Source: Laetiporus sulphureus 93-53
Taxonomy: Eukaryota > Basidiomycota > Agaricomycetes > Polyporales > Laetiporaceae
Direction: 5' to 3'
DNA: 64,000 bases
Assembly: GCF_001632365.1 (NCBI RefSeq)
Contig: NW_024468604.1
Location: 3,520-67,519 of the forward strand
Shown piece by piece: positions 1 through 64,000 of the stretch (position 1 is the stretch's first letter; each line of letters begins with the position of its first letter). A program made the translations under genes and the position numbers. The notes beneath the pieces were generated by a model. It searched no databases. It saw nothing but the letters and a program-made list of their open reading frames with translations, and was not told the origin of the DNA.

Positions 1-489
1 AAAGCTTTTGCGGCGCACGAGTCATCTCTCGGCCCGACCGTTCCGATGGTCCGAGTTCCTGTTCAAAAGCATAATCGCTCAAAATGATGAGATACTCGAT
101 GTCCGTCAGAGATATTTCAGAGTTGTCTCACGGGCGCTTGTCGCCTCCACTTTCGAGTAGCGTCACGCCGACGCGCCAAGGCTCCTACTAGCTAAATCTC
201 TAGTAAATGCAAGCCGGCTGTATACATATATTGAACATATGTGAGTAATATAACATGATAAGGATGCCCGAAGTGAAGATGATCTGTTTGTTATAGCGGT
301 CATCGAAGCAGGTCTGTAATCCATCCACTGGTAGTAGTGTCCAGGCATGAATAGTGACGGTTTAACAATGTACAAGAAACATGATGGTTGTTAATGCAAA
401 CTGGAAAATAAGTTAGTCTTTCCTCGTTCAGCGATACTGACAGTTGGACTCACCGAAGTGTGTGAGCAGCGCGCGGGCCCGTTTCAACT
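1..489. other. Intergenic left edge
   Basis: I see no supportable gene, repeat or RNA in this stretch. The short open frames have no family resemblance or splice context. It lies 3' of the minus-strand zinc-finger gene and probably includes its 3'UTR. Confidence 0.5.
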
Positions 490-1501
490 TCAATTTCCGA
501 GTAGATGCAGCAGATCAGGCTCCGCAACACAACCCGCCCTCGAGTTATGCACATGCCTCACCAGTGCGTCCCTGCGGCTAAAGCTCTTCATACAGCCGCC
601 TACCATCTTCGTGTCCCTGAACATATACCAGTCGTCCGGATTGCACACATCATAGAGGAACGCGTCCTTCAGCGGCACCCCGCAGCACACCCACTTCGCG
701 TAGCTCTCACTTGCCCGGTGCGTGTTCAGGTGCCGCCGCATATCCGGCACGCGCGTCTCCCTCTGGCTGTACCCGCACCCAAGTGGACACTCAAGCGAGC
801 GGCTCGCGGCGAACTTGGTGAGCATCTCGTCGAACTCTTGTTGGGTGATGTGGACCTGTGAGTTACGTGCGCTCGAGCTACGCCTCGACCTGACGGGAAG
901 CGACAGAGAGTATGGCGCTGGCGCAGATGGTGTTTTACGGGATGTATGGGTCGAGGAGCCATAATATGGGCCGCATCGGTATTCATGGGGACTGGTGGAG
1001 GACGCAGTAGAATCTCTCTCGATGGCGGAGTAGTCGGCGTCTTCAGTGTCTATCTCAGACTCGCCATCGTCGCTGTCATACAAAGAGACGGTCTGCCTCA
1101 GAAGCAGTAAGTTTTGTGACCTGCGCTCATCATCCTGTTCCTGACGTCCAGAGCTTCCGGGAATATGTGATTCGTCTTGCGGACAAGTACGAGGCTGCTT
1201 CACCCTAGTCAATACAATACACGGTGTGAACGGCTGAAACAGTCTCAGAGGAACAAAGGACGTACCGCCAGTAGCCGTTGTTCAACCAAGCACCAGGATT
1301 CGCCGCCTCAACCTCGGATACAGCGCTCGAATCGGCCTCCTCCATGTTGGTCCCCGACTCCTTGTCTGAGTCAGGGTAGAGCAGCGTGTCATCGTCAGAC
1401 GAATAGTCTGCCAGCGGCTTGAGGGAATGCGACGGCGAAGGCAGGAATGGTGGTTCGCAGAGCCCGCTCTCCTTCTCATCCTTCATGGGCGATTGGGACA
1501 T
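490..1501 (-). CDS. C2H2-like zinc-finger protein, copy 1
   Basis: Model: exons 1266-1501 and 490-1204 with a 61 nt intron (donor GTACGT, acceptor CTAG) that keeps frame; 316 aa. The N-terminal two thirds is Ser/Asp/Glu-rich and probably disordered. The last ~110 residues carry an unusual zinc-finger region: CPLGCGY...DMRRHLNTH, then a WVCCGVP segment, then GGCMKSFSRRDALVRHVHN...C, i.e. two C2H2-like fingers separated by a Cys-containing linker. This layout suggests nucleic-acid binding, but no specific function is recognised. The Met at 1501 is preferred because a TATA-like box (1631-1640, minus) lies ~130 nt upstream; an upstream Met at 1630 abuts that box. A clear paralogue (8929-9744) lies on the other side of three IRG genes, so the pair brackets the array. 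The zinc-finger region is certain as coding; the start is less so. Confidence 0.8.
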
Positions 1502-1630
1502 CCTGGGATAGCAGATACTAATGGAAGGAAGCGCGAACGCTGCACTCAATTTATGGGGGTTCGAGGAAGCAGTGGCGTACGGGGGCGGCCTGGTCCAGTA
1601 TGGTAGGGAAAGCGGCGGCAGGGTCGCCAT

Positions 1631-1640
1631 ATTTATATAG
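1631..1640 (-). promoter_or_regulatory. TATA-like box of zinc-finger gene copy 1
   Basis: On the minus strand the sequence reads CTATATAAAT, a good TATA box. It decides between two candidate starts: Met 1630 would sit directly on the box, whereas Met 1501 leaves room for a normal transcription start. Confidence 0.5.
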
Positions 1641-2398
1641 CGCGCCGCGCTGGGTGGCTCTGGTGACAGAACAAGGCTCATGGTGGCACTGGAGACGAGG
1701 GACAGACGGAGGGCTGCGTCTGTCCTTTGTCCGAGTGGCCTTTCAGCCACCCGGCGAGATCTACGCGAGATCAATCTCGATCGGCGGCGGGTGATGGAAT
1801 TGGCGCGGGAACGCGGAGTGGCCAAGAGGGCATTGTTCGACCACCTTGGTCTCCCCCTGCGTCCATTGGGGTGCCCGGTGTTCCTCCCAATATTGAGCTC
1901 GTCCTTATTTTATTCAGCACCATGCCGGCAAAGAAAAATGGCTTCAACTGTCTGCGACCTTCAGCCTGGCTGGCGGTGGCTGCGAACGAGGTAAGTCTTT
2001 GTTTCACTCGTGATGGATTATCTAAGCCTGTGCCGGATATCTTGATGAGCCCTCGCCACCGAAACAATAAATGGAACACACTGCGGTGTCGGCATCGGAA
2101 GACATGTTAACACCCGGGGCCACTCCCGTCTGGACGGCACGTGCTACTAACGTTGCCAGTAGTAGCCACAGGTGAGTAGCTATCACATTCTATTCTCATT
2201 ATCCAGCCAACTGTTTGTCTCGCCAGCGTTTACTTACATGGACGTGGTTAATAAAACGTAATCGAACTCCTTTCCCGGATGCAAGAGTCGGGCAAGATAC
2301 AGGTCAGCGAACATGTCAATGCTGTTACTCGAGACGAAATGTCGTGAGGCTACGACGGACACTGCTGATGCCTTCGGATACAATTCATCCATACTAAC
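1641..2398. other. Intergenic, no gene seen
   Basis: This is the upstream region of zinc-finger copy 1 and the 3' flank of the first IRG gene. Short open frames on both strands show no recognisable domain. Confidence 0.4.
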
Positions 2399-4028
2399 TC
2401 ACGGGTTTAGCTCGCTGTCCGGAAGCTGCATCATTCCTCCGAAAGTCATCCTGAATGCCGCACCGTCCTGGTATTCGAGCAACGACGAGGATGCTGGTGA
2501 ATCCTGCGCGACTGCAGGATAAACACTATGCGGAATCTCCTGCTCCAGGGGAGGAATACGGAGTGCCGCAGGTGAGGCAAGACGGAAGGGCACGTGGCGG
2601 GCCACTGTTCGCACCACATCGCGTATACCCCACCTGCTTTTGATGCGTCTGACCTGAGCTTCGAACATGAATTCCGCAATAAGATCAAGTTCGTCGTATG
2701 CATCCTTCGCCTCTTCTTCACGCATGATATGCCGTAGAGGCTCTCTATCAACGAGATAAACTCGCTGATTGGGTGATCCTGCATTTTGCAGGTTGTTCTT
2801 GACGCTCTCGCGCGTGTCCCACTCATGCTTCTTGATAGCCTCTTCCTTTGAACAGTCTTCTTCTTCCATGATGTTCCGAACGTGCTGATTCGTTTTCGAC
2901 CGCACGATATATGATGGTATGTTGAATCGCGCACAGTTTCGAATGAGGTCTATATCGATCTCCGTCATACGGTCGCCGATCAGGATGATGATGCAGTCGA
3001 AGATGTATAGGCCCTGGTCACTGAAGTACTGCTCCGCTGGCACGTTCAGCGTTCCTGCTCCCGGGATGTCATACCAAACGAAGGGGAGGCTGGCATCGGA
3101 ATCGTCGTAGCGGGTGATGGTGTCTGTGGTCTCCGTCGTGCCGACCGGGGCAGCGCCCGCATCGTTCTTGCGTAGGCCGCGGAGAGAGTTGATAAGTGAC
3201 GACTTGCCACTTCCCGCACCGCCGGCGACTGCAAAGTGGCAAAATCCTTCCTTGTAGCCCAAACGACGCAAGGTCTCTTCGAATTTATCTCGAGTGGGAA
3301 GAACGATGGGGTTGAACTTTTGTCGTAGCCTCCATTCCGCTCGCGACATTATTCTGTTAAAGAAACTAAAGCCCTTTGCATGATCCGCCTTGGTCATTGA
3401 GGCTTGGGCGTCTTGTGTTGTCCAGTCGTCCTGGTCCGTCCAGAACTCGTCTGACGTTGCCAAGTCTAGTAATGATCCGGCAGGGAACGCAGGCTCCAGT
3501 TCTATCTCGAGCCTTGCAAAGCCAATCAGCTTAGATCCTAAAGATATTCGGGAAGTTCGCTCACGGTTGCATATTGTCTCTCCCAGAGGTATGACCATGA
3601 ATATCTGTCTCATGTTCTTCCTTGCACTCCTGCTTCTGATTCTCAAGGCTGTCTGCCTGCCCATCTTCCGGCATCTCGTTGTCCTCCTTTCTCGTGCCCT
3701 CTGCCATCTCATTCTGATCGTCCGCATCGCGCATCTCGTCGCACTTCTCCGGCTCCTCGTGATGATCAGGCTCCTCCTTATTCTCGGGCATTTCGTTTGC
3801 CTCGTTGTGCTCGCCCTCCGCCATCTCATTATGTTCGTCTGCAACAAGCTGCTCGCCGGACTGTCGTCCCTGCTCTTGAGGATCCTGTTCTCCTGGTCTG
3901 TCATCTTCGTCTTTCATATGTTTCTTCATCTTCTCAAGTGTAGGGTTCTCCTTGACATCGTGTTTCTGTGCGCTGTTGCGAAATATTTCTCGAAGCCAGC
4001 CGGCCACACGGGATACAGTGTTGCCCAT
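2399..4028 (-). CDS. IRG-type GTPase 1 (acidic N-terminal domain)
   Basis: Model: exons 3565-4028 and 2399-3512, a 52 nt intron (GTGAGC...GCAAG with branch CTGAT), 525 aa. It starts MGNTVS, an N-myristoylation-type motif. Residues ~20-150 are a Glu/Asp/Asn/Met-rich low-complexity segment with repeated NEM motifs. The GTPase domain follows: G1 GGAGSGKSS (about residue 254), a G2-like GTTETT, G3 WYDIPGAGT, and a G4-like VRSK in place of TKxD. The motif order and the segment FDCIIILI..R.TEIDIDLIRNC match the immunity-related GTPase (IRG/IIGP) family, which includes vertebrate cell-autonomous defence GTPases. The ~70-residue tail after the GTPase domain is low-complexity and unlike the other copies. 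First of three tandem same-strand copies. The biological role in fungi is unknown; membrane attachment through myristate is inferred. Confidence 0.85.
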
Positions 4029-4892
4029 GATGATGATGACCACTTCTGAAAGGGTGAGTCTATGAAATCTATCGTTTCGCATTCGTTAGCACCTCAATCG
4101 CAGGTTTCAGGAACGAACCTTCGCTTGTTGACGGCGGGAGTGTAGTCGAAGCTTGAAGATACGATTGAAGGGCAGGTTGAGGGCACGCTAGGACTCCAAG
4201 ACCCTCTACCCCTGGCCACGTTGAATAGTGCAGGGCCCTGGCTGCCCCGAGTTCTTCATCTAGTATGCTTCGGGAAGCAGGGGTCTACTTCCAGCCGTGC
4301 TGTTGCCTCATGTCCGTATACCTCGACATTGTTTCTCGCGAGCGCTATTTGGTTGGTTCTGGAACAAGAAGTGATACACAGATATCATGCCATGCAAGAC
4401 AGATGAGCATAATATTCTGCAGTACGAACATGTAAGGAGAGTTAGCTTTATATTTTCCAGGCTCAAAAGCAATTTGGACGGCAGGGGATGACAAGCAAAA
4501 TTGTGAGTATCTGAAACCGCGTAGCCATCCTACATCATACTTGTAGTACAGCTTTGGATTCTGAGATCATCTCACCACAAATCGATCATCAAGACATGCG
4601 CGGAAAGGTGAGTACGGGTACAACTACATCCCGAAAGCAAGAGGGCAATTGAGCGGGACTCGAGAACTTGATCAGCTTGAAGACTATCTCTATGTTCGTG
4701 AGTCGCTGCTATTCGAGGTGCATCATAAACGTACACAAATACAGCGCGAATCATTCATCCCAATCGAATCCCGCGCCAAGCTCGTCTTCCGGCAATATGG
4801 CAGGATGTCCTTCAGTGGCCATCATAGGGCTTTGACTATGGGGCGAAGGCGGACTTCCTTGTGGATCTGGCCCAAAAACAATGGCCTTGAGC
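4029..4892. other. Intergenic between IRG 1 and IRG 2
   Basis: This holds the promoter side of IRG 1 and the 3' flank of IRG 2. I see no separate gene. Confidence 0.4.
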
Positions 4893-6182
4893 TTATCGAG
4901 TGACACCGGGACACGAAAGTGGGCAGATGAGGGATGCCAACGTTCGTATCATTTCTTGTGCATCCTGCTTGCTCCGGGATCGTCTTACCCGAGCCTCGGC
5001 CAGCAGTTTAACGAGGAGATCGTACTCGTCAAATGCTTCTTTTGGCTCATCATCCTGAACGATGCTGCGCAGGCTCTCGCTGTCAACCAAGTAGACCCGC
5101 TGCTTGTCTAATCGCGCACGCTGCAGGTTGTCTACGACATCCTTGCGCGTCTGCCGTTCAAGCGTCTTGCGGGCTTCCTCCCTTGAGCACCTACTCCTTC
5201 TTTCCTTCATGATGTTTTGGATATGCTGCGTCGCTTTAGACCGCACGATGTACGACGGGATCACGAACTGCGAACAGTTGCAGATAAGGTCTATGTCAAT
5301 CGTGGTGACGCGATCGCCAATGACGATGACAATGCAGTCGAAGATATATAGACCTTGATCAATGAAATATCGTTCCGCTGGCACGTTCGATGTCCCGGCG
5401 CCTGGGATGTCATATCATACAAAGGGAAGACTTGGATCGGGGTCATCATAGCGGGTGATGGCCTTGGTGGTCTCGTTCGTGCCGACTGGAGCAGCGCCAG
5501 GATTCCCCGCGTAAAGGCCGCGGAAAGAATTGATAAGTGACGACTTGCCGCTCCCTGCAGCGCCTGCGACTGCAAAATGGCAAAAACCTTCCTTGTAATT
5601 CAGGCGCTGCAAAGTCTCTTCGAAGGCCTCCTGAGTAGGAAGGATGACCGGATCGAGCTGTTGTTGCAGGCTCTTTTCCGCTCGTGGCAATATAGTATCG
5701 AAGAAGTGCCGGACCTTTGAAATATTCTCGATGGCCACAGTAGCTTCAGAATCTGTGGAGCACAGGCTTGCCGAGTCGGTCTCTGAGTCCTGTGTCATTG
5801 TATCTTTGGCCTTCGCGAACGCTGGATCCAATCCTGTTGGCTGCTCGACGTGCTCTTGAGAGAGGGTTTGCTCTTGTGTGGCGTCATTAATTCTGGCTCA
5901 CTGATCAGCAAGTCAACATCAGGCTGGCTTAGAAACTCACAGTGCCGTTTGGTTTTGTCCCGATTGTCCCGAGAGCCACTCAATGTGAGCGCTTGCCTTG
6001 CGCTTGGGATTGGGCTGCTGTTCCCTTTTGTGGTCTTCCTGCTTGTACTGATATCCCCCTGGATTTTCCATGCGTACTATCATATTATCCATCGTCGCAT
6101 TGTTTCCCATGTTGCCCTCCTTTCCATCGCGCCGGAAATCGTCGCGGAGCCAGCGGGCGATAGAGGATAACACATTGCCCAT
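4893..6182 (-). pseudogene. IRG-type GTPase 2 with in-frame TGA in the G3 motif
   Basis: Model: exons 5941-6182 and 4893-5892, a 48 nt intron (GTGAGT...GCCAG, branch CTGAT), 414 codons. The start is MGNVLS, again an N-myristoylation-type motif. G1 is GAAGSGKSS (about residue 193) and the G2-like segment is GTNETT. Where all relatives have Trp-Tyr-Asp in G3, codon 5415-5417 is TGA, a one-base change from TGG. The frame then continues intact for ~170 codons (YDIPGAGT, FDCIVIVIGDRVT, YIVRSK, QRVYLVD). No other break is visible, so the lesion looks recent, or the stop is read through, or it is an assembly error. The only GT...AG pair around the stop would give a 22 nt intron, too short to be credible. 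Confidence 0.8.
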
Positions 6183-6740
6183 TGCGATTTGCAATCGATC
6201 GCTCCAAGACGTTGAAGATATGTGCCGCGATGTCTGTCCAACGATCTTGGTCAATGCATCACTCGCAGACCGAAAAAGTGAATACTGAGCACCGGACGTT
6301 CACTTGTCCAAGGCGGTGAGCTGGTATTGCTTGACGAGATAGGACTGTCGTTCAACAGAGGTGGATGCTCCGAGAACCCTGGCAGTTGGTCACGTTGACC
6401 TGCGGCTTGCGACTCACCGTCCCGTGCTATCAAACCTTATACACTAGATTTGTACATGGGTGTCGTTCGCGCTGTTCCCCAGCCTTAGACGTAACCCAAT
6501 GCAACCCAAATACCTCGCACACAAACCCGTCACAGTAGATAGAAACCAGCTCGATGTGCTGAACTCATCTGAGACTCCGATAGTGGTACAAAGAGCATGA
6601 CAATCGGCCATCGATCACCATAGACTGTAGAACACTGCCTGCAGGGATTAGCTGACCGCAAGTGCCCTTCAAGACAAAAACTTATGTCCATGAATCGGCG
6701 AGGAAATGCGCTTCTTGCGCCACATGCCCTGAATTCCAGC
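6183..6740. other. Intergenic between IRG 2 and IRG 3
   Basis: Promoter region of IRG 2 and 3' flank of IRG 3. No gene or repeat is supported. Confidence 0.4.
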
Positions 6741-8051
6741 TCAGTCAACGGTCAGAATACGGAGTACCTCCCTCAGTCGCGCCTGGAACTCCGGGGCTCG
6801 GATTCTCCTCACGTGAGTGTCAAGCATGAGGTCTCGTACGAACTCAAGTTCGTCGATCACGTCCGGAGCAGGTTTTCTTGCATACAACTTGAGGTAATTC
6901 TTCGTATCGACGAGATAGACTCGCTGCTCTGGCAGTTGCGCTATGAGCAGATTGTGTTTGATACTATCGCGAGCGGTTGTGACATACGTCTTCCGCGCCC
7001 GTTGTATGAGCACTCCGCGTTTCTCCTCGTCCTCATCATCGCTGTCCTCCGCGATATCCTGTATGGTGTTCTCGATGCGCTGTAAGGATTTAGGGCGCAC
7101 GATGTACGTGGGTATATTATAGAGGGAAGCATTTTGCATAATGGCAATGTCGATCTCGGTGATTCGCTCGCCAATCACGACGATGATGCAGTCGAAGATG
7201 TAAAGGCCCTGATCATTGAAGTATTGCGCTGCAGGAACTGTGAGGGTGCCTGCTCCAGGTATGTCGTACCAAACGAATGGTGTGTCCGGATTGGAATCGG
7301 GGTAGCGACCGATCTCGAGAGTGGTTTCCGTCGAGCCGGTGGGAGCTGCGCCGTCCTGTCCATTTCGCAGGCCACGCAAAGCATTGATTAGCGATGACTT
7401 TCCGCTGCCTGCAGCACCTGCAACTGCAAAATGGAATTTGCCTTCTTGATAGTCGAGTCGAAGGAGCGCCCTGTCGAATTCTGCTTTGCTAGGCAGAACA
7501 GTCGCAGTCGGCACGGATCGCCCTTTCGCCTCCGCTTTCTTGAGTAGCGATTGCAGATCTTCCTGCCACTGAGCAGGACGGCGACTCTCTTCGCGAACTT
7601 CCGTCATCTCGACATTTACCTCAGGCTGGTCGCGGATCGGATCCTCCTCATGATTCGAATCCCCCGTTTCCAACCTTCTTCTGAGCCATATCATGGTCGG
7701 GCTCTCGTCTGGTCCTCCTCCAGGCCGCGGCCACAATATTGTCAAGATCAAAACTATCGCGCACCCCGCGATTGACCCTGGGATGGCAGCCAGCAAGCCT
7801 GCGGCAGCAGCACCCTCCGCGGCAGTAAAAGCTCCTGCAGCGACACCTCCAGTAGTCATTCCTCCTATCAACGAAAACAGTGCGCTGTATGTCGCACAAG
7901 ATTTCGACGACTCAATCGCTACTAAGCAACCTGAGATGTACGCGGCGACTTACGCAGCCTGAGGAACTGCATGGCTTGAGGCATATCCGAAGACTTGTGC
8001 GACTTGCGGGCCCACATAGGACGCTAACGGCGCGGACATGAGCACACCCAT
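6741..8051 (-). CDS. IRG-type GTPase 3 with membrane segment
   Basis: Model: exons 7954-8051 and 6741-7884, a 69 nt intron (GTAAGT...ACAG), 413 aa. The first exon starts MGVLMS, an N-myristoylation-type motif. Residues ~33-80 are Gly/Ala-rich and then strongly hydrophobic, with the run IVLILTIL, so a transmembrane or hairpin segment is likely in addition to the lipid site. The GTPase domain has G1 GAAGSGKSS (about residue 192), a G2-like GSTETT, G3 WYDIPGAGT, a G4-like VRPK and a C-terminal QRVYLVD strand. It lacks the long charged coiled coil of the later copies. Third gene of the tandem minus-strand set. Confidence 0.85.
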
Positions 8052-8928
8052 CTCCACTATGGGAGGACAGTTCTGCCTGTAATCCTGCACTGAGCGGGTG
8101 AGGCTGACTGGGAGATGATGAGAAACGCGATGAAAGAGATTGCAATTGAATGTGAATGAGGTGAACCCATCGGCCATCACCGTGCGGTCCGTGCCTCGTG
8201 CATGTTGTGACACTCTCACCTGCCATATAAAGGGCGCGAGCCTCAAGCAAGGTTAAGAAGTCAAGACGCCCACGAGTGTCGAGCTCGAATCGTTCATGAA
8301 CCATCCTTTAATGCACTGATATATAGTCTAGCTGTGCTTTCGCAGATAACACTCACTGATGGAGCCCGTCGGTCTTCCCGCGGCCAGTCAATTCCTGATG
8401 CTATTTATATAGGCGAGAATCCAAACGGTTTGGTGTGTTCTGCCAAGCCGTCACATGCAAGGTTCCCAGATGCGCTACATTCAAAATTGGAGCGAAGGAG
8501 TCGAGCAGGACCTGAGGAACACGACGACTGTCAATTGGCACATGATAAGCACACGTAAAGCCCTTGATGTGTACGGTGTTCTCACCTGCGATTGCAAGTT
8601 TCGCGAGTCTGTGGCGCAGAACTGACATTGCACTTAAGAATCCTACGGAATATGCAATATGCTGAATTGCGTGGAGAGATAGCTCGATATTGCTAATATA
8701 TATATAAAATCAATGCAACAATCCAGCACACCATGATATACGAGGAAACTGTGATGCTACAGACGTTCGTCCTAAGGAACCGAAACTTGAGGTTGTCTAG
8801 CGCGTGAGAGTGTGAAACGAACGACACAAGTCATTGCAATGTTCGACACCGATGCGTTACAAACGTCTGATACTTAAAGTCAGACTGCGCGAAGCGGAAT
8901 ATATATAGGGTGACAACTTACCTGCAGA
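8052..8928. other. Intergenic, no gene seen
   Basis: AT-richer stretch with a TATA-like run near 8696-8708. No open frame with a recognisable product; it separates IRG 3 from zinc-finger copy 2. Confidence 0.4.
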
Positions 8929-9744
8929 CTACTTGTTTTTCTTCTTCTTGCGTGGCTCTTCCTCATCTTCAAGCAGGACCTCACCTACGCACGGGATCTT
9001 CTTGTTACGCACATGCCTATCGAGCGAATCGCGCCGAGCGAAGCTTTTCTGACACCCGCCAGTCATCTCCATTCCATCGATCGTGTATATATGCTTTACA
9101 GCCTTGATCCCAAATAGTTTCGCTTGCGCGACGGGTACGCCGCGACACACCCACATATTGCGAGCGTCTGCAGAGTGTGTCTTGATATGCCGTTTCATAT
9201 CCCCTAGACGCCGGCTCGACTGCTTGAAGCCACAGCCGACTGGACAATGTGTCGATTGGCTCGTAGTGAACTTCTGGAAGAGCGCTTCGAGTTTCTGGTG
9301 GTCGAGAGACACCTGCTCGTTTCGGGCACGCGAAGCATATGATTCAGGGCTGACGGAACGGGAAGGAGGAGCAGAGGAAGGTGGGCGAGAGGCGGTGCGG
9401 GTCGATGCAACTGAAGGCGGGCGAGAGGCAGTGCGGGTAGATACAAGTGAAGGGGAAGGAGCACGCGATGTGCGAGACGATGAAGCATTACGATAGGGAT
9501 GATAGCGGCGGATGCGGGACTTTTGAACCCGTGCGAGTCGGGTGGGGAAGAATTCATCCTCGCTGGATTCCTCTTGCTTCGTGCGAGTCGCTTCCGATTC
9601 GTCCTCGGATTCCGCATATGAATCGGGAGTATCACGGGTCCTACTGACATACCGCGCGGTCTGTTGTCCAGGCCGGACTGATGTGGTGAGACTTTGCCGA
9701 GAAGTAGACCTGTAGCACAGAACTATCAATGAACTACGCCCCAT
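8929..9744 (-). CDS. C2H2-like zinc-finger protein, copy 2
   Basis: Single-exon model of 271 aa from the ATG at 9742-9744. The C-terminal part aligns with copy 1: CPVGCGF...DMKRHIKTH, WVCRGVP, GGCQKSFARRDSLDRHVRN...C, then an acidic stretch and a Lys-rich tail. The middle has short Ser/Arg/Pro repeats (three STRTASRPP-type units). An alternative start uses an upstream exon (from about 10050, ending 9884) spliced into 9709. That join keeps frame and mirrors the intron of copy 1, and a TATA-like box sits near 10052-10065, but no in-frame ATG follows the box. The DNA-binding C-terminus is secure; the 5' end is not. Confidence 0.75.
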   Translation of the reverse strand: MGRSSLIVLCYRSTSRQSLTTSVRPGQQTARYVSRTRDTPDSYAESEDESEATRTKQEESSEDEFFPTRLARVQKSRIRRYHPYRNASSSRTSRAPSPSLVSTRTASRPPSVASTRTASRPPSSAPPSRSVSPESYASRARNEQVSLDHQKLEALFQKFTTSQSTHCPVGCGFKQSSRRLGDMKRHIKTHSADARNMWVCRGVPVAQAKLFGIKAVKHIYTIDGMEMTGGCQKSFARRDSLDRHVRNKKIPCVGEVLLEDEEEPRKKKKNK

Positions 9745-11165
9745 CGTTTATCAGATAGACAAAGATATTATGTTCATCGCAACGCCTGTAACCACTGAGG
9801 TCTGCAGCATTTGAGTTCAAATTGGTACGTATATGAACGGGCACGTTCCGGAAATGGCTCGAATGCAAATTAAAGGAACCTACCTCAGACCCGATCCACG
9901 GAGACCAGTGGGAAAGTTCGATGGTCCGCTTAGGGCCGCCTGTGATCCCTCTGAATCGGGCCCGTCTGCCTCGTTTGCTTCATCGTCCACTCGTGTGGCA
10001 CGCAGGTCGGAGTCGCGCTGGCTTGAATTGACCGACCGCTGAGCATTGTCTGCTGTATAAATATGCCTTGTGGAAGGCCCCGGGCCTTTACCCCGTTGAT
10101 CTGTGTCCCAGCTTGTCCCGAATGCCAAGTGGTAGCGATGCTTGAAGAAAGCTATGCGACAAGCGAGAGGAAGTGATAACTCGAATGAGAATGAAAGCCT
10201 GGATGCAGCTGAAGATAGATCGTACTGCGCATGAACTGTGCTAATGGCCCAGCGTGTAAATGGACGACAGAGGTTTTGCAACAGACATAGACGTTCGACG
10301 TTCACTGTTCAGTGGCAAGTGGCGTTGTTTAGCGCCCGACGTTGTGGCGAGCACGTTGGGCTTTGCCGCATGGTGTGGCCGCGCACGGGTTTCGCTACAA
10401 CTTGACGAACGAGCCACCGCATCTGGCGTACTACGTTTCGCCTGCAATGGCACTATTCAGAAGGTCGATAACGAACGATGCAGTCCATCGCAAACTCCGA
10501 GCTTGGATGGGTATTGCGAGTGGCACCGGCTATGTGCACCACGTGGAATTTCGGTAGAAAATTCCGTTCAAGCTTGACATGGCACTCTCAAGTCCTTAAT
10601 CGAAACTTTGCTGTGCGTATATACGTTCAGATTTGTGGACGTGCATGGGCTGCCGTACCCGTTCTGAACATCGGAAATAAAGTTGTCAGACATTTTTCAG
10701 AGTTAGCACGGCGCAAAGACGGCAATTTTGACGAGTATTGCAGGGCAGAACACTTTCATGTGCATGTCAGCTTTATCGGACCGCAACGCGTATTACGGTA
10801 CTGTAGCTATACAGGATGAGCTACGCACGAGCGAGCGTACGCGAAATGTCCAAGGTCTTGAAGTGCTACATACTAGAAAGGCAAGATGACATATGATGAA
10901 GTCCGACACATTCCGCAAGCTGATCATCCGAAGAAGTGAATGATACAAGATACGAAACTTCGAGCTAGAGGCAATCTTCGCGTACATCATCAATATTGAG
11001 AAAAACCTGTAGAAAGAAGTCTCGGCCGAGGTAACGCCTGGCATCACGTTTGGTCAATCATGAATGCAAATGGATCGATACCACGTCGGTTCAATTCATC
11101 TGATGCCCAGGTCAATCAATAAGTCTTCTCAAAGCTTCCCATCGTCGATCATGTTTTTCAGCTTC
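9745..11165. other. Intergenic; possible 5' exon of zinc-finger copy 2
   Basis: 9884-10050 may be an upstream exon of the zinc-finger gene on the minus strand. The rest (10300-11165) shows no recognisable coding sequence on either strand. Confidence 0.35.
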
Positions 11166-11640
11166 TTATCCTGTGAGGTAGACTCGTCGACTCGGGAGCC
11201 AACGTCGGCAAAATTGAAAGCAACACTTCCATGCGTATGCGTATGCGTGATGTACTTGTCGCAATCTGTTTATTCGCACCGATGGCCTTGACTGCACGAT
11301 GCACTTCGGAACGTTTCGGAGGCGTTCGCAGTCTCGTAAAATCTCGATGTCGACCTCCAATGAATGTCTGTCGAAGAGGACAACGATGCATTTGAATACG
11401 TAAAGCCGTTGATCGTTGGAGTAAAGCTCCGGGAATCGTTAGGGTATGGTTCCTGGAGTATCATAACAGACAAACGGGCGAGCGGAACCGAGGTTGTAGC
11501 CATAATGAGCGCAATGCATCGTAATCTCCATCGTACCATTCAGCATCGCCCCTGGATCACTGTTGCAAAGACCGTGCAGGGCACTTATCAGAGGTGACTT
11601 CGTTCCTGTGCCAGCAATGGCGATATGAATCTTGGAAGTT
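11166..11640 (-). pseudogene. Decayed IRG-type GTPase relic (4)
   Basis: Reading the minus strand from about 11635, the frame shows a worn G domain: a G1 remnant with GTGTKSPL in place of the family's G.AGSGKSS, a following LISALHGL, then FVCYDTPG for the G3 region, then TAA directly after the G3 motif, then YVFKCIVVLFDR and EVDIEILRDCER for the family's FDCIIVLF.R and TDIAILRNCER. The G4 region is also altered (IVQSRP for YIVRSK). No N-terminal exon or C-terminal domain can be placed. It lies between the intact copies in the same orientation, so it is a dead member of the tandem array. Confidence 0.8.
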
Positions 11641-12180
11641 GCACCTCTTCGTCAGTCAGTAGGAAGAATGATGGATTTGCGCGGTCACCACATGCTTACC
11701 TCTGCCAGTCTTAATATTCTGAGTCTTCGCCGCGAAGTGTTTCCAAACATAAGCTTTATGCCTCGTGATACTTGGATATCTGGATCCTCAGGCCTCAGAT
11801 CTCAGCTTTAATGATACATCAGAACGTTCCTCCTACTAGGTAAAGGTTGTGAAAACGCCGGACGTCAGTTGATTTACCATTTCGCGACTGTGTACTTGGT
11901 CGTGACAGAACTAACATGATGCTGATGCGACGTACGACATCTGATTAACACAGTATAAGCGTACATATCGAGCAAGATATATTGACGAGCGCGAGCGCAG
12001 ACAAACATCACGCAATGCAGGATGCGTGTACACGATCATGAAAGTCAGGACAAGTATACATCATGCATGAAAAAGCATACAAACTTTGATGAGAAACATA
12101 TAGCAGATTGGCACATACCCGGAACCGCAAAAATGCAGGAAATGGCCTTATACAGAGTTCATAGCGTAAGACGTACCGTG

Positions 12181-13656
12181 TCAACCTCGGGCAACAACAG
12201 AGCGGGAACGGCGGAGACGGGCCTCGGCGAGAAGATCCCTGAGTAGAATCCACTCGTCGATGGCCTTCGGAGGCTGACGGCCCTTGATTACTTGCGCCAT
12301 CGTCTCCTTGTCCACGAGATAGACCCTCTGCGGGGGCAACTTTGCTTGTTCAAGGTTCCGCAGGACGCTCTTGCGGGTCTCGAGGTCGTACTGCTCCCGC
12401 GCGCGCGCCCATTTGGCTGCCTCCGAGCCCAGGGTCTTCCCCTCCACTTCCTCATCGTCCAGGGTCTCATCCTCCTCCTCCTCATCGTCCCACTCCAAGT
12501 CCTCCATGACATTGCGAATGTGCTGGAGGGACTTGGAGCGTACGATGTAAGCTGGAATATTGAAACGCTCGCAATTGCGAAGGATCGCGATGTCCGTGTC
12601 GGTGAACCGGGCGTCGAAAAGCACAATGATGCAATCAAAAACGTACAATCCCTGAGCGTTGAAGTACACGAAGTCGGGGATTTTCAAGGTACCAGCGCCC
12701 GGAACATCATACCACACAAACGGGTTCCGAGAGTCGGGGTCGGGGTAACGAGTGATAACACTCGTGGTCTCGGTAACGCCTGTGGGTGCGGCGCCGGCGC
12801 CACGATGTTTGTTTCTCAAGCCGCGGAATGCGTTGATGAGTGAGGATTTGCCGCTGCCGGCAATTCCAGCGACCGCGAAGTGGAATAAGCCCTCTTGATA
12901 CTGCAGACGCTTCTTGGTTGCGTTATACTCCTCCATTGTCGGAATGAGGACGGGCTTGATCCCCTTCCGGACGTTTCGCTGCACCTCCTCGAGCTGCTCC
13001 CTTGCCTCCTGGGCCACCTTGTCTGCTGCAGCCCTAGCTTCCTCCGCCCTCTTCCTCTCTTCCTCAGCATTCCTACGTTCTTCTTCAGCGCATCTCTTTT
13101 CCTCTTCCGCTTTACGCTGTCCTTCTTCGGCACGCCTGGTATCCTCTTCGGCCTTCCTCCTGGCCTCATCGGCCAGCCACTTCTCATGCTCCGCCCTCCG
13201 CTGGCCCTCCTCAGCATTATTGCACTCTTCCTCCGTCTTCCTGGCTTCTTCTTCGGTCTGTCTGCGTCTCTCCTCAGCATCTCGTTGTTGAGTCTCCGCC
13301 CACTGCCTCGCCTCTTCCGCCCTCCGTTTCTCCTCCTCGGCCCTCCGAGCATCCTCTTCAGCCCTGTGTTGAGCCTCCTCTGCCCGCCGCCGCTCTGCTT
13401 CTCGCTCACGGGCCTCGTTCTCGGCCTTCCTGCGCTGTTCCTCTGCCTGTCGCTTTTCTTCCTCCGCACGCCACTTCTCCGCCTCAGCTTGCTCCCTCTT
13501 TCTCTGTTCTTCTCGGATGCGCTCTTCTAACTCCTCCGTCACGGGATTGCGCGCGATGGAACCGGAAGACGAGTCGGACCGGAGACCTTCGATCAAGCCG
13601 ACGACAGCACCGATGAGGTCTGTCGCGACGGCGATGACAGATTCGACTACTCCCAT
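12181..13656 (-). CDS. IRG-type GTPase 5 with long charged coiled coil
   Basis: Single coding exon, 491 aa, from MGVVES (N-myristoylation-type motif). An earlier pair of in-frame ATGs (13681-13686) is probably removed: a 78 nt 5'UTR intron (13661-13738, GTAAGT...ATCAG) ends 4 nt before the chosen ATG. Residues ~5-25 are hydrophobic. Residues ~45-240 are an almost uninterrupted Glu/Arg/Lys/Ala heptad-like repeat (AEEEKRRAEE type), a long coiled coil or single helix. The GTPase domain has G1 GIAGSGKSS (about residue 265), a G2-like GVTETT, G3 WYDVPGAGT (about 314) and a G4-like VRSKS. An acidic DDEEEE loop comes next, and the chain ends near ARLRRSRS. The organisation suggests a membrane-tethered GTPase on a helical stalk. 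Confidence 0.88.
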   Translation of the reverse strand: MGVVESVIAVATDLIGAVVGLIEGLRSDSSSGSIARNPVTEELEERIREEQRKREQAEAEKWRAEEEKRQAEEQRRKAENEAREREAERRRAEEAQHRAEEDARRAEEEKRRAEEARQWAETQQRDAEERRRQTEEEARKTEEECNNAEEGQRRAEHEKWLADEARRKAEEDTRRAEEGQRKAEEEKRCAEEERRNAEEERKRAEEARAAADKVAQEAREQLEEVQRNVRKGIKPVLIPTMEEYNATKKRLQYQEGLFHFAVAGIAGSGKSSLINAFRGLRNKHRGAGAAPTGVTETTSVITRYPDPDSRNPFVWYDVPGAGTLKIPDFVYFNAQGLYVFDCIIVLFDARFTDTDIAILRNCERFNIPAYIVRSKSLQHIRNVMEDLEWDDEEEEDETLDDEEVEGKTLGSEAAKWARAREQYDLETRKSVLRNLEQAKLPPQRVYLVDKETMAQVIKGRQPPKAIDEWILLRDLLAEARLRRSRSVVARG

Positions 13657-13660
13657 ATGA

Positions 13661-13738
13661 CTGATTGGACGAATGTTATTCATCATTGACGTGAGATACG
13701 ATGTAAGATATGGACTTTGGCAGTAGCTTCACACTTAC
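13661..13738 (-). other. 5'UTR intron of IRG 5
   Basis: GTAAGT donor, TAAC-type branch and ATCAG acceptor, 78 nt. Removing it deletes the upstream ATGs and makes the MGVVES codon the first start in the message. The duplicated gene at 16198 has an equivalent 53 nt intron with the same acceptor position. Confidence 0.6.
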
Positions 13739-13858
13739 AGGTAGCAGATGATTGAAAACAGGCAAGCGATGCGAACGATGACGGGCGGGGATGGCAGGGG
13801 AGCAAAGAGGTACGTCGAATGGTGAGGGCGCTGATCATGCCAGGGACGCGCATTCCTG

Positions 13859-13867
13859 TATTTAAGA
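13859..13867 (-). promoter_or_regulatory. TATA-like box, IRG 5
   Basis: The minus strand reads CTTAAATAC about 120 nt upstream of the 5'UTR intron donor. The equivalent site in the duplicate gene is at 17701-17710. Confidence 0.35.
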
Positions 13868-13920
13868 GCACGGGCACGTGTAGTAGGCATGTATCGCGCG
13901 CAGAATCTCGTCATCTTTGG

Positions 13921-14431
13921 AGAATACTGGGACAATGGATCTGCGATCGCGTAGATTGAATACAGAGCGCTGATAAGATAATCTGCCGTCGGCTCTGATC
14001 GCGTTCTGCCCCGATCTGCCAAAACTACTATTGTAGCAAATCTCATTGGTCCATTCCAATTTTGTCTGTACTTTTGTCCTGGATTAAACCCGATGTGTCC
14101 GGCCTTGCCTCCCGTTCTTTAACAATTTATATACCGCCGAAGGCGGTCGAGGGTGTGGCTAAGTACATGGCATATCGCAGGATTACGTAGGTAGGGACGG
14201 GGGTGGGGTGATACAAGCGACCACGACCGGGACAGAGCCTATCCGGGTGTGTAGGTCCAGGCATCGCTGCCTCGGAGGAAGGCGTTCAGCCCTCCCGTGT
14301 CGTACGGTATATCTCCTGTCCTCCCCGCACTCACAAAAGGAGATTTATAGGTCTACCTAGGGGAGACAACGTGTCGCGTCTCCCACGCAGCACTCACCGT
14401 CCCGACGTCGTACATCGTGTCGTGACATACC
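13921..14431. other. Promoter region of the iron permease
   Basis: No gene is visible. It contains a TATA-like TTTATATA run near 14126. I could not identify a specific iron-regulatory site with confidence. Confidence 0.4.
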
Positions 14432-15962
14432 ATGGGCAAGAGCGTCTTCTCCGTGCCTATCTTCTTCATCGTCTTTCGTGAGACCCTCGAGGCGGCCATC
14501 ATCGTCTCCGTCCTGCTCGGTCTTGTCGAGCAGATCGTGAAGGAGAGCGACGGCACGGCGCTTGGCTTGGCGGAACCCAATGTGCAGGGGGAGTCGGGTA
14601 ACGCAGAGCACGAGGAAAAGCAACACTCTCATTCTGACACGGCTTCATCGACACAGCAAGACGATGCATCTGCACCTGAGCTTCTGGTCGAGCCCGACCG
14701 CGACCTCGCGATGAAGCGGCTGATGCGCAAGATGCGGCTGCAGATTTTTTTTGGTGCTGTTCTCGGCCTGATCATTGCAGCTGCTATCGGTGCTGCTTTC
14801 ATCGCCGTCTGGTTCACCCAAGCGTCCAACTTGTGGTCAAGTACGGAGGGACTGTGGGAAGGTAGGAAGACGCATGCTACCCAGAGAAAAGCACTCTGCT
14901 CACCGGTGCTGCCCTGCAGGTATTTTCTCGGTCGTCGCAGCGATCATCATCTTCGTTATGGGCGTTACCATGCTCAAGATGGACCGCGCAAAAGCAAAGT
15001 GGCGCATCAAGCTACTCAACGCGTTCTCTGGCAAGCGTACGTCTGCCATTATGCCTAACCGTCACATTGTCTGCCAGCTGACTTGCCACTTCTTCACTTT
15101 CAGGCGTGGACAAGTCGACTCGTGCCGGCCGCTGGATGCTGTTCATCCTGCCGCTTATTACCGTCTTGCGTGAGGGCATGGAAGCTGTCGTCTTTGTCGG
15201 TGGTGTGTCGCTCGGACAGAGTGCCACCGCGATTCCGATCGCTGCTATCGTCGGCTTCGTTTGCGGCATCGTCTGCGGATACCTCATTTATGCATTTGCC
15301 AGTCGCACGAGTGAGTTTTTAGTATTCAACGTATGAGAAACGCGTAATTGAACTCGCGCCTCCCCAGCATTGACGATATTCATGGTTGTGATGACGAACT
15401 TCATTCTCCTCATCGGTGCCGGACTGTTCAGCAGGGGTATCTGGGACTTTCAGCAGCAGCACTTTGACAACATGTATGCACACCCTCCAAGATATTTTTG
15501 CCCTCACTGTACAACTGTTTTTCTTTCTCTTCATAGCGTCGGTAAAGAGGTCGGCGACACAGGAGGCGACGGCCCGGGATCGTTCGATGTACAAGGAAAT
15601 GTCTGGCATCTCGACTGCTGTAACCCCAATAACGACTTCGACAGCGACGGCTGGTCAATTTTCTACGCCATCTTCGGTTGGACGAACAGTGCGACGATGG
15701 GAAGCGTCCTCTCCTATGTTTTCTACTGGCTCGCCGTAATTGCCGTGCTGATTTACCTCAAGTTCAAGGAGGTCTGTATCTTGTTTACCGCATTCTTCGC
15801 GGCGAATTCTGACGTGTGACGTTTCGCTGTTTCTAGGGTCGCACGAAGCTGTTGGGCAAGGAGAGCGCTGCAGGCGTGCGTCGCCGGGAACGTCAGGAAA
15901 GGCTCGCGCTCGAGGCGGAGGACGAAAAGACCAGCAAGCTGGAAGAGGAAGTCATTGCATGA
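14432..15962 (+). CDS. FTR1: High-affinity iron permease, Ftr1 family
   Basis: Exons 14432-14861, 14920-15036, 15104-15310, 15368-15473, 15537-15771 and 15837-15962 give 406 aa with frame kept at every junction. The protein has about seven membrane segments and two REXXE-type iron-binding motifs: RETLE near residue 17 in the first helix and REGME in the fourth-exon-side helix followed by AVVFVGGVS. A Glu/His/Ser-rich cytosolic loop (about residues 45-90) and a Lys/Glu-rich C-terminal tail are typical. Ftr1 normally works in the plasma membrane with a multicopper ferroxidase (Fet3) that oxidises Fe(II) to Fe(III) for transport. No ferroxidase gene is adjacent here, unlike the divergent FTR1-FET3 pairs of many fungi. 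It is the only non-IRG gene inside the duplicated block pair and reads against its neighbours. Confidence 0.93.
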
Positions 15963-16197
15963 GGACTGCAGCGGTAGACAAGCGTACATATCAATCAAGA
16001 TATATTGACGAGCGCCAGCACAGACAACCATCACGCAATGCAGGATGCATGTACACGATCACGAAAGGCAATACAGCATACATGAAAAGGGTATGCAAAC
16101 TTTAACGAGAAATGTTTAGCAGATCGGTACACACCCGGAACCGCAAAAAATGCAAGAGATGGCGTTATACAGAGCTCATGGCGCAAGACGTACCATG

Positions 16198-17487
16198 TCA
16201 ACCTCGGGCAACAACAGAGCGGGAACGTCGAAGACGAGCCTCGGCGAGAAGATCCCTGAGTAGAATCCACTCGTCGATGGCTTTCGGAGGCTGACGGCCC
16301 TTGATTACTTGCGCCATTGTCTCCTTGTCCATAAGATAGACCCTCTGCGGAGGCAACTTTGCTTCTTCAAGGTTTCGCATGACGCTCTCGCGGGTCTCGA
16401 GGTCGTACTTCTCCCGCGCGCGCGCCCATTTGGCTGCATCGTCCAGGGTCTCCTCATCCTCCTCCTCATCGTCCCACTCCAAGTCCTCCGTGACATTGCG
16501 AATGTGCTGGAGGGACTTGGAGCGTACGATGTATGCTGGAATATTGAATCGCTCGCAATTGCGAAGGATCGCAATGTCCGTGTCGGTGAAGCGAGCGTCG
16601 AAAAGCACAATAATGCAGTCAAAGACGTACAAGCCCTGAGAATTGAAGTACACGAAGTCGGGGATTTTCAGGGTACCGGCACCCGGAACGTCATACCACA
16701 CGAACGGGTTCCGAGAGTCGGGGTCGGGGTAGCGAGTAATAACACTCGTGGTCTCGGTAACGCCTGTGGGTGCCGCGTCACGGTGACTGTTTTTCAAGCC
16801 GCGGAATGCGTTGATGAGCGAGGATTTGCCGCTGCCGGCAATTCCAGCGACTGCGAAGTGGAACAGGCCCTCTTGATACTGCAGGCGTTCTTTGGTTGCA
16901 TGATACTCCTCCAGTGTCGGAATGAGGACGGGCTTGATCCCCTTCCGGACGCTTCGCTGCACCTCTTCGAGCTGCTCCCTCGTCTCGTGGGCCACCTTGT
17001 CTGCTACAGTCCTAGCCTCCTCTGCCTTCTTCCTCTTCTCCTCAACATTTTTAAATTCATCTTCAGCCCGTCTCTTTTCTTCTTCCGCTTTGCGCTGTTC
17101 TTCTCCGGCGCGCCTGGTATCCTCCTCGGCCTTCCTCCTGGCCTCATCAGCCAGGTTCTTCTCGTGCTCCGCCCTGCGCTGACCCTCTTCAGCATTCCTG
17201 CGCTCTTCCTCCGTCTTCCTGGCTTCTTCTTCGGCCTGTCTGCGTCTCTCCTCAGCATCTCGTTGTTGATTCTCTGCCCGCTGCTTCGCCTCTTCCGCCC
17301 TCCGAGCGTCCGCCTCAGCCTGCTCCCTTTTCTTCTCTTCTTTCCGCATGCGCTCCTCTAACTCTTCCATCACGGGATTGGGTGCGATGGAACCAGAGGA
17401 CCAGTCGGACCGGCAAGCTTCGACTAACCTGGTGACCGCAAACACGAGGCCTGTCGCTACGACGAGGACAGATTCGACTACTCCCAT
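16198..17487 (-). CDS. IRG-type GTPase 6, duplicate of IRG 5
   Basis: Single coding exon, 429 aa, starting MGVVES. A 53 nt 5'UTR intron (17492-17544, GTGAGT...ATCAG) removes two earlier in-frame ATGs. The GTPase and C-terminal parts are nearly identical to IRG 5: G1 GIAGSGKSS (about residue 217), a G2-like GVTETT, G3 WYDVPGAGT, VRSKS and the QRVYL strand. The difference of 62 residues comes from a coiled coil shorter by about 49 residues and an acidic loop shorter by about 13. The repeat-rich stalk is therefore the fast-changing part while the catalytic domain is conserved. The 3' flank is also duplicated. Confidence 0.88.
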   Translation of the reverse strand: MGVVESVLVVATGLVFAVTRLVEACRSDWSSGSIAPNPVMEELEERMRKEEKKREQAEADARRAEEAKQRAENQQRDAEERRRQAEEEARKTEEERRNAEEGQRRAEHEKNLADEARRKAEEDTRRAGEEQRKAEEEKRRAEDEFKNVEEKRKKAEEARTVADKVAHETREQLEEVQRSVRKGIKPVLIPTLEEYHATKERLQYQEGLFHFAVAGIAGSGKSSLINAFRGLKNSHRDAAPTGVTETTSVITRYPDPDSRNPFVWYDVPGAGTLKIPDFVYFNSQGLYVFDCIIVLFDARFTDTDIAILRNCERFNIPAYIVRSKSLQHIRNVTEDLEWDDEEEDEETLDDAAKWARAREKYDLETRESVMRNLEEAKLPPQRVYLMDKETMAQVIKGRQPPKAIDEWILLRDLLAEARLRRSRSVVARG

Positions 17488-17491
17488 GTTG

Positions 17492-17544
17492 CTGATAGGA
17501 CGAATGTTATTCACCATCGACGTGAGATACGATGTACGACTCAC
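17492..17544 (-). other. 5'UTR intron of IRG 6
   Basis: GTGAGT donor and ATCAG acceptor, 53 nt, ending 4 nt before the MGVVES start codon. It parallels the intron of IRG 5. Confidence 0.6.
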
Positions 17545-17929
17545 CCGGGTAGATAAGCAGCTTCACACCTACAGGTAGCAGATGATTAGAAAGAGACAAG
17601 CGATACGAACGATGACGGGCGGGGATAGCAGAGGAGCAAAGAGGCACGTCGAGTGGGTACAGAACTGAGTAGCCTTATTCTGCTGGCGATGTGCACTCCT
17701 GTATTTAAAAGCCCCCCACAGAAGCAAGGGCATGTGCGGTAGGCATGTATCGCGCGCAGAATCTGATCATCTTTGGACACGAAGAGTGAGCATTCTGGGG
17801 TTAGATCTGCGAACGCGTAGATAACGGTAACCTAGCTGCTCTAGTGGCACTTCTTAATCCCAGGCTCAGGGTCTGAGACACTATGCATGGAATACGGAGC
17901 GCTAACACCCTCGGTTCGTGCGTGGTGCA

Positions 17930-18010
17930 TCAATAGATCGCATATCTATTGAGCGACGAGCAGTGTCTCAAGCAGACTGAAGCAAGCGATTGATCGCGGA
18001 TTGCATGGAA
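17930..18010. repeat. ~80 bp direct repeat, unit 1
   Basis: CAATAGATCGCATATCTAT...GCGACGAGCAGTGTCT...GCAGAC...GCATGGA recurs at 18391-18472 with some mismatches. It lies outside the duplicated IRG blocks. Confidence 0.7.
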
Positions 18011-18390
18011 AACCGTGTTCTCAGAGAGGATGAGGGTGGAGGAGAACCGCGGATTCCGATGAGGATATGGAAGATAGTCAATTCGCCATATGCACGTTGA
18101 CCTTTCGACTAGGATGAGATGGAGCCTGGTGCCTTCCTGGTTAGTAGCGAGCGATGCCGGGAACAAAGAGTCAAGCTTTTAATTTTACATTCTGTGCACT
18201 TCGCGTGTTTCTGAAGTGTTTCGTGAGGCGCTATATGCGGAGGAACTAGGAGATAACGCGGGATTAGGCAAGATCATTGAACGAATGCCCTCCGAGTCTT
18301 TCAACGAGGTTTAACGCGGTTATGAGTATTCTTGGGAACCGCCGATGGTGTAGCTCGCTGATAGAGCTGCATAGATGTTAGCGAGCAAAG

Positions 18391-18472
18391 TCAATAGATC
18401 GCATATCTATCGGGCGACGAGCAGTGTCTGATGCAGACAAAAGCAAGAGATCAATCTTGTGGACTGCATGGA
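18391..18472. repeat. ~80 bp direct repeat, unit 2
   Basis: Second copy of the unit at 17930-18010, same orientation, about 460 bp away. No coding function is seen between them. Confidence 0.7.
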
Positions 18473-18693
18473 GAATAGTAGGCTCGAGCTAATACCAGGG
18501 GGTCCAGTGAGAAGTGTACCCGTGGGAACGCCGAGTTTGAACATGCCGCCGCCACCGCCACAACGCGACCACGCGACCAGAGGACGCGCCTCAGGCTGAG
18601 CGTGTCTTCCTGCATACTCCTCGTGTCGCTCAATGCTAGCATGACGTTCGTTAACGCATTCATACGGTCAAAGTCCTGTCTAAAGTAGCAAAT

Positions 18694-19508
18694 ATGTCTG
18701 AACCTGCTCAGTCTTCTCTCGGCGACCCTCAAATCAACGCTGAATGGCTTGCTGAGCTGTTCTCTCAAAAGTGTGGGATCTCGCAACCGCAAGAATTCCA
18801 GATCAAACACGGACTAGACATCATTGAAGGACGCAAGGTATTTCTAGTTATTGCACCAGGTCAGGGCAAGACGACAGTCTTCTGGGCCCCTCTACTCGCA
18901 GCTCAAGCACTCGGTGAGCGAGGCGTCGCGTTATACATTGTCCCTACCAAGCTACTTTCTATACAGCAGGTACGATATCTCTGCTGGATTCACACACAGA
19001 AATAAAGAGCTATGTATGGCTTGATTTACCAGAGCGAGAGTGCCCGTCGAGTTGGGCTGCGCGCGATCGCGCTGAACGAGGATACTGTCCGCGACGCATA
19101 CTACGACAAGCGCGATCTTTACGACGAGCTGCAGAACGGTAAAGATGTCCGCATCACTTTCCTGAGCCCTCAAATGCTTGCTGGAGAACGCATGATGAAG
19201 CTCCTGCGAATATCTGGCTTCAAAGACCTGATCCGCTGGTTCATGATTGATGAGGCTCACTTGCCCGATGACGAGAGCCCTCTCTGGCGCGAAAGCTATT
19301 CTGTTCTCAAGACGATGCGTGCGCGGCTGAACTCCAATACAACCTGGGTTGCTGTGACCGGTACGGCTACTTCTGGTCATGCTCTCAAAATTGCGGCAGG
19401 TCTTGGCTTTCGGCAAGGGCAGTACGTGAACGCTCGTTACTCCATTGACTGCCCGCATATCAAGTACATCACTCGCTTCTTTATGCACCCATTCTCTGGC
19501 TCCGAGTT
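18694..19508 (+). pseudogene. Truncated RecQ-like DEAH helicase
   Basis: Exons 18694-18969 and 19033 onward, with a 63 nt intron (GTACGA...TTACCAG). The N-terminal ~250 residues of a superfamily 2 helicase are clear: a Q-motif-like FQIKHGLDII, motif I APGQGKTT, motif Ia YIVPTKLL, motif II DEAH and motif III TGTATS. Similarity stops near 19508 just before the second RecA-like domain, so motifs IV-VI are absent and the frame runs to a stop at 19563 through unrelated sequence. The sequence after the break reads as coding-like on the opposite strand. Partial RecQ-type helicases are common in fungal repeats and subtelomeres. It is not expected to be active. Confidence 0.75.
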
Positions 19509-19839
19509 TCGATCGTCTCGACTCCGCGGAGAAGGTGGGTATATCAAAAGTTCCACTAGATGAATGCTGAGAAGGAGAGGGTGTAAAATACCCATGCTGC
19601 CAACTGTACGTTTGGAAGTTGGAGCCATAGCCTGCAAATATTGGACTGTACTGCCCATGGTATGCTGTATGCGGGTGAGAAGCTGTCGAAAAGGGACTGG
19701 CAAGCGGATAGGGCCTAGAGTCTGGGGAGTGGTTCGGGCCACTTTGGCGGGCAGAGGAAGGGAAAGTGGGGCTTTCTCTGCTTGCTTCTTCATCACTTTG
19801 ATTTGTACTCTGTATTGCATTGGTTTCTTGAGATGACAT
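19509..19839 (-). pseudogene. N-terminal fragment of a Ser/Pro/Tyr-rich protein
   Basis: From an ATG at 19839 the minus strand reads MSSQETNAIQ followed by ~95 residues rich in Ser, Pro, His, Tyr and Gln (SPDSRPYPLASP, YFTPSPSQ), a composition typical of the disordered N-terminus of a fungal regulatory protein. Beyond 19508 the frame runs antisense through the helicase, so the original continuation is missing. No family is recognised. Confidence 0.35.
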
Positions 19840-21324
19840 GGCTAAAATACACGAGAGGAACACGATCTACGTGCGATGTTCTTTACAGACGCGTTCTGTA
19901 CAACGCGATCACGTGGTGTGTCCGACCAGCGCCAAAGCTTCGAGCGTCGAATTGCCATCGGCATGTTGAAGCTCCGCTTTCCCACGGGGGTCTTCTGGAC
20001 CCCCCGTGATAGTCTCAGCCTGAGTATAAGGAACGACTGTCTTCCTGTACGAAGGCTGATTTATGAGCCTAGGAGAATAGTGCGAGAATGCGCGTGGTCG
20101 TGTATGAACGAAGCGCGCAGTGGCAAATAGTCGTTTCTCCACGCAACGGATATACCTCAAGTGCAACTTTTGTGGCTCTATATTGTCAATTTTCTGGTCC
20201 ATCCCGAAGTATATTAACCATTTCTCACCGCTTTTGCAGTATATGCTCGCCAGAGGCATCTTCAAGTTGCACTAGAAGAAAATAGGCACTGCAGAAAGGG
20301 GAAGGAACACCACTGCACAAGCGAGTTTCTCTTGAGCTCCTGCAGTACTTTGGAAGACAGAAGTTCTCTGTAACCGTGGCTAGCCAACCGAGTCTGTTCT
20401 GTACAGAACATTGCGCAGTAGACAGAACTCGAGCGAAATGTGCTCAAATCTCGGCGAAAACAGGTCACTGAACGTCTCATCTAGGTAAGTCGTGCTTCCT
20501 GTAACGAATCTATCAATCTGATCACTTATGCCAGCTGGAACACTTTGCGGCGCCGTGATTCAATGCTCAGGCATGTGCACTATGCAGCGCTTTATACTCA
20601 TGAATACAGCCACCGGCGTCCGTCTTCTCTCTGCAGGTATCACCATCAGTTAAGGTTCTACATGCTTCCTCTTGCAACTCATTCGCATGCTGTCGGAACC
20701 GACTTCAGTTTCTTCACGCTCCACGGGCCTGTGCATCCACGAATCCTGCTCTCAGGCGAACGAGAGCCTTGATATGCCGCCAGGAATGTGTGGCTTATGA
20801 TCTGCGAAATTATGCATCGGCAAATTCAGCAGTGTTACTCATCATCATTTCGTCAAAACGATGTGCCATTAGTGGGAGCATTTATGTCATCTGCGCCGAA
20901 TCTTCCGAAAGGACATCAGTGGCAGTCGTCCTCCATGACGTTCTCTGGCGCGACTGTAGGGCAGGCGAAGCTGCGCGTGTCCCTATGTCGCCGACTGCGG
21001 GACAAGTACGCCTAGTCTAGGGTTGACGTAGCCTGCAGTGGTTGAAATCACATGCACATGCACATGGCGGGTCGTTTCCAGCCAACCACGTTGCAATCCG
21101 AAAAAGGCGGAGATGTATTTAGCGCTCTGGATGGTGCGGAACCTCGTGCGTATCTTTTCATCCGATGTTCTAGCCACCACCTCCCAGATGCCGTGCCGGA
21201 GATCTCTCCGCTCAGCGCACCAACAAAATCAAATGAGACACGACAAGCATGCACGCAACATTCTGTCTCATCTCTGCATGCGCTCGACCTCCATCCCGTT
21301 TTCTGCGCTTCATACCCTCGTCTG
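19840..21324. other. Intergenic, no gene seen
   Basis: No recognisable coding sequence. A GC-rich imperfect hairpin lies at about 19982-20007 (arms CACGGGGGTC and GACCCCCCGTG). The last few hundred bases are probably the promoter of the ABC transporter. Confidence 0.4.
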
Positions 21325-24300
21325 ATGCTCGATAGTACCTCTGGACCAAACCATAATGACTCTGAATCGCTCAACGCAACGAGGGTTGCTACCAATGTCA
21401 CCGTAGGCCCCAGTCTTTACCCTCCTCGCGATCTGGAGGACCTTCAGAAGGTCCTCCGGAACGTAATGAAGAAGTAGGCACGATGGCACCGTTACGCTCA
21501 CCTTGTCTCATTAACTGCTCGGAGACCAGGAAGGAGAAGCTTGAGATCAAGTCCCGAGAGCTCGGCGTTGTCTTTGAGAAACTCAGAGTAGTCGGCCTCG
21601 GTGCGATAGCCTCGCACCAACCGACGATTGCTTCAATGCTCAATCCGCTCAACCTGCTCCGCCAAATCAACTATCTCCGTCACCCGCCCCTCCGAGATAT
21701 CCTGACCGACTTCGAAGGTGTTGTTAAGCCGGGAGAGATGCTCTGTAAGTCTCTTGCATCAACGCCTCATCGCATCTATAACAGAAACGAATTCTTCCTT
21801 CAGTGGTCCTCGGCCGCCCCGGTGCTGGATGCAGCACTCTCCTTCGTGCGCTTGCCAACAAATGGGACGATTACCATGCCATCCTCGGCGAAGTCCATTA
21901 CGACTCGCTCACGCCGCAGCAGATCCATGCCTCCTATCGCGGCGACGTCCAGTACTGCCCCGAGGACGATGTCCACTTTCCCACCCTCACCGTCCAGGAG
22001 ACGCTCGACTTTGCGGCCAAGACGCGTGTGCCGCAACAGCGAATCATCCCGCATAGAAAAGACCATGTCGCCCTCATGACGGAGGTGCTCGCTTCGGTGC
22101 TGGGGCTGACGCCTGTGCTGGATACAAAGGTGGGCGATGCGTCGATCCGGGGAATCAGTGGCGGAGAGAAGAAGCGGGTGTCAATTGCTGAGGTGCTCGC
22201 GACGCGTGGGCTGCTCACGTCTTGGGACAAGTACGTCGTCTCTGCTATGGTATCAATTCTTTTGTAGACTCACCCGATATTTTGAAGTTCTACCCGGGGC
22301 CTTGAGTACGTCTATCCCTCTCCTTCCGTTTCAGTCTTGTACACTCACACGTCCTTCCCAGTGCATCCACCGCCCTCGAGTTCATCCAGAGCCTCCGCAC
22401 AGTGACGGACATCTGGAGGCTCACCACGATCGTCTCCATCTACCAGGCCGGGGAGTCGCTCTACCGAAACTTCGACAAGGTATGCGTCATTTACGATGGA
22501 CGCATGGTGTACTTCGGGCCTGCCAACTGTGCGAGGCAGTATTTCATCGAGATGGGGTACGAGCCGGCGAATAGGCAGACGACGGCCGATTTTCTCGTCG
22601 CAGGTGCGTGGCGCTGTATCCATCCCGTGCCTTAAGGCACCTGTCTTGATCATATTCCGCGCATATAGTCACCAACCCACACGGCCGCACCGTCCGCCAG
22701 GGCTACGAGTCCCACGTGCCGCGTACCGCCGCCGAGCTCGCCGCTTACTTCACCTCAAGCGACACCGCACGGGCGAATCGCGAGGATATTGCCGCGTATA
22801 AGGACATGTTCGTCGGGAAAGAGGAGCGCGCGCTGCAGTTCAAGGAGAGCACGCGCGCGCAGCACTCGAAGCTTTCTCCCCCGAAAAGCTCGTACATCAT
22901 CTCGACGCCGATGCAGGCGCAGGCGCTCATGATTCGGAGGATGCAGATCATCAAGGGTGGGATCGCGACGCAGGTGATTCAGCTGTCGTGAGTGAACGTT
23001 CACTTGTTGTGCGCTTCGGAGGTGGGTGCTGAGTGGATGCGTTGTTCCGTTTGGCAGGGTCTTCATCATACAGGCCGTTGTCGTTGGCACGATGTTTCTG
23101 CGCATGAAGCCCGAGACGAATACCTTCTTCTCTCGCGGCGGTGTTATCTTCTTGTAAGCAATCACCTACGGCTTTTCATATCTCTCGCTCACGTTTAATG
23201 CTCTAGCGCCCTCCTCTTCACTGCACTCTCCACCATGTCCGAGATCCCCTCCCTCTTCGTCCAGCGGCCCATCGTCCTCCGACAATCTCGCGCAGCGATG
23301 TACCACCCGTTCGTCGAGGCGCTCGCGCTCACGCTCGTAGATGTCCCCGTCACAGCGGTGATAGTGACCATCTTCTCCATCATATTCTACTTCCTCGTCG
23401 GCCTACAGCAGACTGCAGGCCATTTCTTGTGCGTGTTTCCTTGCTTCCTTCGATTCCGGCGTCAGCTGATCTGCGTTGTAATGCATGTAGTACCTTCCTG
23501 TTGTTCCTGTTGCTCATGACGCTCACGATGAAGGCGTGGTTCCGGTTGTTGGCAGCTGGCTTCAAGATTGCGGCTCCTGCGCAGTCACTCGCGGCCCTCT
23601 CGATTTTGATTCTCTGCCTGTACCTCGGATACACGCTGCCCAAGCCGAACATGATTGGCGCGCTGCGGTGGATCACATACATCGACGTGCGCATCCTCGT
23701 TCCTCTTACATTCTGCTTACCGAGACTGAGATCTCTACTTGACCCTTCATATTAGCCTTTGATCTATTCCTTCGAAGCGTTGATGGTAAATGAGTTCCAC
23801 ACTCTCGTGGCCGAGTGCTCGACCATCGTTCCGTCCGGCTCGACGTATGATGAGTACCCAATGACCTATCGGGCGTGTACGACGATCGGCTCTGTCGCTG
23901 GTGAGTCCCAGGTCTCGGGCTATCGATACGTGTTGGAGTCGTTCGGCTACCAGTTTAGTCATCTTTGGCGGGTGTGTTTCTTATCCCCTCCATGCCGTCT
24001 CGCTGTCTATATGCGTATCGTCTGCAGAATCTCGGCATTGTATTTGCCTTCCTCATCGGCTTCATTTGCTTTCTCCTACTGCTCACCGAGATCAACACCG
24101 CGGCGTCCATCGCGAACAGCGTCATCCTTTTCAAGCGCGGGTCCAAAACCGTCCTCAAGGAGAATGGATCTGAGAGCGACGAGGAAAAAGCCGCTTCTTC
24201 CGCGAGCAACGAGCCGCTCGTTTCATCTGCGCAGCCGGAGAAGAAGGTCGTTCCGGAGGGGGGCTTGCATACGTTCTCATTTAGCGATGTGACGTACAAA

Positions 24301-26785
24301 GTCCCTGTGAAGGGTGGATGGAGGACGCTGCTGGATAATGTGTCTGGGTACGTCGCTCCGGGGAAGCTGACGGCGTTGATAGGCGAGTCTGGTGCGGGAA
24401 AGGTACGTCCACCCTCTCTATATCAGCGTTCAGCGTAATCGATATCGAGGACATGTCTAGACTACGCTGCTCAACGCGTTGTCGGAACGTACGACTAGTG
24501 GCATCGTCACGGGAGAACGAGCCATGGACGGCCAGCCTCTCCCGTCAGACTTCCGTAATCAGACGTAAGTCGACGGGCCTCTCCTTGCTTATTAGTCTCA
24601 TCGCCGATTGCTCGCGGTTGTAAGTGGTTACGTGCAGCAGATGGATACGCATCTTCCTTCTGCTACCGTCCGCGAGGCATTGTTGTTCTCTGCGAAGCTA
24701 CGGCAGCCCAGCTCGGTAGCGTTGAAGGAGAAGGAGAAATAGTAAGTGCACATGCGGTTGGCCAGGGAGATTATCTGACGAATTTCGTACGAATCGAGCG
24801 TCGAAAAATGTCTCCACATGTGCGGTCTGGCAGAGTTCGCAGATGCGATTGTGGGCACACTAGACGTGGAGCAACGCAAGCGGACGACTATCGCAGTTGA
24901 ACTCGTTGCCAAGGTACTGCGATGACGTTATTTCGACGAATGTGTGATATACTCACCGGAATCCTATCAGCCGTCGTTAATTTTCTTGGACGAGCCTACC
25001 ACTGGGCTTGACGCTCAGAGTGCATGGGCGATCATCTGCTTCTTGCGAAGCCTTGCCGACTCTGGCCAGTCGATTGTCTGCACGTATGTCACCTGGTTCA
25101 TTCAGCTGGCACATGGAACTCATGCGATACGAACAGAATACATCAGCCGTCTGCGGAGCTCTTTCAGTCATTCGACAGGCTGCTGCTGTTGCGTAAAGGA
25201 GGTCAAACAGTCTACTTCGGCGACATAGGGGAGAAATCAAGCACGTTGATTGGTTACTTCCAGTCGAACGGTGCCCGGATTTGTGATGATTCGGAGAACC
25301 CGTAAGTGCTTTGTGGCTGTGCGAACGTTCGTGTTTACTGAGATACTATCGTAGTGCCGAGTATATCCTAGAAGTCATCGGCGCAGGCGCAACAGCAACC
25401 GTTGAGGAAGATTGGCACGACATCTGGCTGAAGTCACCAGAAGCGAAAGAGCGGCTCCGCGAGCTAGAGGCGGTGCACGCCAGCGGACGTCAACAGCAAG
25501 CGGTTCAGCCAAAGCTGAAATATACGTTTCCGACATTATGGCCATACCAGCTCACCATGCTGCTCGAGCGTGCCGCGGTGTATCGCTGGAGAAATCCTAT
25601 TTATATGATGTCGAAACTTGGCGTCAACATCGCTGCGGGCTTGCTGATTGGCTTCACCTTCTTCAAGGCGAAGAACGGAATCCAAGATACTCAGGACAAG
25701 CTCTTCGTAAGTTATTCTTTTCTTGAAGGCTTCAGGGTTCACTGATGATGACTTTTCAGGCAATCTTCATGTCGACGGTCGTAAGCATAGCACTATCACA
25801 GCAACTGCAATCACCGTTTCTCGCGGCCCGAAGGGTCTATGAAATCCGCGAGAGGCACAGTCAGATGTACCACTGGAGTGCAATGATCGCATCTGAACTT
25901 TTAATCGAGATTCCATGGAATATTTTGGGATCATCGCTCTTCTTCCTTTGCTGGTTCTGGACTGTCGGCTTTCTCACTAGCCGCGCTGGCTTCACCTACC
26001 TCCTATATGCAGTCTTGTACCCATTATATTACACCTCCTTCGGCCAGGTGAGTTTTCGCGCGGACTCTACGCAAGGCTAATGCTCACATCCGTTTGCAGG
26101 CGGTTGCCGCGATGTCACCAAACGCAGAGATAGCAGCGTTGCTCTTCAGCTTCTTATTCGCCTATGTGCTTTTATTGTTCGTCATGGTTTTCTACATACT
26201 AGAGAATCTACACTTACGTCTTTTTGCAGTAACGGCGTCCTGCAGCCATTCCGCGAACTTGGATGGTGGAAATGGATGTACCGAGTATCTCCGTATACAT
26301 ATCTCGTCGAAGCGCTTACTGGACAAGGTTCGTTTCAGCACATTCTCTTGACTTGGTACTCAAAAGAACTGGTTTTAGCTGTCGGCCATACGAGCATCGT
26401 TTGCAGAGACGTCGAGCTGACCACCGTCCAGCCACCGTCCAATTACACATGCGAACAGTACCTCGGTCCCTTCGTATCGGTGGTCGGTGGTTACTTGACA
26501 AACCCAAATGCCACTAGCAGTTGTGAGTATTGTGCCTATAGCACAACCGACACATTTCTGGGAGATAATTTCAACATATACTATTCCCGTCATTGGAGAG
26601 ATCTCGGCCTTTTCTGCGTATACATCGGGTTCAATGTAAGCAACCGAGCTGCAGCCCCTCATGAACTGACACTCACGTCGCAAATTTCGTAGATCGGTTG
26701 CATCTTCATCTTCATGTGGCTTTTCCGTATACACGGTGGAAGTCTCTTCCACTGGATCAAGACAAAAATTGCGCGTCGCACATAG
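21325..26785 (+). CDS. PDR-type ABC (ABCG) multidrug transporter
   Basis: About 22 exons: 21325-21462, 21534-21744, 21804-22230, 22288-22305, 22362-22603, 22669-22987, 23058-23153, 23207-23428, 23491-23686, 23756-23971, 24028-24402, 24461-24564, 24625-24741, 24799-24913, 24971-25083, 25137-25301, 25355-25706, 25760-26047, 26100-26180, 26246-26327, 26379-26635, 26693-26785; ~1408 aa. It has the full-size (NBD-TMD)x2 layout of fungal pleiotropic drug resistance pumps. NBD1 has Walker A GRPGAGCS and signature [13 protein letters not shown]2 has Walker A GESGAGKTT, an EQRKR signature region and Walker [13 protein letters not shown]. The asymmetric Cys in Walker A 1 is normal for the family. Several membrane blocks and the [11 protein letters not shown] external loop are present. 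It should export hydrophobic compounds across the plasma membrane. Uncertain: the 5' end, the non-YAG acceptors before 21534, 22288, 24625 and 24799, and the junction at 26180/26246, where the obvious acceptor (26230) would shift frame. Confidence 0.85.
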
Positions 26786-26899
26786 ATACCATAGTGTATA
26801 TTATAATGACTCTGATGTCGGACGGACGGTTCCGCATAACATTTTCGAAATGATATCCCAATAGAATAGCACATTCCGACATTCCGTGTACACAGGACT

Positions 26900-29800
26900 T
26901 CATGCTGCTACGTCTTCCAATCTCGACATATTCAATGAGCCCCTGCTAAATCCTGCGGCTAGAGCAGCAAAGCCGCCCTCGCGTACTTCCTGCAAAAATA
27001 CATCATGTTGATCCGCAAGGCGCTCGTTATTGCGGCGGATCTCCATGATCATTCCATGTGCACGAGCGCACTTCGGACACTCCGTTTCGTGGTCGCCGAG
27101 GCACCTATGAGACAGGAAAGTCAGTGATGGAAGGGGTAATTCACGTCGGATACGATACGTACCGTTGATGGTAACTATGATGGCACATGAAGTGCACGCT
27201 CGGGAGGTCGAGCTGGCCTTGACATTCTGAGCATTGCGTGACGTGGAAGACTTTGGGCTGGTCAGGGTCTGATAATTCTTCTACCTGGCGCAGCTTCTGC
27301 CGCGTCTCGTTGCGGTATGAGTCGATGAGTTGTTGATCCTGTGTCAAGGAAAATGTCGTCAGCAATTATATTGAGATTATCCAAGCGCCTGAGTGAAAAC
27401 ACTAGGAGAGACAGTACTGCCTGAAGAACAGTGGAATCTACAGACTCACAGTCTCAACTTCCTGCTGAGCTTGCTTGATCCTTGTCATCAACCATTGCTT
27501 CACCAAGCCAACGCTCGTGACGCCGTTCCTGCTCAGGACTTGTACGACACTCAGCGGCTGCATGATCCCTCGCTCGTCGACGATCCTGAGAATATTTTGC
27601 AAGTCCTCAGCGTGTCGCGATAACAGCTCCGGCGTCGAGGTCAAGAACCTCAGCACGAGCGGGTACAGTCCGGGCTTATCGTCACCGTACTTGTTCAGCG
27701 CACGGACGACCTCGGCGGGCGCATCAGGGTGTGTTTTCGCACGATAAGCATCCATCCAGAAACGCAGGATGTCCTCGTACATCCCCGAGCGCTCCCAAAG
27801 AAGTATCAAGCCCGGCGTGAAGGAGCGTGTGGAACATAGGATCAATGCATGCGTGGGGTCATATGGGACGTTGTCGCTCTGCAAGACGCGCAGGGCCTTG
27901 TTGGGCTCCGGCGAGCTGGTCTGTTCCACTGACGCACCATCTTGAATGAGGTACAGCTCCAGCAGGGTATTCCACACTGCGATCTGGTCCCGCTTCTCTG
28001 CTTCTTCATCAGCGTTCGGGTCGTTCTCAACCACAACGTGGGGTGCGTTCGGGTCGACGGTCTGACCCCATCGCCGCAGTGCAACGGACTCCAAGAAGCG
28101 CACGAAGTAGTCCATGTGATCGATGAAGTGCGCGAAATACAGACGTGGAGACGGGCGCTTCACACTTTGTACTCTCGCCTTCGTCGGAGATGGGTTTGTT
28201 GGGGTAGCGGGGGGAGGAGTGGCCGTTCTCGACACGTCTTGCACCGAGTCTCGGCGAGCCGGTCCACCGGGTCTAGCGGTCATAGTCGACGCGGACGAAG
28301 GTGCCGCCCCATCCGTCGGTGTCGCTGGAGCTGGTGTAGATGACCTGTTCAACGCAAGATAGGAAAGATATGATGGGCCGCCGCCACTTGCTTGTCGCGT
28401 TGGACCCTTGATTTCCTCCTCATCTTCGAAGGGCAACGGTGCGAGACTCGTGCAGAGATCGATGAGGAGCTGAGTCGTCTCTTCAGGGAGGTTATTCAGC
28501 ATAGCTCGACCGTAACGAGCCAGATTTGCTTCTGCCTACGGTTCGATGTGATATCCTATCAGCAGAAGTCCGAAATTGTTGCTGCGTACACTCACCGCCT
28601 CAGCACCCAATCGCCTGAGGTACACCAACGCATCCTTGTAGTTCCCCGCGTCCTCGATTTGTATCCTCAGGTAGTCTTCGTGGCGCTCGTACTTCTTGGC
28701 GAGGTACGAAGCATGCTCAAAATATCCTGCCTGCCTGCAAACACGGATCGCAGTGTCAAGGTCGAACGGAAGTTCGTCTGTCGCGCGCGATGACTCCCGC
28801 TTAATGAAGCTGTCCAGACGCGCGACATCCTTCAGCTTCGTGTACGTGTTTAACAGCAGGGTTGTGTGGTCTGCATTGGCGCGCCCTAGCGAGTGGAGCT
28901 CTTGCAGGTACGTAACGAGGTTGTGTATCCGTTGTGCATCTAGGAACTGGGATGTTTCTTAGCCTTACTGTTATGCGAGGAGATGGAGAAGTAACACCAA
29001 CCTTCCGGATCACGTAGCTTGGCTGCACGTGTCCGATGGTCTTTATATACTGCTGCATCGCACCGTCGTAGTCGCCCTTCGAGTATAAATGATCTCCAAA
29101 TTGTCTATGGATATCAGCAACGCTCGATTCGTCCAGCTGTTGTGTCTTGGCAAGGGTCAGAGCATTCTTATACAATCCCTTGCGATACAACATGTCAAGT
29201 TTGACTGGGGTTGGTTTCTCTTCAAGGCACGACAGCTACGTTGTCGTGCATTAGCAATATAGAGGATATTATGAAGTTAAAGAGCGTACGTTACCGTCAT
29301 TCGACAGGACATACAGTTTGCCCCAGACAGAAAGGACTTCACGGACACCTTCGGCGAATGTGCCACTATACGCGACAAGTCTGTTGTCCGGGTCGAACAC
29401 GGTCAGCTTAGTGATCTCGGTGCCTGCAGACGAGCTATTCTTCGCTACAAAATTCCGAACCGTCGCCGACGCAGCACCTCCGGACGGGAAAAATGGAGGC
29501 GAGACAATGACCACGTAAGTCAGATGTGTATGGATGGATGCCTTCTGCCCTGCTCTCTCGTATCAGCTCGCACCCTTGCCGCACCACAGCTAGCGTACCT
29601 TCATAAGCATATGACGAGCCCCGGCTATCCGTCCCACATATGAATATCGCCTCGTCCTTGGCCACTATCATATTCCTCGCATGCAAGTCCATGGTCGCGC
29701 ATCCCAGTCCGCAGCCGACCTCGCTGACTACCGTGGGCGCAGCACCGTGCCCCTTCCCCGACACCTGGTACGTGAGCACACGGTTGAGGGTGACAATGAA

Positions 29801-30661
29801 GAGGTACATGTTCGGCGTGTCCTCGTCCGGCTCGCAGAACCCGAGGCCGGTGATGGGCTCCGTAGGGGACTCGAAGATGACGCGCGCCTTGGGAAGGGAG
29901 GTGAGCGAGGTCGAGCCGGAGAAGACGGATTGATCGAGATGGCGGTAGAGGAGGACGGTGCCGTCGCCGAGGCCGATGGCAAGGTGGGAGAGTGTCTCGG
30001 AGAGGGCGATCGTGGTCACCTGGATGTTCGTCGTTTGGTACCGTTCCCGTTAGAGACAGGTGTGAAGCCACTCACTGGATGTGGACGGCTTCCGCTTTGG
30101 ACCTTTGTTGAGCGGAGGAGCACTGGAGCACCCGTCTTCTTGTCGCTGTGCTCCAAATCCCACACCTTGAGGAAGGGATGCCGAGCGGTATCCTCCTCCT
30201 GGATGCGGTGTCAATGGAATGGATAGATATCGCATAGTCGTAGACGTACGCCGAGCGTTATGAGAGTGCCCTTCCGCTCTCCCATATGCGTGACCCTCCC
30301 ACTGGTATGCGCAATCCAACTCTTGACAATCTCGAACTCGCGATTGAGTAGATACACGCTGCCATGTATGTCCGCGACTAGAGGGCCTAAGGAGGATGGG
30401 ATAATGGTCGAGATCTCTGGCGTTTTCCCCTGGACAGATGGGCATGTTCATTTAGCCACTATATCAGGTCAATAACATGCACACCTTGAATATTTCTGGA
30501 GGGTTTGCGAGGTCATGAATGTCCTTCACCGGAACTACGTCGAAGAACGTGAACTGCCGCCACTGCGACGGAACTTTCAATCATCCGCTCACGAGAGGCG
30601 CAACGATCTAGTCGCTGGTACTCACTACTGGTGCAGACAAAACGGCCGATTGCGCGGACAT
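26900..30661 (-). CDS. VPS11: Vps11/Pep5, HOPS-CORVET tethering subunit
   Basis: Eleven exons: 30626-30661, 30485-30562, 30250-30429, 30076-30198, 29599-30019, 29290-29549, 29002-29235, 28596-28946, 27450-28535, 27163-27338, 26900-27104; 1049 aa, frame consistent. The N-terminus reads WRQFTFFDVVPVKD and continues as a WD40-like beta-propeller (KVWDLEHSDKKTG, YAYEG...YVVIVSPPFF). A clathrin-type alpha-solenoid follows, including EKPTPVKLDMLYRKGLY and LARYGRAMLNNLPEETTQLLIDLC. A C-terminal RING-H2 (CSECQGQLDLPSVHFMCHHSYHQRC...ECPKC) closes the chain. In yeast this is a core scaffold and RING subunit of the vacuolar HOPS and endosomal CORVET complexes, which tether membranes before SNARE fusion. 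A Ser/Pro-rich insert lies in exon 27450-28535. The minute first exon of 12 codons is supported by phase and by the match to the family N-terminus. Confidence 0.93.
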
Positions 30662-31094
30662 GGTCCAAGGTATATGCGTTCAGATGGGTATACTATATGG
30701 TTGTGAGGGCCTACAGGACGAGCTGCTCCTTCGTGCCTGGAGAGCTTTATGATGTCTGCCGGGCTGTTGCAAAAGTGATACGTCTCCGAGATATACGCGT
30801 ACTGTCTCAGAAACTCCTCCACAGTCGGATTGATAGAGTATGCTCAACAAGACGCGTCCTAGCAAGTAATGATGGTGGCGAGCGTCAAGGTATACCAAAC
30901 TAATAAAGGTCAATACAAATCGGTTGTTACCACGCGTTGGCGCCCGTCGACCCGGCCTCTCCGACGGTGCACACGAACACGCTCACTTGCTACCGACGCT
31001 CTGCAACCTCCCGTACGCGCGTTCTCACCGCTTGCTGCGCGAACCCTGCTGCTCACTACTCTCCTGGAAGCTCCTTCGCAGACTTTATAACGAA

Positions 31095-31405
31095 ATGAGC
31101 TTCTTTGGTTTCCGCAAGTGGCCCACTCCCGCACGTCCATTTTTTCCTTGCCGCCTCATGCACTGCTGACTCTCCATACCTATACAGGTGGCTAAGCCCC
31201 TGTGGCCCTTCATCACCGCCGGCTTTGTCACGTACTACTTCGTCAACAAGCTGCAAGACATGGCCGTCAAGTGTGCGTCGCTCTCTTTTCGTCTCACTCT
31301 GTGTCAGGCCGCTGAACAGATCGACCGACGCTTGCAGCCGAGAAATACAAGAATGACCCGCGCAACCCATACGCTGAACAGATCGCGAAGGAGGCGCATC
31401 ACTAG
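31095..31405 (+). CDS. ATP18: Mitochondrial ATP synthase subunit j (Atp18-like)
   Basis: Exons 31095-31130, 31188-31272 and 31338-31405 encode 62 aa. It begins MSFFGFRKWPTP, continues VAKPLWPFITAGFVTYYFVNKLQD (one membrane segment) and ends DPRNPYAEQIAKEAHH. Length, the FRKWPTPVAKPLWPF block and the DPRNPY motif fit subunit j/i of the mitochondrial F1Fo ATP synthase, an accessory inner-membrane subunit of the Fo sector. The first intron has a GC donor (GCACGT) at 31131 with a TACAG acceptor; the family alignment leaves no GT alternative. Transcribed divergently from VPS11, with ~430 bp between the starts. Confidence 0.88.
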
Positions 31406-31977
31406 AATGCTCAAGCGGAGTAGCTGTGTTTGACTGCGCGCGTGTACCGCTGGACGAATAGACACAGAAATTACTGCGATCAGCACGTCTGAGCTATGCG
31501 GGCTTGGCATAGACATGCCAGTGTGAAGCAGTTTGCGTACACCGGGGCGAAGCCGAGGTGAGGACGCTCAATGCGGTGTTGGCGGCAGGCACGCCGCAGC
31601 GCGTTTCCCCGCGCGCCGTGTATGTTTGTGCGCTTCTGGTACATTGACTTCGCCGGATCTCTTTTTCCCGACTCGTTTCATGCTATACGCCGTCCAGCCG
31701 TCCTTCACGCGAATGATGGATTGCGAGGACACGCCTAGCAGATGCGCTAGGAGGCAAGAGCCTTCACATTCTGCTGCGCCTTACGTGTCCGACGAGTCAG
31801 ACTGGAGTGACATACGCGTACCAACGGCTTTTAGACCTCTAATGTCCATTTGCTGATTGCAACGGTGACGACGAGTGCGGTGCTGCACGGCGCTGCCTTG
31901 GCAGGGACATTAATATATAGTGAGGACTTGGATGACCGGGGCATCCCCTATCTTCACTACACCTAACTTTTACCAGC
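31406..31977. other. Intergenic; promoter of the NAD(P)-binding gene
   Basis: No gene seen. A TATA-like TTAATATATAG at about 31910-31920 lies ~60 nt before the next start codon. Confidence 0.4.
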
Positions 31978-32929
31978 ATGAACGTCTTCGCCATCGGAGC
32001 CTCGCGCAACATCGGCTACTTCGCCGCACTCAGACTGCTCGGTGAGCCCCTCTCTGCCGCGATTTCTATGCTATGCAACTGACCGACGGACGCACCTCAG
32101 CCCAAGGGGCCACAGTGACCTTTTTCCTCCGCTCGCCCTCGGTGTTTGACCAGGATAAGGCAATCCAAGAGTTCGTGTCCTCTGGGAAGGCGCGCCTCGT
32201 CAAGGGCGACGCGTTGAATGCAGATGACGTTCGCCGAGGCTGGGAAACGGCCCAGAACGGAGGCACCGACCGCGTCGACCTCCTCCTCTTCACAGTCGGT
32301 ACGCATCCTCCGTGATTCTCCTTGCCACTCCGCTGACCATCTCTCCCAAAACAGGGGGCACTCCCTCCTTCAGCATCACACGCGGAATCGCCATCTCCCC
32401 ACGCAACCTCTGCACCCAATCCCTGCTCAACGTCCTCAGCACGCTCCCCGCCTCCCTCCGCGCCCCCGCCTCCCAGCCCCGCATCGTGATCCTCTCCTCC
32501 ATCGGCCTCTCGCGCGCATCGCACGCCGCGCTCCCGCTCCTGCTCAAGCCGCTCTACGGCTACCTCCTCCGCGGCCCGCACGCGGACAAGCTCGCGATGG
32601 AGCGCGTCGTCGCGTACTGTGCGTGGCGCACGTGGGACGGCGACGAGGACGAGCTCGAGGAGGGGATTTTGCCGGAGGGGTGGAGGGAGATGGAGGGTTT
32701 GCCTGCGGAGGGGATGTTGGAGCATGTCGTGGTGGTTAGGCCGGCATTATTGACTGATGGGGAGTGTAGGGCGGAAACTGCGGGGACGGAGCCACCGTAT
32801 AGGGTGGCTGATCACGATTTGGGAGATGGATATAGGGTGTCCAGGAAGGACGTTGCACACTTTATCGTGGAAGGTCTCCTGACGGATTGGCAGCAATGGG
32901 AAGGCAAATGCTTGAGCATTGCTTACTGA
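31978..32929 (+). CDS. NAD(P)-binding Rossmann-fold protein (atypical SDR/NmrA-like)
   Basis: Exons 31978-32041, 32101-32298 and 32355-32929; 278 aa. The N-terminus MNVFAIGASRNIGYFAALRLL is a dinucleotide-binding turn (GASRNIG) after the first beta strand. Then come GATVTFFLRS, the second-strand region, KGDALNADDV and a later VILSSIGLS strand. This is the order seen in atypical short-chain dehydrogenases and NmrA-like sensors. No clear YxxxK catalytic pair is visible, so it may bind NAD(P)(H) without classic SDR catalysis. The middle is Pro/Leu/Arg-rich. The substrate is unknown. Confidence 0.78.
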
Positions 32930-33066
32930 TGCAGATGCAATCAGGACTCTATTCTCTATTCTATCTTTGCTCAAACTACAGCAATAGCTCTTATATATGA
33001 TATCATACTGAGAATGAGTTTCTCGAGACACGCCCTTCTGCAGTATGTGCGCTGAGGGCTCGGGCA

Positions 33067-34740
33067 TCAATTCTTTGCTTCGCCATTCCGCACCTCTACC
33101 TCCTGCGCCTCCCCTCCATTCCGAATGAAACGCGACAAGATCTCCACTATCGGCCTTCTCGACTCCGAGTAATTAAACTCGTTCGAATGATCAAACTCCG
33201 GGAAGAACAGTACCTCCAGCTGGTCCTTCCTCCAGCGAAACTTCACCTCGTCCGTACCGGTCAAATACTTCAGCACCTCCCGAGAATCAACAATCTGGTC
33301 GCGTCCACACAAAATGATCGCCGTCTCGCGTCCATGTAGGTCCTCCTTCCACAGCACGTTCTCTGCCCAAAAGAAATGCCGCGACAGGGCGCGCGAGATG
33401 TCCGGGTCTCGGCTCGCAAAGTACCACAGCTGCCACTCGCTCGCAGTCCGCGGTGCACGGTACACAAAGTTGTACGCGACCGGCGGGAGATAGAGCAGGA
33501 AGGGTATCGGGTCGATGAGCAGCAAGGATGTGATGCGCTTCGCGAACACAGGGTCGCGCAACATGTGCGCCGCGAGCACGGTCCCGTAGGAGTGGGCGGC
33601 AAGTACGAAGGAGGCGTGATGATGGTGCTCGAGGATGCGCGTGAGTGCTGCGAGCATCTCGGCGCGTGGGAGAGGCGACGCGGAGATGTGCATGCTGACG
33701 GAGAGGTTCTCGATGGCGATGATGCCGACGTCGGGGTCTTTGGCGATCAGCTCGAAAAGAAAGGGGGTGTAGGGCCACAGTCCGATCTAATATAATGTGA
33801 GTATGGGCAGCTATAGGTAGATACACATACGTACCCCAATGCCATGCAGAAACAGAACCGGACGCTTCGTCTTTGATCGGTGCGGCCGGTACCAGTACGC
33901 GAGATTCGCATCCGGAGAACGTCGAGAGAACAGAGAAAACCATCTTGGCGGAAAGCAGCCGAGGGGATTTTGATTGTCATAATGTTTGAACCCTCCTAAT
34001 GCCAGCTGGGCAGAGGTGATAGTGTCTACGAGCCCGACAATCTGCGTGGGTAAAGTCTCGATATGCTTCAGAGGGAGCGAACGGGATGTCACTCACGGCA
34101 TACCAACACAGTGGCCTATGAAGCGATACGACAGGATCGAGTGTGAGTCGCATGCACTTGACCGAGTGGCCCCAGCCATGATCCAGCTTGTTTCCGGTAT
34201 GCTGCTCCAGCATCTGGATGTAAGAGTCTATCTCCTCAGCCCACTCCTCCTTGTACCCATCATGGCGAGTTCCAAAGAGTGCCCAGAGGATCCATTCTTT
34301 GATGTTCTCGCGTTTTATGGAGTCTATTGGGCAGTCAAAGAACCAGCCCGAGGCCATATTCGTCTGCGCAATGTGGATGAAACATTTCGTAAACAGCGCT
34401 TCGCGTTCAGCGCGGGATAGTCGAGGTGGATGAACAGCATCCTAAGTAGTATATGAGCATGATACCCAGTGATGTGTTGCTGTCACCACCGGACAGAATA
34501 ACGCGCTCCGCCCTCCAATCACCCACCACTCACCTTCTGCATGAGCCAGCTCCTCGGCAGGTACACGAATAAGCAAAATGAGGCTTCTGCGAGCGCATAT
34601 ATTCCAAGCCATCTCGAGCACAGGAATCCGCCTGAGTGCCAACTGGCGAGGGTATAAACAATGCTGAGAGGCGCGACGAGGCGGAGACATGTGATGCAGG
34701 TGCGGATCTCAATGTATTCCAGGAGGGAGTTGCCAATCAT
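33067..34740 (-). CDS. Alpha/beta hydrolase, membrane-associated
   Basis: Exons 34534-34740, 34097-34441, 33835-34041 and 33067-33786; 492 aa, all junctions in frame. The N-terminal ~65 residues contain two hydrophobic segments, suggesting anchoring to the ER or lipid droplets. The hydrolase core has the oxyanion-type LFLHGIG, the nucleophile elbow AAHSYGTVLA (Ser in A-H-S-Y-G), an acid candidate in ILCGRDQIVD and a catalytic His candidate in FPEFDHSNEFN. It resembles serine lipases or esterases that act on hydrophobic substrates; the substrate cannot be named. The 3' ends of this gene and the convergent reductase-like gene are ~140 bp apart. Confidence 0.85.
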
Positions 34741-34983
34741 TGGATCGTCTACACGGGGTCGTCGCGACCGTAGGAGAGACAGAGGTGGGCGCGGAACGGA
34801 CCATGCGAAGGCCGCAGTAGCGATGGTGCATTGGGGCTCGCTGCGACGGGGGCATCACGCCGCCACACTTCCCGCCCGGTTCAATCTCCGCTCGGGCGCG
34901 CGCCGGCCGCTTCGTCGGATGCTGTGAACTTTCTTGCAACTTGTCCATCAACTCCGTCCATCCTCTGCGACCAAGTGCTTCAG

Positions 34984-36551
34984 GATGGCAAAGAAGAAGA
35001 ATAAACAGGTCAGTGTGGGCGAGGACTGCTCCAAATAAGTTGGCTAACGTCCACCAGATCATCCGCCCCTGGTGTTGGTACTGTGAGCGGGAATTTGAAG
35101 ATGAGAAGGGTGCGCGTCCACGTACACCGTCCTGCCGTAAGGCCGCTCACGACAAACTATGTCACAGTTCTAATGCAGCATCAGAAGGCGAAGCATTTCA
35201 AATGCAACCTGTGTCCCCGCCGTCTTAACACTGCAGGTGGACTCGCCGTTCACATCCAACAAGTCCACAAGCTCGAGCCTGAGAAGTAAGCCATATAAGA
35301 GCATATACCCGCTCGTCATGCTAACCTAGCATAAAGCCTTCCTCGTATCGAGAATGCCTTGCCTGGCCGCGATGGATATGAAGTGGAGATTTTCGGTATG
35401 GAGGGTATCCCGGCGCCTGACGTTGCAGACTACAAGCGCCGCAAGGAAATCGAACTCGGTTTGAACCCGGGCACGATCTCCCAGCCCCAATCCAAGCGGC
35501 CAAAGCTTGACAACCGCCCGCTCACCGAGGAAGAGCTCCGCGCGCAGCTCGAGGCGCACAAGGCGCTCATGGGTGGAGCAGAAAATGCTGCCCCTGCTGC
35601 TGCATCAGATGCCTCCGGCGCTGTCTTCGGTGCGCCCCCGCAAGCGTACTCCGCGCCCCCAATGCCGGCACCCGGATACATCCCGCCGCCATCAGCGTCG
35701 CCGGGAGTCCCGCCAGGCATGCCCCCAGGTGCGCCCCCTTTCCCTGGAGCTATTCCGCCCGCTGGTTTCCCAGGCTTCCTCCCACCGCTTGGCATGCCGG
35801 GGCCTCCTCCTGGGTGAGTATACGTGCCCGTTGAGTAATTGCCCTCTTTCTGACGGCTCCGATAGCATGAGCCCTCCACCAGGCTTCCCATACCCGCCGC
35901 CCTTCCAAGGATCTCCACCACCCGGCATGCCAATGCCAGGTGGCCTGCCTTTCCCTCCTGGCATGCGCCCGCCCTTCCCGCCTCCACCTTTCTTGCCTCC
36001 AGGTGTCTCGCCGCCCGGAATGTCGCCATCGCCCGGTGGCATGTTCCCTCCTGGCTTGCCTCCGACTCCTTTACCTCCTGGTGCATCCCCGCCACCGCCT
36101 GCCGTAACAGGTCAACCTGCGTCGCTGCCTCCTGCTCCAGGCCAGCCTGTTCCTCCGTTTGGGGCTCCCGCTGCGCCTGCTCCTGTACCACATGCTGCTG
36201 CTAGCCCGGCGCAACCGGCGCCGCCACCAGAAGCGCCAGTTCCTAAGGTCATCCCGCAGCTCACTTTGCCTGATCCTAACCTCGCGCAGACGAACCCGCC
36301 GTTCAAAAAGCCGACGGTGCTCAAGTGGACGGATCCGAACTTTTCTCCAGTCAGTGCTTGCTTGTCAATGATAATGCGGTTAAACTAATGAGTATCCACT
36401 CCAGGAGGAACACCGTGCCCTGCATCCTCAGTACTACTTTGCGAAAGACAACAAGGAGAACGCTATTGGGAGCCACGGACAAGTGGCGGGTGTTCCTGCG
36501 CAGGAAGAGTCGAGAGGCAAGAAGCGGGCGAGAGCGGAGGATTTCTTGTAG
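34984..36551 (+). CDS. BuGZ/ZNF207-like zinc-finger protein
   Basis: Exons 34984-35007, 35058-35109, 35168-35285, 35337-35813, 35866-36349 and 36405-36551; 433 aa. Two C2H2 fingers at the N-terminus ([24 protein letters not shown], then [22 protein letters not shown]), the block [19 protein letters not shown] and the PRPL-type linker are hallmarks of the ZNF207/BuGZ family. In animals these proteins bind microtubules and the Bub3 mitotic checkpoint protein. The rest is a long Pro/Gly/Met low-complexity region (PPGMP repeats) followed by an acidic and basic tail. Fungal members are less studied, so a spindle or splicing role is inferred. The AAG acceptor before 35337 is needed to keep frame and the family match. 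Confidence 0.87.
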
Positions 36552-37511
36552 AGCGTCGTCAGGTCGTATATTCTTTTCTCTCCTTGTGACCATCATATCT
36601 GCGCAGACCGTTTCACATCGTTGACGGAGATAGTGAAAGAGGAAGAGGAGAAGTGAGGAGAGGATGAGGCGCAGGCACCGGAGGCTCATCAGTCCGTCCC
36701 TCCATCATGCTCCTTCCGTGTCGTTCGGTAGTGCTCATTGCCCCCGCGTGTTCGAGGGATAGAGATCGGACCGTCGCACTGAAACGCGGTACGAAGTCTC
36801 CCGTCTCTGTTTTCTTCTGTCTTGGCCGGTTTCGTTTGCTAGCTGTGCTTGCATGTGTACGGTTGGTGTGCTTCTTTTTGTTCTGTCGTATAATATGCGT
36901 TCTTGTGGTTGGTAGCGCGAGCGAGAGAGGTGTGTGGTTGTCGTCGTTGGCGTGTACTCACCTGCAGGGGTAGTGGTGCGCGGGAAGCGGCGAGGTGTGC
37001 TGGTTGGACGTGAATGTTCGTGCTTTCAGTGGATGGCAGTGCGTGTCGCGGACTGACTGGACGTGCAGTGCAGCAGGTGATTGGATCGTGAGAGCGAGTA
37101 AGTGGTGGTCTGTTTTCCCTCTTGTGCACGCGTTGTTCGGATGGGGTAAGTCAGAAGATAGTAAGTGTGGTGTATCATCTGTTCTGCGCGCATACGGACG
37201 GGAATTTGACTCTGGTACCGAAAACATGCGGCGGAGTGTGCAGCTATGATTTGCATGGCACGTTCGTGCTCTCACTGATCGGCAGTAGGTATCGCGGACT
37301 GACTGGTCGTGCAGCAGGTCATGGGGTGCTGACGCGGTGAGTACTTGAGTCGTAAGAGCGAGTAAGTCAGTTGTCTATTGTGTGTTTGCGTGCCGTCGGA
37401 ATGTTCAAATGGGTAAGTCGGAAGGGATGCCATTTGCTCTGCGGCCTGGTAGTTCCTCGAACGGGAATGTGACCATACATGTACATCGATACTTGTGTTT
37501 CTCGCACGTCA
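36552..37511. other. Intergenic with degenerate duplication
   Basis: T/G-rich region without a supported gene. It includes two related segments (about 37014-37155 and 37259-37420) sharing TTCGTGCT.TCA, CGCGGACTGACTGG, CGTGCAG.CAGCAGGT, AGAGCGAGTAAGT and GGGTAAGTC blocks. Confidence 0.55.
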
Positions 37512-38556
37512 TCAAGCAGTGAATCGCTCAATGCCCTCCAACCCAAGCCATCCATCCATCTTCTCCCACACCGCGCGCTGCTCCGCGCACCACTCCTCTC
37601 TCTTCTGCACGACACACTCCTGGCACACGCCGCGCGCGGCCCAGTCGATATCGATGATGGTCTGGAGGGTCTCGAGGGGGCGGCAGAGCCCGTCGGCGGC
37701 GAGGGCGGGGGCGATGACTCGGGGCATCCAGGCCTCAGCGAGGGCGTCGGTGCAGGGCATGTGGGAGGCGGTGGGGACGGTGAAGAGGACGGGGGTGAAG
37801 TGGGAGAGGAGGGAGGCGAGGAGGGATTGGCAGCGCGTGGTGAGGGTGGGGGAGAGGGTGAGGTGCGGGGCGGAGGCTGGTGCGGGGTCTGAGGGGGAGG
37901 GAGGATCTGGGTGGGTGTGGGCAGAGGAGATGGTGGGGGGCTCGTCGTGCTCGAGGTGGGTGTGGGTGGCGACGGTGTAGAATAGGATTTTCTGTATCTA
38001 TCGGGTGGACGGCGGTCAGTGCGAATGAGGAGGGGCACGGAGGACTTACTGGATAGACGTCGTACTCGACCGCGAGCGTGAGCGCGTCGTCTGGCCGGTC
38101 GGTCTCGAAGAAGGGCACGGGAGAGGTGGGGAAGAGGGCCTCGAGGCGGTGGCGCGCGAGGGAGTGGATGGAGGGGAGGTCGAGTTGCTGGGCGGAGGAG
38201 GCGCGGAGGACGGAGGCGATGCGGGGGAAGGGCGAGTCTGTGTCTAGTGGGCTTGGAGGGGGTCAGCTGACGTGCGCGGCAGGATAGGCGTGGTAGGCTC
38301 ACGCGTCGTGGTAGAGGTGCTCGAGGAGGGCCTCGAGGTCTGCGCTGGATACGCCGCGTTCCTCTGGGATGCGGACGACAGGCGAGCCGTCGAGTGAATC
38401 GTCCGCTGCTAGGGAGGCGATGAAGGGTGAGTGACGCGCGAGGAGGGTGCGGTGGACTTTGTACGCGTCGGTGCCTGTGCTTGTGCGGAGGACGAGGGAG
38501 CCGTCGTCGAGCCAGAAGCGGGGGTGGCGCTGGGGTGCGTCGGTGGAGGGTATCAT
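37512..38556 (-). CDS. BTB/POZ domain protein
   Basis: Exons 38303-38556, 38050-38251 and 37512-37997; 313 aa. Residues ~10-90 match the BTB/POZ fold common in agaricomycete families: FWLDDGSLVLRT, the KVHRTLLARHSPFI core, then SPVVRIPEE and LEALLEHLYH. The C-terminal two thirds (ALTLAVEYDVYPIQKILFY, a Pro/Ser/His-rich stretch, and a Cys/Trp-rich end) is typical of fungal BTB proteins of unknown role. BTB domains mediate dimerisation and sometimes Cullin-3 binding, but no partner can be named. The AAG acceptor at 38252 is required for frame. Confidence 0.85.
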
Positions 38557-38984
38557 GGCGGAGGGGGAGGCAGGCGATACCGGTGAGATCGTCGATCTCT
38601 CGGTCAGCGTGAGTGCGATCGATGTGGGCGAGCTGATTGGCTGGGTTGGTCGGTGGCCGGGTGAGGACAGATACTGCGATTTGATTTCGCGACCTGATAT
38701 GAACGCCTCCTCCTGAACTATACACACTCGTTGGCACCTCCCGTTGCGGACCGCTGGCTGCCTCCCTCCTCCAAATGCCGCAGACCTCCAAGTTCGGCGT
38801 GGCTAGCGTAGCGCGGTCCTACAAGACCATTCGAGCAGTGCATACGTTCCGGCGCCCCTCACGACTCCGTACACACATTGATTACACGAGTTGTGATGTT
38901 CCATATTAGATCCCTTGGACTCGCGATTTGTCCATGTCAGTCCCACGGCACAACGCTCTTACGTTCGGCCCACGCTGCCATCTC
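38557..38984. other. Intergenic, no gene seen
   Basis: Promoter side of the BTB gene. Nothing else is supported. Confidence 0.35.
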
Positions 38985-39395
38985 TGGAAGACGGGAACCT
39001 CGTATCAGGCAGACTTCCATCCTTATTTGAACACCTTTGTAATTTTTTCTTGCTGAACTCTGGCGAAAGGTTCTCCAACGATGAATATTGAGCGCTTTTC
39101 CTTTAAAAGAAGCAAGATGACTATAATATGCTTAGACCAAGACTTTTCCAGTGAGTAAAGGAGTGGTTTTGCTGGGGAACCCCTCGCTCTGTGGCTTATT
39201 CGGCACAGCACTCACATCTTCTGAGGATTGAATATTGAAGTTTGAAGAGCTAGGAAGACTCAAACTCGTGTCATCGAGCGTGCGCCCATCATTAATTTGT
39301 TCCTTGGCGGCCATAGTCAGCGCGCAATTCATCGGTTTCCGAAAACCTTCGAGCAGTGCCTCCCCTCTCTGACCTCTCGATATCCCTCGACTCCG
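38985..39395. repeat. ~411 bp direct repeat, unit 1
   Basis: Imperfect copy of 39396-39810. Shared landmarks in the same order: GGAAG.CG, TTTCTTNCTGAACTC, ATTGAGCGCTTT, TCTGTGGCTTATTCGGCACA, CTCAAACTCGTGTCAT.GAGCG and ATTCATCGGTTT. Non-coding as far as can be seen. Confidence 0.8.
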
Positions 39396-39810
39396 TGGAA
39401 GGCGCATCCGTCGTATTACACAGGCTTCCATTATACTTAATTTCAACGCTTTCGTACCTTCTTCTTACTGAACTCGGGCGAAACGCTCTTCAAATTGGCC
39501 AACATCGAGCGCTTTGCCATTAGAAGATGCAAGATGTGCTCAGACCGGTATATCAACACTTTAGTGAGTCCTCCTCTACCTTGTAAAGGAAGGATTCTGC
39601 TGCGGAACGCGCACGCTCTGTGGCTTATTCGGCACAATCCTCGCATCTTTTGGGGATTCGAGTTTGAGGCTTGAAGGCAAGAAGGCTCAAACTCGTGTCA
39701 TTGAGCGCGCGGCAACAATCAGCGTGCGATTCATCGGTTTTCGAAGAATCTTAAAGCGATGCCTCCCCGCTCTCGGCTCCTTTCTTAGCCCTCGACTTCC
39801 GTCGACTCCG
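39396..39810. repeat. ~411 bp direct repeat, unit 2
   Basis: Tandem partner of 38985-39395, ending ~75 bp before the 5'UTR intron of the plus-strand IRG gene. It may carry promoter elements of that gene. Confidence 0.8.
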
Positions 39811-39887
39811 CCCTACTATAGGTCACCTCCGACAGTTCACGTCGCCTCTACCACAGCAATACCACTAGCCTAAGGCTATCGTCATAG

Positions 39888-39944
39888 GTGCGTAGTATCT
39901 CACCGACACTCGCTCGGCCGACTGAGTGAGCTCGTCCACTCTAG
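39888..39944 (+). other. 5'UTR intron of IRG 7
   Basis: GTGCGT donor and CTCTAG acceptor, 57 nt, ending 3 nt before the start codon. It has the same position as the 5'UTR introns of IRG 5 and 6. Confidence 0.55.
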
Positions 39945-39947
39945 TTC

Positions 39948-41267
39948 ATGGGCGCTGCCGTGTCGATAGTTGTTGCTCTTGCAGGAGCCGTCGGCAGTAT
40001 CATTAACATCGTCAACGCGATTCGCTCTTCCGCCGCGTCTGGAGGGATTGCGCCCAACCCGGTCATGAAGGAGCTTGAGGACCGCGCAAAGAGGGAAAAG
40101 GAGAGGGCTGAGGAGGCCGAAAGAGCGAGAAAGCACGCAGAGGATGCGAAGCGCAAGGCGGAGGAAAGTGCGCGAAAGAATGAAGAGGAAAGGCGTAAAG
40201 CGGAGGACGCGAAATGCAAGGCGGAGGAAAACGCGCGATGGAATGAAGAGGAAAAGCGCAACGCGGAGGACGCGAAGCGCAACGCGGAAGAGCAGCGCAA
40301 AAAGGCGCAAGAGGAACAGAAGAAGACCGAGGAAGAGCGGAAGAAAGCAGAGGAGGATAAGAAAGCAGCCGAGCAGGCGAAAAGGCGCGCAGAGGAGGCG
40401 ACGAAGAAGGCGGAGGAGGACAAGGCCGCGGCAGAAGAGCAAGCCCGTCTGCTGAACGAGCAGATCAGAGAGATACAGAAGGGCATCGCGGAGGGCATCA
40501 AGCCCATCATTAGCCCAACCCTGGAGGAGATCCTCGAGACGAAGGCGCGTATCGAGTATAAGGACGGCATATTCCACTTTGCTGTCGCTGGCGTCTCTGG
40601 TAGCGGCAAGTCCTCGCTGATCAACGCCCTGCGCGGTGTGAAGAATAGAAAGCGTGGTGCAGCGCCTGCTGGTGTGACCGAGACGACGAAGACGATCACT
40701 CGTTATCCTGATCCCGACCGCCGCAACCCATTTGCGTGGTACGATGTCCCCGGTGCCGGAACCCTCGAAATCCCAGACTTCATCTATTTCAAAGCGCAGG
40801 GCCTGTACGCCTTCGATTGCATCATTGTTGTTCTCAATGATCGCTTCACGGACACCGACATCGCGATTCTGCGCAACTGCGCGCGCTTTAACATCCCGAG
40901 CTATATCGTCCGCTCAAAGTCTCTCAACCACATTGACAACCTGGTGGACGACATGCCATCAGACGATGACGAGGATGATGACGAGGATGATGACAGCGAG
41001 GACGAGGCCACCGAGGACAAGGCTGCAAAGTGGGCCATGGCGCGAGCGCAGTACGAACGAGTGAGCCGCAAGAGCGTCGCAGACAACCTCAAGAAGGCCG
41101 GGCTCGCCGAACAACGGCTATACCTCGTGGACAAGCGCACGATGATTCGGGTTCGCAAAGGCCGCCGGCTGGCGGAGGCAAAGGTGATTGATGAGGTGGA
41201 TCTATTGAAGGACCTCCTCACTGGGGCATACTCTCGACGCACCGCGTCGTCCTCTGCTAGAGGTTGA
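39948..41267 (+). CDS. IRG-type GTPase 7, coiled-coil class
   Basis: Single coding exon, 439 aa. It starts MGAAVS (N-myristoylation-type) followed by ~22 hydrophobic residues. Residues ~40-175 form a Glu/Lys/Arg/Ala coiled coil (KAEEERKKAEEDKKAAEQ type). The GTPase domain has G1 GVSGSGKSS (about residue 218), a G2-like GVTETT, G3 WYDVPGAGT (about 264), FDCIIVVLNDRFTDTDIAILRNC, a G4-like VRSKS, an acidic DDDEDDDEDDD loop, and a QRLYLVD strand. It is the same class as IRG 5 and 6 but clearly diverged. It lies 22 kb away from the array on the opposite strand, behind a tandem repeat, so it moved or is an older copy. Confidence 0.9.
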   Translation: MGAAVSIVVALAGAVGSIINIVNAIRSSAASGGIAPNPVMKELEDRAKREKERAEEAERARKHAEDAKRKAEESARKNEEERRKAEDAKCKAEENARWNEEEKRNAEDAKRNAEEQRKKAQEEQKKTEEERKKAEEDKKAAEQAKRRAEEATKKAEEDKAAAEEQARLLNEQIREIQKGIAEGIKPIISPTLEEILETKARIEYKDGIFHFAVAGVSGSGKSSLINALRGVKNRKRGAAPAGVTETTKTITRYPDPDRRNPFAWYDVPGAGTLEIPDFIYFKAQGLYAFDCIIVVLNDRFTDTDIAILRNCARFNIPSYIVRSKSLNHIDNLVDDMPSDDDEDDDEDDDSEDEATEDKAAKWAMARAQYERVSRKSVADNLKKAGLAEQRLYLVDKRTMIRVRKGRRLAEAKVIDEVDLLKDLLTGAYSRRTASSSARG

Positions 41268-44105
41268 CTGGTTGCATTGTGAGTGTGCATCTGGGCGGTC
41301 GGTATCTCGTCTGCTACCTATTTTGGCTGCTGTTTCGCCCCATATTTTCTTCGCCATTCCAAGCGTAAGTTGGTCGTGGTTTGTATTCATCGCAGTCTGC
41401 TCTGACGTTCGCGCTTGTGGACATGTATGCTGCGTCGCGAGGTGCCTGTCCGCATTCACGTGCGGTGAGAGTGTAGACATTACAGTTCTTGTTTTTGCTT
41501 TCGTTTTTGTTTGCCCGAGACCAAGCATTGAATGAAGAATCAGATTCCCACCGTGCCCCATGTTAGAGGCTGATTCTACTCATCCTTAGCGTTGGCGATG
41601 TCAAGTCTATCTCTTGAACTCTGCATTTTCCTGAAGCTTGGTCTGTTCTGATTCCCTGGTAATTGAGTGAAATGTGATCGACCGGGCTCGCCGGGCTTGT
41701 GATAGAAGCGCCTGAGTCCTCTTGCGGTTATGATTCTATAGTCACACAATCAACACCTAATTGAACGCGGAAACACTTTTGAACCATATCGTGTCTCGCG
41801 TTGGACGACAGCGTCGTTCAACTGCTGCATCAAGCACTCTGCACCCACACTGGGCAATGGGCATGATCAAGGTTGACGTTGACCCTGTACGTACTTTCGC
41901 ATACGCACTTGAGACTGTAAATCGATTAGTCCCCCATCTGTTTGTCATGGCACCTTGACACATGCTTTCGTTCTTGACGACCTATGCCCTAGCAATGCCC
42001 TTGTTGGTGGAAAGGTAGATGCCGGCACAACATGCAAGCAGAGGACACAGAACGAGGACCAAGCTCGTGGGATCCGACTGATGTGACGGATACACTGGAA
42101 GGGCCATCACACTTTCATGAACACCGTGGACGTCAGTTGACGTCTGGAAGTCGAGCCCTAGGTCCTACGATCTCATGTACGATCCATTCGTATGCAGTAT
42201 CCATTTGTCAATACCGGAGGGTGGAATCTTTTCGTCCCCCTGTTGATTCGTAAACAAGGCTGATTGTGCATTGTTCCTGTCCAGGAAGTGGCCGTTGGTC
42301 AGGACTCGCTTCCCATGCTCCGTAGCGCCCCATTTGCCCTTCCATGCTATCCTGCACAAGACGTTGATGAACCGGATGGTGCGACCAACCTATTTCTGGA
42401 ACTGCCAATGCACCAGGCCACTCAGTCTCGGAGTCTCTATGCCGCCAACGTCACGCATTCACTCCGTCCATCATCTTGCGTCATGCAATACTAGGATCGC
42501 TTCTTCTGATTCTAGCTTTCGTCGAGGCAAGCCGTGGAGGGCATATGATCACTCAGGTGTATGTTCTCGCTCTTCACGTTAACCGCACGTGCGGCGTGCT
42601 GTCTCCCTGATCCCAACGTCAGCACGCAGATCGGCCAGTAATTGAAGGAAACCAGAACAGTCGGCCATGCGCTTATGTGCCGTATCATCTCCGGACTTCC
42701 GCAGCCAGAGAACTTGCGCGTGGTGGAAACCAGGTTCCTCGGGCAGTATACCGCGCACGCCGATCAGACTGTTTCCGCGAACCTGTCGAGGCGAGCGATG
42801 TAGGGCATGTGACACGCGCTCCCTTGATCTAAACCCGCACTTCACGCTAGCCGCCGTTCCTTAAGCTTCAAAGCTTCACTGTACCTAGGTGATGCGAGAA
42901 AAGTACGTCGGATAGAACGTTCGACATGGGTCTGCTGGCTCTCATGCCCTCGGTCTTCGGCGTCGTTGCTGAAAGGGCCTGACTCGGACGACTCACATGC
43001 TCCTCGTAGCTCCGGGCTTTCGTACGCGCAACGTTCTGTGATACCCACCCAATCCCCAACATTCAATCCCAATAACCGGGCTGGTCAACTTCCACGTCAC
43101 GCTCACAAATAACAAACACACAGGACTCACAGGAACAGCTCCCGATCTCTGCGTGACAATACGATACGATAATCGATGCGGGAGATCCGACGCAGATGAC
43201 CACGCACCCGCCCGCCGGCAACGCAACGCACGCATCCTTAGTCAGACCCAGTCATCCCCGGTGGCCCGCGCGCCTAATCCTGACGTGCAAATGCCGACGG
43301 CGGGATCTCTGTCATACGACGAATCCCACTCCAGTTCCGTGCGCACGCGTTGTTATTTCATCATCAGATTGTGACTAGGATAATGGCTGACTGTGCATGC
43401 GATGACCATGGGCCACATCAGCAGCACGCAGACAGCCGTGAACTCCACGGCAGCGGACGGGAAGTGCTGACGATTCTGGATGACTGTAAGCGCTCTCCCG
43501 GACGCTTACATCAGCACCCGTGGCCCGTTCTTCCCATTTCTTCCCGAACATCCCGATCCCACGATTCCGCATCGTCCTCGACCGTCGGGCACGGCGCATC
43601 CCAAACGCCGGCCGCCGCATCGCGTCGCGTACGACGGCCGAAGGGGAAGCAGAAAAAATTCACCATGCAATTCGGAGACAATGCAGCCCGGAGATGAGGA
43701 GCATATGGCAGGCACTTTTTGTTTCGTTGTGCCGCATCAGAATCCGGGCTCGGAAGATGAGAGCAAGACCGATGGTGGATTCGCACCACGTATACGATAC
43801 GTACACACAATGACGAGGACTGGACAAGACACGCGGTAACCCAAGAGTTTGTGGTAATACATTGCATGAGAAGTGGGTCATGAAGGAGATCGTAACGAAC
43901 AACAACAATGCGATGACAGATACAAAGGAACAATGAATTGCTAACCGGGATATACGTGTTATGAGAGCGATTAGTAAAACGAAGAGTGTTAGGTTATGAT
44001 AAAGTAGTCTATTCCATGCCTATCGCGAACAACCGACCGCGAGCAACGGCCCCAGTGCGGCTGGCTGTGACGAAATATTTTGACTTTAATTGATGCGCGG
44101 GATGG
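41268..44105. other. Gene-poor region
   Basis: I could not support a gene here. Open frames on both strands are short, overlap one another and have no family resemblance. The first few hundred bases are probably the 3'UTR of IRG 7. Confidence 0.4.
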
Positions 44106-45357
44106 TTATACGAGCACCTGTTGCGCATACGTCGCTGAGGGCACCGCGATCGACGGAGGCTGCATTGGCCTGCACCCGCGCGCATGCGGATGCGAATGAG
44201 CGTGTGCGAGCGGCTGCGGCGGTGCCGGTTGCGACGAGCGCGAGTGGAAATATGGAATGGGAAACGAGTGAAGGAGTTGCAGCGCCGACGCCATGCGCTG
44301 ATGGCGGTGCTGCGATGAAGGCCGTTGTGACGGCTGCTCGCATGGGGGATGATGATGATGATGATGTTGTTGTTGCATCGCATCGTGCGGGGTATATACC
44401 GCATCGCCGTGTGTCTGGATGACGTGGGCTGGCGATGGCGTCGGGAGAACGATGAACTGCGGCGCAGGCACAGGCACAGAGTCGAGCGCAGCGGGCTTGA
44501 TGGGCTCTGCTGCGAGTGGTGCAGAGTCCGCAGGCGTGCGCGGTGATGAGATCGGCTCGGAGGACACGTCCGAATCGACGTCCATTTCGATTTCGCTCGA
44601 GTCGATGCTCCAGCGGGAGCCTGACGGCGAGCGCGCGATGCGAACGGGTGGGATGACGGGCTCGGTGTGCGAGCGGACGTGATGTTGTGGCCGCGAGAAG
44701 GCCATGATGGTAGAATGATGTGCGAGGACGTCAGCCTCGGTGAAGCCGAGCTCAAAGCTGAGGACGTCGAGAAACTCGCGTTCTATCCGGCCAATGTCCC
44801 TCTTGCCGAACACGCCCGTGCAGAGAGCCCAATGGATGTTCTTTAATGTGGAATCGTTCGCATACTGTGAAGGAGCATGTGAGCATAAAGTATATAAGCA
44901 AAGAACAATGACACGTACCTTGTTCGCGACGATGAGCGCGCCGAGGAATACTCGCTCGCATGCCCACTGCTCGAGAGCGATCTGAAGATGTGGCTTTGCC
45001 CTCTGAATGTATACGAGGGTAACTAGGAGTGCTGGGACTTTGATTTCCGCCTTGTGGATGACGTCGGCGACAAAGTCTGTAAACTGGATGTGCTCCGAGC
45101 GGCGGGAGAGCGAGCGGCCACGCGAGGACGACGGACGTCCGAGCGCATAGTCCACTGTCTCTACGACATTGTCAACGATGTACTCTGCAAACAATGTCAG
45201 CAAACGCCAAAGCCAAGTGAATCCGAGGAGACTTACCAATCAGATTTCGCGAAAGGTCGACCTTGATGAGTTGGAGTGTGGCGGGGTTGTGGAGAGAGGG
45301 GTCTACGAGGGACGCCAGATGGACTGGCGTCAGGGCGGGAGAGCCGGCTGCGACCAT
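44106..45357 (-). CDS. Pho80/Pcl-type cyclin
   Basis: Exons 45237-45357, 44919-45184 and 44106-44864; 381 aa. The cyclin box runs from about FTDFVADVIHKAEI through LVTLVYIQRAKPH, CERVFLGALIVANKYANDSTLKN and GRIEREFLDVLSFELGFTEADV, matching the Pcl/Pho80 family that pairs with Pho85-type kinases in nutrient and cell-cycle signalling. The C-terminal half is Ser/Pro-rich with a QQQHHHHHH run and many His/Pro residues. A TATA-like TATATAAT box lies ~75 nt upstream of the ATG. The specific kinase partner and signal are unknown. Confidence 0.88.
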
Positions 45358-45431
45358 GGCGGGGGAGTGCAAGAGGCGGGAGGGAATGATGGCGGGAGAG
45401 ATAGTGAGGGCGTCGGAGACATGGCTTGGGA

Positions 45432-45442
45432 TTATATAGAGG
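45432..45442 (-). promoter_or_regulatory. TATA-like box of the cyclin gene
   Basis: The minus strand reads TCTATATAATC about 75 nt before the cyclin start codon, a normal fungal TATA position. Confidence 0.45.
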
Positions 45443-47542
45443 AGGGCGTGCGGGCGGACGAAGGGAGTCGGCGAGGAATGGATCTAGATGAGATGACAAG
45501 CGCTCGGATGAGTAGACGCAGCGCGTCGGCGATCCACCCACCGAACAGCCGCCCGTCTCCCGCATCTGTCCATCCAATCGGCATCCTTCCCTGCGTCCCA
45601 TTTCCGAGCAGTGGCACCCGTCACACACGTCACATTTACTCATCGTGTCACGCGCGCCCCATGAATTCGGAATCACCGATATTTTCGGTACATGTTGCCC
45701 TCGAATCAGCCTGCATTAATTCGTAGTGGCCACCCGGGTTGGTCCTCGCGCATCGTCATTCGCCGTCTCCAGCTTCCATCGGGCCCGACATGCATCGGGG
45801 CGCGGCCACGTGCGCGTATTCGTGCCGAGCGCGGCAGCCACTCCGACGCAGCGCGCCACCCGCTCGTGCGCGGCCACTCTGATCGCACGCCGTCGTTCGT
45901 TCTCCGAGTGTGCGGGCGCGGCTTGTGCGGTCTCGCATATCCGCGCCTGCGGGTATGCCGAGCTGCATTATATCTCGCGGTCCCATGAATCGCTCTCCTC
46001 GGCTGCGCGTCGACGAGGCGCACAGCAATGACACCATTAACCATGTACAGGGACCCCTCTTGTGACTCTGCTCGACACGTATACTCGCATCTTCGGCCCG
46101 CGGTGCCAGGTAAGCGCAGCGCGCACGGTCAGTGACAATAGCTGCACGTACGCCCGCTTACTCTGCCATCAAGCGCATCCGCTCCCATCGCCCTGCAGCC
46201 TCGCCACTGCGCGATCCCTTGGTCCCGCTCTGCCCAGTCTCTTGCACATTCGCCCAGCAAGGGTCAACGTCTCGATTGATGCAGCCTATCACATCAAACA
46301 TCCTGAGAATGACTCTTCCGCGACGTGACTTCCAAGCATCATTGCCACTCGAGCGCCTTGTTTCGTATGACCTGACGCAGATGCACCGTTGCAATCGCAC
46401 GCGCGCCCTCGCCCGAAACCAGACGACGCACCGCCACCCGCCGTACGAACTCGCGCCATCACGGTGATTCCTGCGCCGGTGCACCCGCATTCCTCCTCGT
46501 CTCCATCGTGACCAAATCTGACTCTGCAGCGGCGGTCACATCAGCTTGCATTTGTAGCTACCAACCCACGCCGAGCTGCGACTCCTCGGCGGATGTGCAT
46601 CAGCAACGCCGCCTGCCGCTCGCACTCAGGATACCCATCTATTGCCGATGTCAGGGGCCTCCGAGGCGAAATGTTTCCACGCCGGTGGTACGCCCGCCCG
46701 AGTGCCAATAGTGCCAAAACAGGTTTTAGCGTCGGGCTTATGCACCTTGCGTCCCTTTGATTGATTTGATGCATTGCGGTCACCGTCACGCATCGCGATT
46801 AATTCATATGTGTTATATAAGCGTCAATGATGCTTGATGAGCGGCTCTCAGCAGTCCTAGTCATTACGCGATATGCGTCAGCGGAATCCGACCATGCGCA
46901 TCAGGGGCCACTCGGCAGGCTTACTCATCTTGAGGGTTGTATCCCATCAACGGACTCATCTTATTGGTCACTCGCATCGCTGACGTTCTTGCCCCGCCGC
47001 CAAGCTCAGCTCGCCAGGGTTACATGTGTGTGTATATGGCATAGCTGCCATATGCGTCGTGCGCCCATCGGCAACTAATCCTGGGCCTACCTCGATTCTC
47101 GGCGGCCACGACCTTACATCCTCGGAATCACCGCCCCAAAGCGTTTCTTGCAAATGGGGCTGCGTCCTCCGACCCCACTTGCCCTACATGCCCGAGGACA
47201 AGTGTATTTGTGGAGGATCGACGTTCGGCCCTGTGCATTAGCCGCAGCAACACAGGAAAGACAGATACTGCTACTAGTAGCGGTATACGGCTCCACATTT
47301 AGAAGGTTATCTATTATTATACACCATCATTGATGATTAGGACTTCATGATGATCAGCATACATGCATAGCAAGACAAATATAACCCCGCCCATACATAG
47401 CACTCGCATATGTATTGACATGTACCCTCCGAGCCGCTACGCAAAACTACGTCATCATCATCTCATATAAACATCGCAGACCGTACTTGACAGCAGGACA
47501 AAGAACCACCCATCGCGCGAACTCCTCAAAACTATGAGGCGC
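45443..47542. other. Gene-poor region
   Basis: No gene is supported. Short frames on both strands have no recognisable features, and no tRNA or repeat was evident. Confidence 0.35.
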
Positions 47543-48889
47543 TCACGCTGTTGAGCCTGCGGGAGCAGACGCAGAGGCAGGCGCAGGCGTGCCACCGGCA
47601 CCAGCAGTCTCCTTGCCCTTTTTGTTCGTCTTGCTGCCCTTCGGCCTTCCTCTCGGCCGCTTCTGCACGGGCTGGCCATCGACGCTTGCTTCCTCCGTGA
47701 CACGCTTGTTCGGCGCACTCGCCATCTTCTCCGCCTGCAGCCGCAGCTCCTTCAGGTACCTACAATACCCGTGAGACCTAAGCAGCCGCGGGACGGAGCC
47801 GAGCGTGAATGAATGACTGACTGCGCGGACTTTTCCTCGAGCGTGCTCTGCAGACTCGGCAACGGCGGCTGACCTAGCTCCTGCCGCAGCCTATCAACAT
47901 CTGCCTTCGCACTGGCGTAGTCCCCGTCGGTGATAGCTTGGATCTTCTGGCGTAGGTCCGTACACCTGCAAGGAACACATCAGCATGCCTGCAAGGCACC
48001 ACCGGACCTCATCCCATCGGGGATCGCACAAGGTTCGACCGTGGGAGCGCCCAGGATGCGATGGGATGATCTAGAGGCAAGAATAGAACTGTGGCGACAC
48101 GCACTCTTTACTGAGCGTCACCTCCAGAATATCCGTCTGGCGGATCGGGTCAGACACGCGGGAGTAGATAGCGAGCGAGCACGTCTGCGTACTTTGTCCC
48201 GATCTTCGTTTACCTGCGAGGCGTGGCGGACGGATGCCGAAGGCGCGCAGATGTCATGATGATTTTCAATTTGGTGAAACCAGGAGAGGGGGCAAGCGTA
48301 CCTCTCGCAGGCAATTGAGCAGCCTCGACCGCTCGCTTTCGAGTCTATTTGCAATGCATGATGAGTGTGTGAGGATAGAAAGGATGGGTGGGGGCGCCGC
48401 TCAACTTGTTCTTTTGCTCTTTGAGGTCCTGAATGGCCTTGCTCTTCTGATCTAGCGATGCATGGGCAGAGAGGATGTGGGCAGTATGTAGCTGTAGCGT
48501 GAGGGCATGTTTTCTGCAGCGCAGATGTAGTTAGATGTGCCTGCATATAGCCAATGACAGGAACATTGAAGACGCCGGAATACGGTCAGGACAACCCCCA
48601 GTGGGGATCGGCGGGGAGAGAACGAGCGAGAATCGGGCAGGGTGGGCAGAGATGACAAACGATGGGACGGAAAAGGGATTCGAGAGGATGCTGCGCCAGA
48701 ATCGCGCATACACGCATCAAAGACGGCGAGAACGACGACACGCAGCACACCGACGAGCAGAAACACGAACTTTAGCTCGGCAGTCTTCGCGAGGTGGACG
48801 AGGTTTTTGGTCCAGTCGCCGGTGGCGAGGAGAGGCGTACTGTTAGAGACGGAGGACGACGAGGATGATGCTGCCGCGCCGGACGCCAT
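47543..48889 (-). CDS. Coiled-coil protein with AT-hook
   Basis: Exons 48771-48889, 48406-48513, 48302-48344, 48193-48213, 48105-48136, 47822-47965 and 47543-47759; 227 aa, every junction in phase although two exons are only 21 and 32 nt. The protein is mostly helical and charged (QKSKAIQDLKEQKN, LESERSRLLNCLRE, ADVDRLRQELGQ, YLKELRLQAEKM). It ends in a basic segment QKRPRGRPKGSKTNKK, a classic AT-hook (core RGRP) that binds the minor groove of AT-rich DNA. I do not recognise the family. Nuclear or chromatin function is inferred from the AT-hook. The first intron, 257 nt, is the longest in the window. Confidence 0.7.
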
Positions 48890-49980
48890 TGCACGTTGGA
48901 TTTCGTCGGGATGCGCGGCGAGGGTGTTTGGGGTGTCTGCGCACCGCCGGGCCTCCGGGCACTGCGACCCCCGCAATCTGCGCAGCTCTCACGCCTTTTC
49001 ATTGGTTCGGCCATTTGCGAGCTCGCTGGGAATGGCAACTCCTCTTCGATCGAGATCAGTCTCAGTGGCCACACCTGACGATCTTCTCGACTGGTCGTAA
49101 TCTCTGCATCATTTTACTTGACTCGGTTTATGATCCAAATGCATGCACAGCATGTGCATGTCTTATTATTTTCAGGAAAAAACCCATCTATCCACAACGG
49201 TGAATAGAATTCCTGCATTAGACTTGAGGAATATCTGAGACCAGTAACATTTATAACTGATGCTCAGACGTTACCACTGGGTTAGTTGACCCAATTCAAT
49301 GACCGTCAATATCAACTCACATTCTTAATCGCAATTTCATCCGCTCCGTAGACGCAGTGTCTACGCAAGCCGAATCTCTACGAGCCGGAACAACATGGAA
49401 CTCAGCCTGTATATGCTCCGGTTGGCGAAGGACATCATGGCTCTGTCTCAGATCGATAATCCAGTCAATCTGATGCACAAACTATGCCCGACATCGACCA
49501 GTTAGGGCCAGCGGGCATCTAGAACGTCGTATCTTCTCACCTGAAGGCTCTGGACAGATGAACAAAGGCGTTGACGGACGCTGTACATAGCTTCTCGGAC
49601 GAACTAGAAGTTGCGGAATGCTTCCTGATGTCCTCCGGATGGCTCGGAAGTAGAGCGCCCCGACTCGTCGCCGACGGCGGTGCGTGCTCCACATCTTATC
49701 GCTGACTCCTTTGCGCGTCGGGCACCCGATATGCCTAACGGAAGCAGATGATCGCCTTGCCCAGTCCGACGTCGGAAACGGAGAGCACGCGGGCGACCTA
49801 CAATCAAGACGGTCATAACCCGACGGGATGAAGAGCACCCACAAGGTTGGTATATGCACAAGCCGTGACAATCGAAATGAAACGAGCACTTTGCGTGTTA
49901 ATCGGAGAATAAATACGCTAACACGCGCCTGTCCAGTATATGGTACATACATGCATAGTGCGAATAGTGGTACTTCAAAG
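48890..49980. other. Intergenic, no gene seen
   Basis: Upstream flank of the AT-hook gene and 3' flank of the RING gene. I find no coding sequence with family resemblance. Confidence 0.4.
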
Positions 49981-52428
49981 TCAAGGTATGTATATCCTGG
50001 AGTACCCTTCAACACTGCAAACCAGCATTTTATCAGTTCCACCGACGCGACAGCTAAGCGAGAGGCAGTACGCACCTGCGACGACAGCATGGGCAGCTAT
50101 GCTTAGAAGCAGACGAACGCGACGCCAAGTTTTCCCTGCAGTCGTTGCATAGCGCGAGGCACCTAGTACACATCATCGCCACTGAATCGCTTCCTAGATG
50201 TGTCGCACTTACCGACAAGGCCAGCAGATGATGTCTCTCGGCTCAGCCGTGCAGACGACACAGTTTTGCCTCGCTTCCGCCGCGCCATCCTCCCGCACTG
50301 AGCTCTTCACTCCTCTTTGCTCGCGCACGAACGCCTGCCATTCGTCCTCCACGTCTTCGGCTGTGCCCCGCTCGGAAACTAGCCTGTTGTATCGACGCCG
50401 CGTGAGCGTGGATGCAGAGGTCATGTGTGCGAGCAGTAGCGGCGCCGACGTCGACGTCGCGACATCCTGCGAGAGGTCTGCATACAGACGTACAGTCTCC
50501 TCGTCCTCGCCGTCATCCTCGTCTTCTGATGGAGTGGACGGCACATTGTCGGCTTGCATAGGGTCCTCGTACTCCTCATCATCGTCGCTGAGAGGCTCTC
50601 CGCGCAGAAAGCGCCGGTACAGCTCTGCATCCTCGAGTTCGTCGTCATCTATATGGTCAGGGACCGCATAGATCGGCTCGCGAGGTGCAGCAGGCCGTTC
50701 AACATATGCAACTGCCCCAGGGTTCAGCTTAGTCCGGACGTATGCGTAGAGCCTGTTCGTCAGGCGCCGCGTCGTTTTGAATGCAGTAATCAAGAACATG
50801 GCGAATGCCTTGAACCAGCTTGCGTTCACCATGGTGTCCGCCCAGAGGTCGGCTCGCTGCGCCTGCGCCTTGACATGAGTGATCTCGTTCGCAAATCCTC
50901 GCTTGCGGATCCTCTGCTGCCCTTGCCGATCGTAAGCAGGTATGAGGGAGACTACACCGGAACGATCGATCTCGACAACGCCGCGGTCGTCAGAGGTGAA
51001 GCGGACGAGACCCGTGCCATCCGCGCTGGTCACGCCACCGACTTCGTTGCCCATCCCTGCCGCGCTGGTCGCCTCTAAGCTCGCCGTTCCTAGTCGGATG
51101 AGCGCAACCCCAAAGTCCTCGTCTAGCTTTGGCATCAGCGTCTCGGCGTGGCCAAAGAGCGGCCTCGTGATCGCGCCTTCGAGAATCAACTGAGTGAGGA
51201 CATTGAGAGAGGCAGAAAAGATAACGGTCACGCAGAGCATGGACTCGACTACGCAGGGGAAGAAGTTGGTGAGAGGATAGGACGAAGGTGAGGTCCAGAC
51301 GACAGAGTGGAAGTGGACAAGATTGAGAAGTGAGCAGATTGATGTAGGGATGAGCCGCAAGCGGCCCCACCTCTTCTTCACTTCGAGACAGTGGAGCAGT
51401 GTAAGCTGTACATACGTTAGCCACATCGGCTACGTACGGTGTGTATCTGCGTACCTGCAGAAGTGGGATCAACATAGTTATGATGACATGTTTGTTCGGT
51501 CTCGACGGAGCGCCTTGCACTTTGTCGGTGTGGGTGGATGACGAGGCATAGATATGCAGTTGGAACGCGAACGAAAACTAAGGTAAGGTGAGCTTAGAGC
51601 GTTGTCAGTGGCCAAGCTTGCAGTGACTAACCAGGTTGAATGGCGCATTGTGGTTAAGATGCAGCCCTTCCAGCCCACTTGTGAGAGCACCAATGGCGAG
51701 CGCGATGCAAGTAGATGTGAACGTATGCCAACATATATCCTCCATCTCCTTCTGCGCTACCCACTTGCCAACCGCCTGTACTGGCCCCCACTGCCATGAC
51801 GGATAGAGCTGCGATGCTTGCAGGAGCAACACAAACCAGACGAAGAGGGATTTGAGAAGGAGATAGATGGACGGGATACGGAATAGCGTCCTGGAAGACG
51901 TGGAGGACAGATCAACTGGGAAGAAGAGGCCAAGAACAGCCCTATTGAAGGGCCAGCGGCCACGGCCACGACCGTGACCGCGATAATGATGGACAGCGTG
52001 GAGCCGCACAGCCAGCGGGTTGCGAGGAGGCACGACGATGTTGTGAATCCGATTTAGAACGAGAGCCTAACAAATCTGAGAGCCCGTCTAGAGGAGTCTG
52101 GCATGATTTGCCTCACCATAACGAACAAGCCGAAGAAATAGCCAGAAGTGATGAAACCAAGAGGACCGGGCATGGGTGTGATGGCATTGATGAGGCCTAC
52201 GGAAGGCTGGTCGACTCCGGGACTGCGAGCACGGCCAGCAGATACATCGGCGAGGGCACGGTTCCGCGCGACCGATTCTGGGTTGATTTGGTTGAGGATG
52301 TCATCGAGCCTGCGTATCCGAGCGAGAGTACGAGATGGGATTCCGAGAATATGAGAAGCGACCTTTACAGTAGCGTTGTACAGCCTTGATCGCTCTGTGC
52401 CGGCATTGATTGAGGTGGTGGGGTCCAT
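49981..52428 (-). CDS. Multi-pass membrane RING protein (Asi/MULAN-like E3)
   Basis: Exons 52117-52428, 51632-52066, 51455-51577, 50213-51405, 50076-50162 and 49981-50014; 727 aa. Hydrophobic segments occur near residues ~85-105, ~150-190, in the third exon and around FPCVVESMLCVTVIFSASLN. A long acidic cytosolic region follows (DDDELEDAELYRRFLRGEPLSDDDEEYED). The C-terminus is a RING: CVVCTAEPRDIICWPCRCLALCNDCRE...CPCCRR, ending VEGYSRIYIP. This resembles membrane RING E3 ligases of the Asi1/Asi3 type in yeast (inner nuclear membrane or ER quality control). The substrate and exact membrane are inferred. The final exon of 11 codons is supported by phase and the VEGYSRI ending. Confidence 0.83.
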
Positions 52429-52802
52429 CTTCAGTGCAGCATGAACGGGGAGAACAGTGGAATCTAGAGGGGAGGCTCGTCGTCCTCGGTGGACATGACG
52501 AGTTGGGACACAAGTCCGTACTGGTCATAAGCGCCCATTCTAGCCGGGTCGTACGGTCATTTACTACGCTGATCGACCTTTTGATCCGAACTCGACGACT
52601 GCCGACCACTCTCATACAAATATGTTGTTAACTAATCCGTGAGTTCCGCATCTGCGCTGACTGTGTAGCTGCATCGAGTAAATCGTCACACATCGAGTCC
52701 CTCGTCGGTGGCGATGTCTTGCTGAACATCGACTCCCCGCGAGTCCATCGGGCACGCGATTTGCACAAAGCAAGTAGGGATATACCGAGGCTGATACACC
52801 AT
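52429..52802. other. Intergenic between RING gene and RPN6
   Basis: Upstream flank of the RING gene and 3' flank of RPN6. Nothing else is supported. Confidence 0.4.
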
Positions 52803-54753
52803 CTATGCAATTTTGACAGTCTATCGTGGTCGACAACAACGACGTGACCAACGCATACATGAAGACACCGGAACCATGCCAGAAACAGGGTCAGCGCATA
52901 TCGTGTGCGAGCAGTTGCGTGTACTTACCTTCGCATATAGGGAATCAACCACCTTCCCGACTTGCTCGAGAGTGTCAATAGCAGCACCATATGTATTCTG
53001 AATCGGAATCAAATGCGTTCAGCATGTACGCAGATTGGATAATAAGGTCCTTACATCCGCCTCCGATTCACTGAATACAATCAGGCAACCGCGGCCCTGA
53101 TCCAGCACTCCGTGGAAGACCTTATCCAGGATCATCTGTGAGAGCCTGCGAAAAGGATCGGTGTCGTCAGCGTTGCATTTAGTGATACATCAAAGAGCGG
53201 GCCGAGAATGACATACTTGACCTCGACAGCTTGCCTGCCCTGCTCGACTTGCTTCGCTACGTAGTCCAGCTCAACCACAGAATACGGCTCAACGATCCGG
53301 AGGAGATTCTGCTCAAGGAGCTTGTCATACAACTCTGCAAGGTGTGTACGGATCGTTGGGTCGGAGGATAGTTCTGAGTGCGGCCACGTTAAGATGAAAT
53401 CAAACTGTCAGTTGCTAGAGGCAGCTTACCGTGTTGATAGTCCTTTAGTGCCTTCTCAAACTCGGCCAGGTTTCGTTGCTGATGTGCACGAGCGATAGCG
53501 CGCATACTCTCCACATCTCTTAACTGTGCATATTTCGATGCCAGCTTGATTGAAAGCAACGATGTAACGTCTTCTGGCTATCAACCATTTCAGCAGGCCG
53601 AACGTTTTATCCATGTCTCCTGTAACGTACCAAATTGAGCATGATTTTACACAGCAACATATACTTGAGTGCCGAGAGAGCATCTGGGTCGCCTTGCGTA
53701 CTCAGGTTCTCGAACGTTTCGAAAAAGTACGAGTATGCGGTCGTATAGTCCTTGTCTTCCGCATGGAGGATACCAGACTGCATGTCAAGACGTGCTTGCA
53801 AGTGTGGTGGGCAATATATTGAATTGGCAGCAGTCCGTGCAGAAGTGAGGGCAGCCTGTAATGCAGAATTTTTTCATGCAATAATGTAACAGGGCGGCCG
53901 GCGCACGACGAACCTTCGCCTTAGCCAAGTTACCGACGCCCCGGTAGACCCTACTTTCTTGCAGGTGCACTTCTGTCAGAATCATCTTGTCGTCTAAACG
54001 CTTGAGTTCTGTGAGGAGGGTGTCGATGAGGGCGAGGGCAGGCTTATACTGGGACGCGTCCAACTGGCTATATGTGCATGTTAGTCAAGTATTGCCCCTC
54101 ACGGTCACTCAGAGGATACTGCATGCTATGTTGGGAGTATATGTATGCGTGCAGCTCACTCACAGTCCAACCAGCCGGATCTCCAAGCTGTGCTTGAGAA
54201 AAATACGCTTCTCCCGCTTCGCCCATTCAATGTTCTCCGTCAAGACATCGATCTGGATTTGTTGGCTGTCAGGTATCGTGTTGAAGCAGTCCAGCACTGT
54301 CCGGACTACGTGCACACAATGTCAACGATCTATCGCAGCACGCAAGTGCAGTTCGAACATACTGAGCTTCGCGGTCTTTGCCTTCGCCGTTGATGAGACA
54401 AACGTACGTGCCAGGTGGATCACGTCGGCAACACCCTTTGCATTGCTATGGAACAGTTTAGGTTGTCAGTCATTGCATGCGATCGATGACCTCACTTCTG
54501 GTCCCTGTACACCTCCGCAAGCTTAACGAGAGCGGAATCCTGAAGACGGAGTTGCTTCTCTCTATCCTCCGCCGCGACATACTGGTCGATGGGCGACGCT
54601 GCTTCACGTAAGTCTGCAAGAAGTGGCTGCGAACATGGTGGCAAACTGACTAATGATCTCCTTCAATAACGTCTCCGCTTGCTGAGGGTTGGAGGACGCA
54701 GCGGACTGCGCCTGTTTGAGGAGTTCCTCCTTCGCGCTGGTGCTCGAGGCCAT
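52803..54753 (-). CDS. RPN6: 26S proteasome lid subunit Rpn6
   Basis: Eleven exons: 54651-54753, 54496-54613, 54363-54445, 54164-54305, 53914-54067, 53631-53855, 53430-53577, 53217-53373, 53055-53145, 52929-52997, 52803-52820; 435 aa. The N-terminal helical repeats ([58 protein letters not shown]) lead into the C-terminal PCI domain ([42 protein letters not shown], then VVDSLYAK). Rpn6 clamps lid and base of the 19S particle. The last exon encodes only TVKIA after an ATAG acceptor; its phase and position fit the family end. The first intron, 37 nt, is the shortest in the window. It shares a bidirectional promoter with RPN7. Confidence 0.93.
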
Positions 54754-54933
54754 GGTGAAGGTTTGGGTACAAGGATGAAAAAGAAATTGAGAGGAATGCG
54801 AGATGGGTGAGGGCGCGAAGGTGACGCGTCTCGGTGCGTGCGAACTCTGATTGCACTGACGCGTCGACGGTGGCTTGAAGTCCTCTCTTCGCCACCGTAT
54901 GTTACCTCCTTCCTCCCTCTCTTGTCTATAACC
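54754..54933. promoter_or_regulatory. Shared RPN6/RPN7 bidirectional promoter
   Basis: Only 180 bp separate the two divergent start codons. The minus strand at 54888-54896 reads GGTGGCGAA, one base from the yeast proteasome control element (PACE, GGTGGCAAA). An exact GGTGGCAAA lies at 54638-54646 inside the first RPN6 intron. Whether basidiomycetes use a PACE-type regulator is not established, so the match may be chance. Confidence 0.5.
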
Positions 54934-56440
54934 ATGCCAGACGACGTTGTGCTTCCCATCCCCAACCTCGGGCTTCCGCAGAATCTATTCGTCCTCTCTC
55001 AGCCAAAGCTCCCGCACCTGCACGAGAATGCGCGCAAGGAGCTCCTTGCAGGCATTCAGGCCGATCGTACGTGTGCACCACCTTTAATCTTCTTCAGGAG
55101 AATGCTGAACATATCCATCATACTTGCATGCGCAGAAATGGCACCATACTATCGTTTAGTAACAGCTGCGGGCGCGTTACCGCTAAACCAGTCGCTGCTT
55201 GACACGATGGAGCAGGCGAACAAGGAGGAGCTCGAGAGGCTCGACAAACGCCTTGAAGAAGCAAAGGAGACTGAAGGAGAGTCGGACATCGCAGATGCTT
55301 TACAAGCCCGCGCGAATCATCTCACGCGAATTGGTGACAAGGTGCGCGTGTTCGTCTCGCCTCTTGCGATGCGCACACGCAGACCTATATCCTCAGGAGA
55401 GAGCAGCAGAAGCACAAAAGCTGGCATTCGAAAAGACTGCGGGAATGGGCTCGCGAATAGACATCGTCCTGACGCTCGCTCGCATTGGCTTCTTCTTCGG
55501 GGACTTCGACGTGATCAAGGACAACCTTGCACAGGCGGAAGAGTGCGTGCAACTGTTGTGCTGCTACTATTCCAGTATTGACCGTACTCACAGGTTGATT
55601 GAGAAAGGTGGAGACTGGGATAGGCGGAACCGCTTCAAGGTATATCGCGGGCTACACCTGCTGTCGATCCGGCAGTTCAAGCGCGGCGGAGAACTGTTGC
55701 TGGACGCGCTTTCGACGTTCACCGCAACTGAGGTCGTATCCTACAACGACTTTGTAGCATATACGATCATCGCGGGTGTGTTGACACTCAAGCGGGTTGA
55801 CTTGAAGAAGAAGGTGCGTCAATGAAAACTGAGCTGGACTGTTCTATGACTCACGCATTGCATCAGTTGATCGAGGCACCGGAAGTTATCCAAGTCCTGC
55901 CAGAGCTACCGACGCTGTCAGACCTCATGAAGAATCTGTACGGTTCGCATTACGACAAGTTCTTCGTTGCATTAGGTATGGGGCTTCTCATACGGTGTAA
56001 CGTTGCATTTGCTGACGCGAACACATCTCCCACAGCGACGTTGGAACAATCACACCTCATTCCTTCTCGCTTGCTCTCACCTCACGCACGTTTCTACGTT
56101 CGCGAAATGCGAATACTCGCGTACAGCCAGCTTCTCGAGTCGTACCGCAGCTTGACATTGGACAGCTTGGCGCGTTCGTTCGGCGTGAGCGTGGACTTTG
56201 TTGACAGGTACGCGCAGTCTTTAGTTCGTGACGTGATGTTTCTCATGCTCAACCCGACATAAATTCAGCGAACTGTCGCGATTTATTGCTTCGGGGCGCC
56301 TTCATTGCACGATCGACAAGGTGAACGGCGTTGTCGTAACCAATCGGCCGCCGCTGAAGAATGCGCAATATGAGACTGTTATTCGACAAGGCGATATCCT
56401 GCTCAATGCTGTGCAAAGATTGAGTAAGGTGCTCTATTGA
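54934..56440 (+). CDS. RPN7: 26S proteasome lid subunit Rpn7
   Basis: Exons 54934-55066, 55136-55341, 55397-55542, 55594-55813, 55867-55975, 56036-56207 and 56269-56440; 385 aa, close to the family length. Features in order: an N-terminal helical region with MAPYYRLV, the TPR-like segment [24 protein letters not shown] and [17 protein letters not shown], then the PCI domain ([57 protein letters not shown], ending [13 protein letters not shown]). Rpn7 is a structural subunit of the 19S lid. It is divergent from RPN6, so two lid subunits can be co-expressed from one promoter. Confidence 0.95.
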
Positions 56441-56866
56441 GTAGAGGTATTATGATAGTGTATCGTGGTTGTATTTGATCGTTTGAACGATGCGTCTTCA
56501 TTTGTTATTTGTGATCCGTTGGACAATGAGCTTGGCCCTATTGAACCCTCCCGGACACAAATCACGCCGCAGAGCAGCACAGCACTGCGTCTTATAATTT
56601 CATCATTTCATGTCGCCCAAAGAAGAGATGTATAGATGCGATCAATATGTAAGAGTTTCTATTCCCGCCCTCGGAAGCGCCGAGGTGCAGTGCTGCTCGC
56701 ATCTCTCTTTCTTTCCTTCGCTCACTCTGTTCCTCTTCTCCTTATCCTCCACTGCAATCAAGGCGGACAAACGCGCAAGATCACCAACTTTTTCCCAGGA
56801 ACACTGAGACACTACGGGCCTGACATTATCTTGAAAAGAAGTCCTCGCGTACCATAATACGCCGTC

Positions 56867-59800
56867 ATGGACGCCATAGTCCCTCCCGAAGTCACCGCAG
56901 AGTTGACCCAGATCCTCTCCAACCTGGTCCAGGGAGACAATCAGCTTCGTTCCAAGCAAGTCCTATCACACTTTGAGAAGAAAATTCGCTCACCTGTTTG
57001 CAGTGCTGAAAAAGCGGTCAACGATCGTCTCGCGCAGACGCCAGAACTGTACCTTCTCGCGCTCGCGCAGTTCTCGACGAATGCAGATACTATTGTGGTG
57101 AGTTTATTTCTTACTCTAAAGTACACCTCTTCTGACGGTCTTAGATGAGGTCTTTCTCTCTCGTGCTCCTTCGTCGCCTACTATTCCGAGCCTCGCCGAC
57201 GACCCATCTCTCACTCTATGACCATCTGTCATCGCAAAGCCTCGCCACACTCGAACGCATCCTACTTCATTCATTGCTTCATGAGCCTTCGCCCGTTGTT
57301 CGCCGCAAAACTGTCGACACCGTGGCTGACCTTGCTAATAATGCTATGCAACGAGGTAGACCATGGCACGCCCTTCAAGCACAGACATTCACCATGGTCG
57401 ATAACCATGATTCAATAACGCGTGAAGCAGCGTATCGCATCCTTTCTCAGTCCCCCAACCTAATCATCGACTTGCGCTTGGACGTAGTTCTCAGTACGCT
57501 CCAGAAGGGCTTGGAAGACGCGGAGAGCATCGAAGTGCGTACATGTTTGTCGTTACGTGCCAGACTAACCATTATTTAGGTTCGCCTAGCTGCATTGCGC
57601 GCTGCAGTTCAGTACCTGTCTACCTTAGACGTAGCTCAGCAAGCACAAGCGCTTTCGCTGCTGTACCCGATGCTTAACACCCTCCCCAGTCTTCCACATA
57701 CACATCTCCCCGCATTCCTCTCCGCGCTTACTCCTCTCACATCGAGCCATCCCACACTATTCGAGCCACATCTCCATGCACTTCTCTCTTTCCTTCCGCC
57801 GCTAATCGTCCCTGCCGTAGATGCGGGCCCTACGCCCACCGTCGCGCGCCCGAATCCTGCTGGAGGCAGCAGCTTCGTGTTCCCGCCGCCTTCACAAAAC
57901 GGCAACGGGAAGAGTAAGGCGACAGTGGAGGAGCACGAGAGCGACCACGAGGAGGAGGAAGTGCGCAAAGCGGCGCTTGAGTTCATGGTGAGTCTGACCG
58001 AGGCGCGCCCGTCAATGGTTAAGCGCGTGGATGGGTGGACCGCAGTGATGGTCCGGGGATGCCTGGAGGGCATGGGCGAGATACCTGAGGACGAGACTGA
58101 TATCTGGTTGGAGGCGGATGTAAGTAATTTCCACGTGCGCTCTATATCTGCAGTCCCTGAATTTGTTGTCCATAGCCCTTGGAGGACCCAACAGACGATA
58201 CCTATCCTCATGTGTACGAGCAGGCCATTGATCGTATCGCGTGTGCTCTAGGCGGTAAGGCTGCCTTGCCGCCCGCGTTCCAATACATCCCTGCCATGCT
58301 AGCGAGCTACGATTGGAGATTACGCCATGCTGGCCTCATGGCTATTGCTGCAATTGCGGAAGGCACCAGTAAAGTAATGCAACATGAGCTGGGGAAGGTC
58401 ATCGAGTCAGTCCGCTTGACATATATTGCGCAACGGCAACCGTGATGACGTATTTGCAACAGCCTCGTAATTCCAATGTTCAATGATCAGCATCCTCGCG
58501 TGCGGTATGCTGCGTGTCAATGCATGTCAGTACCTTTCTCGGGCATGTTAGAACATTTTGACATAGTTCACGATGTATAGCGGACAATTGTGCACCGACC
58601 TCGAGGTACGCATGGCTGTAGCGACTGAAGCCGCGACCATTCCATGTCAAGCGCATGAACTAACACATTCTCCGCAGGAAGTTATACAAGAGAAGTTCCA
58701 TCAGCAAATCTTTGGCGCGCTTATACCAACTCTCGAAGCTCGGGAACCTCGGTGCGTATTGCTCGCCTGGCAAACGGTTCAGAACACATTTGTCATTGTC
58801 GTTTTCTCGTTCCTGGATCTATTTCATTCTCCCAATTATCGCGCATTGCAGGGTCGCTTCGCACGCCGCCGCCGCCTTGATCAACTTCTGCGAAGGCGTG
58901 GAACGCGAGACTTTACTGCCGTACCTAGATCCGATTGTCGAACGTCTGCTCAAACTGCTCAACCCTGGCTCTGGCGCACAGCCGCAACGATATGTCCAGG
59001 AACAAGCAATTACTACGCTGGCCATGGTCGCTGATGCCAGTGAGGCGACGTTCGCGAAGGTAGGCGTGATTGGGTTCACTATCACCCGTCCGATGTGTCA
59101 TGAGTTTCAGCTCATACGAAGATCATGTTTCCTAGCACTATTCGGCGATAATGCCATTGCTTTTGAATGTGCTTCAAAATGCGAACAGCACCGAGTACGC
59201 CAAGTTGAGAGTCAGGGCCATGGAGTGTGCTGGACTAATAGGTAATCGTTAAATCACGTTTCGACCCGAATGATTCCTCATGTCAAGTTTCATCGTTGAC
59301 ATTAGCGATTGCCGTTGGTCGTGACGTTTTCAGGCAAGATGCTAGCCGATTCATCGAGCTGCTGATGCGTATTCAAAGTACGTCGTTTTGGACTGTCTTT
59401 GAGCTCATTATACAAAGTCCTGATGTACGAGCATAGACAGTCCGGTCGATCCGAATGATACAATGCTGGGTCATTATCTTATTGCGACGTGGGCGAAGGT
59501 CTGTCAAGCAATGGGTCAGGAATTTGAGCCCTATCTACCAGTGGTCATGCCCCCACTGCTCATCGCCGCCAGTGCAAAGGCGGATCTGTCCATATATGGT
59601 TCGTGATCGCAGTAGACAATTTTTAGACGGCCACTCAAGTTTAAGTTGCCCAGATGAAGACGAGGAACATGAGGAGCAGGAGGGTTGGGAGACGATCCGC
59701 ATGGATGGCCAGCAAGTTGGTATCAAGACGTCAGCGCTCGAAGAGAAATGCCAGGCGTTCGAAACGTTGGTAATCTACGTGTCGACGCTTGGCGTTCGCT

Positions 59801-60416
59801 TTGCACCATACCTATCCCAGACTCTGGAACTGGTTCTCCCGTCTCTGCGGTTTTATTTTCATGAAGGCGTCCGAGAAGCATGCGCCATGTGAGTGTTCAT
59901 GCTTTCTCGACTGGTACATGACACCAGAACTGACGCTCGTACTGCAGGTTGATACCGATGCTGGTCTCTTGCGGAAAGGCGAGCTCGACATTGACGGACC
60001 AGATGGTCTCAGCTACGTTCTCGCAGCTTGTGAACTGCATCGCGAGTGAAACCGACTGCTCCTTCCTCGCGTCGTTATACAAGTGCTTCACCGATGGGAT
60101 GCGCGCGCTCGGTGGACCATCAATGCTTGCCCCACAGATCCACGACGGCATTATGGAGGCAACAAAGCACCAGCTGCAGGGAATTGCGGACAAACGCAAG
60201 GCGCGTGCGGCCCGGCCGGCATCGGACCTCGCGGATGAGAAGGACGACCTGATGTTGCTCGAAGAGATGGAGGACTTCGCGCTGGAAGACATGGCAAAGA
60301 TGCTGATAGCGTTCGACTCGAACCATCAGCTCCTGATTGCCGTATCGAGCGTGCGGGATTTGGGGCTGCAGCTAGGGCAATGGGAAAGCGAGGACGAGGG
60401 TGGTGCGGAGGGATGA
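56867..60416 (+). CDS. PSE1: Karyopherin of the Kap121/Pse1 (importin-5) type
   Basis: Fourteen exons: 56867-56955, 57004-57097, 57145-57534, 57580-58119, 58176-58405, 58463-58525, 58581-58605, 58678-58751, 58852-59059, 59136-59241, 59306-59377, 59437-59598, 59654-59888, 59948-60416; 918 aa. HEAT repeats run throughout: NAEKAVNDRLAQTPELYLLAL, MRSFSLVLLRRLLF, WRLRHAGLMAIAAIAEG, IPMFNDQHPRVRYAACQCIGQL, VASHAAAALINFCEG and GWETIRMDGQQVGIKTSALEEK, all matching importin-beta-3. These carriers bind nuclear-localisation signals and RanGTP to import ribosomal and other proteins. The first intron uses a GC donor (GCAAGT, 56956) and is 48 nt, so retention would also stay in frame. Homologues are usually near 1,090 aa; here the chain ends in an acidic tail soon after the LLEEMEDFALEDM segment, so C-terminal HEAT repeats may be missing or differently spliced. 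Confidence 0.88.
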
Positions 60417-61576
60417 GGACCAGATGACGGTCCGTGCAATTAGTATGATGTGGGGAAATATCATTGCTTTCTATCTGCTGTCTGGTCCGTGCTATTCACT
60501 AGATATTGTCGCGATAGATACATTTTCGTCAGCGGGAGGATTCAAGTGTTGTTATGTATCTTACCGGATGCTCATTGTAGCTGAATAAGAAAGAACCTGT
60601 TGTTGTTGTAAATTGGATAGAGGTGAGTTCCACAGCATGCATAACAATACTTTTCCACTGCAAGAATTGTGAAGCAATAGTGATAATAATATTAAGCTTA
60701 GCCCTGTAAACAATTTGTGACGAAATTTTAAATTATTCCACAGTATGTGCAATTAGTGTTGCCACGGTCTGGTCCGGTTTGGTTTGGTGTGGCTATGATG
60801 GCTCCCGCCTCACCAATGGCTCGGCTAAGCTCCAATCGTAACAGCTAACCCACAGTTTGGTCTGGCGTCGGCTCAGTCATGGCTGTAGCTGTGGCTACAT
60901 CCCAAATAGATAACAGTAAGTGTGTCACGGTGCATCATAGATCCTGCCAAAAGGCAAGGAAATGGCTGCAAGGTGCTAGCCATGCTCAGTGACCTGCACA
61001 AATACCAAAATAAGGGCCTGCCACAAAGGGTCAGGCTAAAAAGGCATGCAGTGACATGCAGCCTGCAAAAAGGGGCTCAAAGGGCCCTTAGCCTTATATC
61101 ACACAAAGAGGGGGTAATGGCTTGTAAAGCTGCATGAAATAGATGAATGAAACTGGGGATACGCAGCTTCCTCATGGATACTTATATACATGCAGGTAGG
61201 GACCTCAGTCACTATACTAAGGTAAATACGCCTGACACCTACATGTGAACATGATACCATAATCGGCTAGGTTCTGGTAGCTACTATGGCAACTATCTAC
61301 AAAGGCCATGATTATGCCGAGGTAATCCTATTTCATCCAATGGGATAATTGCCTGAAGGTGATGCCACTATTTGAGTAGCAAAGTGGTGTGGCACAGATT
61401 TTCCCCACAAAGTCTGCATGTGACTTTTCTCATGCCACAGATCACGTGCTTCACCAATATCTCATGTCACTCAGCCACAGACATGACACGTAGAGATCAG
61501 GTGACAGTCCACATCACATGTTATGGTCCAGACTCGTGAATGATATGGTCGGACCTGTCTATTCCAGGATATAATA
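60417..61576. other. Intergenic, AT-richer, repeat-like
   Basis: The base composition differs from the gene-dense DNA to the left. No coding sequence is supported. Part may belong to transposon-derived sequence linked to the copia element downstream. Confidence 0.35.
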
Positions 61577-63068
61577 GAGGTGTTGGAATATCAAGCCTAG
61601 CTATACTTAAGTATGGACTTATCAGCTGGTATTTTCTTTTCTGTACTTATCAGGTGTTAGCATCCGTAAGACTTTTCACCCACTTCGCTCGTTCTGCGGG
61701 CTTCAGTCCTTCTATCATCAAGGAGCTGAAGCCTGTGAGTACTGATACTGTCCTGCATGAATGCAGCTTACATACTGATGTATCGTAGTTGACTCTAGGT
61801 ACATACTACTAATATAGTCCTTTTATCATCAAGGAGCTGAAGCCTTTGACTCTAGCATGTGTCCTCCTGTCCACTCCTCTTCCATCCGTTTACAGGTTAT
61901 GAGCCCCGCTGGCCATTACAAGATGTCGCTCAGCAATCACGAATCGTCAGTCAGGATCCCCCACCTTGCGGAAGATGGATTGAACTGGGTGCTCTATAAG
62001 GAGCAACTCAGGTCCGCCGTGACGGCAAAAAAGCTGGCGCGATATCTCAATGGCCGCGACAAGGAGCCTACTGCACCCACGGCTCCAGGGGTGGATTCCG
62101 ACACAGACGAGGCATACGCGGACGCGTACAACACATGGGCAGCCGGACATGAGGCGATCAAAACAATTCTGTACCAGACGCTACCGGAAACACTGAAATT
62201 CCGGATTATTCCCGAGAAGAAGGCGTCCAGAGCTTGGAAGATAGTCAACACTGAGTACGACAATCGCGGTGACTTTGTCCAGGCTGAACTGCTCCGACGC
62301 ATGCATGCTCTCCGCTGCACTGAGGAGAAGGACCCTCGACTGACCCTAGATAAGCTCCAGAAGCTTAAGGCCGAGTTCACGACAGCTGGTGGTGTTCTTG
62401 ACGACAAGCAATATCAAGTGCTCATCATCAGCTGCCTCCTAGAGTCTTATCACCCCGTCGTGCGCACCATCCTCTCAGCTGCTCACCTGGCTTCCATCCA
62501 GGCTACTGGCACCACCACGACTCCCACTCCCACCATCACATCTGACGAACTCTTACACCAGATCTACTCAGTCACACGCGACGAGTTTACCCTGGACGAG
62601 TCGCAGAGCACTGCAGAAGACTTCGCGCTCATGACGAGATCAGGTGACAAGGACGTGAGGAAGACGTGCAGCAATTGCAATAAGCCCGGCCATCTGAAAG
62701 CGGACTGCTGGATGAAAGGTGGTGGAAAAGAGGGCCAAGGGCCACAGAGCAAGAACAGAGGGAGGAAGCACGACAGGGGCTCAGGGGGTGCCAGTGCGAA
62801 TGCAGTGACAACAGGCAATGATGAGGCGTTCGCATTCGCCATTGCGACTGATTTTTTGAAGGTCGAGGGAGTGAAGCTCCCGAAGCTCACCCGTATCCTC
62901 GATTCAGGTGCAAGCTGACACTTCAATCCGGTACGCTCAAATTTCACCACATTCCGGGAGACCAAACACAAGCCGATCACGTCAGCTGACAGCTGTGTCT
63001 TTTATGCCACCGGTGAAGGTGACGTCTGCATCGCTACTATGCACAAGGGAAAGACAGTCAAGTTTACC
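61577..63068 (+). mobile_element. Truncated Ty1/copia-type retrotransposon
   Basis: The element is defined by a copia gag gene followed by the first part of protease. A possible 5' LTR start is TGTTGGAATATC at 61577, the usual kind of copia LTR opening, but no second LTR was found. A 28 bp stretch (TCCTT.TATCATCAAGG...GAAGCCT) occurs twice, at 61707-61734 and 61816-61843, in the leader. Integrase, reverse transcriptase and RNase H are all absent: coding similarity ends near 63068 at a tandem duplication. It cannot move on its own. Confidence 0.65.
61857..62918 (+). CDS. Copia gag with CCHC zinc knuckle and DSGAS protease start
   Basis: 353 codons from the first ATG (61857); ATGs at 61899 and 61923 are also possible, the latter giving MSLSNHESSVRIPHLAEDGLNW, the usual copia gag opening. 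The helical gag domain (WAAGHEAIKTILYQTLPE, RAWKIVNTEYD, LDDKQYQVLIISCLLESYHPVV) is followed by a zinc knuckle CSNCNKPGHLKADC (about residue 269) that packages element RNA. The protease begins LTRILDSGAS with the catalytic DSGA, then TGA. Downstream the same frame stays protease-like (HFNPVRSNFTTF) to about 63068, so the TGA most simply replaces an Arg CGA by a C-to-T change. Products beyond gag are lost. Confidence 0.82.
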   Translation: MCPPVHSSSIRLQVMSPAGHYKMSLSNHESSVRIPHLAEDGLNWVLYKEQLRSAVTAKKLARYLNGRDKEPTAPTAPGVDSDTDEAYADAYNTWAAGHEAIKTILYQTLPETLKFRIIPEKKASRAWKIVNTEYDNRGDFVQAELLRRMHALRCTEEKDPRLTLDKLQKLKAEFTTAGGVLDDKQYQVLIISCLLESYHPVVRTILSAAHLASIQATGTTTTPTPTITSDELLHQIYSVTRDEFTLDESQSTAEDFALMTRSGDKDVRKTCSNCNKPGHLKADCWMKGGGKEGQGPQSKNRGRKHDRGSGGASANAVTTGNDEAFAFAIATDFLKVEGVKLPKLTRILDSGAS

Positions 63069-63070
63069 CT

Positions 63071-63190
63071 ATCTATATACTGGGAGCCGTTAGCCCCTAA
63101 CGGCCATGCTCAGAGGGCCCTCCATAGCACATTCAATTCTTGTGCTATGCTCTTCAAAATACCCTCATCTGAAAGCCAGGCTTCGAATCT
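63071..63190. repeat. 120 bp tandem repeat, unit 1
   Basis: The unit begins ATCTATATAC and contains GGGAGCCGTTAGCCCCTAAC and CAGAGGGCCCTCCATAGCAC. It is repeated immediately to the right with very few differences. The inner GCCGTTAGCCCCTAACGGC is itself an inverted repeat. Confidence 0.92.
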
Positions 63191-63309
63191 ATCTATATAC
63201 CGGGAGCCGTTAGCCCCTAACGGCCATGCTCAGAGGGCCCTCCATAGCACATTCAATTCTTGTGCTATGTTCTTCAAATACCCTCATCTGAAAGCCACGC
63301 TTCGAATCT
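63191..63309. repeat. 120 bp tandem repeat, unit 2
   Basis: Second copy, one base shorter in an A-run. The near identity implies a recent duplication at the breakpoint of the copia element. Confidence 0.92.
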
Positions 63310-63849
63310 TGGAGGCCCCAAAGGGGCCCCAATGCCCAGTTGAGCGGAACGGGCGCTGTAGGCTTCCCAATCGGGCAGGTTTCCTCACGGTGGTGGTTTG
63401 GTCAATATTGGTCTTTTTAAGACCCTCAGTTACTTCTATCACCTCGGTTTTGTTGGGGCCCCCTCGCTCTACATCTCAAGCACCCAGCTAATTAAATTCT
63501 CATTATTCCGCAATTTATTTGTGTTTCTACGGGATGCCCTTTCGACTCAGTCGGTAAGCGCCCGTTATGGTCCTGGTGACTTTTTGCTTTTTTCTCTCGT
63601 GCATTGCAATCCGCTCGCTTGTCGGTGCTGGGGCCCCCTAGCAATACATCTAAATGACTCAACTGCAAAATTTCGAGTCCGTCGGTACTGTTTTCAAGGC
63701 TCCACGACGTGCCCTTTCACCTCATGTGCACAGCGCGTCTGACTCCCCGATCGGTGAGTGTGCTCGCGTCGTCCTCCCCTCATCTTCCTTCGACCTCATT
63801 CATGTCTATCTCCTCCCATTTACTCTCATTGTCTTCTGCTTAGGTTAGC
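63310..63849. other. Pyrimidine-rich region with imperfect duplication
   Basis: Two related segments begin GGGGCCCCCT (about 63457 and 63632), each followed by a .TACATCT.AA.. block and, ~80 nt on, a TGCCCTTTC.ACTCA-like block. No gene is supported; it may be transposon-derived or promoter sequence for the next gene. Confidence 0.45.
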
Positions 63850-63873
63850 ATGGCGCCCGCTCTCAATTTTCAG
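63850..63873 (+). CDS. Possible first exon of a gene leaving the window
   Basis: ATGGCGCCCGCTCTCAATTTTCAG followed directly by GTGAGT looks like a short first coding exon (MAPALNFQ) with a strong donor, behind a T/C-rich stretch typical of fungal core promoters. Too short to identify; the window ends before a second exon can be judged. Confidence 0.3.
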
Positions 63874-64000
63874 GTGAGTATTAGCCTTCATTCGAACGAT
63901 ATTGACTCTTCAGCGAACAAGCGCGCGCGCGCGCTCTCTACAGCACCCACCTCCTACCAACCACCACCTCCTTCATTCACCACCGGATGCTCCCCGTCCA

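What the first reader, a model, noticed from the sequence alone, without database searches (positions are those of the whole stretch)
2399..17487. Tandem array of IRG-type GTPases in a fungus
Five genes plus a relic (and a seventh copy at 39948) share the IRG motif order: G1 G.AGSGKSS, a G2-like G.TETT, G3 WYD[IV]PGAGT, FDCII..., TDI.I..NC, and a C-terminal QRVYLVD strand. In vertebrates IRGs are cell-autonomous immunity GTPases that vary greatly in copy number. Duplication, pseudogenes, N-terminal divergence and repeat-length change in one 15 kb block look like a birth-and-death family under conflict, as expected for defence or non-self recognition genes. This could be an uncharacterised fungal innate-immunity system.
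Basis: partly seen in the sequence, partly recalled or inferred. Interest (0 to 1): 0.88.

Follow-up and report, generated by a model that had tools for sequence, protein, structure and literature searches.

The report
Fungal IRG-type GTPases, myristoylation-tagged and expanded
A bracket fungus carries a cluster of genes whose switch domain is closest to that of mouse infection-fighting IRG proteins and whose start carries the same membrane-anchoring signal, so it may use a related machine on its own membranes, though no function has been tested.

Summary
Confirmed and extended. The window is from Laetiporus sulphureus 93-53 (Polyporales). The block holds five IRG-type G-domain genes (one broken by an in-frame stop), a relic, and a further copy at 39948; the genome has 15 copies plus the relic. 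Sequence and predicted fold place the G domain with vertebrate IRGs, ahead of other GTPases. (1) The family carries the MGxxxS N-myristoylation signal, as eleven mouse IRGs do: Ser6 in 55 of 61 non-redundant MG-starting members. (2) The IRG C-terminal helical domain has no counterpart; instead an N-terminal heptad-phased Ala/Glu/Arg helix of variable length separates the lipid signal from the G domain. Two IRG G-domain hallmarks also differ: the G4 Asp is missing in all 15 L. sulphureus copies, and the Ras-Gln61 position is mostly Ala. Copies in this and some other species cluster by species, duplicate and decay, with a G domain under purifying selection. Databases already name such genes 'IRG-type'; nine literature searches, several of them capped lists, showed no paper on them. 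Best reading: lipid-anchored, nucleotide-switched membrane GTPases, a new architectural variant of the IRG kind, plausibly used in cell-autonomous conflict. The immune role is inference.

The parts
2399..4028 (-). Gene W1 (LAESUDRAFT_764951, P0121, 525 aa): MGNTVS start at 4028, first exon to about 3567, G domain (P-loop 3197-3223)
   Evidence: IIGP 91.3 bits; NCBI model P0121; positions
4893..6182 (-). Gene W2, broken: MGNVLS first exon from 6182, intron, P-loop 5538-5564, in-frame stop just before G3
6741..8051 (-). Gene W3 (LAESUDRAFT_576400, P0143, 413 aa): MGVLMS start, Gly/Ala-rich hydrophobic N-terminal segment, P-loop 7392-7418
   Evidence: IIGP 77.7 bits; P0143; positions
11259..11636 (-). 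Relic of a family member: degraded P-loop and G3, stops in frame
   Evidence: E 1.6e-18 to W1; translation
12181..13656 (-). Gene W5 (491 aa from MGVVES; NCBI model LAESUDRAFT_816722 starts further upstream), long heptad helix, P-loop 12841-12867
   Evidence: IIGP 66.9 bits
16198..17487 (-). Gene W6 (429 aa from MGVVES), duplicate of W5 with 49 fewer residues in the helix, P-loop 16819-16845
   Evidence: IIGP 73.5 bits
39948..41267 (+). Gene W7 (P0043, 439 aa): MGAAVS start, hydrophobic helix, 63-bp-period coil repeats at 40140-40288, P-loop 40590-40616; folded by AlphaFold2
   Evidence: 82.5 bits
490..1281 (-). C2H2-like zinc-finger ORF downstream of W1; possible linked partner
   Evidence: paralogue of 8929-9747 and of C49:265953-266468, beside a C49 IRG-type group
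8929..9747 (-). C2H2-like zinc-finger ORF upstream of W3; possible linked partner

Best explanation
These are genes for lipid-anchored membrane GTPases built on an IRG-type G domain. Shown from sequence or model: an MGxxxS N-myristoylation signal; behind it, in many members, a hydrophobic helix or a basic patch; then a long heptad-phased helix of variable length; then a conserved IRG-type G domain with a median of 45 residues after its last strand; clustered copies that duplicate and decay in this lineage while the G domain stays under purifying selection. Inferred: the N-terminus is myristoylated and holds the protein on a cell membrane; the helix is a spacer or oligomerisation arm; nucleotide binding drives G-domain dimerisation across the nucleotide face, as in Irga6, and the oligomer deforms or marks the membrane; the family's turnover reflects conflict, most likely cell-autonomous defence against bacteria, viruses or mobile elements inside hyphae, or against a non-self partner after hyphal fusion.
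Confidence: 0.5

Rival explanations
1. Membrane-trafficking or developmental GTPases: myristoylated, helix-spaced GTPases that remodel or tether the fungus's own membranes (vesicles, septa, mitochondria), with copies gained and lost by drift or dosage and no role in defence.
For: Purifying selection in both the G and pre-G regions of the C49/C3 copies; small one-to-one sets and no species clustering in Fomitopsis, Daedalea and Rhodofomes; mitofusin and bacterial dynamin-like GTPases are the next membrane folds; Pfam scans of window members showed no fused partner domain.
Against: Species-wise expansion in L. sulphureus, Postia, Wolfiporia and Bondarzewia, a stop-broken copy, a relic, and change of N-terminal anchor type between close paralogues are unusual for a housekeeping machine.
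Confidence: 0.3
2. Allorecognition or regulated cell-death effectors: a membrane-inserting N-terminal helix released by nucleotide-driven oligomerisation of the G domain after fusion with a genetically different mycelium.
For: 29 of 61 non-redundant MG-starting N-termini carry a hydrophobic helix near the start; the anchor type varies between close paralogues.
Against: 10 of 61 have a basic patch and 22 of 61 neither, so membrane insertion is not general; no sensor domain seen and no polymorphism data.
Confidence: 0.12
3. The IRG label is only a P-loop resemblance; the proteins belong to another TRAFAC GTPase family such as EngB/YsxC, GIMAP or a small GTPase.
Against: IIGP scores 67-91 bits in the same genes; IRGs lead the sequence and fold searches; the AIG1 profile has no match over cut-off in the genome.
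Confidence: 0.04

Closest known systems
Vertebrate immunity-related GTPases (IRG/p47; Irga6, Irgb6, Irgb10; Pfam PF05049)
   Same: G-domain sequence and fold; MGxxxS signal, carried by eleven mouse IRGs according to Bekpen 2005 (PMC1297648, passages); clustered genes with continuing duplication.
   Different: No C-terminal helical domain: Irga6 chains align to residues 255-258, Irgb6 and Irgb10 rows to 242-284; the median tail after the last strand is 45 residues. Long N-terminal heptad helix. Ala at the Ras Gln61 position in 158 of 176 rows and no G4 Asp in L. sulphureus. No interferon in fungi (recalled).
Database entries 'IRG-type G domain-containing protein' / 'interferon-inducible GTPase-domain-containing protein' of mushrooms
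   Same: Same family: the named hits among the 120 listed of 791 and 120 listed of 572 are from genera such as Fomitopsis, Postia, Suillus, Pisolithus, Armillaria, Bondarzewia and Jaapia, all Agaricomycetes (classification of genera other than Laetiporus recalled).
   Different: Names look automatic; nine literature searches listed no functional or architectural description.
Mouse tandem IRG units (Irgb2-b1, Irgb5-b4)
   Same: 46 of 167 fungal models hold two IRG-type G domains in one protein; Bekpen 2005 describes in-frame tandem transcripts (passages).
   Different: All 46 are NCBI-sourced models and none of the 49 proteins with lgn, jgi or ena sources only is double, so many may be fused predictions. 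No window copy is double.
Mitofusin and bacterial dynamin-like GTPases
   Different: Sequence identity 11-17% in those rows and no match in the PDB sequence searches.

Membership tests
Vertebrate IRG (immunity-related GTPase) | Matches the IIGP profile over the curated cut-off | tested here: met
   15 of 15 genomic matches over cut-off; the copies were found with this profile; window ORFs 36-91 bits, cut-off 24
Vertebrate IRG (immunity-related GTPase) | G domain closer to IRG structures than to any other GTPase | tested here: met
   PDB sequence searches; Foldseek on the W7 model and VIA-align on two models
Vertebrate IRG (immunity-related GTPase) | G domain flanked by N- and C-terminal helical domains | tested here: not met
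   After the last strand an 8-residue helix and one of 17 or 25 residues, plus a 5-residue end helix in W7; Irga6 aligned to residues 255-258 only; tail median 45 residues in 142 of 177 rows, 35 without the strand motif not measured
Vertebrate IRG (immunity-related GTPase) | Large hydrophobic residue at the Ras Gln61 position | tested here: not met
   Ala 158, Ser 16, Glu 1, Thr 1 of 176 rows; the Gln is likewise absent
Vertebrate IRG (immunity-related GTPase) | G4 motif TKxD | tested here: not met
   Asp in 80 of 172 family rows, 0 of 15 L. sulphureus copies; the position aligns with the Asp of TKxD
Vertebrate IRG (immunity-related GTPase) | MGxxxS myristoylation signal (a subset of mouse IRGs) | tested here: met
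   Sequence signal only: 55 of 61 non-redundant MG starters have Ser6; 6 of 6 window genes and 12 of 15 genomic copies, with an in-frame Met further upstream in W5, W6 and c49a. Lipid attachment not tested
Vertebrate IRG (immunity-related GTPase) | Clustered genes with lineage-specific duplication | tested here: met
   not so for four Fomitopsis-group species
Vertebrate IRG (immunity-related GTPase) | GTP-dependent oligomerisation and cooperative hydrolysis | not testable with these tools
   needs purified protein
Vertebrate IRG (immunity-related GTPase) | Induction by infection and loading onto pathogen vacuoles | not testable with these tools
   no expression or imaging data
GIMAP / AIG1 GTPases | AIG1 profile over cut-off | tested here: not met
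   One sub-threshold match on C1 in the genome, none at the IRG-type loci; not listed for the window ORFs at E up to 1

The most novel reading that the evidence does not exclude
Agaricomycete fungi run a cell-autonomous immune system on a re-engineered IRG machine: myristoylated, rod-spaced GTPases, with the lever moved from the C-terminus to the N-terminus and relaxed guanine specificity, that assemble on membranes of intracellular intruders or non-self compartments, with copies turning over in each species under conflict. It would be an independent deployment of the IRG module outside animals.
Probability: 0.33. Interest if true: 0.87.

Novelty: new variant of a known kind. Interest (0 to 1): 0.64.

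Why it matters
IRGs are known as a vertebrate resistance system; Bekpen 2005 reported no unambiguous homologue outside vertebrates (passage). A large fungal family with the same G domain and the same N-terminal lipid signal but a different mechanical arm would show which parts of the IRG machine are essential, and would give mushroom biology a concrete, deletable candidate for intracellular defence. The family lies in wood-decay and ectomycorrhizal genera, many of them culturable (recalled), so the idea can be tested directly.

Tried and rejected
Prokaryotic, viral or plasmid relatives as a source: 590 pattern matches in genome contigs and 358 in viral contigs, none confirmed by tblastn; no plasmid match. 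These scans reach close relatives only, so a distant origin is open. NCBIfam gave only matches far below its cut-offs and PADLOC only weak P-loop or coil matches, E 2.7e-5 at best.

Telomere-linked cluster: no exact (TTAGGG)3 in the assembly, so position relative to chromosome ends could not be judged.

Zinc-finger partner in other species: the homologue search returned one protein (ENA source, 98% identical over 65% of the query), so conserved linkage could not be tested.

Built-in dimers (two G domains in one protein): 46 of 167 models, but none of the 49 proteins with lgn, jgi or ena sources only (hand count; Fisher p 5e-9 on hand-entered counts), and one Rhodofomes double model (P0003) corresponds to two separate models (P0051, P0075) of that species. 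Not used as evidence.

Whole-heptad length changes of the helix: Ala-Ala pairs are enriched at lag 7 (1.66) and lag 14 (1.50); 31 of 55 helix lengths are 1 mod 7 but many are related rows; over 25 distinct lengths p = 0.02. Supportive, not strong; other moduli also deviate for the 55 rows. Gap lengths in aligned repeats (49; 7, 7, 35) can be an alignment effect.

Family-wide conserved NP motif behind the N-terminal helix: found in 57 of 94 MG starters, so only partial.

Literature: nine searches for fungal or non-vertebrate IRG-type GTPases; a tenth was on Irga6 myristoylation. Searches listed everything they found (1, 1, 3, 2 and 1 papers, none on the subject); some searches listed only 25 of 98, 15 of 141,439, 15 of 887 and 15 of 3,383, so they are weak as evidence of absence. 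PMC1297648, PMC4774019 and PMC8565484 were seen as passages only; all other papers only as search listings. The library lacks most subscription journals.
Full report
Identity of the window. It lies in a 38.6 Mb, 124-contig genome. Protein P0001 (LAESUDRAFT_816722) sits on a contig of 69,390 bases, the length of the window's contig C95, and names the organism Laetiporus sulphureus 93-53: Polyporales, Agaricomycetes.

What is there. Genes W1, W2, W3, W5 and W6 lie on the minus strand between 2399 and 17487, a relic at 11259-11636, and W7 on the plus strand at 39948-41267. The genome holds 15 IIGP matches, all over the cut-off: 6 on C95, 7 in three groups on C49, one each on C3 and C8; 0 of 14 control genomes match. 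W2 carries an in-frame stop just before the G3 motif behind an otherwise readable first exon and intron, and keeps its MGNVLS start. The relic has a degraded P-loop and stops. W5 and W6 are a local duplicate: two stretches of 1388 and 508 bases align at 87% and 76%, reaching some 0.2 kb beyond the coding sequence at each end. An FTR1-type iron permease gene lies between them.

G-domain chemistry. Over 139 rows (37 rows dropped because the cutting pattern failed; the pattern requires GKSS, so P-loop invariance there is by construction) the last Thr of ETT, the G3 Asp and the Arg and Lys of RSK are invariant. In the hand-picked 53-row alignment the P-loop Lys is invariant too. So nucleotide binding looks constrained. 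The Asp of the G4 motif, which gives guanine specificity in classical GTPases (recalled), is present in 80 of 172 rows and in none of the 15 L. sulphureus copies, where the position is Leu, Asn, Arg, Lys or Thr (of double models only the first domain was counted, and P0001 and W5 are one gene). The Ras Gln61 position is Ala in 158 of 176 rows; vertebrate IRGs have a large hydrophobic residue there (Bekpen 2005, PMC1297648, passage).

N-terminus. All six window genes have an MGxxxS start: MGNTVS, MGNVLS, MGVLMS, MGVVES twice, MGAAVS. W5 and W6 also have an in-frame Met upstream and NCBI's model of W5 begins further upstream, so their start is likely rather than certain. In the genome 12 of 15 copies show such a start (c49a too has an upstream Met); c49b, c49g and c8 do not. 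Across two homologue searches (791 and 572 hits; the 120 best of each available, 167 distinct proteins), 88 of 154 M-starting proteins begin MG and 83 of those have Ser or Thr at position 6, against 76 of 348 internal glycines. After removing rows at least 50% alike over residues 7-36, Ser6 is found in 55 of 61, while positions 3-5 and 7-16 are variable (binomial tail 6e-30; kinship of rows is not fully removed). Bekpen 2005 gives MGxxxS as the myristoylation signal of eleven mouse IRGs and reports that Irga6 is myristoylated (passage). An NMT gene is present in this genome. Near the start, 29 of 61 N-termini have a hydrophobic helix, 10 a basic patch, 22 neither, by my thresholds. Among close paralogues the type changes: c49d is hydrophobic, c49c and c3 basic.

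Helix. Between N-terminus and G domain lies an Ala/Glu/Arg-rich helix with heptad phase (Ala lag-7 enrichment 1.66) and length 106-240 in 51 rows. W5 and W6 differ by 49 residues in it. Coil, single helix or oligomer cannot be told from these data.

Evolution. On a quick tree of 67 G domains (68 rows given, W2 empty; P0032, P0079 and P0161 lacked a usable domain) the 14 L. sulphureus rows need 2 label changes against 12.9 in shuffles and 8 Postia rows (several annotations pooled) 2 against 7.7; Wolfiporia (4) and Bondarzewia (4) are one clade each. Against this, Daedalea, Rhodofomes, F. schrenkii and F. betulina rows are no more clustered than shuffles, with some one-to-one sets. A single L. 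sulphureus clade is not rejected (p-AU 0.785), nor a single Postia clade (0.63). Long branches (c8, c49g, W3) make finer order unsure. dN/dS is 0.10-0.17 in the G domain of nine of nine pairs and 0.13-0.42 before it in the eight pairs where it could be computed; dS is about 0.2-0.3 for W5/W6 and about 0.7 to over 2 for the rest, so those ratios are rough. The copies look maintained; pairwise averages cannot exclude positive selection at single sites.

Neighbours. Two C2H2-like zinc-finger ORFs flank W1-W3, and a third of nine matches to that family in the genome lies at C49:265953-266468, about 2 kb past a C49 group of IRG-type genes and on the same strand. This could be co-duplication of a block or a functional pair.

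Mechanism. Shown: signal, helix, G domain, turnover, constraint. Inferred: lipid anchoring, nucleotide-driven dimerisation across the nucleotide face as described for Irga6 (PMC4774019, passages), membrane deformation or marking, and a role in conflict. The defence role is the weakest link; a trafficking role is the main rival.

Membership. The G domain is IRG-type. The canonical IRG build is not met (C-terminal helical domain, Gln61-position residue, G4 Asp). I therefore describe an IRG-type G-domain family of fungi with its own architecture, and do not file it as IRG proper.

Noticed in passing
window 490-1281 (-), 8929-9747 (-); L016:471-1487 (+) (C49): C2H2-like zinc-finger genes beside IRG-type clusters on two contigs: three of nine matches to this family in the genome lie there, in the same orientation as the neighbouring IRG-type genes. 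The protein search for the family gave one hit, 98% identical, ENA source.
   Followed up: partly
P0002-P0049 in part, P0080, P0122, P0123 (fungal homologues): 46 of 167 homologue models contain two IRG-type G domains, recalling the tandem IRG transcripts of mouse; none of the 49 proteins with lgn, jgi or ena sources only does, so many may be fused predictions.
   Followed up: partly
window 6741-8051 (-); L009:1681-2274 (+): W3 and c49a have a 45-50 residue Gly/Ala-rich hydrophobic N-terminal stretch that looks like a membrane hairpin; no Pfam match lies in that stretch of W3.
   Followed up: partly
L009:1681-2933 (+): Copy c49a has its N-terminus and helix in one frame and its G domain in another; intron or frameshift not resolved.
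   Followed up: no
window 14426-15819 (+): FTR1-family iron permease gene between the duplicated W5 and W6.
   Followed up: partly
window 18655-19005 (+): DEAD-box helicase fragment next to the cluster.
   Followed up: partly
window 61818-62918 (+): Copia-type gag ORF with zinc knuckle at the right end of the window.
   Followed up: partly
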